The notes below the pieces were generated by a model, which ran no database searches, was not told the DNA's origin, and saw nothing but the letters and a program-made list of their open reading frames with translations. DNA of 64,000 nt, from contig JAPPBX010000082.1 in the NCBI GenBank assembly GCA_026702755.1, forward strand, positions 62,001-126,000, in the 5' to 3' direction. A program made the translations under genes and the position numbers. This stretch comes from Candidatus Poribacteria bacterium (GTDB taxonomy: Bacteria > Poribacteria > WGA-4E > WGA-3G). Shown here piece after piece: positions 1 through 64,000 of this stretch. The number at the start of each line of letters is the position of its first letter. Positions within the stretch are counted from its first letter, which is position 1.

Positions 1-669
1 TCTTATGAAAACGGTTTGCCATTCAGTCCAGATGACACTCTCATGAATGAACTCGTCACGTATGGGGTTATCGCAGAAGGAGTTGACGGTATGTGTGAGA
101 TTGTTAACCCGATTTATCAGCACCGCATCCTCCAGATATTCAAACCTACTTTTAACGGGCTTGAAAACGTGTACTTTCCGGAAGATAGCGGGGAAAATTT
201 TATTGATTACCTCACACCTACAGGTGAACTTGCGATGGAATCCCTTCTCGATAACTTTCAGGCGTTTATCGCGCGTGCCGGTTTCCGCATACTGCAGGTA
301 CCGGATACCCCACAAGAATACGTCGGTCAGCACCTCCTTTACGCCTATTTGGATCACTTCGTCCGTGTCGTGGGTGCCGATATGTTTCTTGAAGTTCAAA
401 CCGGGCGGGGTCGAATAGATCTACTCATCGTATATAATCAGCGAAAATACATTGTTGAAACAAAGATATGGGAAGGTGTCCGGTATTATCAGGCAGGTAA
501 AAAGCAACTTGCCGCGTACATGAAATTAGAGACCGCGGTAGAGGGATACTATGTCGTTTTCGATCATCGTCAGAATCCAGAAGCACAAGTAGAAACAGAG
601 GAAGTAGATGGCGTAGAAATTCGGAGTTATGTCATTCCTGTTTTACAAAGACCGCCATCAGCAGTTTAG
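1..669 (+). CDS. C-terminal part of a PD-(D/E)XK nuclease-superfamily protein (5' end outside window)
   Basis: The reading frame is open from base 1, so the gene starts before the window; a TTG at 16 is probably internal. The visible 220 or so residues end with a GRIDLL ... YIVETKIW segment, matching the D...ExK core of the PD-(D/E)XK fold. This arrangement is typical of the C-terminal domain of AAA-ATPase-like proteins (AAA_35/DUF1703 type), where an ATPase domain precedes the nuclease-like domain. The ATPase part is not visible, so the full architecture is inference. It ends about 50 bp before the promoter of the next gene and is probably transcribed separately. Substrate and role are unknown. 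Confidence 0.6.
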   Translation, partial: SYENGLPFSPDDTLMNELVTYGVIAEGVDGMCEIVNPIYQHRILQIFKPTFNGLENVYFPEDSGENFIDYLTPTGELAMESLLDNFQAFIARAGFRILQVPDTPQEYVGQHLLYAYLDHFVRVVGADMFLEVQTGRGRIDLLIVYNQRKYIVETKIWEGVRYYQAGKKQLAAYMKLETAVEGYYVVFDHRQNPEAQVETEEVDGVEIRSYVIPVLQRPPSAV

Positions 670-722
670 ACGGCGTGTCGCAATTAAGAGAAAACCAAAA
701 GACTGAGAAGAGAGAAAACACT

Positions 723-752
723 TTGACAATTCCTCAAAAGTTGTGTTAGAAT
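723..752 (+). promoter_or_regulatory. Sigma-70-type promoter for the HtrA-like gene
   Basis: A perfect -35 TTGACA lies at 723-728 and a -10 TAGAAT at 747-752, with an 18-bp spacer and an upstream TG that makes an extended -10. It is about 90 bp upstream of the HtrA-like start codon and faces it. The following dinG-like gene overlaps that gene and probably shares the promoter. Confidence 0.6.
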
Positions 753-838
753 ACACTATACAGAAATGGAGATAAAGGGAATTGGACAATGCTGGAAAAC
801 TATCGGATGGTAATATTTTAACCGATGGAGGTAATTTA

Positions 839-2203
839 ATGAGAAAAAATATCAATTTCTATTTTACCTTGCTACTTACTGTCGTTATAGTTTCTTCGTG
901 TGCGCAATCTGTTGATCAACAGAGCGATTTGGAACTGTTGACTTCTGTCGAAAACGCTTTTGTGAACATTGTAAACCGAAGTAAACCTGCTATTGTCGGA
1001 ATTTTTGTTACAGCTCCGGAGGGATCTGAACCTCAACATCGTGTGGGATCAGGATTTATTTTTCGGGAAGAGGGCTACATTCTAACAAACGACCATGTTG
1101 TGCGGGACGCGCGACATATCATGGTGACATTGTTAGATGATACCAGATTTGAGGCAGAGCTTGTCGGGACAGATGTAAATACTGATGTCGCAGTTCTGAA
1201 GATTGAACGGGAAGAAGCCTTCCCCGTGCTTCCATTAGCGGATTCATCGAAGGTTCGGGTGGGACAATTCGCTATTGCTATCGGCAACCCATTCCGACTT
1301 GATTACACTGTAACGACGGGTGTTGTGAGCGGTAAAGGACGCGCTATTCTTCGCGGTTTTAGTTTGATTCGATACCAAGACTTTATTCAGACAGACGCTT
1401 GGATTAATACCGGTAGTAGCGGTGGTCCGTTGCTGAATATCCGCGGTGAAGTTATTGGCATTAATGCATTAATTCGGCGGCTTGATAGCGGTGAAAATAC
1501 ACCGGCTCCCGCGATGGCAGGGGCAGGATTCGCTATTCCCATCAATCTCGTGAAGACCGTTGGCGATCAACTGATTGCCAGTGGACGTGTTATCCGCGGT
1601 TACCTTGGTGTTTCGATGCGGGAGACAAGGCAAGGCATCCGCATCAGACCTGTCGGCGAAAATACACCCGCATACCTTGGGGGACTCCGACGCAACGACA
1701 TCATTTTTGAATACAATGGCGAAAAAGTGCAGAAGTCCGTTGAACTCCAAATGCTTGTTGCTGAATCACAGGTAGGTAAGCGATCTGTGATTAAGGTTTT
1801 GCGGCAAGGACACGAAAGAACATTGAATGTGACTATCGGTGAAGTGCCACCTGAATGGACAGGGCAGGCTATTGATGTTGAATCTGTCTCTTGGAAAATG
1901 CTCGGTTTGTCGGTTCGGAAGCTGAGAACAGGCGATTTTGAAAGATATACTTACTTAACCGATGAGGATCAGGGCGTTATCGTTGAGAGCGTTAAGGAAG
2001 AGGCACCCGGAGACAATGCCAAAATTCCACGCGGTGCACTCATTGTTGCGGTTAATGGGCAGAATATCACCAGCATACAAGAACTTGAAGCAGTCCTCCA
2101 AAAGCAACAGGAACTTGAACAAGAGCTTGAGCAACTAATCCTCGATATTAAGAGTAGCCACGGTGAGGAAAAAATCACTGTAAAGTTAAAACCTGAAAAA
2201 TGA
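839..2203 (+). CDS. HtrA/DegP-like serine protease, lipoprotein, with two PDZ domains
   Basis: This is a secreted trypsin-like protease of the S1C (HtrA) family, expected to act in periplasmic protein quality control. The ATG at 839 is chosen because GGAGG (827-831) lies just upstream; the frame also extends to a TTG at 782 with no ribosome site. Residues 1-21 form a lipoprotein signal ending in VSSC, predicting lipid anchoring. The catalytic triad is visible as His86 (NDHVV), Asp116 (NTDVAV) and Ser194 (GSSGGP). Two PDZ-like domains follow, the first beginning around RGYLGV and the second ending with the VNGQNI motif. A Gln/Glu-rich helix lies near the C terminus. Its stop overlaps the next gene's start (ATGA). 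Family assignment is firm; substrates are unknown. Confidence 0.9.
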   Translation: MRKNINFYFTLLLTVVIVSSCAQSVDQQSDLELLTSVENAFVNIVNRSKPAIVGIFVTAPEGSEPQHRVGSGFIFREEGYILTNDHVVRDARHIMVTLLDDTRFEAELVGTDVNTDVAVLKIEREEAFPVLPLADSSKVRVGQFAIAIGNPFRLDYTVTTGVVSGKGRAILRGFSLIRYQDFIQTDAWINTGSSGGPLLNIRGEVIGINALIRRLDSGENTPAPAMAGAGFAIPINLVKTVGDQLIASGRVIRGYLGVSMRETRQGIRIRPVGENTPAYLGGLRRNDIIFEYNGEKVQKSVELQMLVAESQVGKRSVIKVLRQGHERTLNVTIGEVPPEWTGQAIDVESVSWKMLGLSVRKLRTGDFERYTYLTDEDQGVIVESVKEEAPGDNAKIPRGALIVAVNGQNITSIQELEAVLQKQQELEQELEQLILDIKSSHGEEKITVKLKPEK

Positions 2204-4182
2204 AAACAGCAACTCCTCTGACGCTTAGAGACATATTTAGTCCCGGCGGACTTATATCGCAACAACTTGAAGGATATGAGTTCCGCCAAGAACAACTACA
2301 GATGGCACATGAGGTCGCTCGAGCTTTTGAAGCTTCCGAGCACCTGGTTGTTGAAGCCGGAACTGGTGTGGGTAAAAGTTTCGCCTATTTGATTCCCGCG
2401 ATCTCCCTTGCACTCAAGGCGGAGCAGAAAGTTGTTATTTCAACAAATACCATCAGTCTACAGGAACAACTCGTCACGAAAGATATTCCTTTTCTACAGC
2501 GTGTACTCCCGCGCGATTTCAATGTAGTGTTGGCAAAAGGACGGCGTAATTACCTGTCCCGGAGACGGCTCAAAAATTTGCTGCATTACGAACGCGGATT
2601 GTTTGATACATACGAAGAGGTGGAAGAGGTCGCAGGGATTGAAGAGTGGGTAGACCGAACAATAGACGGGAGCAGAACTGACCTTGATTGGCAGCCTCAG
2701 CCGCAAGTGTGGGATAAGGTCGCTTCCGACAGGGATAATTGTCTCGGACGCAACTGTGAGACCTACGATACCTGTTTCTATTTCAAAGCTCGACGGGAAA
2801 TGCACGATGCCGACCTGCTTATCGTGAACCACCACCTCCTTTTCAGCGATCTTGCGATCCGTAAGGACACCGAGGAAGCGATAGGAGTCCTACCTGATTA
2901 CGACTACCTCATTATTGATGAAGCACACCACTTAGAAGCAACAGCAACCAACCACGCGAGCGTCAATTTCAGCAACACCCGTGTCAAATGGCTTCTCGAT
3001 TCCCTTTACAATGATCGGAATGAAGGAGGTTTAGCGAAGAGGTTCACTTCACCACAACTGATGCTTCAAGTCGAGAAGGCGCGTGAACAGGCGAATATCC
3101 TTTTCAGTAATATCATTGATTTCATGGAAGAAATTGATGCTGCGGGAAGTTCAACTACGCTTACGCAGCGCATTGATGAAAGCGATTTCGTCAGAAATGT
3201 ATTGGATGCTCCACTTGCTGATATTACAAAAACGCTGAAACGTCTCCATGAAAATGCCATCACGGACGATGATGAACAAGAAATTACTGCACACCACCGC
3301 TATTGCGAACGCCTCCGTGATGAATTAGATATGATAATTCGGCAAAGCGACCCGGATTATGTCTATTGGACTGAAATATCAACGCGCGGGCTGACACCGC
3401 GCATCCTTCTAAATGCCACGCCAGCAAACGTGAATCAGATACTGCAAGATCATCTATTCACTTTAAAAAGTAGTATCGTGATGACAAGTGCGACGTTGTC
3501 TACCAATCGTAACTTTGATTACTTTAAAAAACGGGTCGGGATAAGTGACTGTCGCGAACTTCTCGCCCATTCACCCTTTGACTTTAAAAAACAGGTCCAA
3601 ATCCATATACCGCCTGGCATGCCACACCCAAACAGCAATGCGTTTGTACCAGCAACGATCCAAAAGATTAAGCACTATCTCAAGTTGACCCACGGCAAGG
3701 CGTTTGTCCTCTTCACGAGTTATAAGATGATGGATGAGGTGTACGAGTCCGTCGCACCTGACTTGGAGGAGATGGGGATTGACACTTTCAAACAGGGAGG
3801 CGATCTTTCACGAACAGCTATGCTTCAAGCATTTCGCGAGGATACGGACTCCGTTCTATTTGGAACTTCCAGTTTCTGGGAAGGCGTTGACGTGCGTGGT
3901 GAATCACTCAGCAATGTTATTATCACGCGGCTGCCTTTTGAGGTGCCAACGCATCCAGTAATGGAAGCACGGGTAAAACAGATTAAGGAACAGGGTGGAA
4001 ACGAGTTCTTTGAATTCAGTTTACCGGAAGCAGTCTTGCGCCTGAAACAGGGATTTGGGAGACTCATCCGCACGCAAACCGATGAGGGAATTGTGGTTAT
4101 TCTTGATCCGCGGATTAGAACAGCCAGTTACGGGAAACAGTTTTTAGATTCACTGCCAAACTGTGAGATTGTAGAAAAATAA
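2200..4182 (+). CDS. dinG: DinG/XPD-family ATP-dependent DNA helicase
   Basis: This is a superfamily 2 helicase of the Rad3/XPD/DinG type, which unwinds DNA 5'-3' during repair of structured DNA. Walker A (EAGTGVGKS) is at residues 52-60 and the DEAH box at 240-243. The C-terminal helicase half carries GTSSFWEGVD and the QGFGRLIR motif. Three cysteines (181, 186, 192) match three of the four iron-sulfur ligands of DinG. The position of the first ligand (KGR.NYLC in E. coli DinG) is Ser120, so a standard 4Cys cluster may not form. The start overlaps the protease stop by 4 bp (ATGA), implying translational coupling. There is no N-terminal exonuclease domain. Helicase family is certain; orthology to dinG itself is likely. 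Confidence 0.85.
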   Translation: MKTATPLTLRDIFSPGGLISQQLEGYEFRQEQLQMAHEVARAFEASEHLVVEAGTGVGKSFAYLIPAISLALKAEQKVVISTNTISLQEQLVTKDIPFLQRVLPRDFNVVLAKGRRNYLSRRRLKNLLHYERGLFDTYEEVEEVAGIEEWVDRTIDGSRTDLDWQPQPQVWDKVASDRDNCLGRNCETYDTCFYFKARREMHDADLLIVNHHLLFSDLAIRKDTEEAIGVLPDYDYLIIDEAHHLEATATNHASVNFSNTRVKWLLDSLYNDRNEGGLAKRFTSPQLMLQVEKAREQANILFSNIIDFMEEIDAAGSSTTLTQRIDESDFVRNVLDAPLADITKTLKRLHENAITDDDEQEITAHHRYCERLRDELDMIIRQSDPDYVYWTEISTRGLTPRILLNATPANVNQILQDHLFTLKSSIVMTSATLSTNRNFDYFKKRVGISDCRELLAHSPFDFKKQVQIHIPPGMPHPNSNAFVPATIQKIKHYLKLTHGKAFVLFTSYKMMDEVYESVAPDLEEMGIDTFKQGGDLSRTAMLQAFREDTDSVLFGTSSFWEGVDVRGESLSNVIITRLPFEVPTHPVMEARVKQIKEQGGNEFFEFSLPEAVLRLKQGFGRLIRTQTDEGIVVILDPRIRTASYGKQFLDSLPNCEIVEK

Positions 4183-4187
4183 AAACA

Positions 4188-4216
4188 ATGCCCGCGGTAT
4201 GTGTTACCACGGGCAT
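4188..4216. terminator. Hairpin terminator between convergent genes
   Basis: ATGCCCGCGGTA (4188-4199) pairs with TACCACGGGCAT (4205-4216) across a 5-base loop with one mismatch. Read on the minus strand the hairpin is followed by a T-rich run (bases 4171-4187), so it fits an intrinsic terminator for the minus-strand lipoprotein gene. It may also stop plus-strand transcription from dinG. Confidence 0.7.
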
Positions 4217-4255
4217 CGTAATTCCTTCAATTTTCTCTTGCGAACGCGACTCTCA

Positions 4256-5308
4256 TTAATAGCGTCTCGGTGCCGGTTGTGCGACGCGAATTCCCTTATC
4301 ATGCGTGAAAGGGAACTTGAACTCTATTGTTTGATAGCGCTGTGCCCCGCCCGGTGGTGGAGCCTTCTCAATCGGTAAGATAACTTGCAATTCGATCGCG
4401 TTCGACTTGGTTTGTACAAAGGGTAAGAAGCCTTCAGCACTCTCACCTGGTGGGACACCCGTCCGACGTTGACCCACCTGTTTTTCAACGATAGGCATCC
4501 GTTTCTCAATTAAAATCCGTCGTGCAGTTTCAAGCCCATTTTTGACATAAAGCCCTGTTGCACGCGCCATGTATAAGAAACGCTCTTCTAAATCATCGTA
4601 ATCCATCCCGTTATAGAGATTCTCACCTTGGTCAATGATTTGGCACTTTTTGACATCAAAGATGATATTTTCGCTTCGATTGTTAGTAATCTTCACGTAA
4701 AATACATCGGTTTTGTCGCCCTGAGGGAGTGCTTCCGTCTCATAAAAAGGTGAAAAAGCATTTCCTCGATTGTATTTCCGATCAAGATCGGGCCGCCGCC
4801 AATACGCGATGGAAACGGTGATCCCATCCTCGGTTTTGGTTAGGATTGGCTGTCTCGACTGAACGTCAAAGAGCTGGGGATAATCAGACATCATGATGAC
4901 GTCAACGATCTTCCTATCTTCACCTGAACCTATTTCAATCTGAGTTTGCGTCTCGGGCCACTCGCTAAGGAAATTAGTCCATTCATTGTCGGCGTGTGCA
5001 AATTCGTCAAACGCGACGATGTAAGTTAACGCTTCCATGTTAGCATCACGCGCTTTTCCAATCCGGAATCCAACAGTACTCATACCGTATTTGTCCAGCA
5101 CCGGTTTCGCGAGTGCCTCAGAAGGAACAGCTGGAATAACTACCTCTTCACTCGGGTTTTTACTCTGTTCCGTCATTGCCTTCGCTATATTGTGGACAGG
5201 TTGAATCGGTGATAGATTACTGAGCGCAGTACCACAACCCGCAACGCTAAAGGCGAGTATAAATAGTAAAGCGAAATTGAGTGCTGTAGATTTATTCAAC
5301 CATTTCAT
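4256..5308 (-). CDS. Predicted lipoprotein of unknown function
   Basis: The 350-residue product begins with a lipoprotein signal peptide ending VAGC (cysteine near residue 25). The remainder looks like a soluble, mostly beta-rich extracytoplasmic domain without transmembrane segments. I chose the ATG at 5308 because GGAGG (5320-5324) lies 11 bases upstream; an in-frame start at 5335 would place that ribosome site inside the coding region. No conserved motif was recognised. It is monocistronic: a hairpin terminator lies just downstream and its neighbours are on other transcripts. A role in the envelope is inferred from the signal alone. Confidence 0.75.
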   Translation of the reverse strand: MKWLNKSTALNFALLFILAFSVAGCGTALSNLSPIQPVHNIAKAMTEQSKNPSEEVVIPAVPSEALAKPVLDKYGMSTVGFRIGKARDANMEALTYIVAFDEFAHADNEWTNFLSEWPETQTQIEIGSGEDRKIVDVIMMSDYPQLFDVQSRQPILTKTEDGITVSIAYWRRPDLDRKYNRGNAFSPFYETEALPQGDKTDVFYVKITNNRSENIIFDVKKCQIIDQGENLYNGMDYDDLEERFLYMARATGLYVKNGLETARRILIEKRMPIVEKQVGQRRTGVPPGESAEGFLPFVQTKSNAIELQVILPIEKAPPPGGAQRYQTIEFKFPFTHDKGIRVAQPAPRRY

Positions 5309-5526
5309 TGATAATATTGCCTCCTTGGTTACCATTCTACGAATGGCAAGTTCGTTTTTCGCTCTCTACTCCGGGGCTACTCAACGAATCAGCACGTTAT
5401 CATTTATGACTGATTTTGAGAACGCCGGATTAAAGTCCAACTGGCGCGTCTAAAACTGAATTTGCTTATTAAGTTAGCATAACTACAATTTTTAGTCAAG
5501 AAATATATGAGAAGAATTTGTTGGGA

Positions 5527-7644
5527 TTATTTTATGACACTCAACTTCCCAATTTCTTGGACAAGCATATCCGCTTGCACTGCAGAAATACGATAGATAT
5601 AAACACCTGATGCGACAGGCGCGCCGCTGCGGGTTGCAAGCGACCATTCAAACTTTCCTTGTGCGCCTGCATTCTCGTGCGTTTCACTATAAACAAGAGC
5701 ACCTGTCGGTGCGAAAATCTCAAGGTTGATGTTATCCGCAACCTGTGAAGCAGAAAGCCGGTAGGCGAACGTCATCACTGTATCACCCGCACGGAACGGA
5801 TTTGGATACACCCGCGTATCCTCAAAGGCGAAATCCCCCGCCTGAAGCTGCTCTATGCGCAATCTGTAAGAATCAACACTGCTGAATCCACCGTCGGATT
5901 CCACGACAAGGTAAAATATCCCTGTCCTATTGGGCTGGTAAATAATTCTCAACCCAGCGATGTCGGTAGCGTTTTCTCCAGTCGCATACACTTCACCCAT
6001 CTCTGAGTAAAGAGATAAACGATAACCTTTGCCCGGTGGAATGTCAGCCAATGTTACTAAAATAGTGACATCGCGAACTGCCTCCAGTTTGTAAACGTCG
6101 CGCGTATCATTCAGATCGAAAAGAAAGGATTCGTAAGTCTGCCCATATTCAATACGGAACGCAGTCGCAAACGTATCGTTTGGTTCATAAGTATCCCCAA
6201 ACGACACAAGGATTGGAATCGTAAGCCCTTCTGCTCCAATATTCGTAACTGAGATACCGGTAACAGTTCCATCGTTTGCATTACTGTTCGGCACGGTGCC
6301 GGGTGTAAAGGCAGTCTGTTCATCGTCAGCAGAGTAAGCGGCACCATCCGTTATCATTTGCACATCTATAAACTCAGCACCGTCTTTTTGAGAGATACCG
6401 AGGTGTTCAGGATCCGAGGGATCCTCAAGCCATATCTGTTGGGAAGCATCAAAGGTGCCAAGTGGATACGGGTTCGTTTCGTCAATATGCCAAATCAGAA
6501 TACCGGACTCAGGCAGATGGGTATCAAAGGTCGCCCCTGACGTTTTGTTCCGATTTTCTATAAGGAAAAATTCTGTCGATTCACCACGAACGGGAGTTGC
6601 CGACGAGTGAATATCAATCTTGAAAAGTTTATTTGTTCCGGGGGCAAGTTCAAAGCTGGGGACATCAATTTGTTGGTTTTGTGTAATCTGAACGGGTTGA
6701 ATCCAACCGAGACGACCGTTTTGAGGTCTCGCATCGAAATCCCATTTGAGGTATCCCATAATATGACTCGGTTCTAAGCCATTTCCGACTCCGAATGCCT
6801 CAGGTCCCTGATAGGGTCCGAACTGACTCATCAGCCCCCATTTATGGTCCCGTGCGTCTGTAAAATCGAATCCATAGACATCAGGCGCGCCGAAATCATG
6901 AAAAAACTCATGGAAATAGATTCCCAAGTGTGGGTGCTCAAAATCAGGTTCTTCAGCCACAATAGCAGCCGTATTGACGCGAACGCCATCATGAACAGCA
7001 TTAACGGAAGGTATTAGAAGAGACGCAATGTCATCAATAACGCCCGTGGAAGCCTGGTCGTTGCCTGAATGAATAACGAAAACATGGTCTACAACACCGT
7101 CTGCGTCTCGATCATATTTTGAAAAATCGACACTTGCATCTACTGCTTCACACGCTTCGCGAACTAACTCCCGGTAACGTTCAAGGATTCTACTACCTTC
7201 GCCGTAATAGGTCATCGGCTTTTTGGCACGGATCCACGCGTTACCAGCCGGAATAACGCCGCCCATTGGACCGGGTTGGACATCCATCTGCCCGTAAGAA
7301 TTTTCACGATAATAGGTTTTGAGAGAAACGCCTTCTGTCGCAAAGAGGTATCTATCAAATTCTGCGCCCTTTCTACGTCCCGGCATGTCAACAAAATCTA
7401 TTTTCAAAGCGAGGACATATTCTATGCCGTCGGACTGCAAAACCCCTTGCTCTTTGACAAGACAACACCCGTCTAACGCTTCGAGAAACTTTGCTCTACT
7501 TTGAGGTGCTTTGGGGACCAATTCACCGCTTGCTGAGTCTTGATTAAAAAATAGATAGGGATTTGGGGGTGCCGTGATACCTAATGAAGAAAAAAGAAGA
7601 ATAAGGATAGAGACGCAGCAGGTAGCTAAAAAGTGCTTAATCAA
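5527..7644 (-). CDS. Secreted M6-family metalloprotease with PPC and FlgD/sorting-like C-terminal domains
   Basis: This is an immune-inhibitor-A-type zinc protease, predicted to be secreted. A hydrophobic signal peptide (about residues 5-24) is followed by the catalytic domain with HEFFHDFGAPD (about 245-255), an HExxHxxGxxD metal site. A bacterial pre-peptidase C-terminal domain follows (DTYEPNDTF ... SVDSYRLRIEQ). The last 90 residues (YPNPFRAG ... GVYIYRI) resemble FlgD-like or type-A sorting domains used for surface delivery. The TTG at 7644 is preferred: a GGAGG sits five bases upstream and the signal peptide then begins MIKHF. The longer ATG frame at 7689 lies deep inside the upstream gene. 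It overlaps that gene's stop by 8 bp, so the two are probably co-translated. Confidence 0.85.
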   Translation of the reverse strand: MIKHFLATCCVSILILLFSSLGITAPPNPYLFFNQDSASGELVPKAPQSRAKFLEALDGCCLVKEQGVLQSDGIEYVLALKIDFVDMPGRRKGAEFDRYLFATEGVSLKTYYRENSYGQMDVQPGPMGGVIPAGNAWIRAKKPMTYYGEGSRILERYRELVREACEAVDASVDFSKYDRDADGVVDHVFVIHSGNDQASTGVIDDIASLLIPSVNAVHDGVRVNTAAIVAEEPDFEHPHLGIYFHEFFHDFGAPDVYGFDFTDARDHKWGLMSQFGPYQGPEAFGVGNGLEPSHIMGYLKWDFDARPQNGRLGWIQPVQITQNQQIDVPSFELAPGTNKLFKIDIHSSATPVRGESTEFFLIENRNKTSGATFDTHLPESGILIWHIDETNPYPLGTFDASQQIWLEDPSDPEHLGISQKDGAEFIDVQMITDGAAYSADDEQTAFTPGTVPNSNANDGTVTGISVTNIGAEGLTIPILVSFGDTYEPNDTFATAFRIEYGQTYESFLFDLNDTRDVYKLEAVRDVTILVTLADIPPGKGYRLSLYSEMGEVYATGENATDIAGLRIIYQPNRTGIFYLVVESDGGFSSVDSYRLRIEQLQAGDFAFEDTRVYPNPFRAGDTVMTFAYRLSASQVADNINLEIFAPTGALVYSETHENAGAQGKFEWSLATRSGAPVASGVYIYRISAVQADMLVQEIGKLSVIK

Positions 7645-8935
7645 ACTCGCCTCCGCACTTCCGGCACAGGATGTAGAATTGAATATCATCGGATTGGGCG
7701 TGTTGTATCATGAGATCGACTGCCTGTTGCGGCAGATCCGCTTCACATTTGGGACATTTGTAGATCGAACCTTCTGTTTCCGGGAATCGGGTAATATCCC
7801 CCCAAATATCCTGAAGCCAGTATTTGAATTCCCAAGGTATTTCGGTGTTGACAGCGGTCGCGATCTGAACAGCATGGCGGATTAGTTTTTGGCATTTGCG
7901 AATAGAAACAGGTTCATAGAGGTTCGGGGAATACTTAAGTGGAAGCTGTTTTCCCTCTGTCTCAGTTTGCGGGTTGAAATCTCGTGCGCGGGTCAGTAAG
8001 ATTTGGTCTAAGAGTGCCCCTTCTTCCCTTCCTTTCGACCAAAGACGATAGTAGCCTGTCCGTTTAATATGAAAAAAAGCAGGGGGGTCGTTCGGTTTGT
8101 TACCGGTTGTGTCGTCTGATGCCGTATCCCACAGCCAACGTCCCCACTTGGAGGTATCATTAGGTTCAACCCAAATTTTCATGGCACCTGGTCCCCCTGC
8201 TCTATCCCACGGTTTTGCGAGTGCCTCATCCATACCGATCCAATAAGAGTCTTTGCTATATTCAAAGAAGGCACGTGCCCAGAGGTACCACTTGCCGGTT
8301 TTAGGCATATAAATTTCGTGTATTGCTCTTGTCCCTTCCTTGCTGTCAATAGCTTTTCCGCGAGAGGCTTCGCCATGGTCAACTACTCTCACACCCCTAT
8401 CAAGATGGACAGCAGTATCTGCCTCAATAACAAGCGTATCCTTGGGTAGACGAGCGAGTTCTTTATCTCCGTCTGGCTCGCCCGGTTCTGTGGATTCCAT
8501 GAGATTATAGTTTTTCGCAATCCTTTGGGAAACCTTCTCGAACTGTTTTTCAGAAAGATTTGCATCAAAAAAACAATCTCGGATGCCCTTCTTCCAGAGA
8601 TCCAGCAGTAGGAACATCGCTTTCAGGTTACCATCTGGCCGTCTCCGAGTACCAACCACGATTAACATACCGGTGTCGTTAGAACGGCTGATTAAACACC
8701 GATGTAATGGAAAATCAGGGGCTTTGTGGGTTCTACTTGAGACAATAAGGGGTGAGTAATATTGGCACCTGTCGTCACACCCGGGGATCTTAGCGCGTTT
8801 GGCTCTACAGCATTCCGGGCAGATTAGCGTGCCATTAAGTGCTGGACAGACGCGTTTGCCTTTGTCAGAACGACACGTTCGACAACGCTGGCTTCTGCGC
8901 CGTTTTGCTGATGTTTGCCGTGTCTGACGTCGCAT
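7637..8935 (-). CDS. Zinc-ribbon / carbohydrate-binding-like / zinc-ribbon protein
   Basis: The 432-residue product has an unusual layout. A basic N terminus carries several cysteine pairs (CRTC, CPECC, a zinc-ribbon pattern, about residues 18-60). A middle domain (about 175-330) has the signature of a jelly-roll carbohydrate-binding module: a YLWARAF strand, DSYWIGMD, and a terminal REEGALLDQILLT. The C terminus holds two further cysteine pairs (CPKC ... CRKC). I see no signal peptide, so it is probably cytoplasmic despite the sugar-binding-like fold. The ATG at 8935 is preceded by AGGGG; a longer frame starts at 8974. It precedes and overlaps the M6 protease gene. Function is unknown. Confidence 0.7.
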   Translation of the reverse strand: MRRQTRQTSAKRRRSQRCRTCRSDKGKRVCPALNGTLICPECCRAKRAKIPGCDDRCQYYSPLIVSSRTHKAPDFPLHRCLISRSNDTGMLIVVGTRRRPDGNLKAMFLLLDLWKKGIRDCFFDANLSEKQFEKVSQRIAKNYNLMESTEPGEPDGDKELARLPKDTLVIEADTAVHLDRGVRVVDHGEASRGKAIDSKEGTRAIHEIYMPKTGKWYLWARAFFEYSKDSYWIGMDEALAKPWDRAGGPGAMKIWVEPNDTSKWGRWLWDTASDDTTGNKPNDPPAFFHIKRTGYYRLWSKGREEGALLDQILLTRARDFNPQTETEGKQLPLKYSPNLYEPVSIRKCQKLIRHAVQIATAVNTEIPWEFKYWLQDIWGDITRFPETEGSIYKCPKCEADLPQQAVDLMIQHAQSDDIQFYILCRKCGGEFD

Positions 8936-9017
8936 GTTTTCCCCTGAAGAATTGGTGCGGTTGAGAACGCGCACAAGAATTCAATCAAATACTCACACTA
9001 TTAAGATAGGTATGCAA

Positions 9018-11315
9018 TCAACTCGGACGATTGACAAGATCTGCGAGATATTCAGCAATCTTGTCTGTAATCTGTTGTGCATCCACATCCGCAAAGTTAA
9101 ACAATTCCTTAAGCATTGGAGAGATGGCACCGGTATCAAGCAAGGCATTCGCGAGTCTCCCCATATTGCTCCGGTTGATACCGCCTTGTCCATCACTACC
9201 CATATCCAGAATTTTGATGCTATCAATTTTCTCAACGGGCTTCATCAACTGCTCAATAATATCATCGGCATCATTAATGAGTTCTAAGATCGCCTCTTGG
9301 ACAAGGACGCGTTGTTCAGCAACATTCCGCGCTTCATATTCTGCCATTTCACCCTGTGCTTTTGCACGGGCTTCGGCAAGTACCGCGTCAGCGAGACGTT
9401 CAATAGGTTGTGCCTGTGCTTCTGCACCGATGACTGCCACTTCACGCTGCCATTCTGCCGACATCACCTCTTCCGTGGCTGTCACATTCACCTCGGCACC
9501 CATACGCTCGGCTTCCGCAACCAATTGTTCCTTCTCAGCGAGTGCAGTCACCTGCTGTTTATTAGCGACATCAATCTTTCGGTCTTCATCGCTTAAGGCA
9601 ACACGCAATTCTTGATTGATACGGGACTGCTCCACATTCAGCATCTTGGCAATCTCAGCGAGTTCGACTTGCCGCATCTGGTCAATCTGTGCGGTTTCGA
9701 CAACGAGGTTCTTTTCTATCTCACGTTGTTGGACCTGTTGTTCTTGAGCGAAACGCGTTGTCTGTACCACTAACTCACGTTCAATGTCTCGTAAGGATAC
9801 ACCCTCTTCTTGGGCTATCTTTGCTTTCTCTACCATGAGTTCTTTTTCAATCTCGCGGGTCTCAACCTGTTGCTCCTGGGCGATTCGGGTTATTTCTACT
9901 GCTAATGTTTTGGCAATTTCGGCGAGTTCGACTTGTCGCATCTGGTCAATTTGTGCGGTTTCAACGACGAGGTTCTTTTCTATCTCACGCTGTTGGACCT
10001 GTTGTTCCATAGCAAGCTGTACCGTCTGGACTGTCAAATCACGCTCAATGCTACGTAAAGATACACCCTCTTCTTGGGCTATCCTTGCTTTCTCTACTAT
10101 TAATGCTTTCTCTATTTCGCGAACTTCAACGGTCTGTTCCTGTTCAATCCGCTGCATTTGGACAACGAGATGCTGCTCAATTTCAGCAAGCTGCACAACC
10201 TTGGATTGTTCAATCTGTTGTGTCTCCACGATGAGGTTCTTCTCAATCTCACGTTCAGCGACAATCTGTTCTTGTTGCACGCGAGCGACCTCAACGTCAC
10301 GGTTCATCTCAATTTCACGTTCCTGGACGACCTGTTCCTGCGTGATACGTGCGCGCTCAACCTCTTGCTTCATCTCATATTCACGTTCTTGCACACCTTG
10401 TTCCATTTCAAATTGGAACTTGAGTGTCTCTGCTTCTCGTTCAGCGGCATAGATAGCGATATTCTTTTGCTGGTCGGATTCTGCCCACGCCTGCTCCTGT
10501 TCTGCTTCAAGCTTCTCTATACGGGCAGCAACTTCGATTTGAACGACAGCGACTTCTTTCCGTTCTTCTATGTCTACCTTTTCTCGATATTGATCAGCAG
10601 TGATTTCGGTAATTTTACGAATACCGACAGCGTCAAATCGGTTTTCAGCATCAAGTGTTTCGACGGGGGTTTGATCTACTCGAATGATCGAGACGGTCTC
10701 AAGGGTCAAACCGTTTTGCGTCTCCAAATCCTCACCGCATGCCGCTTGCACTTTGTCGGCAAATTCCTGACGTTTCTGGAGGAGATCCTGAATCTCACTT
10801 TCAGCTGCAACACTTCGCAATGCCCCTTCAAGTTTTGGTTCAATTAATTCTCGCACTGTCTCCGGTGTCATAGATTTATCACCGAGTGCTTGTGCAGCGC
10901 GCAAAATATCGTTTTCCTCAGGCTCGACTTTAAGGTAGAAAACGACTTCAACATCACCGCGGTTAAAGTCGTAGGTAATTAAAGCCTCTGTTCCCTCTCG
11001 AATAACCTCAATTCGCATGGTGTTGAGGGAAATCTCTTTGATTTCATGGATAATGGTGTTAACCCAAAGCCCGCCGGTGATACGGATTTTTTCTTTTGCA
11101 CCACCAGTCCGTACCAACGCGATATCGGCTTTCGGTATCCGGTAGCGAATGACTATAGCGGCAAAGGTCACCAAACTTGCAAGCAGTACGACGAGGATAG
11201 CTGCCAACCATCGTATTATTTCGTTTTGTCCAAACTGATCGAGGTTATCGTAGGCAAACCAGCCAACAGCGATTGCTACAGCGATCAAGAAAACGATAAC
11301 GGCAATGAAACGCAT
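9018..11315 (-). CDS. Flotillin-like SPFH-domain membrane protein with 22-residue repeat coiled coil
   Basis: This 765-residue protein belongs to the SPFH/flotillin superfamily, which forms membrane-associated scaffolds. Two hydrophobic segments (about 1-20 and 36-57) anchor the N terminus, followed by an SPFH domain (about 58-230). A long helical region then contains twelve tandem 22-residue units (residues 305-568) with a pattern like EQQVQQREIEKNLVVETAQ. An Ala/Glu-rich helix and a globular C-terminal part follow. Bacterial flotillins are usually near 500 residues, so this one is lengthened by the array. An AAAGGAG ribosome site precedes the start. It appears to be transcribed alone. Orthology to a named flotillin was not established. 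Confidence 0.85.
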   Translation of the reverse strand: MRFIAVIVFLIAVAIAVGWFAYDNLDQFGQNEIIRWLAAILVVLLASLVTFAAIVIRYRIPKADIALVRTGGAKEKIRITGGLWVNTIIHEIKEISLNTMRIEVIREGTEALITYDFNRGDVEVVFYLKVEPEENDILRAAQALGDKSMTPETVRELIEPKLEGALRSVAAESEIQDLLQKRQEFADKVQAACGEDLETQNGLTLETVSIIRVDQTPVETLDAENRFDAVGIRKITEITADQYREKVDIEERKEVAVVQIEVAARIEKLEAEQEQAWAESDQQKNIAIYAAEREAETLKFQFEMEQGVQEREYEMKQEVERARITQEQVVQEREIEMNRDVEVARVQQEQIVAEREIEKNLIVETQQIEQSKVVQLAEIEQHLVVQMQRIEQEQTVEVREIEKALIVEKARIAQEEGVSLRSIERDLTVQTVQLAMEQQVQQREIEKNLVVETAQIDQMRQVELAEIAKTLAVEITRIAQEQQVETREIEKELMVEKAKIAQEEGVSLRDIERELVVQTTRFAQEQQVQQREIEKNLVVETAQIDQMRQVELAEIAKMLNVEQSRINQELRVALSDEDRKIDVANKQQVTALAEKEQLVAEAERMGAEVNVTATEEVMSAEWQREVAVIGAEAQAQPIERLADAVLAEARAKAQGEMAEYEARNVAEQRVLVQEAILELINDADDIIEQLMKPVEKIDSIKILDMGSDGQGGINRSNMGRLANALLDTGAISPMLKELFNFADVDAQQITDKIAEYLADLVNRPS
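9612..10403 (-). repeat. Twelve 66-bp (22-codon) tandem units within the flotillin-like gene
   Basis: Residues 305-568 divide into twelve units of exactly 22 residues. Hydrophobic positions recur at 4, 9, 13, 15 and 20, and EIEK occurs in many units. 22 is two hendecads, a period suited to a right-handed or nearly straight coiled coil. A block of four units is duplicated at a period of 88 residues (264 bp): the pair of units beginning EQQVQQREIEK recurs almost unchanged, which suggests recent block duplication. Confidence 0.85.
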
Positions 11316-11354
11316 TCAATTCTCCTTTTTAGTTGTCAGTTATTAGTTATCAGT

Positions 11355-11410
11355 TTTAACCATCAACTCGTGCTTTCGCAAAAGTATCTGTAGACGAGTT
11401 GATGGTTAAA
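11355..11410. repeat. 17-bp perfect inverted repeat in the intergenic region
   Basis: TTTAACCATCAACTCGT (11355-11371) is exactly complementary to 11394-11410, with a 22-base loop. Flanking it are further arms (agttatcag near 11345; ctgataact near 11479), so the whole gap from about 11331 to 11490 is a nested palindrome. A similar nested layout lies at 58.0 kb. No long T run follows, so it looks more like a dispersed repeat than a terminator. Confidence 0.6.
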
Positions 11411-11491
11411 GTCACCCGTTTGTGAAGGACATAACACTTGCCCTGCACACGTTTAACCGAAAACTGAAAACCTAAGACTGATAACTATTCC

Positions 11492-12907
11492 CTACCGGAA
11501 AATCGTTTCGCTGCTGAGGTGCGTCCGGTAACGCCCCTTGAGCGGTTGACGTGGAGAAGTCTGCCACGCGAGGTTTGCTAAGTAACAGAGAGCGTTCTCA
11601 ATGAGAGGTCTTGCTATCGTGGTCCGATGTGCATCACGGGTATCAACCGCAAAAGCGACGTAATAGCCGTCTCCCCATTGCAACTGGACACTGACAGCAT
11701 CTCCATTATCCTCTCTAACTGCCAATTTTCGGTAACTTCCGTCATTCGTTACCCAGTGGTCGTCGGTTACAAGAGCGTCTACATTCACCTTATGGGGCCA
11801 GGTAAACATGCCTGTTTTCTGCCCATCATCAGTAATTCGTACATTTACATCATTGGAATTAATTACGCGGATTGGATGGCGCTCAACCGGGAGCCAGTCA
11901 CCCCGCCATTGGGGTTCGGTCGTGTGTACACCATCGGGTCGGACAATATTGTTGTCCATCGCCGAAGCCCAGACGATTCCTCCCTTGCGAACAAAATCTT
12001 GAATTGCATCATCCGCGTCTTCAACGAAATATTCACCGTCATGTCCTGTTGCGAACCAAGTGAACCAGATGATGTCATACTCTGAAAGCGTAATACTTGA
12101 GAGTTTGATCGCATTGTTGGGATCACCCCGGTTGTCGGGATTGTCATTGACATGCACGGTCGTGAATTGGAATTCTAACCCCTCAAGCGTAGTGAGTGAT
12201 TCCAATATTGCTGGCTCGCCCGTCATATTATCGCCAACAACAATTAGCACTCTGAATACGCCTAATGGCACAATCTTAATAGAAGAAATAATATCTGAAA
12301 ATGATTGCGAATGAGGGAGTGATCTGAGATTCCGATGTGCCACGCGAAATTCTTGCGAGCTTAAAGTTATATTCAGCCGCCGTCCTTCAAAATTCACATG
12401 CTCATAGAAAATAACATGACATCCACTGAACGGGAAACTGGGTCCCCGCTGGATACGAATCGACGAAACCGTATCGTTCATACCAACATCAAACATTGAA
12501 CTGACATCGCGCATGACAACGCTCCGCTGTCCGTTATAATCTACGTCGCGAAATACTTCGATGATGACCGGTACCGCCCCATACTCCGGTGGTGTCGGAT
12601 GTGCTGATGGACTAAAACTAATAGCCGTGATCGCATCCCCGAAGTTATAGGGGATGTCGTGAATATTTGGATAGAACCCAGGGGCAAGTACGAGCTGGCG
12701 CCCCCTATAGTTCTCATGTTCGTGAAAAATGGCTTTGTAGTTCGGTGACGCGTTGAACCCCGGTCCCTTGTAGATCTTAATGGAAGAGATAATATCTTGT
12801 GCGCCAATCTCTCCGGTGTTTGGGATCGATTCAACCAGCGTAACCTTACGTCCATGAAAATTTACGTGTTCAAAGACTTCAACGACCAGCCTCGGCATAT
12901 TGGTCAT
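11492..12907 (-). CDS. Beta/gamma-crystallin-like protein with a ThuA/GATase-like C-terminal domain
   Basis: The 471-residue product begins with four Greek-key motifs of the beta/gamma-crystallin type: FEHVNFHGRKV, FHEHENYRGRQL, FRDVDYNGQRS and FYEHVNFEGRRL. These alternate with DIISSIKI-type strands that often bind calcium. The C-terminal 240 residues (VLIVVGDN ... YDIIWFTW ... FVRKGGIVWAS) resemble a class I glutamine-amidotransferase/ThuA fold without an obvious catalytic cysteine. No signal peptide is evident. The ATG at 12907 is preceded by AAGGAG six bases away; the longer frame at 12991 would cover the promoter. The combination is unusual and no function is assigned. Confidence 0.75.
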   Translation of the reverse strand: MTNMPRLVVEVFEHVNFHGRKVTLVESIPNTGEIGAQDIISSIKIYKGPGFNASPNYKAIFHEHENYRGRQLVLAPGFYPNIHDIPYNFGDAITAISFSPSAHPTPPEYGAVPVIIEVFRDVDYNGQRSVVMRDVSSMFDVGMNDTVSSIRIQRGPSFPFSGCHVIFYEHVNFEGRRLNITLSSQEFRVAHRNLRSLPHSQSFSDIISSIKIVPLGVFRVLIVVGDNMTGEPAILESLTTLEGLEFQFTTVHVNDNPDNRGDPNNAIKLSSITLSEYDIIWFTWFATGHDGEYFVEDADDAIQDFVRKGGIVWASAMDNNIVRPDGVHTTEPQWRGDWLPVERHPIRVINSNDVNVRITDDGQKTGMFTWPHKVNVDALVTDDHWVTNDGSYRKLAVREDNGDAVSVQLQWGDGYYVAFAVDTRDAHRTTIARPLIENALCYLANLAWQTSPRQPLKGRYRTHLSSETIFR

Positions 12908-12961
12908 AACCCGCTCCTTGTTTTCAGGCGTAACCCGCAAACGCGATTGCGAGTTAAAATT

Positions 12962-12991
12962 AAAATACCATTCGCAGAGGCAGTTTGTCAA
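12962..12991 (-). promoter_or_regulatory. Sigma-70-type promoter for the crystallin-like gene
   Basis: On the minus strand a perfect TTGACA (bases 12986-12991) is followed after 18 bp by TATTTT (12962-12967), about 55 bp upstream of the chosen start. The rest of the 340-bp gap up to 13246 is AT-rich and holds the divergent promoter of the next gene. Confidence 0.5.
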
Positions 12992-13164
12992 GGAAAAACG
13001 TTAAGAACTTCCCACGAGTCGTCTCTACTTCTTAATTGTAAACTTTTTTATATATTTCAGGTATAATGAAATACATAGTTAATGAGAGACTTTACTGCCG
13101 AATCCAAATATCCTTTTCACATTATAACTGAAATTCTGCTGAATGTCAAGGTGTGTTAATTTTC

Positions 13165-13193
13165 TTGATTCTCCGAAAAGAATATGATAAAGT
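13165..13193 (+). promoter_or_regulatory. Candidate promoter for the SdiA-regulated-like gene
   Basis: TTGATT (13165-13170), a 17-bp spacer and TAAAGT (13188-13193) preceded by TGA form an extended -10 promoter about 53 bp upstream of the ATG. A perfect TATAAT also occurs at 13062-13067, but its nearest -35 is badly spaced. Confidence 0.4.
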
Positions 13194-13246
13194 ATGCACA
13201 GGGACTTAGAAAGAACTCTTTGCCAATGCAAGATAGAGGTGCCGCG

Positions 13247-14119
13247 ATGTCTTACAAAAGAGTACTTCTGATTATTTTAATTACCGGTATCAGCAGCGCG
13301 TTAGTCTATTTTCTCGTCCAAATGGAACAGGCGACAAAGAAAAAGACTGCAGAATCACGTCCAATCGCGCTTCCCTATAATTGGGTTGGGAGTATCACGA
13401 AGAAACAGATAGCAGAACCCTCCGGTATCACTTACCATCCGACTCGGCGGACGTTGTTCCTCGCTGATGATGCCGGTATTATCCACGAACTGAGCCTAAA
13501 TGGAAGGCTTATTCAATCAAAAGGACTGAATGAGCGGGACATCGAAGGGATTACCATGGACCCAAGCACGGGTTTGCTGTATGCCGCGGTGGAAGACGAT
13601 GAAGCAATCCTTGAACTTGATCCCAAAAACCTTACGATTCAAAGAGAATTCAGAATCGGCAGGAATTTTGAAGGGGAACTACTCCTGAAGAAAGGAGGCA
13701 TGGGAATTGAAGCGATCGCTTTCGTGCCGGATGATTCGCATCCAGAGGGGGGTACTTTTTGGGTCGGCAACCAAACCTTTAGTCTCAAAGCGAGAGACGA
13801 GCCGTCTGTTGTATGTGAAGTCCTTGTCCCACTCCGGTCCTCAACAGACAGACAGACAACCGCCACTATCGTCCGTGCTCATAAGATGAACTTCATCGAC
13901 ATTTCTGGACTTGCTTACGATGCCCAAGGCGATTTTCTGGTGCTAATCAGTGACACAACAAATCTCTTAGTTGAACTCAAGCCGGAAGGCACCATTTTAA
14001 GCCAATACCTCTTGCCCGGGGACGAGCAGGAAGGGATTGTGTTGGATGGACTCGGCTATATGTACATCGCGCAGGAAACTGGGGAAATTATCAAATTAGC
14101 GGATCTACGCCTTCGGTAA
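13247..14119 (+). CDS. SdiA-regulated (YjiK-like) beta-propeller protein, membrane-anchored
   Basis: The 290-residue product has an N-terminal membrane helix (about residues 5-24) and then an extracytoplasmic domain. Motifs such as EPSGITYHP, LFLADDAG, RDIEGITMD and GNFEGE-like segments mark it as an SdiA-regulated/YjiK-family propeller. The family is widespread but without a proven activity; some members are considered sugar- or phytase-like propellers. The ATG at 13247 follows AGAGGTG by five bases, and a longer frame to 13184 lacks a ribosome site. It is a single-gene unit, convergent with the small gene downstream. Confidence 0.75.
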   Translation: MSYKRVLLIILITGISSALVYFLVQMEQATKKKTAESRPIALPYNWVGSITKKQIAEPSGITYHPTRRTLFLADDAGIIHELSLNGRLIQSKGLNERDIEGITMDPSTGLLYAAVEDDEAILELDPKNLTIQREFRIGRNFEGELLLKKGGMGIEAIAFVPDDSHPEGGTFWVGNQTFSLKARDEPSVVCEVLVPLRSSTDRQTTATIVRAHKMNFIDISGLAYDAQGDFLVLISDTTNLLVELKPEGTILSQYLLPGDEQEGIVLDGLGYMYIAQETGEIIKLADLRLR

Positions 14120-14150
14120 ATAGATAATTTGTGTGATGTCTCATTCACTT

Positions 14151-14390
14151 TTATTCTTCAATCATCTTCTGCCCCGCGTCTTTCTTTTTATCATCACTTT
14201 CAAGACGCAGGACAGTGATTCCCGGCACTAAATCCAATACCAAATTGATGGACGCATACTGTTCTGCTGTGTGCCCACAATCGGCTCGCCATAAGAGCTG
14301 CACATTTCCTTCATCATAGAGAACTCCATAGGCGAGTCTCTTGCCCTCAGCATCTTCTAAATGAAAATATCTACGACGTTTGGTATCCAT
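14151..14390 (-). CDS. Small hypothetical protein (79 aa)
   Basis: This short, charged protein has no signal peptide or transmembrane helix. Its sequence looks like a single alpha/beta domain (RYFHLEDAEGKR, GNVQLLWRADCG, VPGITVLRLE) with a lysine-rich tail. It begins 48 bp after mqnD ends on the same strand and is probably co-transcribed with it. No Shine-Dalgarno sequence is visible, which lowers confidence. No family was recognised. Confidence 0.5.
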   Translation of the reverse strand: MDTKRRRYFHLEDAEGKRLAYGVLYDEGNVQLLWRADCGHTAEQYASINLVLDLVPGITVLRLESDDKKKDAGQKMIEE

Positions 14391-14438
14391 GAATGTTTGT
14401 ACGTGGACAAAAGCCTTACCAGAAATAACAAGTAGAAG

Positions 14439-15278
14439 TTACTCAAGACTGACAAAGTCGGCATCTACGCGATGCGGAATTATCCCTGCTGCGTTACCGC
14501 GATGGAGCAATTCTCTGACACCAGCTTTACCGTTTTCACCGTAATCAAGTGTATAATTATTGACGTACATCCCGACAAATTTATCGGCGAGATCGGTTTC
14601 CATGTCGCGTGCATAAGTCATAGCGTATTCCAGCCCGCGTGATCGGTGGTCGAGTGAGTACTGAATGCTTTGTTTGAGTAATGCTGTTATCTTGCGAATT
14701 TTCTCTGTGCCGAGATTGCGACGAATCACATTAGCACCGAGCGGCAATGGCAGCCCTGTTTCTTCATGCCACCATTCCCCCAAATCAATGACTTTGTGAA
14801 GCCCTTCGCGTGCGTAAGTCAGCTGCCCCTCATGAATAATAAGTCCTGCGTCCACTTCGTCCTGTTGAACAGCGTCCAATATCTTATCAAAGGGACGGGT
14901 CTCTGCCTCAAAATTAGGTTCAAAAAGGCTAAGTGTGAGGTAGGCAGTCGTCATTTTGCCTGGAATGGCGATGCGTTTGCCTGCGAGAGTATCTATCGGT
15001 GCTTTGGAGACAACAAGGGGACCGTACCGATCACCAATACTCGCCCCGCACGGCATGAATACATAATCTTTTGCGACATAAGCGTAGGCGTGCACGGAGA
15101 TCGCTGTAACTTCAAGTTCGGCAGCAAGCGCACGCTGATTTAGGGTTTCAATATCTTCAATAACATGGACGATCTCAAAAGGACCCGTTGGGATTAGATC
15201 TTTCGCGAGCGCATAGAACATAAAAGCATCGTCGGAATCTGGACTGTGCCCAATCCGAATTTTTTCTGTCTGTGACAT
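14439..15278 (-). CDS. mqnD: 1,4-dihydroxy-6-naphthoate synthase (futalosine pathway)
   Basis: MqnD converts cyclic dehypoxanthinyl futalosine to 1,4-dihydroxy-6-naphthoate in the futalosine route to menaquinone. The 279-residue length and the N-terminal GHSPDSDDAFMFYAL motif are characteristic. Further support comes from the substrate-binding-protein-like fold with SVHAYAYV, GASIGDRYGPLVV and the GLIIHEGQLT segment containing the conserved histidine. AAGGA lies six bases before the ATG. No other menaquinone gene is in the window, so the rest of the pathway must be elsewhere. The presence of this gene argues that the organism makes menaquinone by the futalosine rather than the classical pathway. 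Confidence 0.92.
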   Translation of the reverse strand: MSQTEKIRIGHSPDSDDAFMFYALAKDLIPTGPFEIVHVIEDIETLNQRALAAELEVTAISVHAYAYVAKDYVFMPCGASIGDRYGPLVVSKAPIDTLAGKRIAIPGKMTTAYLTLSLFEPNFEAETRPFDKILDAVQQDEVDAGLIIHEGQLTYAREGLHKVIDLGEWWHEETGLPLPLGANVIRRNLGTEKIRKITALLKQSIQYSLDHRSRGLEYAMTYARDMETDLADKFVGMYVNNYTLDYGENGKAGVRELLHRGNAAGIIPHRVDADFVSLE

Positions 15279-15384
15279 AGTATTCCTTTTCGGTGTTCAG
15301 TTTTCTATCAATTTTGATGAAATTTGGCAATCAAGATCACAAACCCATCATTAGAAGAACCGAATGATTCTGATCGGTATCTGA

Positions 15385-15414
15385 TTGCAGTTTTTTTCCA
15401 GATGGCGTTATAAT
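15385..15414 (+). promoter_or_regulatory. Sigma-70-type promoter for the methyltransferase gene
   Basis: TTGCAG (15385-15390), an 18-bp spacer and a perfect TATAAT (15409-15414) lie 46 bp upstream of the ATG at 15461, in the correct orientation. Confidence 0.55.
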
Positions 15415-15460
15415 GTAAGTATCCGAAATAGATTTAGCCAATTGGAGTAAGTCCAAAACT

Positions 15461-16402
15461 ATGGTGTCTCAAGTAAAACCCACATACCTCTATCTGACCG
15501 CCACACCGCAGGGACTCACAGAGTTAGTAAACGCAGAGTGCACTGCCCTAACCGGATCTGCGCCAAATGAACAAGGCATAGCACTTTCGGCAAGGTGCGT
15601 TGATGTTGCTCGGGGTGCGTATCTGAAAAGTTGCAGCGAAGTTCTTTTTGAAACGGCGAGTCTTGCTGAACTCTGCGCAAACATCAGAGCCATAGGTTTA
15701 CACGCCGATGAATTTCGGGTATCAGTCGTGAAAAAACCCCGTAACCTGAAGATAAATTCTATGACACTCGCGCGGGATATCGGCAATGTTATCGATGGCG
15801 GTGCGAACCTAAGCCAACCGAAAGTTACCTTTCTCACAGTGGTCACAGCCGAGAAAATGTGGTTTGGGCGACTCCTCTCCGAATCTGATAATATCTGGCT
15901 CGCGCACAACCAACGTCCTCATGTAACGTCAAGCTCACTGCCTGCCCGGCTTGCGCGTGTACTCGTCAATTTAGTGGCATCTCCAGGGGATAGCCTGCTC
16001 GATCCTTGCTGTGGGACCGGTACGATTGTGATGTCCGCTGCACATAGTGGCATCCACGCGGTGGGTTACGATGTCAACCCGCGCATGATAGGTGCGACAA
16101 CGAAGAATCTTCAGCATTTTGGACTCTCGGCAGATGTAGCATTAGGTGATGCTACACAAATTCGCGGGCAGTTTGACGCTATTGCGACAGACTTACCCTA
16201 CGGCATCAATCTCGTTAAAGACAACTCCCAGGAGGAAGATATTTTGTTGAATCTACGGACATGCGCGCCGAAAGCAGCGTTCATCGCCCTTCGAGATCTC
16301 AGTAAACTCCTGACCGATTTAGGTTACCAGATTGAAGCTGTCTTACCGGTGCCTAAACTCAGCATCGTGCGGCGTATCTTCATCGTTTCTGTGCCACAAT
16401 AA
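15461..16402 (+). CDS. THUMP-type RNA N2-guanine methyltransferase
   Basis: This 313-residue protein combines an N-terminal region of about 130 residues resembling a ferredoxin-like/THUMP RNA-binding module with a C-terminal Rossmann methyltransferase of the UPF0020/Trm14-RlmL type. Motif I is LLDPCCGTGT, and the catalytic DPPY-type motif is TDLPYG, typical of exocyclic guanine N2 methylation. The probable substrate is tRNA or rRNA; which one cannot be decided from sequence. The ATG at 15461 lies shortly after a good promoter, but its Shine-Dalgarno (GGAG, about 13 bases away) is distant. It is monocistronic. Confidence 0.8.
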   Translation: MVSQVKPTYLYLTATPQGLTELVNAECTALTGSAPNEQGIALSARCVDVARGAYLKSCSEVLFETASLAELCANIRAIGLHADEFRVSVVKKPRNLKINSMTLARDIGNVIDGGANLSQPKVTFLTVVTAEKMWFGRLLSESDNIWLAHNQRPHVTSSSLPARLARVLVNLVASPGDSLLDPCCGTGTIVMSAAHSGIHAVGYDVNPRMIGATTKNLQHFGLSADVALGDATQIRGQFDAIATDLPYGINLVKDNSQEEDILLNLRTCAPKAAFIALRDLSKLLTDLGYQIEAVLPVPKLSIVRRIFIVSVPQ

Positions 16403-16492
16403 TGTGGACTTTTGCAGTGTTGGCATCTGTGATAAAGTTTAAAAGAACAACTCGGTAATGCCTTATTACAAATGAAAGCCTGCTATGACCCA

Positions 16493-16933
16493 TCAATAGT
16501 CTTCAATGTTTTCATAGAAGTCAGTTTCTGGTAGATACTCGTCCTCATTGAGTTCTTCTTCTTCATGCGCTTCATATTCTTTCCGGTTAAGGAGAGCATC
16601 TATTTCATTGGGATTCTCGATCCGAAATTTACAAATCCATCCATCACCTTCTGGGAAACGGTTGATAAGTTCAATATCATCTTCAAGCACATCATTGATT
16701 TCATAAATTTCGCCGGATATAGGGGCGTAGATATAGAAATTCCGTCCATCCGATGTCTCAATGCGCCCGATAATCTCGCCCTGTTCATACTCGCCGAGAG
16801 TTGGCAATTCTATAAAAATGATATTGCTATAAACCTCCTGAATCCGTTCGGTAATCCCAATGTTACACTCTTTTGAATTGAGAAACTCAATCCATTCGTG
16901 CGTTGTTGTATATTTTATCTCAAGATTTTTCAT
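16493..16933 (-). CDS. GcvH-like protein lacking the lipoyl lysine
   Basis: The 146-residue product matches the glycine cleavage H-protein fold: KYTTTHEWIE near the start, IGITERIQE, LPTLGEYEQGEIIGRIE and IYAPISGEIYEIND. In true GcvH the segment after the VES-type turn holds the lipoylated lysine (ESVKA). Here residues 59-66 read ETSDGRNF with no lysine, and there is an acidic C-terminal tail. It therefore probably does not carry lipoate and is not a working H-protein. No other glycine cleavage gene is nearby. GGGAGG lies eight bases before the ATG. It is the last gene of a unit with the YigZ-like and PorV-like genes. Confidence 0.75.
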   Translation of the reverse strand: MKNLEIKYTTTHEWIEFLNSKECNIGITERIQEVYSNIIFIELPTLGEYEQGEIIGRIETSDGRNFYIYAPISGEIYEINDVLEDDIELINRFPEGDGWICKFRIENPNEIDALLNRKEYEAHEEEELNEDEYLPETDFYENIEDY

Positions 16934-16967
16934 CACGAATTTCCTCCCATTAGACCTGATGGTTCTC

Positions 16968-17558
16968 TTACGTGACAATTCCAAGACCTTCGAGTTGTGA
17001 TTGGAAAGGTTCAAGAACATTTTGCCGGATCTGAATCTGGATAATTGGGTCCGGGTCATACTTTATATCTATTACTTTCCCACCTGCACGTTTACACAAA
17101 TTAACAACAGTCCCAATATCTGGATGATTGACTTTTAAATGTAAGTTTCGATAAAAGATACGGTTTTCTATAGTAGCACTTTGGAGGCATGCTCTTGCAC
17201 ACCGCCCATAGGCGCGAATTAATCCACCAACACCGAGATTAATACCACCGTAATACCGAGTAACAACACAGATAGTATTAGACAAGTCAAAAGCACGAAT
17301 TGCGGAGAGGATAGGGGGACCGGCGGAGTGAGTGGGTTCCCCCGCATCGGTCGCATACTCACGGAGCGTGTCTCCACTGCCAATACTGTACGCATAACAA
17401 TAGTGTGAAGCACGTGGGTTCCGCTCTTGCGCTTGACTCAGAAAATCTTTAGCCTGCGCTTGGGTATGTACAGATGCGGCCTCTCCAAAAAATCGAGATT
17501 TCTTTACAACATGATGTGTGCAGGCTATCCCTACGACAGTTCTGTATTCGTCAGACAT
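16968..17558 (-). CDS. YigZ/IMPACT-family protein (UPF0029)
   Basis: This 196-residue protein has the two-domain YigZ architecture. The N-terminal IMPACT domain (KKSRFFGEA, SHYCYAYSIG, DAGEPTHSAGPPIL, VVTRYYGGINLGVGGL) matches the conserved core, and a short ferredoxin-like C-terminal domain follows. The length is typical of the family. The biochemical role is not settled; eukaryotic IMPACT modulates translation regulation. It starts 8 bp after the PorV-like gene stops and is followed after 34 bp by the GcvH-like gene, so the three probably form one operon. Confidence 0.85.
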   Translation of the reverse strand: MSDEYRTVVGIACTHHVVKKSRFFGEAASVHTQAQAKDFLSQAQERNPRASHYCYAYSIGSGDTLREYATDAGEPTHSAGPPILSAIRAFDLSNTICVVTRYYGGINLGVGGLIRAYGRCARACLQSATIENRIFYRNLHLKVNHPDIGTVVNLCKRAGGKVIDIKYDPDPIIQIQIRQNVLEPFQSQLEGLGIVT

Positions 17559-17566
17559 ACATCTTT

Positions 17567-18679
17567 CTAAAAAGTTTGCCCGATTGAAAAGGCGTACACA
17601 CCTTTCCCTTGCACAATATGGAGGCGTTCTTCTGCGCCGACAGTGGGTATGAGTTGCGGTGTATACGCTGCGTTGAGTGTTATACTTCCGAGTCTAACAC
17701 CGAGTCCGAAGCATGGACCTTCCGCTTTCCAGAGTCGTTCTTCGGTTTCAAATGAACCGTCTTGTAAGAGAGACACTGATGTGTAACGCTTTTGTGTGTC
17801 CCGAAGGTAGCCAACTCTAATACCAATCCAGTGTTGGTACCACACTTCGGCACCTACATTTGTCCGGATACCGTCATGGAAGGGTGGATGTACATCTAAG
17901 CCGATGCGCAAAGCCGCGTCCGATATTTCGCGCTGATAGGCAATCCCCGTTACAATTGTGCGCTCCATCATATTTGGAATGGAAGCGTCAGAAAAGGAGA
18001 GTCCGTTACTCAAATTCCGAGCGACGATCCCTACCTGAACTGCCTCCCCAATCTGTTGGATAATACCAACATTATAGGCGTATCCGTGTCCAAGGTCCTC
18101 GTTCCCGTCAGTGCCGATTACTTTAGAACGCAGCCATTTCGTATCAACCCCAACAATGGTGCCGCCGAATATATTTAACCCGTAACTCAAACCGATAGCA
18201 AGATTATTTTCAGGAAAACTGTTGAGTGCCTTACCTTGATAGTCCACTCGGCGGAATGCCCCATCCTGTGCAAACGAGAACCCTAATCCAAGCGTCCCGA
18301 ATTTGCTCATCGGAAACGTCCAGTTTAAAGTTTCAATCCCGTACGCGTGCTGTTCATATCGACTATAATCCTCATAACTCGCATTGAGGTTCGGTTTCGA
18401 GAGCAAGGCAATGGTTCGTGGAAAACGGGTCGCGTGGATAACAAATCGGTTTCCTTCTGTTGTACCGATGCCAGCAGGATTACTCCCAAGGGCATTCGCC
18501 CCGCGCGTTAATCCAACGAAACTTCCGCCCATCCCCTGATGTTCAGCACCGAGCAACTGCTTGAGAAAACCGTCTGCTGATGCTCTTGCGTCCACCATTG
18601 AGGCAATGCCACTTGAAACAAAAAAGTGGAAGATTAAGTAAAGTAGAAGAGTTGCAACGCAACTTTGGATATATTTCAT
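17567..18679 (-). CDS. PorV/PorQ-like outer-membrane beta-barrel protein
   Basis: The 370-residue product starts with a signal peptide (about residues 1-26) followed by a motif shared by PorV/PorQ/UPF0164 barrels (FLKQLLGAEHQGMGGSFVGLTRGANALGSNPAG). The rest alternates amphipathic strands and ends in a terminal phenylalanine (IGQTF), typical of BAM-assembled outer-membrane proteins. In Bacteroidota PorV shuttles type IX secretion substrates; here the family is clear but that function is only possible, although the M6 protease has a FlgD/sorting-like C terminus. GAGGT precedes the ATG. It is first in a three-gene unit. Confidence 0.8.
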   Translation of the reverse strand: MKYIQSCVATLLLYLIFHFFVSSGIASMVDARASADGFLKQLLGAEHQGMGGSFVGLTRGANALGSNPAGIGTTEGNRFVIHATRFPRTIALLSKPNLNASYEDYSRYEQHAYGIETLNWTFPMSKFGTLGLGFSFAQDGAFRRVDYQGKALNSFPENNLAIGLSYGLNIFGGTIVGVDTKWLRSKVIGTDGNEDLGHGYAYNVGIIQQIGEAVQVGIVARNLSNGLSFSDASIPNMMERTIVTGIAYQREISDAALRIGLDVHPPFHDGIRTNVGAEVWYQHWIGIRVGYLRDTQKRYTSVSLLQDGSFETEERLWKAEGPCFGLGVRLGSITLNAAYTPQLIPTVGAEERLHIVQGKGVYAFSIGQTF

Positions 18680-18776
18680 GTCTCACCTCACACGAAAGGG
18701 CTGCCCATAGGACACCGCTTTCTTAGGAATATGAAATTTAGGTATGTGAATGCAAATTTTGATAATCCACTCTAAA

Positions 18777-19190
18777 TTAAGTGGAACAGAGTGTAACCTG
18801 TGCTACAGCATAAACATTTGTGTGAGACAGAGAGACAAATATTGAATTAATATTGCGTTCGTGCGCATAACGTTGGACTTCGCCGTGTAAAATAAGTTCC
18901 GGTTTGCCAACAGCGTCGGCTCGAATTTCTATATCTTGCCAGCGCATGCCAGTCGTCAAACCTGTGCCAAGTGCCTTGAATGCCGCTTCTTTAGCAGCAA
19001 AACGGGCGGCAAGCCGCCAGTATCGGGAGGGAGCCTCCCCACAATATGTGAGTTCCTGCTGCGTGTAGACGCGCTGTTCAAAACGTGCACCCCACCGACG
19101 AGACGCGTCTCGAATCCGTTCAACCTCAACAATATCAATGCCGATTCCCTGAATTTTGTGCTGGTGCATCGGTTTATCTGTAGAGTGCAT
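18777..19190 (-). CDS. acpS: Holo-[acyl-carrier-protein] synthase
   Basis: AcpS transfers 4'-phosphopantetheine from CoA to acyl carrier protein. The GIDIVEVERI motif with its Mg-binding Asp is near residue 20, and the conserved RFAAKEAAFKALG helix is in the middle. At about 130 residues it has the normal length. It overlaps the 3' end of folP by 17 bp and is last in the ftsH-folP-acpS operon. No clear Shine-Dalgarno sequence is visible, so it may rely on coupling; an ATG at 19169 is an alternative start. Confidence 0.88.
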   Translation of the reverse strand: MHSTDKPMHQHKIQGIGIDIVEVERIRDASRRWGARFEQRVYTQQELTYCGEAPSRYWRLAARFAAKEAAFKALGTGLTTGMRWQDIEIRADAVGKPELILHGEVQRYAHERNINSIFVSLSHTNVYAVAQVTLCST

Positions 19191-19998
19191 CCGTCATTTG
19201 TGCAGCTCGGACATTTTCTTTGACATCATGAACACGCACAATGTCTACACCGTGTGAGATAGCCCAACACACAGTCGCGGTTGTTCCTTCAACGCGCTCG
19301 GTTACAGGAAGCTCTAAAATGTTACCAATAAACGATTTTCGTGATGTGCCAATGAGCAAGGGTTTCTGCAACCCTCTGAACTCCTCAAGACGTTTTAGGA
19401 TCTCAAGATTATGTTCCATCGTTTTGCCAAATCCAATCCCTGGGTCGATAATAATCCGCTCGGCAGCAACGCCTTGTGCTTCGGCAATCTGTATACTTTT
19501 CTGAAGGGACATACAAATCTCACCAACAACATCATCGTACTGAGGTGATTGTTGCATTGTGCGCGGTGTCCCTTTAATATGCATCAGGATGAGGCCTGCT
19601 TTCATTTCTGCTACGACAGCAGCCATTCCCGTATCGCCGTGCAGTGCAGTGATGTCGTTAATGAGATGTGCCCCAGCTTCCAGAGCACATCGGGCGACCT
19701 CTGCTTTATATGTGTCAACGGAAAGCAGGACATCAACAGTGTCAGCAACCGCACGAATGACTGGTAGGATTCGCGCCAACTCTTCATCAATCGACACGGG
19801 TGATGCCCCAGGCCGGGAAGACTCACCTCCAATATCAATAAGGGTTGCACCTTCCACCGCCATTAGTTCAGCGTGCGCAACCGCTCGTTCAACATCAAGA
19901 TAGCACCCGCCATCGGAAAAAGAGTCCGGGGTGACATTCAAGATGCCCATCACATGTGTATGGAGCCCTAAAGTGAGTGTTCTACCACGACAGTTCAT
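19174..19998 (-). CDS. folP: Dihydropteroate synthase
   Basis: FolP condenses p-aminobenzoate with 6-hydroxymethyl-dihydropterin pyrophosphate in folate synthesis. The 274-residue length is normal, and the signature MGILNVTPDSFSDGG and DIGGESSRPGA loops are intact. Further conserved segments are DVLLSVDTYKAEV, HLINDI, DPGIGFGKT and GTSRKSFIG. It overlaps the ftsH stop by 4 bp (ATGA), so both are translationally coupled, and acpS overlaps its 3' end. The ftsH-folP grouping is a well-known gene order. Confidence 0.95.
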   Translation of the reverse strand: MNCRGRTLTLGLHTHVMGILNVTPDSFSDGGCYLDVERAVAHAELMAVEGATLIDIGGESSRPGASPVSIDEELARILPVIRAVADTVDVLLSVDTYKAEVARCALEAGAHLINDITALHGDTGMAAVVAEMKAGLILMHIKGTPRTMQQSPQYDDVVGEICMSLQKSIQIAEAQGVAAERIIIDPGIGFGKTMEHNLEILKRLEEFRGLQKPLLIGTSRKSFIGNILELPVTERVEGTTATVCWAISHGVDIVRVHDVKENVRAAQMTDALYR

Positions 19999-21911
19999 AC
20001 GATTGGCTTCGCAGGGAGCTGTGGACGTGGCCCGAGAATTTCATCAATCTCCTCGGTAACAAGGGTTTCCCGTTCTAATAACGCATCCGCCAGCAACTTC
20101 AAACCCTCAAGATTCGTTTCCAAAATATTTCGTGCCTTCTTATAGCACTCCGTTACGATGTCGTGAACCGCTTTGTCAATTTCAATGGCAGTTTTCTCAC
20201 TATAATCCTGATGGACACTCAATTCTTTGCCGAGGAATACCTGTTCATCGCGTCTACCGTAGGTGAGGGGTCCCATGTGGCTCATACCCCACTGCGTAAC
20301 CATTCGACGGGCAAGACTTGTGGCTTGCTCAAAATCGTTTTGTGCCCCCGTCGTCTGTTCGCCAAATATAATCTCTTCAGCGACTCTACCACCAAGTGCG
20401 AAAATGATATGGGCGAGCAAACGTTTCTTACTCATGTTATGCCGTTCTTCGAGGGGTAGTTTCGCTGTGACACCGAGGGCTCTGCCGCGTGGGACAATGG
20501 TACACTTATAGTTCGGATCACTTTCCGGGACGAAGTGTAACATGAGTGCATGCCCAGCTTCATGATAAGCGGTGACCGTTCTTTCTTCATCACTAATGAC
20601 AAGACTCCGCCGCTCGGGTCCCATAAGCACACGATCCTTCGCTTCATCAAAGCACATCATGTCAATTTCTTCTCTGTCACACCTTGCGGCAAGCAGTGCG
20701 GCTTCGTTTGCCATATTCTCAAGGTCGGCACCAGAAAAGCCGGGGGTTGCCTTCGCTAAGATTTCCAAATTAACATTTTCAGCGAGTTTATAGGGTTCTT
20801 TTGTATGTACCTTGAGTATTGCTTCCCTGCCACGAACATCTGGAAGGTCTACAACGATCTGTCGGTCAAATCTACCGGGTCGAAGGAGTGCTGGATCCAA
20901 AACATCGGGACGGTTCGTCGCCGCGATGAGTATCACACCTTCGGATGCCTCAAACCCCTGCATCTCAACAAGGAGCTGATTTAGGGTTTGCTCGCGTTCA
21001 TCGTGGCCGCCACCGATACCGGCACCCCGGTGTCTACCGACTGCATCTAATTCATCAATAAAGATGATACAAGGTGCATTCTTCTTACCGGTTTCAAATA
21101 GGTCTCGGACACGGGATGCGCCTACGCCGACAAACATTTCGACGAAGTCAGACCCACTGATACTATAAAACGGCACGTCCGCCTCACCTGCGACGGCTTG
21201 GGCAAGCATTGTCTTACCGGTCCCTGGAGGTCCCATGAGGAGGACTCCTTTAGGAATTTTACCCCCAAGTCGTTCAAATTTTTTCGGTGCTTTTAGGAAT
21301 TCAATAACTTCTTCAAGTGCTTCCTTCGCCTCATCGACCCCTGCGACATCTTCAAATGTCACCTTTGTTTGATTCTCAGAATGGAGCCTTGCCCGGCTTT
21401 TGCCAAAAGAGAGTGCTCGATTTCCACTCCCTTGCATCTGACGCGACAGGAAAATCATCAAACCTAAAAAAATAAGCAGTGGAACGACAGTTGTCCCGAA
21501 GATAAGGAGCCCCTGTGGGAACTTAGATGGCGGTTTCACATTGTAATGAATACCGGACTGATCAAGTTTTGCCTGGATGTCGTAATCATCGATCGCATCG
21601 CGGCTTGCTCTAAATTCGCCTTGCCATTTCTGTGGAAGAGGATTTTCTTGCTCCTCAGGTCCTACACTTCGCATAACATCGGCGCGGATATCAGTAAGTA
21701 CGCTTGCATGAAATTTCCCTTCAATCCATTCCTCATCTAAAACCAGATACCCATCAAATAGATCTGGACCGCGCGTTATATATTGATGAAAATCAGAGGT
21801 CGCCAGTTGATACACTGGATCTCTGCGGTTAAATAGTTGGTAGATACCAAGAACAACAAGTCCGGCAACAACTACCCACCAAATAACCATGCTTCTTGTA
21901 TTTTTATTCAC
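19995..21911 (-). CDS. ftsH: ATP-dependent zinc metalloprotease FtsH
   Basis: FtsH is a membrane AAA+ protease degrading misfolded and regulatory membrane and cytoplasmic proteins. The protein has an N-terminal transmembrane helix (about 8-23), an extracytoplasmic domain and a second helix (about 134-155). The AAA module has Walker A GPPGTGKT (227-234), Walker [10 protein letters not shown] and the second region of homology [17 protein letters not shown]. The M41 zinc site HEAGH is at about 450-454. A GTG at 21911 fits best, nine bases after AGAGAGG; the TTG at 21917 is too close to that site. A strong promoter lies upstream. It heads the ftsH-folP-acpS operon. Confidence 0.95.
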
Positions 21912-21975
21912 AACCAATTGCCTCTCTGTTAAAATCTAAATCCTGACATAAACGCGATTTCAAAGCCTATTTAAA

Positions 21976-22004
21976 AGTATAACAAATTTTTTTTCAAATT
22001 TCAA
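21976..22004 (-). promoter_or_regulatory. Strong sigma-70-type promoter of the ftsH-folP-acpS operon
   Basis: On the minus strand TTGAAA (bases 21999-22004), a 17-bp spacer rich in A/T, and TATACT (21976-21981) with a TG extension lie 64 bp upstream of the ftsH start codon. This is the best canonical promoter in the window. Confidence 0.7.
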
Positions 22005-22061
22005 CTGAATTTAAAAAAACAGGTATTCGCAACCCTCACATTCGGTCGTACAAATTTTTAC

Positions 22062-22090
22062 TGGATAAATAATTATTTTTAAGGTATACT
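22062..22090 (+). promoter_or_regulatory. Candidate promoter for the CBM9-like gene
   Basis: TGGATA (22062-22067), 17 bp, TATACT (22085-22090). The -10 is good and the -35 is 4/6. The ATG is about 200 bp downstream, so a long leader would result. The rest of the 377-bp gap between ftsH and this gene shows no other structure I can support. Confidence 0.35.
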
Positions 22091-22288
22091 ATTAGAGTGA
22101 AGAAAGCAAGAAATAGATACAACAAAATTTTTAAGTTTGCGTTGGAATGTTTACAATACACTCCCACGCGATAAAAAAGATATAAGGTTAACGCAATTGA
22201 ACCCTGATATAAAGAGGGATAGGGCTGTGCGATGAAACTCAGTCCACAAAAATCTGATTTTACAGGTTATCCTGGAAAGGTGGAATCT

Positions 22289-22999
22289 ATGAACCTTAAC
22301 AAACAGATACTTGCGATAATCATCTTTCTGTCAGCGACGATGCCTCATGCATTAGGGCATGTCACAGGCGAAAGACTTCAAAATTTTCAATACAATGCCG
22401 ACCTTGCACCGGTTGCCCCTATCGTAGACGGTTATCTTGACGATCCAGTCTGGGAGAGGGTAACCCCCGGGAAATTGGAACGAAACTTAATTACCGGAGA
22501 ACACTGGAACCCATCGCCAGATTTCACTGGATCTTTCGCGGCAACGTGGCGCAACGGCTTCCTCTACATAGCCATCAAACTCGTAGATGACCAGCTTGAA
22601 ACGCGCCAAAGGAAACTGCTTCGTGAAGATCATCTTATCCTTTACGTAGATCCACATCACTCAGGACGAAAGGATGACCTCTACCGCTACGCAATCCCAA
22701 TTGGGAAAGAGATGGGCACCCTAAAAGCCCCATTGATGCGCGTCGCATGGGGAAATGATGGACAAACATGCGAACTCAGTTTCCGGCTCGATAATCTCGC
22801 AAGAAAAGGCAATAGTATTGGATTCAGCATTACTTATAACGATGTTGATAACGGAAACCTTCAACATAAAATCACTTGGGCACCGGAAGGTTATACCGAG
22901 GAGAACGATTACCTTCCCGATCTCGTTTTCACCGCGAAGATCGAACCAAATAGACAACAACAATTAATCCAATGGGGACGCATCAAAAGTCTCTATTAA
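22289..22999 (+). CDS. Secreted CBM9/DOMON-like carbohydrate-binding protein with WGxIK tail
   Basis: The 236-residue product has a signal peptide (about residues 1-23, ending ALGHV) and one family-9 carbohydrate-binding-like domain. Typical motifs are APIVDGYLDDPVWERV, ATWRNGFLYIAIKLVDD and HLILYVDPHH. The domain normally binds sugars at the outer face of secreted enzymes; here it stands alone. The last residues, QLIQWGRIKSLY, match a C-terminal tail found on four other secreted proteins in the window. The ATG at 22289 follows AGGTGG; a longer frame to 22232 lacks a ribosome site. It is transcribed away from ftsH. Confidence 0.78.
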   Translation: MNLNKQILAIIIFLSATMPHALGHVTGERLQNFQYNADLAPVAPIVDGYLDDPVWERVTPGKLERNLITGEHWNPSPDFTGSFAATWRNGFLYIAIKLVDDQLETRQRKLLREDHLILYVDPHHSGRKDDLYRYAIPIGKEMGTLKAPLMRVAWGNDGQTCELSFRLDNLARKGNSIGFSITYNDVDNGNLQHKITWAPEGYTEENDYLPDLVFTAKIEPNRQQQLIQWGRIKSLY

Positions 23000-23010
23000 T
23001 TCTGCCATCG

Positions 23011-23038
23011 TAGGGCGAGGCGTGAAAACCTCGCCCTA
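23011..23038. repeat. Perfect hairpin of the GGCGAGG...CCTCGCC repeat family
   Basis: TAGGGCGAGG (23011-23020) pairs exactly with CCTCGCCCTA (23029-23038). It sits 12 bp after the CBM9-like stop and could act as a terminator, but no T run follows. Similar GGCGAGGTT...AACCTCGCC hairpins recur at about 24228, 32666, 55003, 56570 and 63674. Confidence 0.6.
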
Positions 23039-23080
23039 TAGTTAAAAAATAGAATACCACCAAATAACATCGGAGAATTC

Positions 23081-23263
23081 GTGTACTATATCGGAAAAAC
23101 TTTGGAACTGATGGGCATCGCGTGCTTGGGTGCTGGACTCTATTTAGGCTGTGTCAATCCCTTTGATTACAGCGAATCCAAAGCAATGGGTGTCGAGATG
23201 GGTTTCCTAACGCTTGGTGTTTTAGTCTTTTTTGTCGGAAGACTCATTGAAAAACGCTCTTAG
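23081..23263 (+). CDS. Small two-helix membrane protein (60 aa)
   Basis: The product has two hydrophobic helices (about residues 6-24 and 40-56) joined by a short polar loop (PFDYSESK), and a basic C-terminal RLIEKRS. The GTG start at 23081 is preceded by GGAG five bases away, supporting real translation. No family was recognised. It is convergent with the glycosidase-like gene, whose stop is 15 bp downstream. Confidence 0.6.
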   Translation: MYYIGKTLELMGIACLGAGLYLGCVNPFDYSESKAMGVEMGFLTLGVLVFFVGRLIEKRS

Positions 23264-23277
23264 AAATCCGATATTAA

Positions 23278-24168
23278 TTAATCGTTTAGTCTTATAATCG
23301 CAATCCCCTGTTCACCTGCCACAGAATAGAGCAACCACATGTCTCCATCCTCACAATAGATGGCCGGATCACGGAGTTCATGCACACGCTCGCGATCTAA
23401 CCCACCCGTTGACGGCTTAATCGGCAGATCCGCACCCTCAAAATCGTATTTCGGCGCAATAACCTCTATCGGTTCAGATGGATGCCAATCGTTCCAATTA
23501 TCTATCAATTGCACGGTGCTTTTACGGATACGTTCTGGACTATCACCATAGAGTGAGTAATAGACGGTCAAGGTATCGCCTTCAAGATGGTTCGCTGTAT
23601 GGCGTGGGAAACCGGTGTTATCCTTTTCTGACTTGCGGCGAAAGAGTGGTGTGTCTCGCGGCATGAACGATGTTGCCCATTGCGGGGTTTGTCCCCGACT
23701 TATCCAGCCGTGATATGTCGCATACGGATACCCCTTCCACCAGAAAACACGATAATAGGCTCCCATCTGCTTATTCCGTATATCCGAGGCAGTGTAGTTC
23801 ACGCCATCAGTTGAGGTCGCCCAACAAGTTGACTGACCCCCATAACTCCCATGAAAATACATAACGAAACGGCGGTTCTCTTCGTCTATATGTACATCCG
23901 GTGAAGCGATGTGGTCGCCCTCTCGGAACACAGTGTTGTCCCGATGTAGCACGCCCGGACGGTGGACAGTATAAGGTCCTTCAATAGCATCGGCATACGC
24001 CAAGCGGATATAGGCACCTCGGTGATGGGCAAAATAGAGATAGTATTTTCCCAAAGGGTTCTGCACCCACTCAGGCACCCGAACGAGTGAAGGTCCGTTG
24101 ATATTGGAGAAACCGTGTTCTCTATCAAGTTCAGGCATCTCTGGGTGAATTAGCAGTGTTCGTTCCAT
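23278..24168 (-). CDS. Five-bladed beta-propeller protein of the GH43/GH68/GH130-like superfamily
   Basis: The 296-residue product lacks a signal peptide and repeats propeller-blade motifs: GPSLVRVPEWV, KYYLYFAHHRG, SPDVHIDEENRRFVMYFHG and ELRDPAIYCEDGDMWLLYS. The RDPAIYCEDG-LYS pattern is typical of five-bladed glycoside hydrolases and related phosphorylases. The acidic residues in ASPDV and RDPAI could be catalytic, but activity and substrate cannot be assigned. GAGAGGA precedes the ATG. A gap of about 100 bp with a GGCGAGG hairpin separates it from the PhyH/MNT-HEPN pair upstream. Confidence 0.7.
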   Translation of the reverse strand: MERTLLIHPEMPELDREHGFSNINGPSLVRVPEWVQNPLGKYYLYFAHHRGAYIRLAYADAIEGPYTVHRPGVLHRDNTVFREGDHIASPDVHIDEENRRFVMYFHGSYGGQSTCWATSTDGVNYTASDIRNKQMGAYYRVFWWKGYPYATYHGWISRGQTPQWATSFMPRDTPLFRRKSEKDNTGFPRHTANHLEGDTLTVYYSLYGDSPERIRKSTVQLIDNWNDWHPSEPIEVIAPKYDFEGADLPIKPSTGGLDRERVHELRDPAIYCEDGDMWLLYSVAGEQGIAIIRLND

Positions 24169-24269
24169 ATCTTCCTCTCTTAGGGCTTACGCAATTTTTT
24201 AGGAGTAACTACGACTACACGCCGTTGGCGAGGTTTTAAATCTCGCCAGCAATGCAAGTACTGAGTTTC

Positions 24270-25091
24270 TTAATCATGTGCTTGAAACCGGTATACTTCT
24301 TGCGCTTCTTCAGACATGTTGTCCCATATTTCTCCTGGAACCCGTGCGCCGAAGATTCCCGGGGCATCAGGTGCATGATGAAGCCGCCGGAAATAAACCA
24401 AGGCGAGCATGTGTCTAACGGTAGATTCTGTCCGATTCGGCATCGCTCGGTGCCAGCACCGCATATCGCGGACAACAACCGAACCCGCGGGCATCTCTAA
24501 CTGAAATGACGGGTAATTTGCCGCGCGCTCTTCCTCACAAACGTTGTAGGGTGTATTACGGACTGCTTCGTCGTCAACGATGAGATGCGAACCGGGCCAC
24601 ACTTCCGTCGCCCCATTCTCTACTGTGAAATCAACAAGCGGGATGTTAACGACAATCGTTGAAACGGGTAGGGCAAAGGGTAATTCAGGGAAGAGTTGTC
24701 CCGAATCTCGATGAATCCACTGGATTTCGTTCCCCGGACGAGTTGAGTTACAACCGTAAGGCAGATACGCAAACACTTTCTCACCCATTGCTGCTTTCAG
24801 AATCGGCATGGCGAAAGGACTATCAATGATGCGCGGGTCCATGAACGGCATTTTTAGCATTGGGTTCTCACCGTTTTGATCGTTCCCCTCATTACTCAGC
24901 ACATTTTCCATAGCAATATTAAGCTCTGCTATCCAATCGCGTGGGAGAACGCCTTCAATGACCACCAATCCTGCCTCACGTAAGAGGCGCGCTCCCGCAT
25001 CAATGCTTTCTGATGTGAGTTTATTTTTCGTGCGTTCCTGATTGGAGATTTCCAGTTTTGGAATGTTTACTGTTCGTCCTGTGGTTTCCAT
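24270..25091 (-). CDS. Phytanoyl-CoA dioxygenase (PhyH) family protein
   Basis: This is a predicted Fe(II)/2-oxoglutarate-dependent oxygenase (273 aa). The facial-triad residues are visible: His127 and Asp129 in WIHRDSG, and a distal His214 in RCWHRAMPN, with a following Arg (RTESTVRH) suited to 2-oxoglutarate binding. The WPGSH motif is typical of the family. Substrate is unknown; PhyH homologues hydroxylate many small molecules. It starts one codon after the MNT-HEPN stop on the same strand, so the two are likely co-translated, although a functional link is not obvious. Confidence 0.85.
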   Translation of the reverse strand: METTGRTVNIPKLEISNQERTKNKLTSESIDAGARLLREAGLVVIEGVLPRDWIAELNIAMENVLSNEGNDQNGENPMLKMPFMDPRIIDSPFAMPILKAAMGEKVFAYLPYGCNSTRPGNEIQWIHRDSGQLFPELPFALPVSTIVVNIPLVDFTVENGATEVWPGSHLIVDDEAVRNTPYNVCEEERAANYPSFQLEMPAGSVVVRDMRCWHRAMPNRTESTVRHMLALVYFRRLHHAPDAPGIFGARVPGEIWDNMSEEAQEVYRFQAHD

Positions 25092-25094
25092 CTA

Positions 25095-25853
25095 CTAAGC
25101 CTGCCCTTCTGTTTGGTTTTGAGGAAGTTTTAGTTCGGATCGAATCGCTTGCCGAACCTCGCTACAAATACGTGTCGCATGCTGTGCCTTCTCAGCAGTT
25201 GCTGACTTTCCTGGATAGCGAAATTCCACGGCATACGGAGCAATCACCAAAAAATCTGGTTGCCAAGCACGCCAACTTGGAATCGTCGGAACAATCATAT
25301 CCAACAATGCCAATAAGTCATGCGACCTTAGGAGCGGAATATCTGCCCCTTGGAGCCAAGCCTTTAAATATTTCTCTATACACTGTTGGGCGTGAAAGCA
25401 GATCATATCAAAGTCAGGATCTTCGGCTTGCTGATGTAACGCTATTGCGGCGTAATCACGTTCTGCTTTCTGTGCCCATTCCTGTGTCAGTGGATTCATA
25501 AGACCTTTTTCCTTTTTCAACGGCTTTGGCAAGAAACTGGTAGACTTATAGAGCACATCACCTTTTTCAGTGATTTCGCGGAGAAACCAATCGTTGTACG
25601 AAATGCGATAGGCGATTTCTTCAGGTGACCGCACAAGCAAATCCATCCTGAAACGCCGCGGGATGCGTTGGAGAATCTCCCCGGCTTGGCGACTTGTCTC
25701 GGATTCTGGAATGTCCATGATGACGAGCAAATCAACATCTGAATTTTCGGTCGGCGTGCCATACGCATAGGACCCGAAAAGGATAACTTGTAATGGAGCG
25801 AATTCACGAACGATGTCATCACAAGTCGCCTGAATGTCTTCACGGTTAACCAT
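25095..25853 (-). CDS. Fused MNT nucleotidyltransferase-HEPN protein
   Basis: The N-terminal 100 residues form a minimal nucleotidyltransferase with GSYAYGTPTENSDVDLLV (G-S-x10-D-x-D metal site). The C-terminal part (about residues 120-230) is a HEPN domain with AERDYAAIAL and CFHAQQCIEKYLKAWL. MNT and HEPN are normally separate adjacent genes forming a toxin-antitoxin pair in which MNT modifies HEPN. Here they are one chain, so the toxin would be permanently linked to its modifier, or the protein has another role. The RNase Rx4-6H motif is not clearly present. GGAGGA lies six bases before the ATG. It is followed at once by a PhyH gene. Confidence 0.8.
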   Translation of the reverse strand: MVNREDIQATCDDIVREFAPLQVILFGSYAYGTPTENSDVDLLVIMDIPESETSRQAGEILQRIPRRFRMDLLVRSPEEIAYRISYNDWFLREITEKGDVLYKSTSFLPKPLKKEKGLMNPLTQEWAQKAERDYAAIALHQQAEDPDFDMICFHAQQCIEKYLKAWLQGADIPLLRSHDLLALLDMIVPTIPSWRAWQPDFLVIAPYAVEFRYPGKSATAEKAQHATRICSEVRQAIRSELKLPQNQTEGQA

Positions 25854-26035
25854 CTGCCTTCCTCCTATTTTCTAAAGTATAGCATACGCCGTAAAGGAAG
25901 TCAATGCTTATTGCTAAGGCAAGTCTAATCAAATCATAGAAAAAATTGTTGTGTACTCTTGCGAATTTGTATAGAATAAATTACATTCTATTGGAATCAG
26001 TTTTACAACAGCATTTACAGGCAAAGGAGCAAATA

Positions 26036-26824
26036 ATGACCCCTGAAGTCGCTTTAGAAAAACGGGAGCAGATGATTGAAGAAGGTTTCTGCGTTGTTGA
26101 CGATGTTCTGACCGAGGAGTTCTTGCAGGAGCTCCGAGACGAGTCGGAACGGCTTATCGCAGGACACGTGGAACCCGAAGATGTGATCTATCAAGGACAG
26201 CACGTCAACGTCCGCGGCGAAGATAATCCTCACATTCAAAAATTGTTGGAATGGCAGCCTGCACGCGAGGCATTAGAACAGATTGGATTCGGAGATTTTA
26301 CAACCTCTGGCGGGATTATTATTCTGACGAAGGAATCCGGGGGACCGCCACTCTATTGGCATCAAGATTGGATGCGCTGGAATGATCCACTCAGCATCGC
26401 GCCGTGGCCCCAAACGATTTTTCTTAATTATTATCTCACCGACACAAACCGAGAAAATGGCTGTTTAAAGGTTATTCCAGGCACCCATCGCAAGCGAATT
26501 GATTTACATGACATATTGGTGCCAGCACATGAACAAGGCGCGCGGTTCATTGATGAGGACCATCCGATCATGTTCAGCGATCATCCTGATCAGGTAGATG
26601 TCTGTGCAAAAGCGGGTTCGTTAGTCATGGCGGATGCCCGTATCTTACATTCCGCCCACAGAAACTTTACCGATGTTCGACGGACCCTAATTCTCGCATG
26701 GCACAGTCGTCCTAATACAGTACCCGACTATTGGGATCGCGAAATCCCTGAGATTATTGCCAATCGCGACGAGGACGCCAACTATCCGATGTCTCGTATT
26801 CCTACGCATCTTTTACAACCATAG
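26036..26824 (+). CDS. Phytanoyl-CoA dioxygenase (PhyH) family protein
   Basis: This 263-residue predicted Fe(II)/2-oxoglutarate oxygenase carries His109 and Asp111 (YWHQDWMRW) and a distal histidine (205 or 208, ILHSAHRN). The PGTHR motif and the RRTLILAWHSRP segment fit the family. It starts at 26036, six bases after AAAGGAG; a longer frame from 25946 has no ribosome site. An SDR oxidoreductase follows after 8 bp on the same strand, suggesting that the two modify the same substrate in successive oxidations (inference). Substrate unknown. Confidence 0.85.
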   Translation: MTPEVALEKREQMIEEGFCVVDDVLTEEFLQELRDESERLIAGHVEPEDVIYQGQHVNVRGEDNPHIQKLLEWQPAREALEQIGFGDFTTSGGIIILTKESGGPPLYWHQDWMRWNDPLSIAPWPQTIFLNYYLTDTNRENGCLKVIPGTHRKRIDLHDILVPAHEQGARFIDEDHPIMFSDHPDQVDVCAKAGSLVMADARILHSAHRNFTDVRRTLILAWHSRPNTVPDYWDREIPEIIANRDEDANYPMSRIPTHLLQP

Positions 26825-26832
26825 AGGGAAAT

Positions 26833-27591
26833 ATGATTCCGATTGACCTCAACAATAAAGTAGCGGTAATTACGGGTGGTTCCGGCGCGTTGGGACGCGT
26901 TATGGCAAGGACTCTGGCGGAAGCGGGTGCGGACATCGCAATCTGCTACTACCGAGATCAAGAAACGGCGCACCTCCTGCGAGACGAAATCACGGCTAAG
27001 GGTGTCCAAGCAACCGTTGTGCAGGCAGATGTTACGAATCAGGACTCGATAAACGCTATGCGCGATCTTGTCTCGAAGGAACTCGGTGCAGCGGACATCA
27101 TCGTTAATAATGCTGTCATTCAGTATACTTGGACCTCTGTTTTAGAGCAGCCTGCTGAAGACTACGAAAGCCAGTTCCAGTCATGTGTTTTACACAATGT
27201 GTATATGGCGCAAGCCTTTGTCCCCAGTATGATTGAATCGGGTTGGGGCAGGGTCATCAGCATTAACACGGAATGTTCAATGCAGAACTTCGAGAGGCAG
27301 AGCGCGTATACATCTGGTAAACGAGGTATGGACGGGGTCTTGCGGGTGCTTGCCAAAGAAGTCGGAGCACACGGCATTACCGTCAATCAAGTTGCCCCGG
27401 GATGGACTATCAGTGAAAAGAGTGAAGCGAGCGCAGCGGACGAACATTATTGGAGCAAAGTTCCGATGCAACGCCGTGGGACCGCTCAAGAGATCGCCAA
27501 CGTCGTGCTTTTCCTCGCGTCGGATCTCGCGAGTTACATCACAGGTGCTTATATTCCGGTGTGCGGTGGGAACGTAATGCCCACGATTTGA
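26833..27591 (+). CDS. Short-chain dehydrogenase/reductase (SDR)
   Basis: This 252-residue NAD(P)-dependent oxidoreductase has the Rossmann motif TGGSGALGR near the N terminus, NNAVIQ in place of NNAG, and the catalytic pair in YTSGKRG (Tyr and Lys four residues apart), with SINTECS supplying the serine. The C-terminal QVAPGWT and ASDLASYITGAYIPVCGG segments are standard for classical SDRs. AGAGGGA precedes the ATG. It is co-transcribed with the PhyH gene 8 bp upstream, consistent with a hydroxylation-dehydrogenation pair. Substrate unknown. Confidence 0.88.
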   Translation: MIPIDLNNKVAVITGGSGALGRVMARTLAEAGADIAICYYRDQETAHLLRDEITAKGVQATVVQADVTNQDSINAMRDLVSKELGAADIIVNNAVIQYTWTSVLEQPAEDYESQFQSCVLHNVYMAQAFVPSMIESGWGRVISINTECSMQNFERQSAYTSGKRGMDGVLRVLAKEVGAHGITVNQVAPGWTISEKSEASAADEHYWSKVPMQRRGTAQEIANVVLFLASDLASYITGAYIPVCGGNVMPTI

Positions 27592-27619
27592 TAATTTTGC
27601 TCCCTATTGAGGTGGATAA

Positions 27620-27682
27620 GGACTCTTTCAAGGCGAAGAACTTCAAAAACTGAGAGATGCCTTGGATCGCTTAGAAGAATAA
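27620..27682 (+). pseudogene. 63-bp remnant of a PhyH gene
   Basis: The segment translates as GLFQGEELQKLRDALDRLEE followed by a stop. It matches residues 48-67 of the intact PhyH gene at 28196-29032 at 52 of 60 bases, with most differences at third positions. No PhyH-like sequence continues on either side, and stop codons lie just upstream. It is best read as the fossil of a fourth plus-strand PhyH copy or of a duplication that brought in the Nudix gene. Confidence 0.65.
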
Positions 27683-27696
27683 AAAAAGGACAACTC

Positions 27697-28092
27697 GTGG
27701 AATTAAAAGTTTGCGCGCTCGGAATCTTGTTCAGGAATGGGAAAATTCTGTTGGGCAAAAGAACTAAACACCGGACTTCTTATCCGAATGTCTGGGATAT
27801 GATTGGTGGACACTGCGAAAGTGGCGAAACACTAACACAGACCCTCATCAGGGAATTGCAAGAAGAAATCGGTGTTACACCAATTCAGTTTGAACACATC
27901 TCAACCCTGTTTGATTCCAATAACGACCACACCTACCATGTATTTGTCATAACGGATTGGAAAGGTGAACCAGAGAGTCTGCAGCCAGAAGAGCACTCAA
28001 TGATCGGATGGTTTGGAATCAATAAGGCGTTGGAATTGGAACTTGCCTTACCTGTATATCGCGAATTATTCATCAGTATTGAAGACAACTGA
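27697..28092 (+). CDS. Nudix hydrolase
   Basis: This 131-residue protein carries the Nudix box GHCESGETLTQTLIRELQEEIGV (G-x5-E-x7-RE-x2-EE-x-G), which binds the metal and hydrolyses a nucleoside diphosphate linked to another moiety. Strands before it (LGILFRNGKILLGKR) fit the fold. The GTG at 27697 is six bases after AAAGGA; a TTG at 27607 would read through a PhyH remnant and is rejected. Substrate cannot be inferred. It lies between two PhyH genes on the same strand. Confidence 0.82.
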   Translation: MELKVCALGILFRNGKILLGKRTKHRTSYPNVWDMIGGHCESGETLTQTLIRELQEEIGVTPIQFEHISTLFDSNNDHTYHVFVITDWKGEPESLQPEEHSMIGWFGINKALELELALPVYRELFISIEDN

Positions 28093-28195
28093 TTATATCC
28101 CACACTGAACCGGAAAGGTATTTTCCTATCGTGTGTGAAAGCCATCGTTGCGCTGGACATGTAATATCTATTACTTAAAATTAAGTGAGGGAACC

Positions 28196-29032
28196 ATGGA
28201 ACGACATAAACTTCATTATGAAATGATGAACAGATTCGATCCGGATGGAGAGACGGGAGAGTACTGGAAAGTGGATGTACATGCCACTGCCGAGGAGCTG
28301 CAAACGTTTGTCGAGACAGGTTATCTCATTCGAGAAGGGCTCTTTCAAGGTAAAGCACTCCAAAAACTGAGAGATGCTTTGGATCGTTTGGAAGAACGGG
28401 AATGGGAAAAACGAGATAGTGCTATTGCGGGAAAAAAAGGCTGGGGCTTCATCCCTCGTCACCTTATGGACAAAGATGAAGTATTTCTTGAGCTCTTGAA
28501 ATTCCAACCGACCTTGTCAATTGCACGAGCAATGATGGGACCGCTCGTCCGTCTGCGTGGTTTAAGCGCACGTATCACTTATCCGGGTAATGGTCGGGAA
28601 CACCAAACACCGTGGCACCAACACATGCGAGTGATTCCAAACCCAATTCCGCCATGGTTCTCACGTCCACACTGCATCGATTGTCTCATCTACCTTGACG
28701 ATTTGAATGAAGATACAGGAGCCGTCGCTGTTGTTCCGGGTTCCCACGACTGGTTAGACAAGGCATCACCGACTGTACACGAATCTGTAGAAGGTGAAGT
28801 CGAACTACGGGTGAAAGCCGGTGGTGGTGTCCTGATCCACGGCAATCTCTGGCATCGGGGACTGCCAACACTACACGCCAAGCGGCGAATGTTAATTTTA
28901 AGTTATACACCGACGTGGTTGCGGAAGTCGCCTCACGGGGGCGCGCAACCGGAAGATGGGTTAACCCATGCTTTTCTTGAAAATGCCGATCTGGAAGAGC
29001 GGATGCTGTTGGGTGTAGGCGGATATTCCTAA
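28196..29032 (+). CDS. PhyH-family protein with HxH in place of HxD
   Basis: This 278-residue protein has the PhyH fold, with motifs ALQKLRDALDRLEE, YLDDLNEDTGAVAVVPGSH and a distal His220 in NLWHRGLP. The expected metal motif HxD is WHQH (His141, His143), so the carboxylate ligand is replaced by histidine. Either metal binding differs or this belongs to a PhyH subfamily with an altered site. GAGGGA lies three bases before the ATG. A GNAT acetyltransferase follows after 15 bp, probably in one operon. Substrate unknown. Confidence 0.78.
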   Translation: MERHKLHYEMMNRFDPDGETGEYWKVDVHATAEELQTFVETGYLIREGLFQGKALQKLRDALDRLEEREWEKRDSAIAGKKGWGFIPRHLMDKDEVFLELLKFQPTLSIARAMMGPLVRLRGLSARITYPGNGREHQTPWHQHMRVIPNPIPPWFSRPHCIDCLIYLDDLNEDTGAVAVVPGSHDWLDKASPTVHESVEGEVELRVKAGGGVLIHGNLWHRGLPTLHAKRRMLILSYTPTWLRKSPHGGAQPEDGLTHAFLENADLEERMLLGVGGYS

Positions 29033-29047
29033 AGCACAGGAGAAATT

Positions 29048-29560
29048 ATGGAAGTCAACATTAGAGAGGCAATCCCGGATGACGCGCAAGCCGTTGCTTC
29101 AGTCCTTAATTCGGTTATCCTCGAGAGGCAATATACCGCGCTAACGAATACTGTCACAGAAGATGAAGAGCGTGTCTTTATCAAAGGGTTATGTCCACGG
29201 AGTGCAATGTTTGTCGCTGAGGTGGATAAAAAGGTTGTCGGTATTCAAGTCATCGAGCCAGATGGTTTGGCACGTTATACCGATTCGATGCGACATATAG
29301 CCACAATCGGAACCTGGATACAGTCAAATTTTCGTGGGTATAAGATTGGACGGTTGCTTGCTGAGACATCTTTCACGTTTGCGAAAGCGAAAAACTATGT
29401 GAAGATTGCTATTCAAGTGATAGCAGACAATACGCGGGCACTTCGATTTTATGGGAATCTCGGTTTTGAGAAAATAGGTATCGCCAAAAAGCATGTGAAA
29501 TTTGAGGATAGATTCTGTGATGTGTTCTATCTGGAAAAGTTCCTAATAGATGACCCCTGA
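29048..29560 (+). CDS. GNAT-family N-acetyltransferase
   Basis: This 170-residue protein has the GNAT fold: an N-terminal IREAIPDDAQAVASVLN strand-helix, a VVGIQVIEPDGL strand and an acetyl-CoA loop NFRGYKIGRLL. The ALRFYGNLGFEKIG motif and the final YLEKFL also fit. It transfers an acetyl group from acetyl-CoA to an amine that cannot be predicted. AGGAG lies seven bases before the ATG, 15 bp after the PhyH gene. Confidence 0.88.
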   Translation: MEVNIREAIPDDAQAVASVLNSVILERQYTALTNTVTEDEERVFIKGLCPRSAMFVAEVDKKVVGIQVIEPDGLARYTDSMRHIATIGTWIQSNFRGYKIGRLLAETSFTFAKAKNYVKIAIQVIADNTRALRFYGNLGFEKIGIAKKHVKFEDRFCDVFYLEKFLIDDP

Positions 29561-29739
29561 ACGTGGCGTGACGCTTCGCGCGGTGCTGATAGACTTGGCG
29601 GGAAAAATGATAATGTGGTTAAAAACAGGAAAAAATTATTGCTTTTTTGTATTCCTTATTATATATTCAAATTAGCGGATGTTAACCGCGTGAGATTAAA
29701 TGGACACCTCAAATCGTATGATGTAGTCCAAGGTTAGGT

Positions 29740-29807
29740 CCATGAGAACACCTTTTTAGCGTTTTGGTCTGTGGCAGGATAGAAACACTATAAAGGTGTT
29801 CCCATGG
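29740..29807. repeat. 20-bp imperfect inverted repeat in a 430-bp gap
   Basis: Bases 29740-29759 pair with 29788-29807 (18 of 20 positions) around a 28-base loop. The gap 29561-29992 otherwise contains AT-rich sequence and no ORF with a ribosome site. The hairpin is about 180 bp upstream of the LamG gene. It could be a structured leader or a degenerate mobile repeat; its sequence does not match a riboswitch I recognise. Confidence 0.5.
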
Positions 29808-29992
29808 CTTTGAAAGCAACTTGGGTTATTGGAACCGTAATTCAGTGCATCCCCAAGGAGGCATTCCTATGTCGCTTTCGTTTATTTAGTCAAATCTATT
29901 CGGAAAAAGTTCGCCTTTTCCATCTTTTGAAACACGAACAGTTTTAACAGCGCACACTGATGGCGTGTGCTGCTTACAGAAGGAGACCCTCA

Positions 29993-30811
29993 ATGAAAAC
30001 TGCGCTTATGTTTAAGTTATTGATGTTAGGGCTAATTTCAATTGGACCGGTGCTGGTAGTCCACGCCCAAGTCACGGAGGATGACCTTATCATCTACTAC
30101 AGTTTCAACAAAGACACGATCAAGGGGGACGATGTCACTGATGTGTCGGGCAACAAAAATGATGGTCTCATCAAAGGCAATCAGATCGAACCAGTGAAGG
30201 GAAAGGTCGGGGACGGTTTAGAGTTTCCCGGTGTCGCGACAGATTACATTTCAGTTCGGGAACACCAATACGTTGACCCGATTGAGCAAATTAGCCTCGT
30301 TGCATGGGTTAAAGCGGATCGAAGGGGCATGATCGCCTCTTGGGATCGGAGTGAGTTCTTCCGTTTTGCTGTAGGTGATGATGTCGGCGGAAACAACGGG
30401 ACAACTTTTGTTGCCTTTGACACCTGTTGTCCATGTTGTCATGATTGGTTTGGCAAAACAGATGTCGCCGATGACAAATGGCATCACCTTGTCGCAACAT
30501 TTGATGGGAAAGAAAAACGGATATACGTTGACGGCAAGTTAGATCAAAAGGAAGGTGCGCCCGCCAAAGTCATCGGTGCCGGGGCAGCACGGTATGGGTT
30601 TATTGGGATTGGTTCGGAAGCAGGTGGTTTTGATGCCGGTGTGGGACCGACATGGGCATATAGCGGAATTTTGGATGAGTTTATGCTGTTTCACCGCGCC
30701 CTCTCCGAGAAAGAGGTTAAACACCTCGCCAACGGACCTGAAAACCCGTTTGCCGTCGATCCGAAAGGCAAATTAAGTACGACTTGGGCGGACATTAAAG
30801 ACGTTGAATAG
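29993..30811 (+). CDS. Secreted LamG-domain protein with WGxIK-type tail
   Basis: The 272-residue product has a signal peptide (about residues 1-23, ending VVHAQ) and a concanavalin-like LamG jelly roll. Family motifs include YYSFNKDTIKGDDVTDVSG, GKVGDGLEFPG, QISLVAWVKAD and DDKWHHLVATFDGKEKRIYVDG. A cysteine-rich insert, TCCPCCHDW, interrupts one strand. The protein ends KLSTTWADIKDVE, matching a C-terminal tail seen on four other secreted proteins here. LamG domains bind glycans or proteins. AAGGAG is seven bases before the ATG. A terminator follows. Confidence 0.8.
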   Translation: MKTALMFKLLMLGLISIGPVLVVHAQVTEDDLIIYYSFNKDTIKGDDVTDVSGNKNDGLIKGNQIEPVKGKVGDGLEFPGVATDYISVREHQYVDPIEQISLVAWVKADRRGMIASWDRSEFFRFAVGDDVGGNNGTTFVAFDTCCPCCHDWFGKTDVADDKWHHLVATFDGKEKRIYVDGKLDQKEGAPAKVIGAGAARYGFIGIGSEAGGFDAGVGPTWAYSGILDEFMLFHRALSEKEVKHLANGPENPFAVDPKGKLSTTWADIKDVE

Positions 30812-30831
30812 AAACTGGGTAGGAAATTAAC

Positions 30832-30860
30832 GGGCGGTGCCACGGTGCCGCCCTTTTTTT
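30832..30860 (+). terminator. Intrinsic terminator of the LamG gene
   Basis: GGGCGG (30832-30837) pairs with CCGCCC (30848-30853), immediately followed by seven T residues (30854-30860). It is 20 bp after the LamG stop and just before the convergent PhyH gene ends. Confidence 0.8.
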
Positions 30861-30881
30861 ATGCCTTCCGAAGAACGGTAT

Positions 30882-31652
30882 TTAGGCATCTACCGAGATT
30901 GCTTCCTGAATGCCGGGCCACTCTTTCCATATATCGGTGTAAGCCTCATAACCGTTCTGCTCACAATCAACGTGGCGCAAACGGAAAATAACAGCGTAGC
31001 GAATATCTGCCGCTGCGTTGGGTGCCGCCGTGTGAACGATCTGGTGGTGTGTCAGAACGACATCGCCTGCTTTACCGACTATCTGTTTCGGTCCTTCAGG
31101 TAGTTCTGGTCTCGGCATCCCGTCCGCTAATATCTCATGCCCTTCCTTTTTGAAATAGTCAGCGAAGAAACTGTGCGATTTGGGCCAGACTGTGAAGTTC
31201 CCGCTATAGGGTTCCGGGACATCGGCGAGATAAATCACAGCGAGCGCAGTAAACCCACGCCGATAAATCCCCTTTGCCATACCATTTTTACCGCTCCCTA
31301 ACCCGTCAAGGTGTCCGTTAGGTTCGTTTGGATCCACGCGCAACGGACCCGGGAAACGCAGTGCTATCTGTCCTGAGTTCGGGATTTGAACGTTCCCTTC
31401 ACCCATTAACGACTCCGAAAGTTGGCGAACAGGCGTTTTACTGAAGAGATCAACGATTGCGGGCGCGTTACGAATCTCGTCGCAATAGGATTGCGCTCGG
31501 TAGCGCTCTAAGTCTCCTTCGTTCATACCAACAGTACCGATGGAATGATTAATTTCCTGCCGCGCCGCGTCTACCATCAATTGTGGTACCACACCGGGGA
31601 TAGAAATATAGCCGTTTTCATGGAACTCTAACTTCTGTTTACGACTGAGCAT
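30882..31652 (-). CDS. Phytanoyl-CoA dioxygenase (PhyH) family protein
   Basis: This 256-residue predicted Fe(II)/2-oxoglutarate oxygenase has His114 and Asp116 (NGHLDGLG) and a distal histidine in LTHHQIVHTAAPN. The PKSHSF motif replaces the usual PGSH. It starts with MLSRKQKLEFHENGY, a typical PhyH N terminus, after a GGAG site. It is convergent with the LamG gene and separated from it by a terminator. It is more divergent from the three other PhyH proteins in the window, so it probably acts on a different substrate. Confidence 0.83.
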   Translation of the reverse strand: MLSRKQKLEFHENGYISIPGVVPQLMVDAARQEINHSIGTVGMNEGDLERYRAQSYCDEIRNAPAIVDLFSKTPVRQLSESLMGEGNVQIPNSGQIALRFPGPLRVDPNEPNGHLDGLGSGKNGMAKGIYRRGFTALAVIYLADVPEPYSGNFTVWPKSHSFFADYFKKEGHEILADGMPRPELPEGPKQIVGKAGDVVLTHHQIVHTAAPNAAADIRYAVIFRLRHVDCEQNGYEAYTDIWKEWPGIQEAISVDA

Positions 31653-31769
31653 ATAGGTTTCTCCAGTTTATAGGTGTTAAAGTATTCTGCCCGCCAAAAG
31701 TTATAACATCTCTAACCCGAATTGCCAAAAATTTTGTTCGAGCATCGGGCTGCACACGGTTATAAAGCA

Positions 31770-32498
31770 TTAATGTGTGAGGGCATAGACAACCGCATTG
31801 ATACCCATTTTTAATGCCATATCGGAATACTCACGCGGATAAATATCCTCTGCAGCGTGTTCCCAGGCATCCCCAAGATCCGTATTGAAGTTTATCATCA
31901 TCATGAGCCGTCCCCTGTCGTCATAGACCCCGCGGCAGTACGCTGGATATCCGTCGAACCGTTCATAGGTTCGTCCACTATAAAGCGAACGGAGTCCGGG
32001 AATCTGCATTAATTTGTCTATCTTAAAGAAGCATCGGAAGATGGGATGCGAAATAGGAATGTCCACCGGCTCACGTTTTGGAAAAATCTTCTTGAACTCT
32101 GTATAAAACCATTTCCATTCACGTTCCCCGTGGAAATCATCGATGAAGATAAAACCGCCGCGTAAAAGATATTCACGTAGATTCTTTGCTTCTGCGCGGC
32201 TTAACCTGAGACTGCCTACCTCCAACATATAGGCAAATGGATACTCAAACAGTTCTCCCGATCCGACTTCAATGATCTTTTCATAGGGATCGGCATTGAT
32301 ATTCGTCTGCTTACGGAGTTGCCAGATGAAATTCCGGTCAGAGGCAGGGTAATCCACACGCCAACTACTACGTCGCGTGAGCTGCCCACCATACTTCAGG
32401 CGAACGAAAGTAAATAGGTCGCTGTCATTTTCTCCGTCCAGAAGAACAGTGGGTGTGAACACTATAACAAGTATCGTTAGGATCAAAATTGTTCGCAT
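31770..32498 (-). CDS. DUF4159 protein, copy 1 (unpaired)
   Basis: The 242-residue product has an N-terminal membrane or signal segment (about 1-19) and then a DUF4159 domain. Diagnostic segments are FTFVRLKYGG, YPASDRNFIWQLRKQTNIN, LFEYPFAYMLEVG, LREYLLRGGFIFIDDFHG, DIPISHPIF and WEHAAEDIYPREYSDMALKMGINAVVYALTH. The fold resembles a glutamine-amidotransferase-like alpha/beta domain, and its role is unknown. The ATG at 32498 is chosen after GTGGAG; a GTG at 32513 overlaps that site. It is strongly similar to the copies at 32988 and 37541, and is the only one not preceded by an Omp85 gene. Confidence 0.82.
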   Translation of the reverse strand: MRTILILTILVIVFTPTVLLDGENDSDLFTFVRLKYGGQLTRRSSWRVDYPASDRNFIWQLRKQTNINADPYEKIIEVGSGELFEYPFAYMLEVGSLRLSRAEAKNLREYLLRGGFIFIDDFHGEREWKWFYTEFKKIFPKREPVDIPISHPIFRCFFKIDKLMQIPGLRSLYSGRTYERFDGYPAYCRGVYDDRGRLMMMINFNTDLGDAWEHAAEDIYPREYSDMALKMGINAVVYALTH

Positions 32499-32601
32499 AT
32501 AGTTATTCTCCACTTTCGTTCTGTCCGAATAGCTCTCTAAGGGTACGGGGTAGGCATAAGACCTACTGCTACTGCACGCCTACGGGATGTGAGGATAAAT
32601 A

Positions 32602-32726
32602 TTTTAGAGTAAAATCCGAAAATATGTTTACAGGTCGTCAGGGAACAAGGGCCCTACCACCGCTGGCGAGGTTTGTAACCTCGCCCTTGTGTTGGTGTAT
32701 AGGTAATTACGGATTTTACTCTAAAA
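32602..32726. mobile_element. MITE-like element with 17-bp terminal inverted repeats
   Basis: TTTTAGAGTAAAATCCG (32602-32618) is the exact complement of 32710-32726, giving a 125-bp non-coding element with perfect ends. Inside it is a GGCGAGGTTTGTAACCTCGCC hairpin, seen elsewhere in the window. It lies in the 489-bp gap 32499-32987 between two DUF4159 genes. No transposase is nearby and flanking target duplications were not evident. The remaining gap contains a purine-rich ggaaggaaaggaagg stretch near 32890-32960. Confidence 0.5.
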
Positions 32727-32987
32727 GAAGTACATATAGTGTAGCACAAAACGAACAGTTTATGCTACAAGTGAAATTTTCACCAAATCTAAAACGCGGA
32801 TTGGGAGTTAAAATAGGTAGGGAAATGCCGAGAGTAATGAATCACTCCCAACGGGACTTGCGCACAAAGCAAATATTGGGATGAAACGATGGAAGGAAAG
32901 GAAGGATGACAGGATGGGAGCCTTCCAATCTTCCGATTCTGTGAGGAAAGGAAGGAATTTTGCGTAAGTCGTATCTCAATTTACCTC

Positions 32988-33722
32988 TTAATGCGTAAGT
33001 GCGTAGACAACGGCGTTAATTCCGAGTTTAAATGCCATGTCTGAACGTTCACGGGGATAGAAATCCTCGGCGGCATGCTCCCATCCATCTCCGAGATCCA
33101 TATTGAAGTTTATCATCATCATGAGTCTACCGTTGTCATCGTAGACACCAAGACACCGTGCAGGACGACCATCTCGTTTTTCATAGGTCTTTCCTCTGAG
33201 AGCTGCACCTGCCCCGGGAACCTGCATCAGTTCATCAATGTCATAGAAACAGTGAAAAAGTGGATGCGAAATAGGGATGTCCACCGGCTCACGTTTCGGA
33301 AAAATCTTTTTCAATTGCTTATAAAACTGCTTCCATTGTCTGCCCCCATGAAAATCGTCTACTAAGATGAAACCGCCGCGCAGGAGATATTCGCGCACGT
33401 TTCCTGCCTCCTCGGATGTCAGACGCAATCGACTCACTTCCAACATATAGGCAAACGGGTATTCAAAGAGTTCTCTGGAACGGATGTCAACAATTTTTTC
33501 TTTTGACGAAACGTTAATGTTCGTGTGCTTCCGAAGTTGGAAGATGAAGTTGCGATCTGAAGCGGGCCAATCTATATCCCATATACTTCGCCATCCTCTA
33601 TATTTTAAACGGACGAAGGTAAACTCATCTTCGGACGACGGAGCAACTTCCCGTTCACCATCTGGAAAAGCGATAGGGACAAATAGTATACCGATAATAA
33701 CAAAAACGGTTAAAGCGCGCAT
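32988..33722 (-). CDS. DUF4159 protein, copy 2 (paired with Omp85 copy A)
   Basis: The 244-residue product has a signal peptide (about residues 1-20) and the DUF4159 domain with LKYRGWRSIWDIDWPASDRNFIFQLRK, LFEYPFAYMLEVSRL, LLRGGFILVDDFHG and MAFKLGINAVVYALTH. It starts at 33722 with AAAGGT upstream, inside the last codons of the Omp85-like gene (stop 33737-33739), so the pair is translationally linked. DUF4159 proteins occur widely in Planctomycetota-like bacteria without known function. Pairing with an outer-membrane barrel suggests a periplasmic partner (inference). Confidence 0.85.
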   Translation of the reverse strand: MRALTVFVIIGILFVPIAFPDGEREVAPSSEDEFTFVRLKYRGWRSIWDIDWPASDRNFIFQLRKHTNINVSSKEKIVDIRSRELFEYPFAYMLEVSRLRLTSEEAGNVREYLLRGGFILVDDFHGGRQWKQFYKQLKKIFPKREPVDIPISHPLFHCFYDIDELMQVPGAGAALRGKTYEKRDGRPARCLGVYDDNGRLMMMINFNMDLGDGWEHAAEDFYPRERSDMAFKLGINAVVYALTH

Positions 33723-33736
33723 CGTTGTTGTGACCT

Positions 33737-36202
33737 TTAGAAACTGTAATACCAAGTTGTCGTAATTTGAGTACCTTGGCTGGATTCAAACGCTTTTGCA
33801 ATGTTAACCCTAACGATAAAATCATTTTCTCCAAACTGTAAACCGATGCCAATATTCCCTTTGGGATCGAAGGTATATGCCGGACCGGACACATTCCAAA
33901 CCTGACCTTCATCAAGAAAAGCAATGGCAAACGCGTTTCTGAAAATATTCCAACTGGATAGATTGGCTAAACGGTAGTGATATTCGACGTTAAGCAGAAA
34001 CCCTCGATCCCCTGCAAATGCGTACGGGGAAGACCGATGACCACTCTTATAATCTATTATACCCGCAGATTCTTCTGTGTGCCTGAGCCAAGGGTATCCC
34101 CTGAGTCCACCCATACCACCAATTACAAACTGGCGTTGAATTGGTAGCGATGCGTCGGAAAATCCAAACAAGAAACGCGTGCGGATCCGATTTTCCGCTA
34201 ACGGAAAAGCATACCGAAGGTGCAATAGTAGGCGTGTAAAATCAAAATCCGAACCCGCGGCAGCACTGCTATGTTCAACGAGGAGGGTACTGTGCCACCC
34301 CAAGGAATTTGTCCGCTTATCAAAATCGTATTGGAAAGTGAGGCTGCGCATCTGACCAGGGGTTATCGGTGGGTTTTCTCTCAATTCGAGGCTTGATTTC
34401 CAATTGGTAACAAACCAATCCGTGCTTTTCTGCAAATTCGCGTGTGATTCGGCAACCGCTGCCAATTTGAACGAATGGATTGACATAAGGGGTGCCCATT
34501 GCAAAGCCATTTCGGCACCTTGTCGCAAATAGTAATTTTGAAAATCTGGCATACCGATAGTGCGTTGAAAAATCGTCACTCCACGGTTGTGGCCCGGAAA
34601 AAGTTCGGGTGCGACTACTTCTGTTAATCGATGAACTTGTGCTGTTCCGCCAAGGTTCCAGCTGTAAGGTTTCCCCCAATTCGCTGTACCACCAACACGG
34701 TAATGGAGATGTGGATTTCCGAATGCATAACTTACCTTCCCAAAGAATTTTGACGTTTGACCGCTGATCGAATCCCCGACGCTCCACGCCCAAAGCGGTC
34801 CAATCTCTTTCCGTTTACCGACTTCAAAGCCGGTGCCGATTTCCCAGCCGGTAACGCGATTAAACCCAAAACGTAGTGGCGGATTGAGACCAAGATAGAC
34901 ATCGGTGGCAAGCGGCTTTTCATCAACAGTAATCGTTGCGATGTACTTTGAATCTTCCTCGTTAACCTGTAGGTTTATCTCCTCAAAATGGGGCATCACT
35001 TTAAACAACGTTTTAAGTGCCTGTTCAATGTCTTCGGAACCGTTTTCAAGGGTCCGCTGGATCTTTTCCTCTGGAATTTTTTTATTCCCTCGGACGCGGA
35101 CCTCGTGAATAGGTGCCTCTCCTGCCCAAAATCGGGTTGCTACAAGTAATGTTTGCATATCTAATTTTTCGGGAACCGTCTTGTCGCCTATTGATCTGTG
35201 GATTTGATTGCCACGAGGTCCAGAAATTTTCAGAGATTCCAGTACCGATATGGTTTTAGGAAGATTGTCCACAATAATTATTGCGGTCCGTTTGGCATCT
35301 TTTTCTTCAATACGCAGAGAGACTTTTCTGTCACTACTAAGGAGTACATTCGCAAGGACAGGCATAACCTTCGTGATGTCTCCAGAGCCGTTTCCAAGAA
35401 TTTTCATGATATTGGCTCTGGCTGCTCTTGTGTCCCCAATCTGTTTTGGATCCAGCCCTTCAGGTGTTGCCAGACCGTTCTGGATCTGCAGTTCATGAAT
35501 TGGTTTACCATCAATTTGCCAATCCCAAGACTTTGTCGGTTTAGGTGCTTCTTGTAAAACCGGAGTCTTTTTTACTTCACTCCTATTCTCATTTATATCA
35601 GGAAGTTTTGGATCTAATTCGATGGATTCGGGTGCCGGAAGAACTGGAGGCGGTGCGAGTTTCAAATCACGAGGTCTGAGAGCCATCAACTCAGGAATTT
35701 CAATACCGAGTTGATTAAGATTGAGCAGCAATTCGCCGAGCTGCTTTTGCAGGATTTCACCAACGATATTTATCAAATATACACCGCTGTCGCTATTGAC
35801 GATGACGAAGATTCCGGCAACAGTTTCACCTCTTTGGAGTGTATAGAGATGCAAATTGTCGCTTCCGACATCGCCTTGCCAGTGCTCGCCAAGTACGTTC
35901 CATCCGCGTCCCTTCAGTGTCTTTTCATAATACTGAACAACTTCCTTAAGATCGACAGAGCGGCTCCGATAATTGCGGAGGTGCAGGTTGTTTATAGTGT
36001 TGAACAGCGGGGCAACATCGGCAGTTGGGTCCTCCATCACAAGTGCGATGACACGCCGGTTCAAATCGAATTGAAATTCAGGCGATGGCAGATTTGGACA
36101 ATCAAAAGCGACAGTTCCGTCATCCGTTTGGAGTTGTGAACGTACAATGGGACTGATAAGAAACAGAAGTACTATCAATGTTTTCGTAATCGCATATTTC
36201 AT
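33737..36202 (-). CDS. DUF4252-POTRA-Omp85 barrel protein, copy A
   Basis: The 821-residue product has a signal peptide, then an N-terminal domain (about 35-165) whose LHLRNYRS, YYEKTLKGRGW and VYLINIVGEI segments resemble DUF4252. A linker rich in proline follows, then POTRA-like units (HEVRVRGNKKIPEEKIQRTL ... IATITVDEKPLATDVY) and an Omp85 barrel. The barrel holds the RQFVIGGMGGLRGYPW motif and ends in YYSF, a typical outer-membrane insertion signal. Omp85 proteins insert or translocate outer-membrane proteins or lipids. GGGAG precedes the ATG. It is followed by DUF4159 copy 2 and preceded after 12 bp by the PA14 gene. Confidence 0.8.
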   Translation of the reverse strand: MKYAITKTLIVLLFLISPIVRSQLQTDDGTVAFDCPNLPSPEFQFDLNRRVIALVMEDPTADVAPLFNTINNLHLRNYRSRSVDLKEVVQYYEKTLKGRGWNVLGEHWQGDVGSDNLHLYTLQRGETVAGIFVIVNSDSGVYLINIVGEILQKQLGELLLNLNQLGIEIPELMALRPRDLKLAPPPVLPAPESIELDPKLPDINENRSEVKKTPVLQEAPKPTKSWDWQIDGKPIHELQIQNGLATPEGLDPKQIGDTRAARANIMKILGNGSGDITKVMPVLANVLLSSDRKVSLRIEEKDAKRTAIIIVDNLPKTISVLESLKISGPRGNQIHRSIGDKTVPEKLDMQTLLVATRFWAGEAPIHEVRVRGNKKIPEEKIQRTLENGSEDIEQALKTLFKVMPHFEEINLQVNEEDSKYIATITVDEKPLATDVYLGLNPPLRFGFNRVTGWEIGTGFEVGKRKEIGPLWAWSVGDSISGQTSKFFGKVSYAFGNPHLHYRVGGTANWGKPYSWNLGGTAQVHRLTEVVAPELFPGHNRGVTIFQRTIGMPDFQNYYLRQGAEMALQWAPLMSIHSFKLAAVAESHANLQKSTDWFVTNWKSSLELRENPPITPGQMRSLTFQYDFDKRTNSLGWHSTLLVEHSSAAAGSDFDFTRLLLHLRYAFPLAENRIRTRFLFGFSDASLPIQRQFVIGGMGGLRGYPWLRHTEESAGIIDYKSGHRSSPYAFAGDRGFLLNVEYHYRLANLSSWNIFRNAFAIAFLDEGQVWNVSGPAYTFDPKGNIGIGLQFGENDFIVRVNIAKAFESSQGTQITTTWYYSF

Positions 36203-36214
36203 CCGGAATCTCCC

Positions 36215-37393
36215 TTACTGTTCACTGCCAATGTCCTCCAGACGTTGCTGTAGTTTCCGCAAAGCATCTGGAATGCGAGGCTTGCCGGGGCGATAGATAA
36301 TTTCGGGTGGTACAATTTTCCCTGACCGGGTTGACTCCCAACGCCAATTCCATTTGGGGGTTGTTACTGAGATAGAAGAACGAGACCACTCAGAAACGGG
36401 TTCCTTCGGGGGTTGATAGTACCACTGTAGCGCGATGAATTCTCGGGGACCCTGAAAGTAGTGAATTTCAACAGGATAGATGCCAGCTGCGAGCGTTATG
36501 TATCCTTGTTTACTCATTGCTGGATGAACTCCGTCATTATCCACAACCAACCTTCCATCGACATATAATTTCGCGCCGTCATCTGCGTGAAGCCCGAAGG
36601 TATAACGCCCCGGTGTATCAATTGCTAACTCCGCACGGAAGCGAATCGCAAAATCCTCAACGACAGACTGTATTTCTGGCGTGGGAAATCCCTCGGTATA
36701 CCTCCGTTGAGGAACATCAAGATTTGGTGTGACAAAGGTATAAACAGGGGTCAGAAGGTCGAAATCTGGCATCTGATGGATCGTACCGCCGGGGACGTAG
36801 ACTTCCCCGATTAAACCGTGTCCGGGCATTGCATCTGTTCCGAAGATACCGAGTCCGGCACCTACACCGTCAAGGTTTCCGAGTCCCACATCGGCTGCGC
36901 CAGTTCCGTGTACGAAGCCTTTTCCTGTCCCATATCCTCCGTGCCCAGGGCCTCCAACACCGCCCCCTCGTTGTCCTTCAATGACGACAGGACCCGCCAA
37001 TGCGCCATCGTCCTCGCCAAAACTGGCATTGGACACAGGACTCGGACTATCCGCTTGTGGAAGGTCAGTGTGTGTAACAACGTCAGGTGCTACATCAGCG
37101 TGAAGTGGTGCTTTCGGCACACTCACTTCCGGGGCGTATGTCGGTGAAGCTGGAGAAGAGGCTGATGCTTCAGCTTCACTCACTTGCGGCACTAAAGGTG
37201 TCCGTGGGGGTAAAACCCTTCGTCTCACCTCTTTCTCAGCTTCCGGCTCCAGTATTTCAGCCGATATGCTCTCTTTTTCTAACATAAAGTGATTGACGAG
37301 AAACGGCGAAACCGCTAACATCAATCCTATGTGGAGCGCAAATGATAATAATAAGGCACGATTTGTGTGTCTGCGCATTTTGTTATCCCACAT
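36215..37393 (-). CDS. TonB-like N-terminal anchor with PA14 domain
   Basis: The 392-residue product has one N-terminal transmembrane helix (about 14-34), a proline/alanine-rich linker (about 55-120) and a glycine-rich stretch (GGYGTGKGFVHGTG). A PA14 domain follows (about 240-340; TPGRYTFGLHADDGAKLYVDGRLVVDN ... YPVEIHYFQGPREFIALQW). The helix-plus-proline arrangement resembles TonB or TolA. PA14 domains usually bind glycans. It ends 12 bp before Omp85 copy A and is probably first in that operon. The start is uncertain: an ATG at 37378 has a weak GGGAT site. Confidence 0.72.
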   Translation of the reverse strand: MWDNKMRRHTNRALLLSFALHIGLMLAVSPFLVNHFMLEKESISAEILEPEAEKEVRRRVLPPRTPLVPQVSEAEASASSPASPTYAPEVSVPKAPLHADVAPDVVTHTDLPQADSPSPVSNASFGEDDGALAGPVVIEGQRGGGVGGPGHGGYGTGKGFVHGTGAADVGLGNLDGVGAGLGIFGTDAMPGHGLIGEVYVPGGTIHQMPDFDLLTPVYTFVTPNLDVPQRRYTEGFPTPEIQSVVEDFAIRFRAELAIDTPGRYTFGLHADDGAKLYVDGRLVVDNDGVHPAMSKQGYITLAAGIYPVEIHYFQGPREFIALQWYYQPPKEPVSEWSRSSISVTTPKWNWRWESTRSGKIVPPEIIYRPGKPRIPDALRKLQQRLEDIGSEQ

Positions 37394-37540
37394 GCATTTG
37401 GAAGCAACAAGGTTGTGAAGTTTACAAAAGAGGTCGGGATTCGGAGATCCCTCTTACAAATGTCCTTTCTCTGTTACTACAAACGAGCTCCCAAAAAGTT
37501 GCATATTTTTCCAAACTATCTCATATCGTTGTAAATATGC

Positions 37541-38323
37541 TTAGTGCGTGAGCGAATAGACAACGGCATTAATTCCCATTTTGAATGCCATATCCGAATA
37601 CTTGCGTGGGTAGAATGAATCCGCGGCGTGTTCCCAAGCATCTCCCCAATCGGTATTGAAGTTAATCATCATCATGATCCTGCGGTTGTCATCATAGATT
37701 CCGAGACACTGCACGTGACGACCGCCATCACTTGCTCTTTCATAAGTTCTTCCTCTGCGCGCTGAGCCCGCTCCGGGAATTTGTGCCAATTCGTTGATTC
37801 GATAGAAGCAGTGAAAGAGCGGATGCGACATCGGAATATCTTCTGGTTCACGTTCCGGGAAGATTTTTTTTAATTGTGTATAAAATCGCTTCCATGCTCC
37901 TTTTCCATGAAAATCATCAACAAGGATAAAACCGCCGCGCGTCAGATATTCCCGTAAATTTCTCGCTTCAGCATTGTTGAGTTCCAAACGACTGACATCC
38001 AGCATATAGCCGAATGGATAGCGAAAGAGTTCACCTGAATTAATATCAACCACCTTCTCCTCAGTACTAATCCTGATATTCGTCTGCTTGCGGAGTTGGA
38101 AAATAAAATTTCTATCTGAAGCGGGCCAATCTGTATCCCATTTACCTCGATGTCCTCGGACACCCCTGTATTTTAAACGAACGAAAGTGAATACGTCAGT
38201 CCCTTGATTCTCGGATGCAGCTGCAGACGCAAGATGATCGTTAAGAACAGATGGTACTGTCAATATAGATACCAGATACAGCATAAAGGATAGTAATATA
38301 ATACAATTTCTGCGTTGAGGCAT
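37541..38323 (-). CDS. DUF4159 protein, copy 3 (paired with Omp85 copy B)
   Basis: The 260-residue product has a signal peptide (about residues 1-30) and the DUF4159 domain: FTFVRLKYRGVRG, DWPASDRNFIFQLRKQTNIR, LFRYPFGYMLDVSRLELNNAEARNLREYL, DDFHGKGAWKRFY and MGINAVVYSLTH. The ATG at 38323 follows AAGGT by about eight bases and lies 22 bp after the Omp85 copy B stop. A longer frame to 38479 runs into that gene and is rejected. It is the third tandem relative of this family in 7 kb. Confidence 0.85.
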   Translation of the reverse strand: MPQRRNCIILLSFMLYLVSILTVPSVLNDHLASAAASENQGTDVFTFVRLKYRGVRGHRGKWDTDWPASDRNFIFQLRKQTNIRISTEEKVVDINSGELFRYPFGYMLDVSRLELNNAEARNLREYLTRGGFILVDDFHGKGAWKRFYTQLKKIFPEREPEDIPMSHPLFHCFYRINELAQIPGAGSARRGRTYERASDGGRHVQCLGIYDDNRRIMMMINFNTDWGDAWEHAADSFYPRKYSDMAFKMGINAVVYSLTH

Positions 38324-38345
38324 TCGTTGGACCTTGTTGTTTTCT

Positions 38346-40715
38346 TTAGAAACTATAAAACCAGACCGTATTAAATCGCACGCCCTGTTCCGATTCAAAG
38401 GCTTTCGCAACGTTAAATCGCAAAAAGGAGTCGGTTTCACCGAACTGGAAACCGATGCCAGCATCGCTCTTCGGAGCAAGCGTGCGTGTCTCGTCAGTCA
38501 CATTCCACGCTTGACCTGCATCTAAGAAAAATATCAAAAAGAGATTAAAATCAAAATTAAATTGCTGGTTTCCCCAAGTAAACAGTTGCGGTAAATAGAA
38601 AAAATATTCGATATTGAAGAGATAGCCGCGGTCACCAGCAACGGCATAAAATGGATAACCGTTCAAGAGTCCCGGTCCACCGATGACGAATTGGCGTTGA
38701 ATTGGCAGCGAGTCGGTTGAAAAACTGCCGACAGCACGCGTGCGTATCCGATGTTCACGCCATGGATGGGCATAGCGTAGTTGGAGCTGATACCGGGTAA
38801 AATCAAAATCTGATCCGAAGGTGGCATTGCCGTGCTCAACCGAAAATGTGTTATGCCAACCGAGATGATTTCGACGGGTGCTAAGATCATATTGGAACAT
38901 GACGCTCCGCATTCTTCCGGGCGTTATCACCGGATTTTCCGGTGCCTTTGATTTTGAACGCCAATTGAAGAAATGCCAATCCGTGCTTTTTTCTAAACTA
39001 TCATGTGTCTCAGCAAGTAGAGATAGTTTAAATGAGTGCGTCGGCATAACTGGTTTCCATTCCAATGCGATCTCAATCCCTTGTCTCAAATAGTAATTCA
39101 AGGGATCTCGCATCCCAAAAACTCGGAGGGTATCCGTCCCACCACCATCATAGTGAGAAAGAAAGTTAGGGGTGATTATGTCCGTGGAACGATGGAGTTG
39201 GGCAGTTACGCCGAGATGCCATGAAGAGGGTTCACCCCAGACTGCACTGCCGCCAGCTCGATAGTAGGTTTGTTTATTGCCGAGCCCGTAACCAATCTGC
39301 GCGAAGAGTTTTGAATTGTCATCACCAGTGGCCTCAGGAGAGGAACTGATTCCAAAGCCAAAGGACATACTATTTTCCTTCTGTCTCCGAAAGCCGGATT
39401 CGATGCGTGTGCCGATCTCCCATCCAGTGACACGATTGAATCCAAGCTGCGGTGCCCCATCCATATAAAAACGAGGATCAATCGGTTTGTCCACGACGGT
39501 AATTATTGCTGTCCGTTGCAAACCTTTATCTTCAACCACGAGATCTACCTTTTCAAAAGTTGGCACTGCCTGAGGGAGCTCTTTGACCGCCGCCTCAATC
39601 TCTTCAGGTCCTTTCTCAAGTGCTTTTCTCACTGTGTTCGCCTCGGTCCCTCGAATTACTATCTCGTGAATTGGATCTCCTGTTCGGGTCCGAAACGACT
39701 TCGCAAGCATCATAGGTTGTGTGTCATCTAACATTCCACCGGCACTAATCGTAACACTCCGTTCCGCGGCGTTCACCATGAATTTCGGTGAATCAGCAGA
39801 GCCGTTTTTTGATAAGAGACTATCTAATAAGTCAGTGAGGTCCTTGGATCCACTTTTCAATCCGTCGCTTATTCTGGCAACCTGTTTTTTTCCTGTTGAG
39901 CGAATCTGAATGCTTTCGATTGGGTGTCCGCGGTAGCTCCAATGCCCTTGATGGCTCTCGGTGTAGGTCTGGATAGACGATAGGTTGAAGGTTTTCTTAT
40001 ACGTTGTCTGCCCGTTGACAGTGGAGGTGTTCCCAGTAACGCGGAAGATCGTTGGCAGCGGCATGCGTTTTACTGTCTTTTCAGTGCCAAGTTTACCGAG
40101 ATTGACTAAGAGTCGATCTGTCTGTTGTAAAGGGACACTGCCAACCATATTTAGCAGCGTGCGTTCTACTGCCTCTTCAGATGTCTCTTCAGATTTCGGA
40201 AGGACGAGTTCACCCAGCGATTTCAATTCAGGGGTCTCAATGCCAAGTTCACTGAGATTTTCTAAGAGTCGATTTGTCTGTTGTAAAGGGACGCTGCCGA
40301 CGATATTTAGTAGAGATATGTTCTCGTCGTTTTTTACAATTGCAAAGATCCCAGCGATAGTGTTATCGGATCGCCGGTTTTGCCCATCAGTTTTCGCCAG
40401 CATATAAAGATGGTGGTTATTCGTTTCCTGTATACTGTGCCAGTTTTTCGCTTTCAACTTCTCATCGTAATACCAAGCCAATTTATTAAAAACACCTGCA
40501 TCGTAGCCATAGATGCGGATGTAGAGATCATCAACTGTATTGAAGGGTGTTGTCGTAGTGGCAAGTGCGATAATTTCACGCGTGAAGTGGAATTGAAACT
40601 TGGCGTTTGGCATATTGGGACAATCGAAAGGGATTGTCCCGTCCGACGTTGCAGCAGACATTGTTGGAGCCAAGATTATTAGGAAAAAGAATATGGCGAA
40701 AATGCTATCCTTCAT
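38346..40715 (-). CDS. DUF4252-POTRA-Omp85 barrel protein, copy B
   Basis: The 789-residue product has a signal peptide, a DUF4252-like N-terminal domain (FDCPNMPNAKFQF ... ISLLNIVGSVPLQQT), POTRA-like repeats and an Omp85 barrel with RQFVIGGPGLLNGYPF and a terminal FYSF. It contains an internal duplication: LLNIVGSVPLQQTNRLLENL and LLNMVGSVPLQQTDRLLVNL recur 52 residues apart. The ATG at 40715 is preferred because the signal peptide MKDSIFAIFFF begins there. It is followed by DUF4159 copy 3. The RGY motif of copy A is altered here to NGY. Confidence 0.8.
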   Translation of the reverse strand: MKDSIFAIFFFLIILAPTMSAATSDGTIPFDCPNMPNAKFQFHFTREIIALATTTTPFNTVDDLYIRIYGYDAGVFNKLAWYYDEKLKAKNWHSIQETNNHHLYMLAKTDGQNRRSDNTIAGIFAIVKNDENISLLNIVGSVPLQQTNRLLENLSELGIETPELKSLGELVLPKSEETSEEAVERTLLNMVGSVPLQQTDRLLVNLGKLGTEKTVKRMPLPTIFRVTGNTSTVNGQTTYKKTFNLSSIQTYTESHQGHWSYRGHPIESIQIRSTGKKQVARISDGLKSGSKDLTDLLDSLLSKNGSADSPKFMVNAAERSVTISAGGMLDDTQPMMLAKSFRTRTGDPIHEIVIRGTEANTVRKALEKGPEEIEAAVKELPQAVPTFEKVDLVVEDKGLQRTAIITVVDKPIDPRFYMDGAPQLGFNRVTGWEIGTRIESGFRRQKENSMSFGFGISSSPEATGDDNSKLFAQIGYGLGNKQTYYRAGGSAVWGEPSSWHLGVTAQLHRSTDIITPNFLSHYDGGGTDTLRVFGMRDPLNYYLRQGIEIALEWKPVMPTHSFKLSLLAETHDSLEKSTDWHFFNWRSKSKAPENPVITPGRMRSVMFQYDLSTRRNHLGWHNTFSVEHGNATFGSDFDFTRYQLQLRYAHPWREHRIRTRAVGSFSTDSLPIQRQFVIGGPGLLNGYPFYAVAGDRGYLFNIEYFFYLPQLFTWGNQQFNFDFNLFLIFFLDAGQAWNVTDETRTLAPKSDAGIGFQFGETDSFLRFNVAKAFESEQGVRFNTVWFYSF

Positions 40716-40860
40716 ATTTTTTAACAGCCTTTGGGAGAGTTGTGTCATTTTAACAGGTCACGGTTTTATTGTCAAACGCCAGAAGTAATCAGTCAGAACT
40801 ATTTAACTCTTCGGTAGGAGGGAATTCCGATTCCCGACATATTCTTCTGGAATGATCAAT

Positions 40861-40930
40861 GCTACCAATATTGATACCACATCAGCCACAAAGGATAGTC
40901 ATAAAATACGATTTATATCTGTCAATGCAT
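40861..40930 (-). pseudogene. Remnant of a DUF4159 gene after Omp85 copy C
   Basis: Read on the minus strand, the sequence beginning with an ATG at 40930 aligns with the first 70 or so bases of DUF4159 copy 3. They share ACTATCCTTT, TGGTATC and ATATTG blocks, and the preceding spacer is also conserved relative to the Omp85 stop. An immediate in-frame stop (ATG CAT TGA) and the absence of the remaining gene show it is a decayed 5' fragment. It explains why the third Omp85 gene lacks a DUF4159 partner. Confidence 0.65.
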
Positions 40931-40953
40931 TTTGTTATACCTTGCGGGTTTGT

Positions 40954-43251
40954 TTAGAAACTATAAAACCAGACGGTGTTGAATCGCATGCCTTGTTCCA
41001 ATTCAAGGGCTTTCGCAACACTAAAACGTAAAATACTATAGTTCTCACCGAACTGAAAACCGATGCCAACATCGCTTTTCGGCGTAAATGTGGATGTCTT
41101 ATCAAGGACATCCCACGCCTGTCCCATATCAAAGAAAAACACCGCAAAAATATTCGCATCAGAAAGGTCTATTATATTTTTCCCCCAGGAGAACAGTTTC
41201 CAGATGAACAGCTGCGGTAAGTGGTAAAGGTATTCGACATTGAAGAGGAACCCGCGATCGCCAGCAAAGGCGTAGAGTGGATAGCCGCTTAATAGTCCCG
41301 CCCCCCCAATGACAAATTGGCGTTGAATCGGCAGAGAGTCGGTTGAAAAACTGCCGATTGCTCGCGTCCGTAGCCGATGTCTACCGAACGGATGCGCATA
41401 TCTTAGGTGAAGTTGATACCGGGTAAAATTAAATTCGGATCCGATAGCGGTATTACTATGCTCAGCAAAGAAGGTATTGTGCCAACCGAGAAAATCGTGC
41501 CGGGTACTATAATCGTATTTGAACATCACACTCCGCATTCGAGTTGGTGTTATCACTGGATTTTCACGGACCTCTGATTTTGAACGCCAGTTGAGGAAGT
41601 GCCAATCCGTGCTTTTGCGTAAACTATCGTGTGACTCCGCAAGTAAGACGAACTTGAACGAATGTCTCTGCTTAACAGGTCTCCATTGCAAGGTGACCTC
41701 AAACCCTTCTCTCAAATAATAATTCTGATGATCTGGCACTCCAAAAACCCTGAGAATAGTCATCTCTGTATCGTCATAAACCGGAAAAAGATCCGGAGCA
41801 ATGCTGCTTGTCGTACGATGCAGTTGTGTCGTTAACCCAAGGTGCCATGAATGACGTTCACCCCAAGCTGCCTTGCCGCCGACCTGGTAGTAAACCTGCT
41901 TATTACCAAATCCGTAACCAATCCGCCCGAAAAATTTTGAGAGATCATCTCCACGGAATTCACGAGGAACGCTGATGTGGTAGGATGTGTCAGAAGACTT
42001 CCCCTTCCGGTAACCAGAATCAATATGTGCGCCCAACTCCCACCCACTGACGCGATTGAATCCAACCCGCGGTGCACTGTCAAAATAAAAACGTGCCGGA
42101 AGCGGTTTTTCGACTATGGTAACCACCGCTGTACGTCGATCGCCTTCCTCCTCAATTCGGAAACGTGCCGCCTTTAAACCCGACATCGCGATCGGGAGTG
42201 CTACGATCGCCTTTTCGATTTCTTCGGGACCCTTTTCAAGTTCTTTTCTAACATCGTCCGGATGTGTGTCTTGATGACCTTGAATCCGTATCTCATGGAT
42301 CGGTTCTCCTTCTCGGGTCCGAAACTGTTTTGCCAACATAGAAGGCTCATCTTTCTGATATGGTAGGTTCCCAACGATAATTGTAGCACTCCGTTCCCAT
42401 GAACGTACAAGAAGCTTCCGCTTATATTTAGGTGTGTTGGGGGACGGAAGACTCTTGAGCACTTCTTCAATATCAGCAGTTCCGTTTTGAAGTGCCTGCT
42501 TGATCTGGGTAATACTATTTTTGTTGTCTGATCGAATATCAATACGTTCAATCGGATGACCATAGTAAGTCCAATGTCCCTGAAGACTCTCATTATGGTC
42601 TCTGGAGAACGTTAAACCGAACTTTGATGATTCTTCTTTTTTTGAAAACCCTATCGAAAAAAAATGCGGCAGATCATCGGCGGTCCGAAATAGAGTTGGG
42701 AGTGGCATCCGTTCTGGTGGCGTTTCAAATTTCTGAAATATCTGTGCATCAAGCGATTTTAATGCAGGTATCTCTATCCCGAGTTGATCAAGATTCGCCA
42801 AGAGTCGTCCTATCTGTTGCGGCGGGATATCGCCTACGATGTTTAAAAGATGGACATTACTGTCGCTTTCTACAACGGCAAAGATGCCCAAAATTGTCTT
42901 ATCTGACTGCGCACTTTGTGCACTGGCTGCCTCAAGGATATAGAGTAGCACATCGTTATCTTTTTGGAGACTTTGCCAGTTTGCTGCTTTCAATGCTTCG
43001 TCATAATACTGCGTAAATTTATCAAATATACCAGCTTCAGTGTCATAGGTATGGAAATAAATATCTGACACTGTGTCGAAAAGTTCTGCCGTGCCAGCGA
43101 GAGCGATAAATTCGCGCGTAAAATGGAATTGAAATTTGGCGTTTGGTATATTGGGACAATCGAAAGGGATTGTCGCATCCGGTACTCCTGCAGACACTAA
43201 AAATGGCACAAGTAGCAGGAATAGAAATAAGACGAAAATGTAGTTTTTCAC
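40954..43251 (-). CDS. DUF4252-POTRA-Omp85 barrel protein, copy C
   Basis: The 765-residue product has a signal peptide (MKNYIFVLFLFLLLVPFLVSA), a DUF4252-like domain (FDCPNIPNAKFQF ... VHLLNIVGDIPPQQIG), POTRA-like units (HEIRIQGHQDTHPDDVRKELEKGPEEIEKA) and an Omp85 barrel with RQFVIGGAGLLSGYPL and a terminal FYSF. The GTG start follows AGGAGA by about seven bases. Downstream there is only a DUF4159 remnant. It lies 190 bp after the LamG-like gene, separated by a GGGCACCC hairpin. Confidence 0.8.
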   Translation of the reverse strand: MKNYIFVLFLFLLLVPFLVSAGVPDATIPFDCPNIPNAKFQFHFTREFIALAGTAELFDTVSDIYFHTYDTEAGIFDKFTQYYDEALKAANWQSLQKDNDVLLYILEAASAQSAQSDKTILGIFAVVESDSNVHLLNIVGDIPPQQIGRLLANLDQLGIEIPALKSLDAQIFQKFETPPERMPLPTLFRTADDLPHFFSIGFSKKEESSKFGLTFSRDHNESLQGHWTYYGHPIERIDIRSDNKNSITQIKQALQNGTADIEEVLKSLPSPNTPKYKRKLLVRSWERSATIIVGNLPYQKDEPSMLAKQFRTREGEPIHEIRIQGHQDTHPDDVRKELEKGPEEIEKAIVALPIAMSGLKAARFRIEEEGDRRTAVVTIVEKPLPARFYFDSAPRVGFNRVSGWELGAHIDSGYRKGKSSDTSYHISVPREFRGDDLSKFFGRIGYGFGNKQVYYQVGGKAAWGERHSWHLGLTTQLHRTTSSIAPDLFPVYDDTEMTILRVFGVPDHQNYYLREGFEVTLQWRPVKQRHSFKFVLLAESHDSLRKSTDWHFLNWRSKSEVRENPVITPTRMRSVMFKYDYSTRHDFLGWHNTFFAEHSNTAIGSEFNFTRYQLHLRYAHPFGRHRLRTRAIGSFSTDSLPIQRQFVIGGAGLLSGYPLYAFAGDRGFLFNVEYLYHLPQLFIWKLFSWGKNIIDLSDANIFAVFFFDMGQAWDVLDKTSTFTPKSDVGIGFQFGENYSILRFSVAKALELEQGMRFNTVWFYSF

Positions 43252-43389
43252 AAGGGTCTCCTATTGCCTTGGTGGGAGCGATTCACAATCACTTGTAGTA
43301 GATGAAGAGTTTTCCTGTCAAATATTACGAGGGACTAAAGGGCATTTATGGTAGATTTTAGAATTACGTGGACCTTGTGACATGTAAGC

Positions 43390-43410
43390 GGGCACCCACA
43401 AGGGGTGCCC
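43390..43410. repeat. GGGCACCC...GGGTGCCC hairpin
   Basis: GGGCACCC (43390-43397) pairs with GGGTGCCC (43403-43410) around ACAAG. It follows the LamG-like gene on the minus strand and could slow transcription, but no T run follows. The sequence resembles widespread short palindromic repeats. Confidence 0.5.
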
Positions 43411-43442
43411 CTACACGGTGTCTAACATTTTGACCTTCCGAT

Positions 43443-44219
43443 TCACTCTCTCTTAAGTCGTCCCCAGAGCGTAGTAAGCTTGGCAGTCGGCTCAACAGCG
43501 AGACTCACGGGTTCTTCACCTTCATAAATCAGCAAATCATCCACATAACCCCGAGCAGTCATCGCCCAAGCAAGAAAAATGAACCATTTGGGGCGGGGCG
43601 CGAGTGCAGCATCCTGAAACGGTAGATTTCTTTTCGGTTGTGAAGCCAGAGCGGCTTCTCTACTGTCTCCAGTGTAAAAATCAAACAGATTTTTCTCAAA
43701 ATTGGAGACAATCCGGACGTAGTTCCACCTATTAACAGGGAAGTCTATTATCTTCCGCCACGGATTTCCGTGATGGACATGGCAACGAGCAATACTTCCG
43801 TGCCAGTCAACATAAGGTCCTCCAGCATCATTATCAAATGGTTCCTCCGCAGAATGAACACTGATAGCGAAAGATTGCTTCCCTCTCTCAATATAGACCC
43901 AAAATTCAACCGAAACGATAGACTCGTCAGTTTCTAATTTGTAAGGCAGCATGCGAAGTCTTCCCTGCTCCTTGAAGAAAATCGCGAGCGATTTTTTACC
44001 GGTTTTGACGTTATCAATAGAGACTTGAAACGTATCTTCTTTTTCGCCTACAGCGTGATCTTCAAATCCGGTTTGTTTGAGTATTTTCTGAGCAGGCACA
44101 CTCCTCACGCAAATGAAACCTAAAAGGACAGTTCCAACAACGACAAGATATTGGATAGAACATCGCTTCGCTACGCCAGCGACTCGTTTTGCTATCCGAA
44201 CGATTTTTACTTCATTCAT
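43443..44219 (-). CDS. Secreted LamG/jelly-roll-like protein with WGxLK tail
   Basis: The 258-residue product has a basic N terminus and a transmembrane or signal segment (about residues 20-42), then a jelly-roll-like domain (TGFEDHAVGEKEDTF, SIVSVEFWVYIERG, NRWNYVRIVSNFEKNLFDFY, RGYVDDLLIYEGEEP). It ends VEPTAKLTTLWGRLKRE, the same C-terminal pattern as four other secreted proteins. CTGGAG lies three bases before the ATG. It starts 30 bp after the first sigma-propeller gene stops and is likely in its operon. No enzymatic residues are apparent. Confidence 0.72.
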   Translation of the reverse strand: MNEVKIVRIAKRVAGVAKRCSIQYLVVVGTVLLGFICVRSVPAQKILKQTGFEDHAVGEKEDTFQVSIDNVKTGKKSLAIFFKEQGRLRMLPYKLETDESIVSVEFWVYIERGKQSFAISVHSAEEPFDNDAGGPYVDWHGSIARCHVHHGNPWRKIIDFPVNRWNYVRIVSNFEKNLFDFYTGDSREAALASQPKRNLPFQDAALAPRPKWFIFLAWAMTARGYVDDLLIYEGEEPVSLAVEPTAKLTTLWGRLKRE

Positions 44220-44249
44220 ATACTCCAGTCTCTCCTTTGAAAATTTTGT

Positions 44250-47200
44250 CTAAATTTTATCAAGCGGGAAACGGAGTACACCACGACCGAGCGTTCCGAC
44301 ATAAAGCGTGTTATTATCAACAGTAAAGGAGATGATCGGGCTTGGAACTTCCGGCGTAACTTGTTCCCATGTGCTCGAATTCTCCTTCAATGCATACACC
44401 TGTCGTTCCGTTGCGCCATAGACGGTTGCGCCGTCCACCGCAAATTTCTCTATGACAACCGGCGTGCCTTCCGCATCGGTTACCTTATGCCAACGCGTCC
44501 CATCGCTTGAATATGCGACACCTTTATCTGTTGCTACGTAAACAGTTGACCCAGCGAAGACGACTGTGTTGTAAGCGGCAACAGAAAATGGGAGATCTGC
44601 GGTGACATCATTCCAGGTATCCCCTTCATCAAACGACTGCATGAGGTGTCCATCCTGTTTGCCAACATAGAGGGTTTTACCGGACACCGCGAGTTTGACA
44701 CCGAGAGAGTGAATAAGATCAGTCGCCTCAGCGTGCTCAGCAGAATAGAGGTTAGAAAGAGAGGGGGGTTCGGCTTCATCTTTTAACCCGGTGTCGAACC
44801 AGGCAGTCATACCGGGTTTCCATCTGAAAAGTCGCTGCAGGTATTCAACATAGTAAGTATCACTGCTAACGGCAAAGTCACCAAAAAACGACATCATACC
44901 AGCTGTGGGTTGTTCCTGAAGTGCCTTATTGAGTGCTTCATTTTTTAGCCGCTGAAGATTGACGTTATTCTTAAGTGCCTCATTCAATTGGTCAGGATTG
45001 ATCTCCTTGAGTGCCCCAATTAACTGGTTAGAATCAAGATCTTCAATCTCTTGCTTACTCTTATCTGTAACCGCTTCCAGCAGGGTCTTCATCAGTTCTT
45101 CGGTCATTGGTATCTCTACTGATGTCCGGACCGTATTACCTGGCCCGACTTTCCCAAAAGCAGGCATGTCAGGGATAAACTTTGGGATAGTGTCCTCGGT
45201 GGATAGCCGAGCTATGGGTGAAGGTGAATTCATATGATTACCCCTCTTTACATAGAGAATACCGTCAAATGCCTTAATAATAACACCGTGGTCAATACCA
45301 CCGGGGAGCGGTGTCCACGACTCACCACTGTCTACTGAGGTGACGAATCCAGTCATTGAATTTGCGTAGAGCTTACCCTTAATAGCGATCAATGTCGGAA
45401 CGGTAGTGTCCACGAATCCAGTATTAAACTGATGCCACGATTTACCGGCATCGGTTGTCCGCTGAACCCCAGGCGGGACACCTCTATAGAAGGTGTTCTT
45501 ATCTAACATCAGCACAGGTGGGGCGATATTGTAATCTGATCCCAGCTTTAAATCTAAGGAATTCCAGGTCTCTCCGGTGTTTATAGAGTAGAAAAGTTCT
45601 CTGTTCGCGTCTACCACCATCACCTTTTCTGCTGCTGCGACTATCTTGATTTTCGAGAACATCTCCAGATCGACTCCAAATCCAACAGGAAACCCACGCT
45701 TCCTCTTTTTCTTTGTCTCATTCTCTAACCTCTTCCATGGATCTATAGAATACCAAGAATCACCTGAATCTGTTGAACGGTAAAGCGACCACCATGCGTT
45801 ATTGTCCATTCCTGATTTGGATCGCATCTCTGCATCTCCAGCTGCAGCATAAAGCCGGTGCTCTGCAACTATCAAGGCATAGATAGTCGGTTTCTCCATG
45901 CTCACCCCTTCTGGACGAATGTACACTCTTTCCCATGTCCCAGCACCAAGGCGATAGAGTCCGTTATCGGTGCCAGCAAATACGGTGTTCTCAACGGCAG
46001 CGAGCGCGTGAATCCTCTTGGCATCCAATCCATCTTTCAGAGATATCCACGATGCGCCCCTATCTTGGGAATGATAAACTCCTTCAGTAAGCCCAAGATA
46101 AAAGCCTGCGTCGGTTATCACTAACCCTGCTGGCGCGCCTTTTGGATGGCTGCCGAGCGAGTTCCATGTGCTACCACTATCGGTAGAAGTTAATATTTCC
46201 GTATCGGTAGCGACATAAAGCGTATCGTTGTGCTCTACCATTTGCCCCCCGCTCGTTAGCCAATCTTGCACGCTGCGTGAGGTTTCCATTTCGGCACTAA
46301 CAAGTTTCCATGCGCGCTGATCGTCCGACAATTTATAAAGACTGGTCGGTGTTCCCGCATAAATGTCCCCACCCGTTGTCGTAAAGAGGGTATTGACCGC
46401 GGCTCCCTCCGGTCCTTTTGTCTGTATCCATTGCGGTTTAGGCGTTGAAACTTCTGTTTCGTCAACGAGTGCTGCAGCGAAGAGGGGCGCGTCGGGTTTC
46501 TGACCGGCACCGGGGTTTTTACCGGGGGTAGCCGAACGACCCGCCTGATTCCGAATTGCGGGTTTCGCTGGTGAATCTAATACAAACGCTGCTTCAATAA
46601 TCTCAACCGTCCGTTCCGATGTGGCGTTTAAACTGTATGGTCTCTGAAAGCGGGAGAGGTATTGTGTACCAACACCCATCAGTAGGAAAATCAGAACCGC
46701 TGAGGCGGCAGAAAGCAACCAAGGTCCCATCGGCTTATTTGCAGTAGGTGCGGTGGGGGCAATACGCGAGATTTCACGCATGATATTCTCTGTTAGGTTA
46801 GTGGGCAGTTGGAAGCTGCCAAGGTTTTGTCGAATCATATTTTCTTCCTTCTTTAGGCGGTTTCGTGCGCGGCTAAGCCGGCTTTTAACGGTATTTGGAG
46901 AGACACCGAGAAATTCGCTGATGGTTTTGATTGTCATTTCACCGAGGTAATGGAGCGTCATCACTGTCCTTTCACTCTCAGGCAGTTTTTGGAGCAGTTC
47001 CTTGACGACTTCACGACGCGTCTCATCGGCTTCGGCTTCCTGTTTCTGGGCTACATATCGAGAGTATGACGCTCGATTCACCTCATTCATATCAGTGACC
47101 TCCAAGGATTGTTCCGGTAAGGATTTCTTTTGGAACCAGTCAGAACACAAGCGCGCCGCGATGACATAAAGCCATCCTCCAAACAAATTGTGATTTTTTA

Positions 47201-47387
47201 ATGTTTCGAGTTTTTGGTATGCCCTGAGAAACGCGTCCTGCGTGATTTCCTGAGCGATGTGAAAATCACCGATTTTTCGCCACACGAGGGCATGCACACC
47301 CTTCTGATACTTGTTGACGAGAAGAGCGAACGCCTCTTGATCGCCTTGGAGTACCTGTTGAATGAGTTGTGCATCTTTCTGTTCCAT
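44250..47387 (-). CDS. Transmembrane ECF sigma factor fused to an Asp-box beta-propeller, paralogue 1
   Basis: The 1,045-residue protein starts with an ECF sigma factor: sigma2 (about 10-85; DFHIAQEITQDAFLRAYQKL) and sigma4 (about 125-178; ERTVMTLHYLGEMTIKTISEFLGVSPNTVKSRLSRAR). One transmembrane helix (about 223-243) follows, then a proline-rich linker and a propeller with eight Asp-boxes (such as STDSGSTWNSL, TTDAGKSWHQF, SFDEGDTWNDV). A charged helical insert (about 760-826) interrupts the propeller. No separate anti-sigma gene is adjacent. The expected topology is sigma in the cytoplasm and propeller outside, so signalling would need release or conformational change. AAAGGAG precedes the ATG, with an ECF-type promoter 39 bp upstream. 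Confidence 0.88.
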   Translation of the reverse strand: MEQKDAQLIQQVLQGDQEAFALLVNKYQKGVHALVWRKIGDFHIAQEITQDAFLRAYQKLETLKNHNLFGGWLYVIAARLCSDWFQKKSLPEQSLEVTDMNEVNRASYSRYVAQKQEAEADETRREVVKELLQKLPESERTVMTLHYLGEMTIKTISEFLGVSPNTVKSRLSRARNRLKKEENMIRQNLGSFQLPTNLTENIMREISRIAPTAPTANKPMGPWLLSAASAVLIFLLMGVGTQYLSRFQRPYSLNATSERTVEIIEAAFVLDSPAKPAIRNQAGRSATPGKNPGAGQKPDAPLFAAALVDETEVSTPKPQWIQTKGPEGAAVNTLFTTTGGDIYAGTPTSLYKLSDDQRAWKLVSAEMETSRSVQDWLTSGGQMVEHNDTLYVATDTEILTSTDSGSTWNSLGSHPKGAPAGLVITDAGFYLGLTEGVYHSQDRGASWISLKDGLDAKRIHALAAVENTVFAGTDNGLYRLGAGTWERVYIRPEGVSMEKPTIYALIVAEHRLYAAAGDAEMRSKSGMDNNAWWSLYRSTDSGDSWYSIDPWKRLENETKKKRKRGFPVGFGVDLEMFSKIKIVAAAEKVMVVDANRELFYSINTGETWNSLDLKLGSDYNIAPPVLMLDKNTFYRGVPPGVQRTTDAGKSWHQFNTGFVDTTVPTLIAIKGKLYANSMTGFVTSVDSGESWTPLPGGIDHGVIIKAFDGILYVKRGNHMNSPSPIARLSTEDTIPKFIPDMPAFGKVGPGNTVRTSVEIPMTEELMKTLLEAVTDKSKQEIEDLDSNQLIGALKEINPDQLNEALKNNVNLQRLKNEALNKALQEQPTAGMMSFFGDFAVSSDTYYVEYLQRLFRWKPGMTAWFDTGLKDEAEPPSLSNLYSAEHAEATDLIHSLGVKLAVSGKTLYVGKQDGHLMQSFDEGDTWNDVTADLPFSVAAYNTVVFAGSTVYVATDKGVAYSSDGTRWHKVTDAEGTPVVIEKFAVDGATVYGATERQVYALKENSSTWEQVTPEVPSPIISFTVDNNTLYVGTLGRGVLRFPLDKI

Positions 47388-47425
47388 TGCGAGCTCCTTT
47401 GGAATCCTAACATCTTTTAATTTAA

Positions 47426-47455
47426 GTGACAGGTTTTAGATATTAAAAGGTTGCA
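47426..47455 (-). promoter_or_regulatory. ECF-type promoter of sigma-propeller paralogue 1
   Basis: On the minus strand TGCAACC (bases 47449-47455), 17 bp, TGTCAC (47426-47431). The same boxes and spacing occur before the two paralogues. The -10 is 38 bp from the start codon, giving a short leader. The AAC and GTC cores match known ECF sigma promoters, so autoregulation is likely. Confidence 0.75.
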
Positions 47456-47618
47456 TTATTTAACGATATTTTCAGAAAGAGGGTTTATGCGAATGAAAAG
47501 GCGCGCTTGGCAGCGCGCCTACGGTAATTTATTGGCAAAGTCTGGTGCGGTTAGGAGGGAAACACTCCAGCAAAACACCGCACCATAGGTGTCAATTTGA
47601 GAAAAACTGTATCATGGC

Positions 47619-47865
47619 ATGTAGGTTGGGTTGAACGGATACCACCAAAACCCTGAAGAACAATAGAAAAATGAACATGGTCGATATGTGTTACGTCAAA
47701 CACAAACCGAGTGAAACCCAACATTTTTGTGGAAACCACCGAGACAATGACGGTATGAAGTTGGGTTTCACTCGGTTCTTGATTACATACGACAACACAC
47801 CGGATTTGAGAGGTATTTGGGGAACACATCAGTCTTCTGAGTTCCGTTCAACCCAACCTACTGCT
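47619..47865. repeat. Nested inverted repeat with GTTGGGTTTCACTCGGT core
   Basis: Outer arms GTAGGTTGGGTTGAACGG (near 47621) and CCGTTCAACCCAACCTAC (ending about 47861) flank inner arms ACCGAGTGAAACCCAAC (near 47708) and GTTGGGTTTCACTCGGT (near 47760). The same motifs recur at 61.7 kb. This fills most of the 492-bp gap 47388-47879 together with a promoter and a CACCATAGGTGTCAATTT repeat near 47581. No ORF with a ribosome site is present. Confidence 0.65.
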
Positions 47866-47879
47866 TTGCCAACCTTTCG

Positions 47880-48449
47880 CTAATTGAATCCGAGCGTGTA
47901 ACGCTTCATAGAAGTCGCCTCACGCACCTCTATGCTTTCTACACTTGCCTCAAAACCTAAGTCTTCAACAGCCTCGATTAATGCTGCCTTCACACGGTTT
48001 GAAATTACATCACTTACGCCATTAGCAGGATCTGCACCAGCGAGTGCCTGCACGACAACAATAAAGTACTTCGGTTCATCGGGTTTCAGATGCCAACCTA
48101 TTTTATTCTCCAAAACAGGCTTGGTTGGTTCATCTGTCTCTTTTTTAAACGAAACCTCATTCGTAGAAGGCGTATATTTTACCGAAACTTGTGCTTCATT
48201 TCTCAACTTACCAAATGGTAGCGTTGCTTTCACTACCTTGTAGGTAGCATCTTCGATAACCAGATTATCAATTTTCTGCAACGAACTCATAACACTGAAA
48301 GCAGATGTAACTCGCGTCATACCGGTAACCGATAACGTGATGTCAAACCCCGTTTTGCCGAATTCTTCAGTAGTACACCCGAACTTAAAAACCAGCGACA
48401 CAGCAAATAAAATAAATAAACAAATAAGTAACCATTTTATCTGACGCAT
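47880..48449 (-). CDS. Membrane-anchored or exported protein downstream of sigma-propeller 2
   Basis: The 189-residue product has an N-terminal hydrophobic segment (about 5-24) ending in FGCTTEE; this resembles a lipoprotein signal, but the lipobox is poor, so a simple membrane anchor is equally possible. The rest is a soluble alpha/beta domain with no motif I recognise. GGAGG lies eight bases before the ATG at 48449; a longer frame starts at 48464. It begins 43 bp after the sigma-propeller gene, suggesting a shared operon and a role in the same signalling unit. Confidence 0.68.
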   Translation of the reverse strand: MRQIKWLLICLFILFAVSLVFKFGCTTEEFGKTGFDITLSVTGMTRVTSAFSVMSSLQKIDNLVIEDATYKVVKATLPFGKLRNEAQVSVKYTPSTNEVSFKKETDEPTKPVLENKIGWHLKPDEPKYFIVVVQALAGADPANGVSDVISNRVKAALIEAVEDLGFEASVESIEVREATSMKRYTLGFN

Positions 48450-48491
48450 CTCAATTTCCTCCACATTTTATAGTAAAATCTACAGTCCACA

Positions 48492-51400
48492 CTACTCGTC
48501 AAGCGTGAAACGTAGCACACCACTGCTGGAAGTTCCAACATAAAGCGTGTTGCCATCAACATCAAACGACAAGACAGTATCAGGGATTTCAGGTGTAACT
48601 CGTTTCCACATGTCAGAATTTTCTTTCAACTGATACACGTATTGTCCGGATGTCCCATATACCTTCGTGCCATCTACCACAATTTTTTCAATAACAAGTG
48701 GGCTGCCTTCAATGTCAACTGCCTCGTGCCATTGGGTTCCATCGCTTGAATAAGCGACCCCTTTATCGGTTGCTACATAAACAGTTGATCCCGCAAAGGC
48801 AATTGCCTTGAACTTCTCCACAGGAAACGGAAGGTCTGCGGTGGCATCGTTCCAAGTCTCCCCCTCATCAAATGATTGAGAGAGATGTCCATCTCTTTTT
48901 CCAACGTAAACGGTTTTACTTGCAACCGCGAGTTTGAAACCCATAGAATTAAAAACATCACTAAAAAGAGAAGTACCCGCCGAATAGTCAAAAGGGGTGG
49001 ACATTAAAGATGAAATAAAATTTTCGCCTTTATCTACTAACCCGGTGTCATACCAGGCATCTGTACCAGATTTCCATCTGAAGAGTCTCTGCTTGTATTC
49101 AACATAATACGTTTCGTCGCTGACAGAAAAATTTCCGAATATTGATGTCATAGCGTTTCCAATTGACTCTTGGACCATCTGATGCGCTGCTTTACTTGCC
49201 TCCTCAATATCCTTAGTATCGAGAATCTCACCGCTCTCAAGGTCTTGGTTAGCTATATCCTTGAGTACATCGCGTGCTGCCTTCTCGTTTTTTCGGTTTA
49301 ACCGATCCGTTAGTTCATTATTCAGCGGATCAACTTTTTCAAAAATCTTAGGGATCCCAGGAATAGGAATAAATTTGTCACCCTCTGTAGATAAACGCAG
49401 AATCTGAGGTTTTATGACTGCCATCCCCTTCATATAGAGCGCATCGTCAAATCTCCGAAAAACCGATATACCTCCCATAGGCGGAGCATCAACGGTAAAT
49501 GGTGTCCAAGACTCACCACCGTCAGTCGAGGTGACAAGTCCGTCCATTTCAGAGGCGTAGAGTTTACCGTTAATAGAGAATAGATCCATAACGGTAGTCC
49601 CAGCGAGTCCTGTATTAAGTTGATGCCACGATTCGCCTGCGTCAGTTGTGCGATAGACTCCAGTTTGGCTGCCTCTGTAGAAGGTATCTGCGTCCAACAT
49701 CACAATTGGTGGCGATATATTGTTCATTCCAGCAGACCTATCCTTTAAATCTAAGGAGGTCCACGTCTCGCCAGCATTAACTGAATAGAAAAGTTCACGT
49801 GGATGCGCTAACATAACTTTAGCGCCAGACGTGATTATTTTGAAATTTGAATAGGTAAAATCAACAGGCGTTGAATTGGCACCCTTCGGGGGAAATAGAG
49901 TTGAAATTCCGCCCTTCGGCTTTCTCTCATTTTCTGTCCTTTTTCTTGGATTTATAGCATACCACGTATTACCCAAATCGGTTGAGCGATAAACTGACCA
50001 CCAGTTATCGCCTGTCATTATCGCTTTGCCTTGGGTGCCGATCTCATTTGTAAATTCCCAACCCGCGGCAACATAGAGACGGTGTTCAGAGGCTGCTAAG
50101 GCGTGGACGGTCAGTTTTTGCCCGCGTTTATCTGCAGGACCCACTGACAACTGTTCCCACGCCTCAGCATTGCGGCGATAGAGGCCGGTATCGGTGCCGA
50201 CAAATACAGTGTTTTCAACGGAGACAAGTCCGCGAATCTTCTCGGTTTCTAAGCCATCTTTCAATGATACCCACGCTGTCTGATTATCTTCGGAAAAGAA
50301 AATATCTTCAATAAACGCGATATAAAACCCCGCATCGGTGACCGCCAAGCCTCTGGGGGCTCCTTCTGAATGGGTACCCAGCGAATTCCACGTCTCACCT
50401 CTATCTGTGGAAGCTAATACTTCGGTATCGGTGGCAAGGTAGAGCATATCACCATGCTCCGTCATCTGTATCCCACCCGCTATCCAATCTTGGATACCGA
50501 GTGAACTGGCACTTCTTGCATTAACGAGTCTCCATGTGCGCGCATCGTCCGCGAGTTTATAGAGGCTGGTGGGTGTACCTGCGTAAATATCACCAGAAAT
50601 TGTGGTAAAAAGGCCGTTAACAAGACCACCTTCCGGTCCCTTTGTTTGTATCCACTGCGGTTTAGGTGTTGAAACTTCTGTTTCGTCAATTGCTGCGGCG
50701 AAGAGTCGAGCGTCGGGTTTTTGACCGGCACCGGGGTTTTTACCGGGGGTAGTCGAACGACCTGCCTGATTTCGCGCTGCAGGTTTCGCGGGTGAATCTA
50801 AGACAAAATTTGCCTCAATAATCTCAACTGTCCGTTCCGATGTCGCATTCAAATCGTAAGGTCTCTGGAAGCGGGAGAGGTATTGTGTACCAACACCCAT
50901 CAGTAACAAAACTAAAACAGCCGAAGCGGCAGAAAGTGCCCAAGGAATCACCGGTTTATTCGTAGCAGGTGCGGTCGGAGTCATACGTGAGATTTCTCGC
51001 ATGATGTTTTCTGCTAATTGTGAAGGTAATTGGAAACTACCAAGGTTTTGTCGAATCATGTCTTCCTCCTTCTTTAGACGATTTCGTGCGCGGTTGAGTC
51101 GGCTCTTGACGGTATTCGGCGAAACACCGAGGAACTCACTGATGGTCTTGATCGTCATTTCTCCAAGATAATGCAGTGTCATCACTGTGCGTTCGCTTTC
51201 TGGCAGTTTTTGGAGCAATTTCTTGACGACTTCACGACGTGCCTCATCCGCTTCCGCCGCCTGCTTGCCTGCTATGTATCGAGAATATGACACTTGATTC
51301 ACCTCGCTTGCATCAGTAATTTCCAAGGATTGCTCCGGCGGGGGATTCTTTCGGAGCCAGTCGAGACACAAGTTTGACGCGATGACATAAAGCCAGCCAC

Positions 51401-51608
51401 CAAACGACTCATAGCTTTTCAAGGTTCCGAGTTTCTGGTATGCCTTGAGAAACGCGTCCTGTGCAATCTCTTGTGCAATGTGAAAGTCCCCGACTTTCCG
51501 CCACGCCAGCGCGTGAACACCTTTCTGATATTTGTTGACCAACGGCGAAAACGCGTCCTGGTCCCCCTCTAATATCCGTTGAATGAGTTTGGCATCTTTC
51601 TGTTCCAT
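48492..51608 (-). CDS. Transmembrane ECF sigma factor fused to an Asp-box beta-propeller, paralogue 2
   Basis: The 1,038-residue protein has the same plan as paralogue 1: ECF sigma2 and sigma4 (DFHIAQEIAQDAFLKAYQKL; FLGVSPNTVKSRLNRAR), a transmembrane helix (about 223-243), a proline-rich linker with GKNPGAGQKPDA, and a propeller with eight Asp-box-like motifs (STDRGETWNSL, TTDAGESWHQL, SFDEGETWNDA among them; one is degenerate). The helical insert differs strongly in sequence (NRKNEKAARDVLKDIANQDL ...). GGAGG precedes the ATG and an ECF-type promoter lies 43 bp upstream. A small exported protein follows. The sigma half is much more conserved between paralogues than the helical insert. Confidence 0.88.
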   Translation of the reverse strand: MEQKDAKLIQRILEGDQDAFSPLVNKYQKGVHALAWRKVGDFHIAQEIAQDAFLKAYQKLGTLKSYESFGGWLYVIASNLCLDWLRKNPPPEQSLEITDASEVNQVSYSRYIAGKQAAEADEARREVVKKLLQKLPESERTVMTLHYLGEMTIKTISEFLGVSPNTVKSRLNRARNRLKKEEDMIRQNLGSFQLPSQLAENIMREISRMTPTAPATNKPVIPWALSAASAVLVLLLMGVGTQYLSRFQRPYDLNATSERTVEIIEANFVLDSPAKPAARNQAGRSTTPGKNPGAGQKPDARLFAAAIDETEVSTPKPQWIQTKGPEGGLVNGLFTTISGDIYAGTPTSLYKLADDARTWRLVNARSASSLGIQDWIAGGIQMTEHGDMLYLATDTEVLASTDRGETWNSLGTHSEGAPRGLAVTDAGFYIAFIEDIFFSEDNQTAWVSLKDGLETEKIRGLVSVENTVFVGTDTGLYRRNAEAWEQLSVGPADKRGQKLTVHALAASEHRLYVAAGWEFTNEIGTQGKAIMTGDNWWSVYRSTDLGNTWYAINPRKRTENERKPKGGISTLFPPKGANSTPVDFTYSNFKIITSGAKVMLAHPRELFYSVNAGETWTSLDLKDRSAGMNNISPPIVMLDADTFYRGSQTGVYRTTDAGESWHQLNTGLAGTTVMDLFSINGKLYASEMDGLVTSTDGGESWTPFTVDAPPMGGISVFRRFDDALYMKGMAVIKPQILRLSTEGDKFIPIPGIPKIFEKVDPLNNELTDRLNRKNEKAARDVLKDIANQDLESGEILDTKDIEEASKAAHQMVQESIGNAMTSIFGNFSVSDETYYVEYKQRLFRWKSGTDAWYDTGLVDKGENFISSLMSTPFDYSAGTSLFSDVFNSMGFKLAVASKTVYVGKRDGHLSQSFDEGETWNDATADLPFPVEKFKAIAFAGSTVYVATDKGVAYSSDGTQWHEAVDIEGSPLVIEKIVVDGTKVYGTSGQYVYQLKENSDMWKRVTPEIPDTVLSFDVDGNTLYVGTSSSGVLRFTLDE

Positions 51609-51650
51609 TACAAGCCCCTCCGAAATCGCCTCGCCTATCTTTTGTTAAAA

Positions 51651-51680
51651 GTGACGAATTCTGAGTATTAAAAGGTTGCA
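51651..51680 (-). promoter_or_regulatory. ECF-type promoter of sigma-propeller paralogue 2
   Basis: On the minus strand TGCAACC (bases 51674-51680), 17 bp, CGTCAC (51651-51656), at the same distance from the start codon as in the paralogues. The spacer begins TTTTAATA as in paralogue 1. The rest of the gap 51681-51861 shows nothing else that I can support. Confidence 0.75.
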
Positions 51681-51861
51681 TTATTTTTCGGATAGGGAAT
51701 CAGGGTCAGGAAAGTGACACTAATAGAAACGATTAAAGGAGAGGAGAACGGCGTAACAGCAATTTTGGGAGGGTGGAAAACAATTCTATATGTATAATCT
51801 CCTGACAAGGGTAGGGAGGCTCCCATTCGTTACTGAAAGGGGGCATAAGAGGGTTGGGTGT

Positions 51862-52605
51862 TTAGAACTGTTTCAACTCTCCCCATGTTGTCGCGAGTTT
51901 TCCTTGAGGCGTTACGACGAACCCACCGCTGTTCGGAATGCTATCGCCGGTGACGGTGATATTATCAAAGCGCGCCGTATAATTCGCAAGACCGAAACCC
52001 ACACCACCCGTCCGAAAGTCAGGAAAGTCCTTAAAAGCCGCAACTTCTCTGAAAATCTGGAGTTTCGTAGGTTCCATAACCTGCTCCCGATTAATCCAAA
52101 AGGTGAAACTATCGCTTTGGACCCTTAATTTTAAATGTGACCATTTGTTCAACTTTAAGAGTGGATGTAGAGCATCGTGGAGAGGTGCGAATGACACGCC
52201 GTGTAAATTGCCTACTACACAACCTATTCGTGGTTTGTGAACCGGAGGCTCATCACCGATTATAACCACTGGGTCCTCAACACTGCAGTAAACTACCCAT
52301 GTCCCCTTAACCCGTGCAGCAATTGAGATACTGGAAATACCGTGTTTCTTAAGCGGCTTGACATCAAACTCAACGGTGTAGTCTTCCCATGTGTCATCTC
52401 CGGTCGTAAGTAAACGTTCAAACGTTTCACGGCTTACGGCGTGCAGTTCATTGTCAACAATTTCCCAAGAACCAGGAGCTTTATTCAACTGTACGAGTTC
52501 CTTCCATCCTTCCAGATCACCATCACCAAAGGTTTCTACAAACGTCCCTGCCCAGACAGAACAGGTAAAGAGAAAAAGGATTGCTACAATAGACACAAAT
52601 TTCAT
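51862..52605 (-). CDS. Secreted LamG/DUF1080-like protein with TTWGELK tail
   Basis: The 247-residue product has a signal peptide (about residues 1-20, ending CSVWAG) and a concanavalin-like jelly roll resembling DUF1080/3-keto-disaccharide hydrolase domains. Segments include TFGDGDLEGWKE, GSWEIVDNELHA, WEDYTVEFDVKP, KWSHLKLRVQSDSFTFWINREQV and GVGFGLANYTARFDNITVTG. It ends VTPQGKLATTWGELKQF, the shared C-terminal tail. The ATG at 52605 is eight bases after AAAGGA. It is probably co-transcribed with the Nudix gene 18 bp upstream. No catalytic residues are assigned. Confidence 0.75.
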   Translation of the reverse strand: MKFVSIVAILFLFTCSVWAGTFVETFGDGDLEGWKELVQLNKAPGSWEIVDNELHAVSRETFERLLTTGDDTWEDYTVEFDVKPLKKHGISSISIAARVKGTWVVYCSVEDPVVIIGDEPPVHKPRIGCVVGNLHGVSFAPLHDALHPLLKLNKWSHLKLRVQSDSFTFWINREQVMEPTKLQIFREVAAFKDFPDFRTGGVGFGLANYTARFDNITVTGDSIPNSGGFVVTPQGKLATTWGELKQF

Positions 52606-52623
52606 AATCATTTTCCTTTCGAT

Positions 52624-53121
52624 TTAGAGCAATTTCTTTTCCCGCATCAAATTCAAGACGGCGGCTGTCATTTCATTGAATTGGTCAGGATTGTCCGCTA
52701 AACGGCTGGCAAGTTCAGCCTCAGGCATCCAGCGGACGGCACGTGTGCCATCGCCTTCCGTTAGTAAGCCCCCTTTAGCACGACAGCGAAAGTATACGCC
52801 CATGCCGTTGAAACCCTGTGTTGTCTGATAGACAGCAAAGGGTTCGAGACATTCTACTGTAGACTCCATACCTGAGTGCTTTACTGCTCGCCCTTCAATC
52901 TCCTCCACCTCCAATCCCGTTTCTTCACGTACTTCACGACGGAGTGCCGTCAGCAATGATTCGTGCGCCTCTACTGTTCCGCCAGGGAATTCTAAACTCT
53001 GTCGTTGACCGGGGCGGTCTCGCATTTGCACCACGTACTCGATGCCGTTTTCTCCTTCGCGCCAAAGGATAGCGCGAGCATTTACAAAGATCTGATGAGC
53101 GCGTGGAACTTCAATTGTCAT
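52624..53121 (-). CDS. Nudix hydrolase
   Basis: This Nudix-fold protein (165 residues from the ATG at 53121; a TTG frame reaches 53133) contains the box GGTVEAHESLLTALRREVREETGLEV with the catalytic glutamates intact. The upstream ILWREGENGIEYVVQMRDRPGQRQSLEFPGG segment is typical of ADP-ribose or NTP pyrophosphatases. The start is uncertain because AAAGG is too near the TTG and far from the ATG. It precedes the LamG-like gene. Confidence 0.8.
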   Translation of the reverse strand: MTIEVPRAHQIFVNARAILWREGENGIEYVVQMRDRPGQRQSLEFPGGTVEAHESLLTALRREVREETGLEVEEIEGRAVKHSGMESTVECLEPFAVYQTTQGFNGMGVYFRCRAKGGLLTEGDGTRAVRWMPEAELASRLADNPDQFNEMTAAVLNLMREKKLL

Positions 53122-53376
53122 TATCGTTTTCAAGCCTTTCTAACGTAAGAGGGTTTTGGTTAAATAATAACCTAAGTTGCTACCTTTGTAGCAGAATGTG
53201 TTAGATTGTGCTGGTTTTTGTAGCATAGACTGTTAGTCTGTGCTTCTGCGTGCGCAAACTGAAAGTTTACGCTACAAAGACACAGGTTTCATAACTAAAA
53301 TCTTGACGGAATAGCAGGTGTTTTGCTTCGGTATTTCCGCAGAAACTTCGTCAACTGGGGGTAAAGCATCCCTCAA

Positions 53377-54810
53377 TCAAATATCGGAACGGAAGAACTT
53401 CAGAAATGCCACCGTTGTAAACGCCAAAGCGAAAAAACCGAGTAAGAGCACATCCACCGCAGAGCGACGCAATGTGTCCGACAAAGAAGGCTCCGTCAGG
53501 GTTGGCGGCGGTGGTATTTTGTCTGTTTCGGATTCAGAAGAATCGTTCACCCGACGCAATATCTGCATAGCCTGTGCCATTGCATCGTCTGAAACTGCCC
53601 TGAAATACGAGTCATCAACTTGACTGTAGTACCGCTCACCCGTTTGGAAATAGTCGTCCCTTTTCAACTTACCCGTTTGTGTCAAGTTCATCGCAACATA
53701 AGTCAGAGAGGACGTTGGTACGATCCGAGAAAGTGTCTCTCCAACATGTTCTTGCCTCTCCTTCTCACGCTGATAGTCCCTGTCAATTTTTTCCGTTTGA
53801 TTCTGGAACTCCTGTCGAAACTGCTCGTTAATCGGCTTTTTGATTTCATCCATTCTTTCGTCGTCTGAGCGCATCATAACAACACCGCCGCTACCCCCGA
53901 CAGTTTTCGCCATTTTTTTGAAAATTTTTTCATCTCTATCTTTCGTCAGGTTGTTGCGAAGCACCGTTTTTTCCATATAAACAGCCTGCTGTGTCCGGGT
54001 AGGCGCGACGAGTTTAGCCACCACAAACGCACCGCGTGGCGCGATTAGCACGGCAAACACCCAAAACGTAAAAGCGACAATCAGCGCGGTCTTAGCGTTA
54101 TCCAGATAGGTTGAAATGACCACGCCTATTGAAAAGAATACAGCAATATAGAGCAACGAGATAAGCGTCAGACCCAAAACAGGTAGCGCGACTTTGAGCT
54201 CACCGAGCGGAAAGCCTTGCCAGACCAGCAAGAGCAACCCTAACAGGAAAGACACTAAAAATGGAACGACAAACACAATGTATCCACCGATTAACTTGCT
54301 CCACAAGAACACATCTCGCGGAAGAGGGTTTGACAGGTTTATCCGAAGGGTGCCTGCCTCCCGCTCCCCTGCAACGGCATCGAACGTGAACAGAAGTGCC
54401 AGCAGACTGAAAACTGTCCCGACAATAAATAGGAAATCAAGATTTCCTAAGACATACGCAACGGATGCCTCAGAAACCCCTGCTGAACCTTGCCGGACCC
54501 CATTACGCGTCATTCCAAGATACGTCGGAAGTACATCCTCTAAACCGTTCGCAAAGACACTCAAAGGTGTAGGTTTAAGGAACAACTTGGAAACCTCCGT
54601 GTTCGGGTCCGACGCGTTCGGAGGATTTTCTTTCGCCTCTGTCTGTTCGCGTTTGATCGACTCTTGGTAGTCTACAAGGTTCTGGCTATACCTACGGTAA
54701 TTGATCGAAAGGGTGAGCGGAACGAGCAAAAGGCACATTAACAGAAGCGCGACGAACCGGACGCTCAAAATGTGGTGCATAATCTCTTTTTGAATCAATG
54801 TCATTAGCAT
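53377..54810 (-). CDS. ABC-2-type transporter permease, copy 1 (no ATPase nearby)
   Basis: The 477-residue protein has several transmembrane helices (for example VRFVALLLMCLLLVPLTLSI, LDFLFIVGTVFSLLALLFTFDAV, LLYIAVFFSIGVVIS and a C-terminal VDVLLLGFFALAFTTVAFLKFFRSDI). The LFTFDAVAGEREAGTLRINLSNPLPR motif marks it as an ABC-2/NosY-like permease. A large soluble insert is rich in charged residues. It is about 60% similar by eye to the next gene, including both ends, so it is a tandem duplicate. No ABC ATPase is in this window. AGAGGAG precedes the ATG. Confidence 0.82.
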   Translation of the reverse strand: MLMTLIQKEIMHHILSVRFVALLLMCLLLVPLTLSINYRRYSQNLVDYQESIKREQTEAKENPPNASDPNTEVSKLFLKPTPLSVFANGLEDVLPTYLGMTRNGVRQGSAGVSEASVAYVLGNLDFLFIVGTVFSLLALLFTFDAVAGEREAGTLRINLSNPLPRDVFLWSKLIGGYIVFVVPFLVSFLLGLLLLVWQGFPLGELKVALPVLGLTLISLLYIAVFFSIGVVISTYLDNAKTALIVAFTFWVFAVLIAPRGAFVVAKLVAPTRTQQAVYMEKTVLRNNLTKDRDEKIFKKMAKTVGGSGGVVMMRSDDERMDEIKKPINEQFRQEFQNQTEKIDRDYQREKERQEHVGETLSRIVPTSSLTYVAMNLTQTGKLKRDDYFQTGERYYSQVDDSYFRAVSDDAMAQAMQILRRVNDSSESETDKIPPPPTLTEPSLSDTLRRSAVDVLLLGFFALAFTTVAFLKFFRSDI

Positions 54811-55085
54811 CGTAATTTCTCCTCTGTTTTTTTATTCTTAGAACCTATGCAGACAGGCGATAAATCGCCTTACTACAAACAGACATACCTTGAAGGACGT
54901 GTATTTCTCAAAGACAGTATGGTTCGTAGTCGCGCAATTTATTGCGCATTGCGTAAATCCTGATTATGTTAGATTTTACAATTATTTACACATTTTAAAG
55001 AGGCGAGGATACAATCCTCGCCAGCAGCGATGGAGGTCTTCGCTTCTATTTCGCCAAGCGATTTGGTTATTACTAACCACTTGTA

Positions 55086-56516
55086 TTAAATATCGGAACG
55101 GAAGAATTTTAGGAACGCCACCGTAGTCAATACCACTGCGAAAAAACAGAGCAATAGGAGGTCCACCATTGATTGACGGAGCACCTCGCCTAAGGTCATA
55201 ATTTCCAAAGAGGGTGGTTGTGTGATTGTAACGGTATCTTCTACCCTATGCATTCTCATAGAGATATGATCTACAACTTTGCTGAACCAATCCGTATCAA
55301 GCGCATCATAATAGCGATGACCCGCTTGAAAGTAATTGTCTCTTTTTGTCTTTCCGGTCTGGGTTAAATTTGTTGTGAGATAGATGAGCGAAGATGTCGG
55401 GGTGATTCGGGAAAGCGTTTCACCTACAGATTCTTGCCGCGCTTTGTCCCGTTTGTAACGGCGGTCTATTTCGTCAGCACTCTCCTTGAATTTCTGCCGA
55501 AATTCCTCTTCAACCGGTTGCACCTCTTTATCCACATCACTGATGCCCCCAGCAATAGTATTCGCTATCTGTTCATCAAAGGAAGGCTGCTGACGATCTT
55601 TCCAGAATTCTTGGTGTATCTTCGCTTTCTTTTCTTCAAGCTCTGAATTGAAATTCTCACGGAGAGCCGTCTTTTCAAGATAGACACTCTGCGATGTTTG
55701 GGTCGGCGCGATGAATTTCGCTGCGAGGAACCCAACACGCGGTGTAATGAGCACAGCGAACACCCAAACCGTAAATGCGATAATGAGTGCTGTCTTGGAA
55801 TTATCTAAATAGGTAGAAATAACCGTTCCAATTGCGAAGAAAACCCCAATGTAGAGTAGCGAGACGACAGTTAGACTCACCACCCGTGGAAAAATTTCAG
55901 ACTCACCAAGCGGAAAACCTTGCCAAACAAGCATCAGTAAACCGAATAGCAGTGATATCAAGAATGGAACGACGAACACTAAGTAACCACCGATCAGCTT
56001 ACTCCATAGGAAGAGGTCGCGCGGCAAGGAATTTGATAGCGTAATCCGAAGTGTTCCGGCTTCTCTTTCCCCAGCAACAGCATCAAAAGTAAACAGAAGT
56101 GCAAGCAAACTGAAAACAGTACCTACAAGAAATAGAAGATCAAGATGTCCCAAAAGGTAAGAAAGAGAATCTGAAACCAAAGCTGGAGCACCTTGTGTAA
56201 TTCCATTGCGCGTCATTCCAAGATAACTCGGCAGGGCATCCCCTAATCCGTTTGCGAAAACGCTCAGCGGTGTCGGCTTGAGGAAAAGTTTGGAAACTTC
56301 CAACTCCGGCTTCAGTTCCATCTTCGGGTTCATCTTTGCTTCCTCGATGTTTGCCAATTTAACGGCTTCTTGGTAATCAACAAGGTTCTGTTGATAATTT
56401 CGATAACCGATAGAAAGCGTAAGTGGAATAAGCAACACACACATCAGCAAGAGAGCGACGAACCGGACGCTCAAAATATGATGCATAATCTCTTTCTGAA
56501 TCAATGTCATTAACAT
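55086..56516 (-). CDS. ABC-2-type transporter permease, copy 2 (no ATPase nearby)
   Basis: The 476-residue protein is a paralogue of the gene at 53377-54810. Both start MLMTLIQKEIMHHILSVRF and end AFLKFFRSDI. The LFTFDAVAGEREAGTLRI motif and helices align one to one; the large soluble insert and N-terminal loop differ. It likely lies in the operon headed by sigma-propeller 3, after the prepilin-like gene (about 100 bp away). An ATPase partner must be elsewhere. GAGGAG precedes the ATG. Confidence 0.82.
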   Translation of the reverse strand: MLMTLIQKEIMHHILSVRFVALLLMCVLLIPLTLSIGYRNYQQNLVDYQEAVKLANIEEAKMNPKMELKPELEVSKLFLKPTPLSVFANGLGDALPSYLGMTRNGITQGAPALVSDSLSYLLGHLDLLFLVGTVFSLLALLFTFDAVAGEREAGTLRITLSNSLPRDLFLWSKLIGGYLVFVVPFLISLLFGLLMLVWQGFPLGESEIFPRVVSLTVVSLLYIGVFFAIGTVISTYLDNSKTALIIAFTVWVFAVLITPRVGFLAAKFIAPTQTSQSVYLEKTALRENFNSELEEKKAKIHQEFWKDRQQPSFDEQIANTIAGGISDVDKEVQPVEEEFRQKFKESADEIDRRYKRDKARQESVGETLSRITPTSSLIYLTTNLTQTGKTKRDNYFQAGHRYYDALDTDWFSKVVDHISMRMHRVEDTVTITQPPSLEIMTLGEVLRQSMVDLLLLCFFAVVLTTVAFLKFFRSDI

Positions 56517-56616
56517 GGTGATTTCTCCTCTGTTTTTTATTTGTTAACCCGTTTGATTTTTTGTAAAAGGCGAGGTTAGAACCTCGCCAACGGAGCCGGA
56601 AAGACGGAATGGAACA

Positions 56617-57981
56617 TCAAGGAGATACCAACACCGATAGCTGCTCAAGGATGTCCTGCCCCTCTTCCGTTTTAAGAAATTCTTCCCCAAGGTGCGATTG
56701 TAGTTGCGACTGTAGTTTTTCCTTAATCTGATCTTTCACCGACGCGGTCACTTGTTGTAGGATATTCATACCCATTTGTGTCTCAAGAATACCCTTTCCA
56801 AATTGTGCCTCCAGCTGTGGTTTAGTTTGCTCAAGGATACTAACCTCCATGCGATTGAGTACCTTCGGCAAGACCTTGAGGATCAAATCTTCGGTCGCTT
56901 CCTTAATTTCCTCTCTGACTGTTTGGGTCTTGAGAAAATTCTCTCCGTGTTGTGCCCGTAAGTCACGTAAAAAGTCAGATAAGGCAGAAAACTCTGTCTT
57001 GTTGCTATTATAGATAGTTCTTTGCGGTCCGTTTCGATAGAGTTTCCCAGCAACACTTAAGTTGAGTCGATGATGTTCACACCGAACGATGGGAGTCATA
57101 TCACCTTCCTGCATCAACAGCCTTTCCTGATCCGCTTTTTTAGAAGGACGCATCTCATAGAGATAGCTACACGGCAGCGTTGGGTCTGACGCATCGTCGG
57201 TGAGAACGCCGGGAGTTCCTACTGTTGGATCTGCAGGGCAGATGAGCACTTCCTTCTCCAAATATTCTGGAGAAAGTTCGGAAAGCCATTGCGGATTTGT
57301 ATGTGCAATAGAAACGCGATGCCATTGCGGATTTGTATCTGCATTAGAAGAGCGATTCGGTCCAATGACGACTCTCAAAGGCGGATCTTTATCTGCATTG
57401 GAATAATTCTCACGCGCCAGTTTTATCTGTCTCAAATTCTCTCGGCATGCCTCAATCCCTTTAGAATGCTTAGCGTCCTGTTGCACTATAGATGCTGCGA
57501 GTTCATAAGGATAAACAGCCGCCAAGAGGAATCGGTTTAGGCGAACCAATGCTTCTCCACTTTTTGGATTTTGGGCAATGAGTGTCTGCATCTGTTTATT
57601 GAATTCAATATCAGCGAATAGTTCGGGATCGTAGAGGGGACCCGCTTGAAGAAGCCGATTCAACTCTGCAAGCAGTGCCTTCTGCAGCTTCGGAGACGGA
57701 TCGCTTGCGCCATCGTACCCAACTAACAGCCGCTGTATATCTTCGGACAACCGCGACGCAATCAATTTGGATACCGGTGCGCGTGTGTCTGCAAGTTTCA
57801 CCGCCAAACTGCCCGGATCTTTAATCGCATCCATATCAAAGAGAAACTGATTTGTGCCTGCGTGGAGGGACAGTTGCATGCCCATCGCCATCAATACAGT
57901 TGCGAACAAAAGTGTTATCGTTTTGCCTTGTAAGTACAACCTGAGATAATGAATCTTTAATCGTTCAATCATTTTTAACAT
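56617..57981 (-). CDS. Membrane-anchored protein with prepilin-like domain
   Basis: The 454-residue protein has a transmembrane or signal segment (about 20-42). Its middle contains EACRENLRQIKLARENY, then LSPEYLEKEVLICPADPT ... PCSYLYEM ... IVRCEHHR, a pattern seen in type II pseudopilin/DUF1559-like domains. The region before it has degenerate repeats (SNADTNPQW, IAHTNPQW). The last 130 residues are strongly helical (LPKVLNRMEVSILEQTKPQLEAQFGKG). AAAGGAG is eight bases before the ATG at 57981; a longer frame to 58086 covers intergenic repeat sequence. It is 140 bp downstream of sigma-propeller 3. Function unknown. Confidence 0.68.
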   Translation of the reverse strand: MLKMIERLKIHYLRLYLQGKTITLLFATVLMAMGMQLSLHAGTNQFLFDMDAIKDPGSLAVKLADTRAPVSKLIASRLSEDIQRLLVGYDGASDPSPKLQKALLAELNRLLQAGPLYDPELFADIEFNKQMQTLIAQNPKSGEALVRLNRFLLAAVYPYELAASIVQQDAKHSKGIEACRENLRQIKLARENYSNADKDPPLRVVIGPNRSSNADTNPQWHRVSIAHTNPQWLSELSPEYLEKEVLICPADPTVGTPGVLTDDASDPTLPCSYLYEMRPSKKADQERLLMQEGDMTPIVRCEHHRLNLSVAGKLYRNGPQRTIYNSNKTEFSALSDFLRDLRAQHGENFLKTQTVREEIKEATEDLILKVLPKVLNRMEVSILEQTKPQLEAQFGKGILETQMGMNILQQVTASVKDQIKEKLQSQLQSHLGEEFLKTEEGQDILEQLSVLVSP

Positions 57982-58013
57982 TTTTAAATCTCCTTTTTTA
58001 TATTTTTTATAGG

Positions 58014-58117
58014 TTATTGGCTGTCGGCTATCAGTAGTCAGCAGTTGCCTTGTGCTGGTTATCCAATTTGCTATTCCCACAAGCACCTCTTTTCTGAAAA
58101 CCGATAGCCGATGGCTG
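58014..58117. repeat. Nested palindromic intergenic repeat
   Basis: TTGGCTGTCGGCTATCAG (near 58017) faces CTGAAAACCGATAGCCGATGGCT (near 58095), with CTTGTG ... CACAAG arms inside. The layout and words match the repeat at 11331-11490, so both belong to one dispersed family. It lies between sigma-propeller 3 and the prepilin-like gene. Confidence 0.5.
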
Positions 58118-58121
58118 GTGA

Positions 58122-61100
58122 CTAATTCAGCGTGAAACGTAGCACACCGCGATCCGTAGTTCCAACATAGAGTGTGTTACCATCAATAGCAAGCGAGCTA
58201 ATCTCGCTCGGAACTTCCGGTGTGACCTGTTCCCATCTGCTTGAATTCTCTTTCAATTGATATATCTGTTGCTGAGTTGCGCCGTAGACCGTTGTGCCAT
58301 CCACTGCCATTTTTTCTATCACAAGCGGTGTGCCTTCCGCATCGGTTGCCATGTGCCAGTGAGTCCCATCGCTTGAATACGTCACACCTTTATCGGTTGC
58401 CGCGTAAAGCGTTGGTCCGGCGAAGACGATAACCTTGAAGTGGGTAACAGAAAATGGGAGGTCTGTCGTGACATCGTTCCACGTGTCGCCTTCATCAAAC
58501 GATTGAAGGAGGTGTCCATCCCGTTTGCCAACGTAAACATTTTTACCTGAAACTGCGATTTTGAAATCAAGGGAACCCTGATCTTGAATGTCAGCGATAG
58601 AATGAATAGACTCACCTGCATCCGCTAAGCCAGTATTGAACCATTCAGTCATACCGGCCTTCCACCTGAGGAGTTGCTGGTCATATTCCATATAGTAAGT
58701 ACTACCGCTGACAGCGAAACTCCCCAAGTATGCCCGAAAGAGTTTAACGAGACCTTCCTCTACAGTCTCATTAGCAACTGTGCTGAGCATATCCATATCG
58801 AAATCTTCAGGTTTTAATCTCTTACCTTCTTCAATGTTTTCCTGAAGTTCATCTTGTCCGGGTTCCCAAAGGGCGTTTTTGAATGTTTCAAAGATCAGTT
58901 CTTCAAGGTCTATCGCCCCTAAAATTGGCATTCCGGGGACAGGCACTAACCCATTATCCTCAGCAGATACGCGGTAAAGTTGAGGCGATCCCCCGTTGAC
59001 ACCTTTGACATAGGGCACATCGTTAAATTTCATCATACTCGTGAGAATTTCAGGACCACCTAAAACAGGGGTCCACGATTCACCATCATCAAACGAGCCA
59101 ACAAGTTTTCCCCATGTTTTTGCGTAAAGCATATTATTGGCATAGACCAACTTGTCTACGCCGGCCCTCACCAATCCTGTGTTAAACGGATGCCATGTTT
59201 TGCCTCCATCGGTCGTGCGTTGAATCCCCAATGGACTACTACTTTTGTAAAATGTGTTCGCATCCGATATGACAGCGGTGGAATCACCTCCTGTAGCTGC
59301 CGCTAAGACACGGGTGGCAGGACTTCCTATAGCTGCGTCACCTAAACCTAAAGATATCCATGTTTCCCCTGCATCACTTGAGTAATAACTCTCAACGCCA
59401 TCTACGACTAAAAGTCTTTCTTGTGCTGCCACCATTTTGACGCTGGCAGTCTTTTCCATTTCTGAGTTGTCATCCACTGGTCGAGTGCCAGCACCAGTGG
59501 CAAAAGTAAATCCAGCGTTTTCCTCGGAATCGGAAGCTGTTTTTTTGGGGAAATCTATCGCTTGCCACGAATCTCCGAGGTCTGTTGAACGGTAAAGCGA
59601 CAGATCGGTATTAGATTCCGACATTAACACGGAGATCGAAAGCTTCTTATTTTCAATCTCCTCTCCAACGGCAACATAGAGTCGGTGCTCAGCACTTGCC
59701 AATGCAAGGATATTCTCGACTTCACCTACGGGTAATTGCTCCCAGCCTTCCGAACTGTGGCGATAAAGCCCATTATCCGTCCCGACAAAGACAGTGTTTT
59801 CTATAGCGGTGATTGCCCGAATTTTCCTATCGGTTAGGTTTTCGTCGGTAAGAGATGTCCACGATTTACCGGCATCTACAGAGCGGAATACACCATCAAC
59901 AAGTCCCAAGTACATTGTAATGTTGGCTTGCGCTCCAAGGGTCTCATCCGTTATAATAGTGCCAATCAATTGCCCTTCTGGACGTGTTCCCAATGAATTC
60001 CATGTGCTACCTCTATCTGCGGAAGCAAGGACTTCGGTATCGGAAACGACATAAAGGGTATCCTCATGTTCCATCATTTGCCACGATCCATTAATAGACA
60101 TGTTCGTATTAGCAGATATCCACGCGCTTCTATCGTCTGTTAGTCTATAGAGATCCGCGCCTGCTTTGGCATAAACGTCGCCGTTAGATGCCATGAAGAG
60201 GTCGTTGACGACTCCTCCTTCGGGACCCTTAGTTTGGGTCCACTGCGGCTTCGGCGTTGAGACTTCTCTCATATCGACTGGCAGGGTGGCAAAAAGCGAT
60301 TCGTCGGGTTTCTGACCCGCGCCGGGACTCTTACCAGGGATAGCTGAGCTTCCTGCCTGACTCCGAACTGCGGGCTTTGCTGGAGAGTCCACAACAAAAA
60401 CCGCCTCAATAAGCTCAACCGTTGGTTCAGAGGTGGCACTCAGATTGTAGGGTTTTTGAAAACGGGAGAGGTACTGCGTGCCAACACCCATCATTAAGAA
60501 AATCAAGACAGCGGAGGCAGCAGAGATTGCTAACGGCGCGACCGGTTTACTCACAGCAGGTGGAACGGGTGCTATACGTGAGACTTCCTGCATAATGTTA
60601 TCCGCTAAGCTATCAGGGAGTTGGAAGCTGCCGAGATTCTGCTGAATTACGTCGTCCTCTTTCCGCAAGCGGTTACGTGCGCGGCTGAGGCGGCTCTTGA
60701 CGGTATTCTGGGAGACACCCAGAAACTCACTGATGGCTTTGATTGTCATTTCGCCGAGGTAGTGGAGCGTCATCACCGTCCGTTCACTTTCCGGTAATTT
60801 TTTGAGAAGCTCCTTGACAACCTCGCGGCGCGTTTCGTCGGCTTCGGCTTCCTGTTTTTCTGCTACATATTGAGAATACGACACTTTGTCCACCTCGTTT
60901 GAATCGGCAGTATCTAAGGATTCCATGGGTATGCGGTTTTTTCGGAGCCAATCAAGGCACTCGCGGGCGACGATAACGTAAAGCCATCCGCTAAACGCGT
61001 TAGGGTCCTTCAAGGTACGTAGTTGTCGGTACGCCTTGAGAAACGCGTCTTGCGTAAGTTCTTGTGCGATGTGAAAATCACCGATTTTCCGCCACGCCAA

Positions 61101-61199
61101 CGCGTGAACCCCTTTTTGATATTTCTTGACCAAGGGACTGAATGCTTCCTGGTTCCCTTGTAATACTTGCTGAATGAGTTGCGCATCGCTCTGTTGCAT
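58122..61199 (-). CDS. Transmembrane ECF sigma factor fused to an Asp-box beta-propeller, paralogue 3
   Basis: The 1,025-residue protein repeats the architecture: ECF sigma2 (DFHIAQELTQDAFLKAYRQL) and sigma4 (FLGVSQNTVKSRLSRAR), transmembrane helix (about 223-243), linker with GKSPGAGQKPDE, and an eight-Asp-box propeller (SADRGSTWNSL, SVDAGKSWTSL, SSDAGETWISL, SFDEGDTWNDV). Its helical insert (LEELIFETFKNALWEPGQDEL ...) is different again. GGAGG precedes the ATG. It has the promoter seen before paralogues 1 and 2, plus two more copies upstream. Downstream genes encode a prepilin-like protein and two ABC-2 permeases. Confidence 0.88.
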   Translation of the reverse strand: MQQSDAQLIQQVLQGNQEAFSPLVKKYQKGVHALAWRKIGDFHIAQELTQDAFLKAYRQLRTLKDPNAFSGWLYVIVARECLDWLRKNRIPMESLDTADSNEVDKVSYSQYVAEKQEAEADETRREVVKELLKKLPESERTVMTLHYLGEMTIKAISEFLGVSQNTVKSRLSRARNRLRKEDDVIQQNLGSFQLPDSLADNIMQEVSRIAPVPPAVSKPVAPLAISAASAVLIFLMMGVGTQYLSRFQKPYNLSATSEPTVELIEAVFVVDSPAKPAVRSQAGSSAIPGKSPGAGQKPDESLFATLPVDMREVSTPKPQWTQTKGPEGGVVNDLFMASNGDVYAKAGADLYRLTDDRSAWISANTNMSINGSWQMMEHEDTLYVVSDTEVLASADRGSTWNSLGTRPEGQLIGTIITDETLGAQANITMYLGLVDGVFRSVDAGKSWTSLTDENLTDRKIRAITAIENTVFVGTDNGLYRHSSEGWEQLPVGEVENILALASAEHRLYVAVGEEIENKKLSISVLMSESNTDLSLYRSTDLGDSWQAIDFPKKTASDSEENAGFTFATGAGTRPVDDNSEMEKTASVKMVAAQERLLVVDGVESYYSSDAGETWISLGLGDAAIGSPATRVLAAATGGDSTAVISDANTFYKSSSPLGIQRTTDGGKTWHPFNTGLVRAGVDKLVYANNMLYAKTWGKLVGSFDDGESWTPVLGGPEILTSMMKFNDVPYVKGVNGGSPQLYRVSAEDNGLVPVPGMPILGAIDLEELIFETFKNALWEPGQDELQENIEEGKRLKPEDFDMDMLSTVANETVEEGLVKLFRAYLGSFAVSGSTYYMEYDQQLLRWKAGMTEWFNTGLADAGESIHSIADIQDQGSLDFKIAVSGKNVYVGKRDGHLLQSFDEGDTWNDVTTDLPFSVTHFKVIVFAGPTLYAATDKGVTYSSDGTHWHMATDAEGTPLVIEKMAVDGTTVYGATQQQIYQLKENSSRWEQVTPEVPSEISSLAIDGNTLYVGTTDRGVLRFTLN

Positions 61200-61238
61200 T
61201 GCACGCCTCCTGCTGAATTATCACGTCTGTTGATTGAA

Positions 61239-61268
61239 GTGACGTAACTTAGATTTCAAAAGGTTGCA
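61239..61268 (-). promoter_or_regulatory. ECF-type promoter of sigma-propeller paralogue 3
   Basis: On the minus strand TGCAACC (bases 61262-61268), 17 bp, CGTCAC (61239-61244), 39 bp before the start codon. Its -35 directly abuts the stop codon of the 62-residue peptide gene. Confidence 0.75.
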
Positions 61269-61457
61269 TTATTTCTGAAAAGGCAAAAAATTGATCTCTG
61301 AAGGGAACGTTTCAAAAGACGCTTCCCAAGGTGTATTGTCTACACGATGCGCTGGCAGTTCAGAATTCGTTCCTATTTCAACGCTGCCGAAAGCAAGATA
61401 ACCAATGCCGAAGAATAATAAAAAGACCAGGAATAGATTAATCATTAGAAAGCGCAT
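61269..61457 (-). CDS. Small membrane peptide (62 aa) between ECF-type promoters
   Basis: The peptide has one N-terminal transmembrane segment (MINLFLVFLLFFGIGYLAF, about residues 5-24) and a polar 38-residue tail (SELPAHRVDNTPWEASFETF). AAAGGAGA five bases before the ATG strongly supports translation. An ECF-type promoter lies 78 bp upstream and another 100 bp further up, and its stop touches the -35 of the sigma-propeller 3 promoter. It is therefore probably made under control of the same sigma factors. It could be a regulator or ligand of the propeller protein, but this is inference only. No homologue was recognised. Confidence 0.6.
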   Translation of the reverse strand: MRFLMINLFLVFLLFFGIGYLAFGSVEIGTNSELPAHRVDNTPWEASFETFPSEINFLPFQK

Positions 61458-61535
61458 GGTTTTCTCCTTTAAAGTGAAAGTTCGGTTCCGTTTGTGATCA
61501 ACAATTTACCTGAAATTTAACATCCATTGATTGTA

Positions 61536-61565
61536 GTGACGTAACTTAGGTTTCAAAAGGTTGCA
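61536..61565 (-). promoter_or_regulatory. Extra ECF-type promoter copy upstream of the 62-residue peptide
   Basis: On the minus strand TGCAACC (bases 61559-61565), 17 bp, CGTCAC (61536-61541). It belongs to a direct repeat of about 60 bp shared with the next copy, including a CATCCATTGATTGTAGTG word. Confidence 0.7.
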
Positions 61566-61638
61566 TTATTTTAAAAAAGTTGGAGAATCAACCGCTTGTG
61601 TAAACATTTCTCCGTAATCATTACATCCATTGATTGTA

Positions 61639-61668
61639 GTGACGTAACTTAGATTTCAAAAGGTTGCA
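61639..61668 (-). promoter_or_regulatory. Second extra ECF-type promoter copy
   Basis: On the minus strand TGCAACC (bases 61662-61668), 17 bp, CGTCAC (61639-61644). It is nearly identical to the copy 103 bp away, so the element was duplicated with its flanks. No separate gene starts between the two. Confidence 0.7.
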
Positions 61669-61699
61669 TTATTTTAAAAGCCGTCAGCAATCAGATTAT

Positions 61700-62370
61700 C
61701 ATGTAGGTTGGGTTGAACGGCATTGAAAGGGCGGATGTTGGTGTTCCAAACACCCCCAAATCCAAGAGGCTGCCCTATACACTCAAGAACATAGTGAAAC
61801 CCAACTTCATACTCTCAGAGTCGTGGCACTTGACAACAAAAGCGTTGGGTTTCACTCGGTCTCTGGTTGCAACCGCACCATAGGTGTCAATTTAGGGATA
61901 TTTCGTTGTATTTTATAGGAATGTCCCTACAAATGCCGCCCCTACGGGGCTTGGGTTTTTTGGTTTTAACGCTGCTACACAGATGTCGTCCCTACGGGAC
62001 TAAAGAGGGGTTCTGGCGTGTCAAAGTTTATGGCTAAAATCCGGCGCAGTTGGAAACAGCACCATAAGTGTCAATTTTAGAAAAAACAACCGTCGCAGTC
62101 CCAATCTGGTAGGTTCGGTTTCCTAACCGAACCGAGTTTTACACAAAAACCTCTTGAATCCCGTAGGGATGGTATCTGTGTAGAAAAACGCGACCTCACA
62201 GACCTAAGCCCCGTAGGGGCGGCATTTGGAGAGAGACTGTTGCAAAATCCTCGAAAAGTCCTTAAATTGACACCTATGGCGCAGTTGGGAAACCGAACCT
62301 ACCGGACCTGGTGCTCAAGCAGTTGTTTTTTCTAAAATTGACACTTATGGTGCAATTTGCAACCGTACTG
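61700..62370. repeat. Dense nested inverted-repeat cluster
   Basis: The 1,055-bp gap 61458-62512 holds this cluster. Bases 62059-62090 are the exact complement of 62322-62353 (32 bp). Inside are GGTTCGGTT/AACCGAACC (62112-62133), paired CCCGTAGGG/CCGCCCCTACGGGGC words, and five copies of the CACCATA(A/G)GTGTCAATTT word in both orientations. Bases 61704-61855 carry a GTAGGTTGGGTTGAACGG/GTTGGGTTTCACTCGGT repeat like that at 47.6 kb. No ORF with a ribosome site is present. Confidence 0.7.
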
Positions 62371-62470
62371 GATCTTAAGTAGAAACTGCGTATTCCCTAA
62401 TCCCCTTCTTCAGTCCTGTAAGAATGCAATGTTTATAGCATATTTATGGAACCCATGTATGGTTAAAATA

Positions 62471-62499
62471 AAATAGGGGTGGTAAAACCACCCCTATTT
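62471..62499. terminator. Perfect 13-bp hairpin terminator
   Basis: AAATAGGGGTGGT (62471-62483) pairs exactly with 62487-62499 around a 3-base loop. On the minus strand a T-rich run follows, so it terminates the TolB-like gene 14 bp away. Confidence 0.8.
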
Positions 62500-62512
62500 A
62501 ACATTTTTTAAA

Positions 62513-63571
62513 TTACTGCGTAAGTCCTAAGTTCTTTGAAGCCTTGATGGCTCCCCACGTCACAGCCCTCTTATCTAACGGTTGCACTGGCAGTGAATCA
62601 CCACCAACCCAACGTGGCGAAATAGGCAGACTATCCGGCAAAATAACTAAACGCCGAACTTGCTGCGACGCAAGCGAATAGATGTAGAGACCATTATTAC
62701 CAAAACCTATATCCGCAGAAAAGACAAGATAGTCGCCATTCGGAGACCAATCTACTTGAAAGAACTGCCGCAAGCCGCGATTGGCTACTTCCAGCAGGTT
62801 TATCCCATTAGCATTCACAACAAATATACCTTCATGAAGGTGAGTGACCACTGGTTGGTGATTCCTCCCATCAACATCCGCAACAAATACACCTTCATGA
62901 ACCGGTGTGTAGGCAATCTTTCTACCGTCCGGGGAGAAACTATAGAACGGGTAACGGCTTACGAAACCCGCACGTTCAGGGAATAGCGAGTGTTTCTTAG
63001 GTTTCTCTCGTCCACTGACATTCGACGCCCAGATCTCCTGAGGCTTGTCCATTGAAGCGAGATTGTAGAACACCGATTGCGCATCTGGTGCCCAGACAAA
63101 ACCTATTGGATTCTTACCAATGGGGTGTGGTAACTTTCGTTTCCGTCGTCCATCCGGCGAAATTAGAAAGATTTCTGTGTCCACATCGCGTCCGCCTCTT
63201 ATCTTTTGCTGACTGCCAGCATACACAATCCAACGTCCATCCGGAGACCAAGAAATATCCACGTAGGAATGGACTTGTAATATGATGGAACGAATTTTCT
63301 TACCCGTGCGAAGGTCTCGGATATGAAGAACATTACGGCGGTCAGGGTCGCTGTCTACCGCTGCCAAAAAGCGACCATCCGGCGAAGGTGTCGAAATACC
63401 CTCTTCCGCAATGCGCGTAGGTGTAGGGACTGTATCATTGGGACGTATCATGTAGGTGGTACTACGATAGGTGTAAACAATCACACCTTCTGCCCAGCAG
63501 AGCAGATTTGGGCAAATCCCCAATAGAAGAATTATTACCGAAAACAGAAAAGTCAAGCGATGCGTTTTCAT
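62513..63571 (-). CDS. Secreted TolB-like WD40/PD40 propeller protein with WGxIK tail
   Basis: The 352-residue product has a signal peptide (about residues 1-26) and a TolB-type propeller with recurring blade motifs: STPSPDGRFLAAV, DISWSPDGRWIVYAG, FVWAPDAQSVFYN, YSFSPDGRKIAYT and VDWSPNGDYLVFSA. One blade is partly duplicated (HEGVFVADVDG and HEGIFVVNANG). It ends VQPLDKRAVTWGAIKASKNLGLTQ, a longer version of the tail found on four other secreted proteins. GAGAGGT precedes the ATG. It is monocistronic with its own terminator. Confidence 0.8.
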   Translation of the reverse strand: MKTHRLTFLFSVIILLLGICPNLLCWAEGVIVYTYRSTTYMIRPNDTVPTPTRIAEEGISTPSPDGRFLAAVDSDPDRRNVLHIRDLRTGKKIRSIILQVHSYVDISWSPDGRWIVYAGSQQKIRGGRDVDTEIFLISPDGRRKRKLPHPIGKNPIGFVWAPDAQSVFYNLASMDKPQEIWASNVSGREKPKKHSLFPERAGFVSRYPFYSFSPDGRKIAYTPVHEGVFVADVDGRNHQPVVTHLHEGIFVVNANGINLLEVANRGLRQFFQVDWSPNGDYLVFSADIGFGNNGLYIYSLASQQVRRLVILPDSLPISPRWVGGDSLPVQPLDKRAVTWGAIKASKNLGLTQ

Positions 63572-63673
63572 TAGGAACCTCTCATTTCAAAAATAGCTGC
63601 ACTAAGAGTCAAGGTTAAGGTGCGTTAGGATTTACGCGAGTTTCTGTTAAATCTTAAGGTCCGCCCACTGCTG

Positions 63674-63700
63674 GCGAGGTTTTAAACCTCGCCAGCAAAG
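63674..63700. repeat. GGCGAGGTT...AACCTCGCC hairpin copy
   Basis: CTGGCGAGGTTTTAAACCTCGCCAG is a perfect palindrome here. Imperfect or shorter relatives lie near 23011, 24228, 32666, 55003 and 56570, always between genes. This is a dispersed repeat family. Confidence 0.65.
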
Positions 63701-63747
63701 AGGACTGCGTAAGTTCAGATTTATTAAATTCAAGTCAAATTTGGGTT

Positions 63748-64000
63748 TTAATCGGATAGCCCTGAAACTGCAGCAGTCTCGCTGTCAAAACGTTCAAAGA
63801 GACTCACGAGTCGGCTCATAACAATCAGATTATTGATCTGTTTGCTGATATTGATGACACCGACGCGACCTTTCTTTCGTGCGACAGCGGCACGTGCTCC
63901 CATGAGCACACCAAGTCCTGTACTGTCAACCCGCTTGACGTGCTCCAAATTGATGAGGATACGGGGTGTCTCAGAAGTCTCTATCTGCGACGAGATTGCT
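63748..64000 (-). CDS. STAS-domain anti-sigma-factor antagonist-like protein (5' end outside window)
   Basis: The frame is open to the right end of the window, so the start lies beyond it. The visible segment is a STAS domain: a strand (RILINLEHVKRV) leads into DSTGLGVLMGARAA, in which the Ser/Thr after Asp is the usual phosphorylation site of SpoIIAA/RsbV-type antagonists. The rest (GRVGVINISKQINNLIVMSRLVSLFERFDS) matches the fold. Such proteins release sigma factors from anti-sigma kinases. No partner kinase is visible in the window. The fully conserved DSTG favours a functional antagonist. Confidence 0.8.
   Translation of the reverse strand, partial: AISSQIETSETPRILINLEHVKRVDSTGLGVLMGARAAVARKKGRVGVINISKQINNLIVMSRLVSLFERFDSETAAVSGLSD

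Follow-up and report, generated by a model that had tools for sequence, protein, structure and literature searches.

A short C-terminal tail, likely an address label, on Sec-exported proteins of Candidatus Poribacteria

Five exported proteins encoded in a 64,000-nucleotide stretch of a Candidatus Poribacteria genome (hereafter the window; positions 62001-126000 of contig C82, in an assembly of 5.84 Mb and 126 contigs) end in variants of one 15-residue motif, [VI]xPx[GD]KL[AT]TTW[GA]x[IL]K, placed 1-9 residues ahead of the stop codon and with the consensus VEPxGKLATTWGxIK. The likely reading (probability about 0.68) is that this tail serves as a short, linear address label at the C terminus, recognised once Sec export has taken place, the recognition step itself being inferred. 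We favour this reading because the motif is confined to C termini, its carriers are Sec-exported proteins without a second anchor, it crosses folds, selection acts on it at the protein level, and a natural swap is available in which an anchored copy has lost it. An earlier note, made from sequence alone, had reported five like-ended tails on unrelated secreted proteins and proposed a sorting, anchoring or processing signal. All five tails were found where that note had placed them, and such a signal is supported as the best reading; which of the three applies is unresolved, and the protein that reads the tail is unidentified. The coordinates of one gene, given as 51862-52605, were mended: it lies on the minus strand, very probably extends over 51862-52611, and encodes a protein of 249 aa that starts MIMKFVSIVAILFLFTCSVWA. 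The five carriers, with two of the tail-coding segments, are as follows.

22232..22999, plus strand: CBM9-like exported protein with the tail IEPNRQQQLIQWGRIKSLY, signal peptide beginning at Met 22289 (translation; Pfam CBM9_1, E 4e-12; profile match, 16.6 bits)
22940..22996, plus strand: tail-coding segment of the CBM9 protein (five-tail profile match, contig C82:84940-84996)
29960..30811, plus strand: LamG exported protein with the tail VDPKGKLSTTWADIKDVE, signal peptide beginning at Met 29993 (translation; Pfam Laminin_G_3, E 3e-15; profile match; AlphaFold2 model)
30755..30808, plus strand: tail-coding segment of the LamG protein (five-tail profile match, contig C82:92755-92808)
43443..44219, minus strand: LamG-like exported protein with the tail VEPTAKLTTLWGRLKRE (translation; Pfam, weak Laminin_G_3 only, E 0.022; profile match)
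51862..52611, minus strand: 3-keto-disaccharide-hydrolase-like jelly-roll exported protein with the tail VTPQGKLATTWGELKQF (translation; Pfam 3keto-disac_hyd, E 2e-12; profile match; AlphaFold2 model)
62513..63571, minus strand: exported PD40/TolB-like propeller with the tail VQPLDKRAVTWGAIK followed by 9 residues (translation; Pfam PD40, E 5e-13; profile match)

By inspection, all five proteins carry a Sec signal peptide at the N terminus. The K-L-A-T-T part of the tail is divergent in the CBM9 protein. To call the carriers unrelated was a slight overstatement, as three of the five are concanavalin/LamG-like sandwiches, the other two being a CBM9 protein and a PD40 propeller. When the window's genes were scanned for the core W[GAS]x[ILVM][KR], just these five proteins had it near the C terminus; a looser internal match, WSHLK in the jelly-roll protein, was the single such case.

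The motif was characterized in 64 tails from 1.18 Mb of contigs, a sample of 962 crudely called genes and 347,574 aa. Residue counts were V(53) x P(40)/A(15) x G(33)/D(13) K(53) L(48) in the first half and A(32)/T(23) T(53) T(44) W(64) G(44)/A(17) x L(39)/I(20) K(64) in the second; the invariance of W and of the last K is partly built in, since both residues were used in collecting the tails. Some of the sampled contigs were picked as tail-rich, so that 64 per 1.18 Mb overestimates the density of tails, a choice without bearing on the position and signal-peptide results. All 64 profile matches of at least 4 bits lay within 12 residues of the C terminus and none was internal, while matches at 2-4 bits were internal and noise-like. 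A strict regular expression for the full motif gave 51 C-terminal and no internal matches in the 347,574 residues. Core matches found by six-frame translation of 80 listed loci from public genomes were without exception 1-10 residues before a stop codon (176/176), and among relatives, including the deepest lineages, 99/100 were C-terminal; some proteins of deep lineages (loci L307 and L309) finish exactly on the last K. The C-terminal restriction is thereby shown. It had been proposed that the idea of a signal would fall if the motif occurred internally, or in cytoplasmic proteins, as often as at the ends of exported ones, and this was not the case.

The minimal DNA pattern, W[GA]x[IL]K with a nearby TAA, gave 144 matches versus 36 for a reversed control. 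Diverse codons encode the conserved positions of the tail; it is therefore the protein, not the DNA, that is under selection and conserved. A chance or compositional artefact was ruled out by the position of the matches, the reversed-pattern control and the codon diversity, and repeated DNA or a mobile element at gene ends was ruled out by codon diversity at each conserved position.

The link to Sec export is likewise shown. With a permissive heuristic, a Sec signal peptide was assigned to 63/64 carriers versus 296/898 other genes (Fisher p about 1e-27), and with a strict version to 57/64 versus 132/898 (p about 5e-36). A transmembrane (TM) helix beyond the signal peptide was found in none of the 64 carriers, versus 141/898 other genes. 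Tail proteins have a median length of 265 aa, and the tail is present on 45 of the 71 soluble exported proteins of 180-300 aa in the 1.18-Mb sample (about 63%). Several folds carry it: a scan of 58 carriers assigned 31 to LamG, 6 to PD40/DPPIV-like propellers, 4 to 3keto-disac_hyd, 3 to CBM9 and 1 to Kelch, and the others had no common family. The predominance of LamG (31/58) raises the possibility that common descent alone explains the tail, as a relic kept by paralogues of one LamG family. This explanation is all but excluded. CBM9, PD40, Kelch, 3keto-disac_hyd and unassigned proteins also end in the tail; in a carrier alignment the mean column identity over the full length was 13%, while the tail was better conserved, with W and the last K invariant; and one propeller, 72% identical to a carrier, differs at its C terminus only by having no tail.

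That propeller is one of two adjacent genes on contig C71 that encode the same fold and are 72% identical over 296 aa. The soluble, Sec-exported copy has the tail, ending ...ALPVQPNVELLTTMWGKLKQK. In the other copy the propeller follows an ECF sigma factor, a TM helix lies near residue 219, and the protein ends ...ALPVQSKEQ, stopping where the tail would start. Loss of the tail in the anchored copy is shown for this pair. From this single clear example it may be inferred that what requires the tail is the soluble exported form and not the fold. In another sigma fusion (g00886, Kelch) the tail is degenerate, ...DPTGKLVQTWKTTKNSNH. Tail-less homologues of tail proteins also include predicted lipoproteins (g00394 and g00660), and proteins that bear a type IX CTD, lack the tail and have a domain in common with a tail protein (g00634, g00892, g00627 and g00762). 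Since the tail-less homologues are anchored or CTD-bearing, it looks as if tail, CTD, lipid anchor and TM anchor replace one another.

Sigma fusions are also encoded in the window, where 44250-47387, 48492-51608 and 58122-61199 (all minus strand) are ECF sigma factors fused to BNR/sortilin-like propellers via a TM helix at about residue 218. The 1.18-Mb sample holds 19 sigma-type proteins of more than 400 aa, and in some of these one-protein sensor/sigma fusions the propeller is nearly identical to exported tail proteins. An association of sigma-fusion genes with tail genes was considered and rejected as not general: 6/19 lie by tail genes versus 1.8 expected in this genome, but such cases are rare in other genomes.

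Within the tail, L, W and L/I are spaced 4 and then 3 residues apart (i, i+4, i+7), as on one face of a helix, and conserved lysines flank them. In AlphaFold2 models of two folds, the folded body is followed by a linker that is disordered and of low confidence, and the chain finishes in a short helix (residues 263-271 in the LamG protein and 239-247 in the jelly roll), itself predicted with low confidence (pLDDT about 33-50). Tail genes are also clustered, 32/64 adjoining another tail gene versus 7.9 expected. It is possible that the tail is instead an anchoring or assembly ligand that docks small lectins and propellers on a receptor at the surface or in the periplasm, in the style of dockerin and cohesin. 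The anatomy of linker plus linear motif in the models, the clustering of tail genes, and the many carriers that are carbohydrate-binding or propeller modules speak for such docking. Against it, no receptor family was found, and internal copies or copies on multi-domain scaffolds would be expected, of which none was seen in 347,574 aa.

The sequence evidence covers the whole phylum. A profile search of this genome and of the Poribacteria, which the earlier note had suggested, gave at least 150 matches to the five-tail profile in the genome (150 being the number scored), and showed the tail in 85/85 genomes of the phylum from 22 genera (E <= 0.001). Copies per poribacterial genome range from 9 to more than 111, and the deepest branches have the same consensus. 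The pattern KL[AST]TTWGx[IL]K occurs at at least 80 loci in GTDB genomes, and 78 of the 80 listed are from Candidatus Poribacteria. Outside the phylum, true-looking tails were found in two MAGs, at loci L101 (4 matches) and L118 (1 match); these are JAPPIL010000222.1 and JAFDHL010000343.1, contigs in Pseudomonadota and Deltaproteobacteria MAGs. Poribacterial tails in both are best explained, in all likelihood, by mis-binning; for L101 this is likely because its MAG shares a sample series (RHO2) with the poribacterial bin L112. A search of viral contigs gave no matches. No type IX phylum other than Poribacteria was seen to have the tail, sister phyla not having been searched systematically, and with the same reservation it is probably hardly present outside the phylum.

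C-terminal sorting signals are already known, and the tail is likely an undescribed, unusually short variant; no description was found in the open-licence literature searched or the motif and family libraries examined. PEP-CTERM/exosortase resembles it in being a genome-wide C-terminal tag on many unrelated exported proteins. PEP-CTERM, however, needs a TM helix and a basic end, whereas the tail has no helix of this kind and exosortase (PF09721) was found in 0/24 genomes. Similarly, LPXTG/sortase signals have a short conserved motif near the C terminus with proline and threonines, but also a hydrophobic helix and a basic end, both absent from the tail, and the envelope of Poribacteria is of Gram-negative type. 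The claim that the tail is unlike PEP-CTERM and LPXTG signals therefore held, there being no TM helix after the motif and no exosortase.

Encapsulin cargo-loading and microcompartment encapsulation peptides share with the tail a short linker and an amphipathic terminal peptide. These peptides act on cytoplasmic proteins, and carriers with a Sec signal peptide (63/64) do not meet that criterion. An encapsulation-type peptide, or a periplasmic quality-control or turnover tag (degron), was considered as an explanation, since a short amphipathic C-terminal helix is predicted here as in many degrons and cargo-loading peptides. Either is very unlikely: more than 100 intact genes per genome encode the tail, as do about 63% of those for exported proteins of 180-300 aa in the sample, which speaks against a degron, and encapsulation is a cytoplasmic process, yet the carriers have Sec signal peptides.

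The type IX type-A CTD (TIGR04183) is alike in being C-terminal, in occurring on Sec-exported proteins of many folds in the same genomes, in its basic end, and in that some domains occur with either CTD or tail. It differs in being a folded beta-sandwich of 72 residues, whereas the tail, at about 15 residues, is either unfolded or forms a short helix. TIGR04183 matched none of 58 tail proteins (E up to 0.1; first 25 of the 26 families in the tally), and a local CTD profile gave no match to tail proteins. The shortest type IX CTDs reported, from Prevotella intermedia, are 40-51 aa and form a second class beside long ones (PMC11969387); they have motifs B, D and E, form a three-stranded sheet and are modelled to bind PorV. 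The poribacterial tail, by eye, has no motif B or D, and with just about 15 conserved residues after the folded domain the tail proteins do not meet the P. intermedia short-CTD criterion. The claim that the tail differs from the type IX domain thus also held, but the same genomes encode type IX core components, so that a type IX reader is possible.

A single-cell study had found type IX sorting domains in Poribacteria and no secretion or structural genes (PMC3909097). Contrary to that 2014 report, a type IX-like system is very probably present; what is shown are core parts only, not the motor PorK/L/M/N (GldK-N). Three of its features are listed here.

28365-35135 of contig C124 in this genome (L280:365-7135): divergent SprA/Sov-type translocon, with equivalents in 40 genomes
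17567..18679 of the window, minus strand: PorV/PorQ-family outer-membrane barrel (NF033709, 75.5 bits, E 5.6e-21, under the 90-bit cut-off)
5527..7689 of the window, minus strand: M6 metalloprotease with a classical type IX type-A CTD (TIGR03296, E 1e-33; TIGR04183, 26.9 bits, over the cut-off), the CTD also matched by the local CTD profile

An SprA/Sov-like protein of about 2200 aa was found in 40/40 genomes. That of this genome (2256 aa) matched over five collinear stretches (148.5 bits, E 1.4e-43) and is likely a divergent homologue, so called because its score falls under the curated 200-bit cut-off; a search against PDB sequences gave no match. The PorV family has 13-25 paralogues per genome in 20/20 genomes (best E 1e-67), with about 19 in this genome. 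Peptidase_C25 (PorU-like) was found in 24/24 genomes with E down to 1e-96. At locus L300 a C25-CTD protein is encoded directly upstream of a PorV gene; in Porphyromonas gingivalis, porU adjoins porV (PMC5445135). A C25 peptidase gene followed by a PorV-family gene, in a porU-porV-like arrangement, was observed at L300:1803-9233 and, in this genome, at C94:13549-19036. Type IX CTDs are present in 83/83 genomes; in this genome they are borne by proteins of 536-1538 aa, none of which also has the tail. With SprA-like, PorV and C25 PorU-type proteins in the same genomes, the criterion for a type IX substrate is met in part. The earlier note had also suggested looking for a co-occurring protease or translocon. 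SprA-like, PorV and C25 proteins were found, yet in all poribacteria examined; since all of these have both tail and type IX, co-occurrence within the phylum says nothing.

In the mechanism we propose, a carrier would enter the periplasm via Sec by its N-terminal signal peptide and then fold, retaining a flexible linker and the 15-residue amphipathic tail. An envelope machine would recognise the tail and move the protein to its final place, which is most likely on the cell surface or outside the cell, so that the outer membrane would have to be crossed. Among candidate readers the likeliest is the poribacterial type IX system, though we would still place it slightly on the unlikely side; it is inferred, as is dependence of export on the tail, without a direct link. 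One or more of the 13-25 PorV-family barrels would bind the tail in place of a 70-residue CTD, so that small cargo would have a minimal type IX signal of its own, the second such signal in addition to the CTDs of large cargo. The barrel at 17567..18679 is a possible candidate for the type of tail reader, no direct link having been shown. Type IX is favoured because it is known as the system by which C-terminal signals of folded, Sec-exported proteins are read, because P. intermedia accepts shorter CTDs (PMC11969387), and because PorV is unusually expanded and domains are common to tail and CTD proteins. Against it stand the absence of any direct link between tail and machinery, a tail far shorter than CTDs of 40-51 aa, and the presence of type II as well.

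It is also possible that the tail is read by a machine other than type IX, either type II or a translocon specific to Poribacteria. A type II secretin (GspD-type, TIGR02517) was found in 24/24 genomes, over the cut-off in 22, and type II substrates are also folded Sec-exported proteins; the type II criterion, presence of a secretin, is met and is silent on whether the tail is used. In addition, a reader specific to the phylum is favoured by the restriction of the tail to one phylum, a restriction that type IX does not share. On the other hand, type II substrates are not known to share a short linear terminal tag, and no candidate reader was found for a non-type IX machine. In one family the genes for the type II secretin (about 1000 aa) are found as tandem pairs; at G040:C92:33688-39606 a pair is fused into one 2077-aa frame, and pairs occur in other genomes too.

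Neighbourhoods of tail genes were also compared. A link between tail genes and a PorV gene, conserved in five genomes, looked promising and was rejected: tail genes lie near one PorV gene in one family only, and because three deeper relatives (loci L300-L302) have no tail genes there, the linkage reflects shared ancestry. CRTAC1-like FG-GAP/ASPIC and TPR genes lie within two genes of tail genes in 10/19 cases versus about 3.3 expected, and are 2.4-fold denser near tails in other genomes; directly adjacent to tail genes on the same strand they are no more frequent than by chance. In this genome the enrichment was seen on contigs C1, C10, C17, C96 and C112. The window also encodes, at 33737-36202, 38346-40748 and 40954-43251 (all minus strand), three Omp85-barrel proteins with about 590-630 residues ahead of the barrel, their genes interleaved with those for DUF4159-type proteins ending GINAVVY[AS]LTH.

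As an address label, the tail would provide a sequence rule for extracytoplasmic delivery of more than 100 proteins per genome to a common destination in an uncultured phylum that dominates sponges. With SprA-, PorV- and PorU-like genes in all genomes examined, the puzzle left in 2014 (PMC3909097) is reopened. Should type IX not read the tail, an envelope machine that is so far unknown would be implied. Should it do so, the tail would show how little of a folded CTD suffices for recognition; no smaller type IX address would be known, and the surface proteins of the phylum would become predictable from their sequences.
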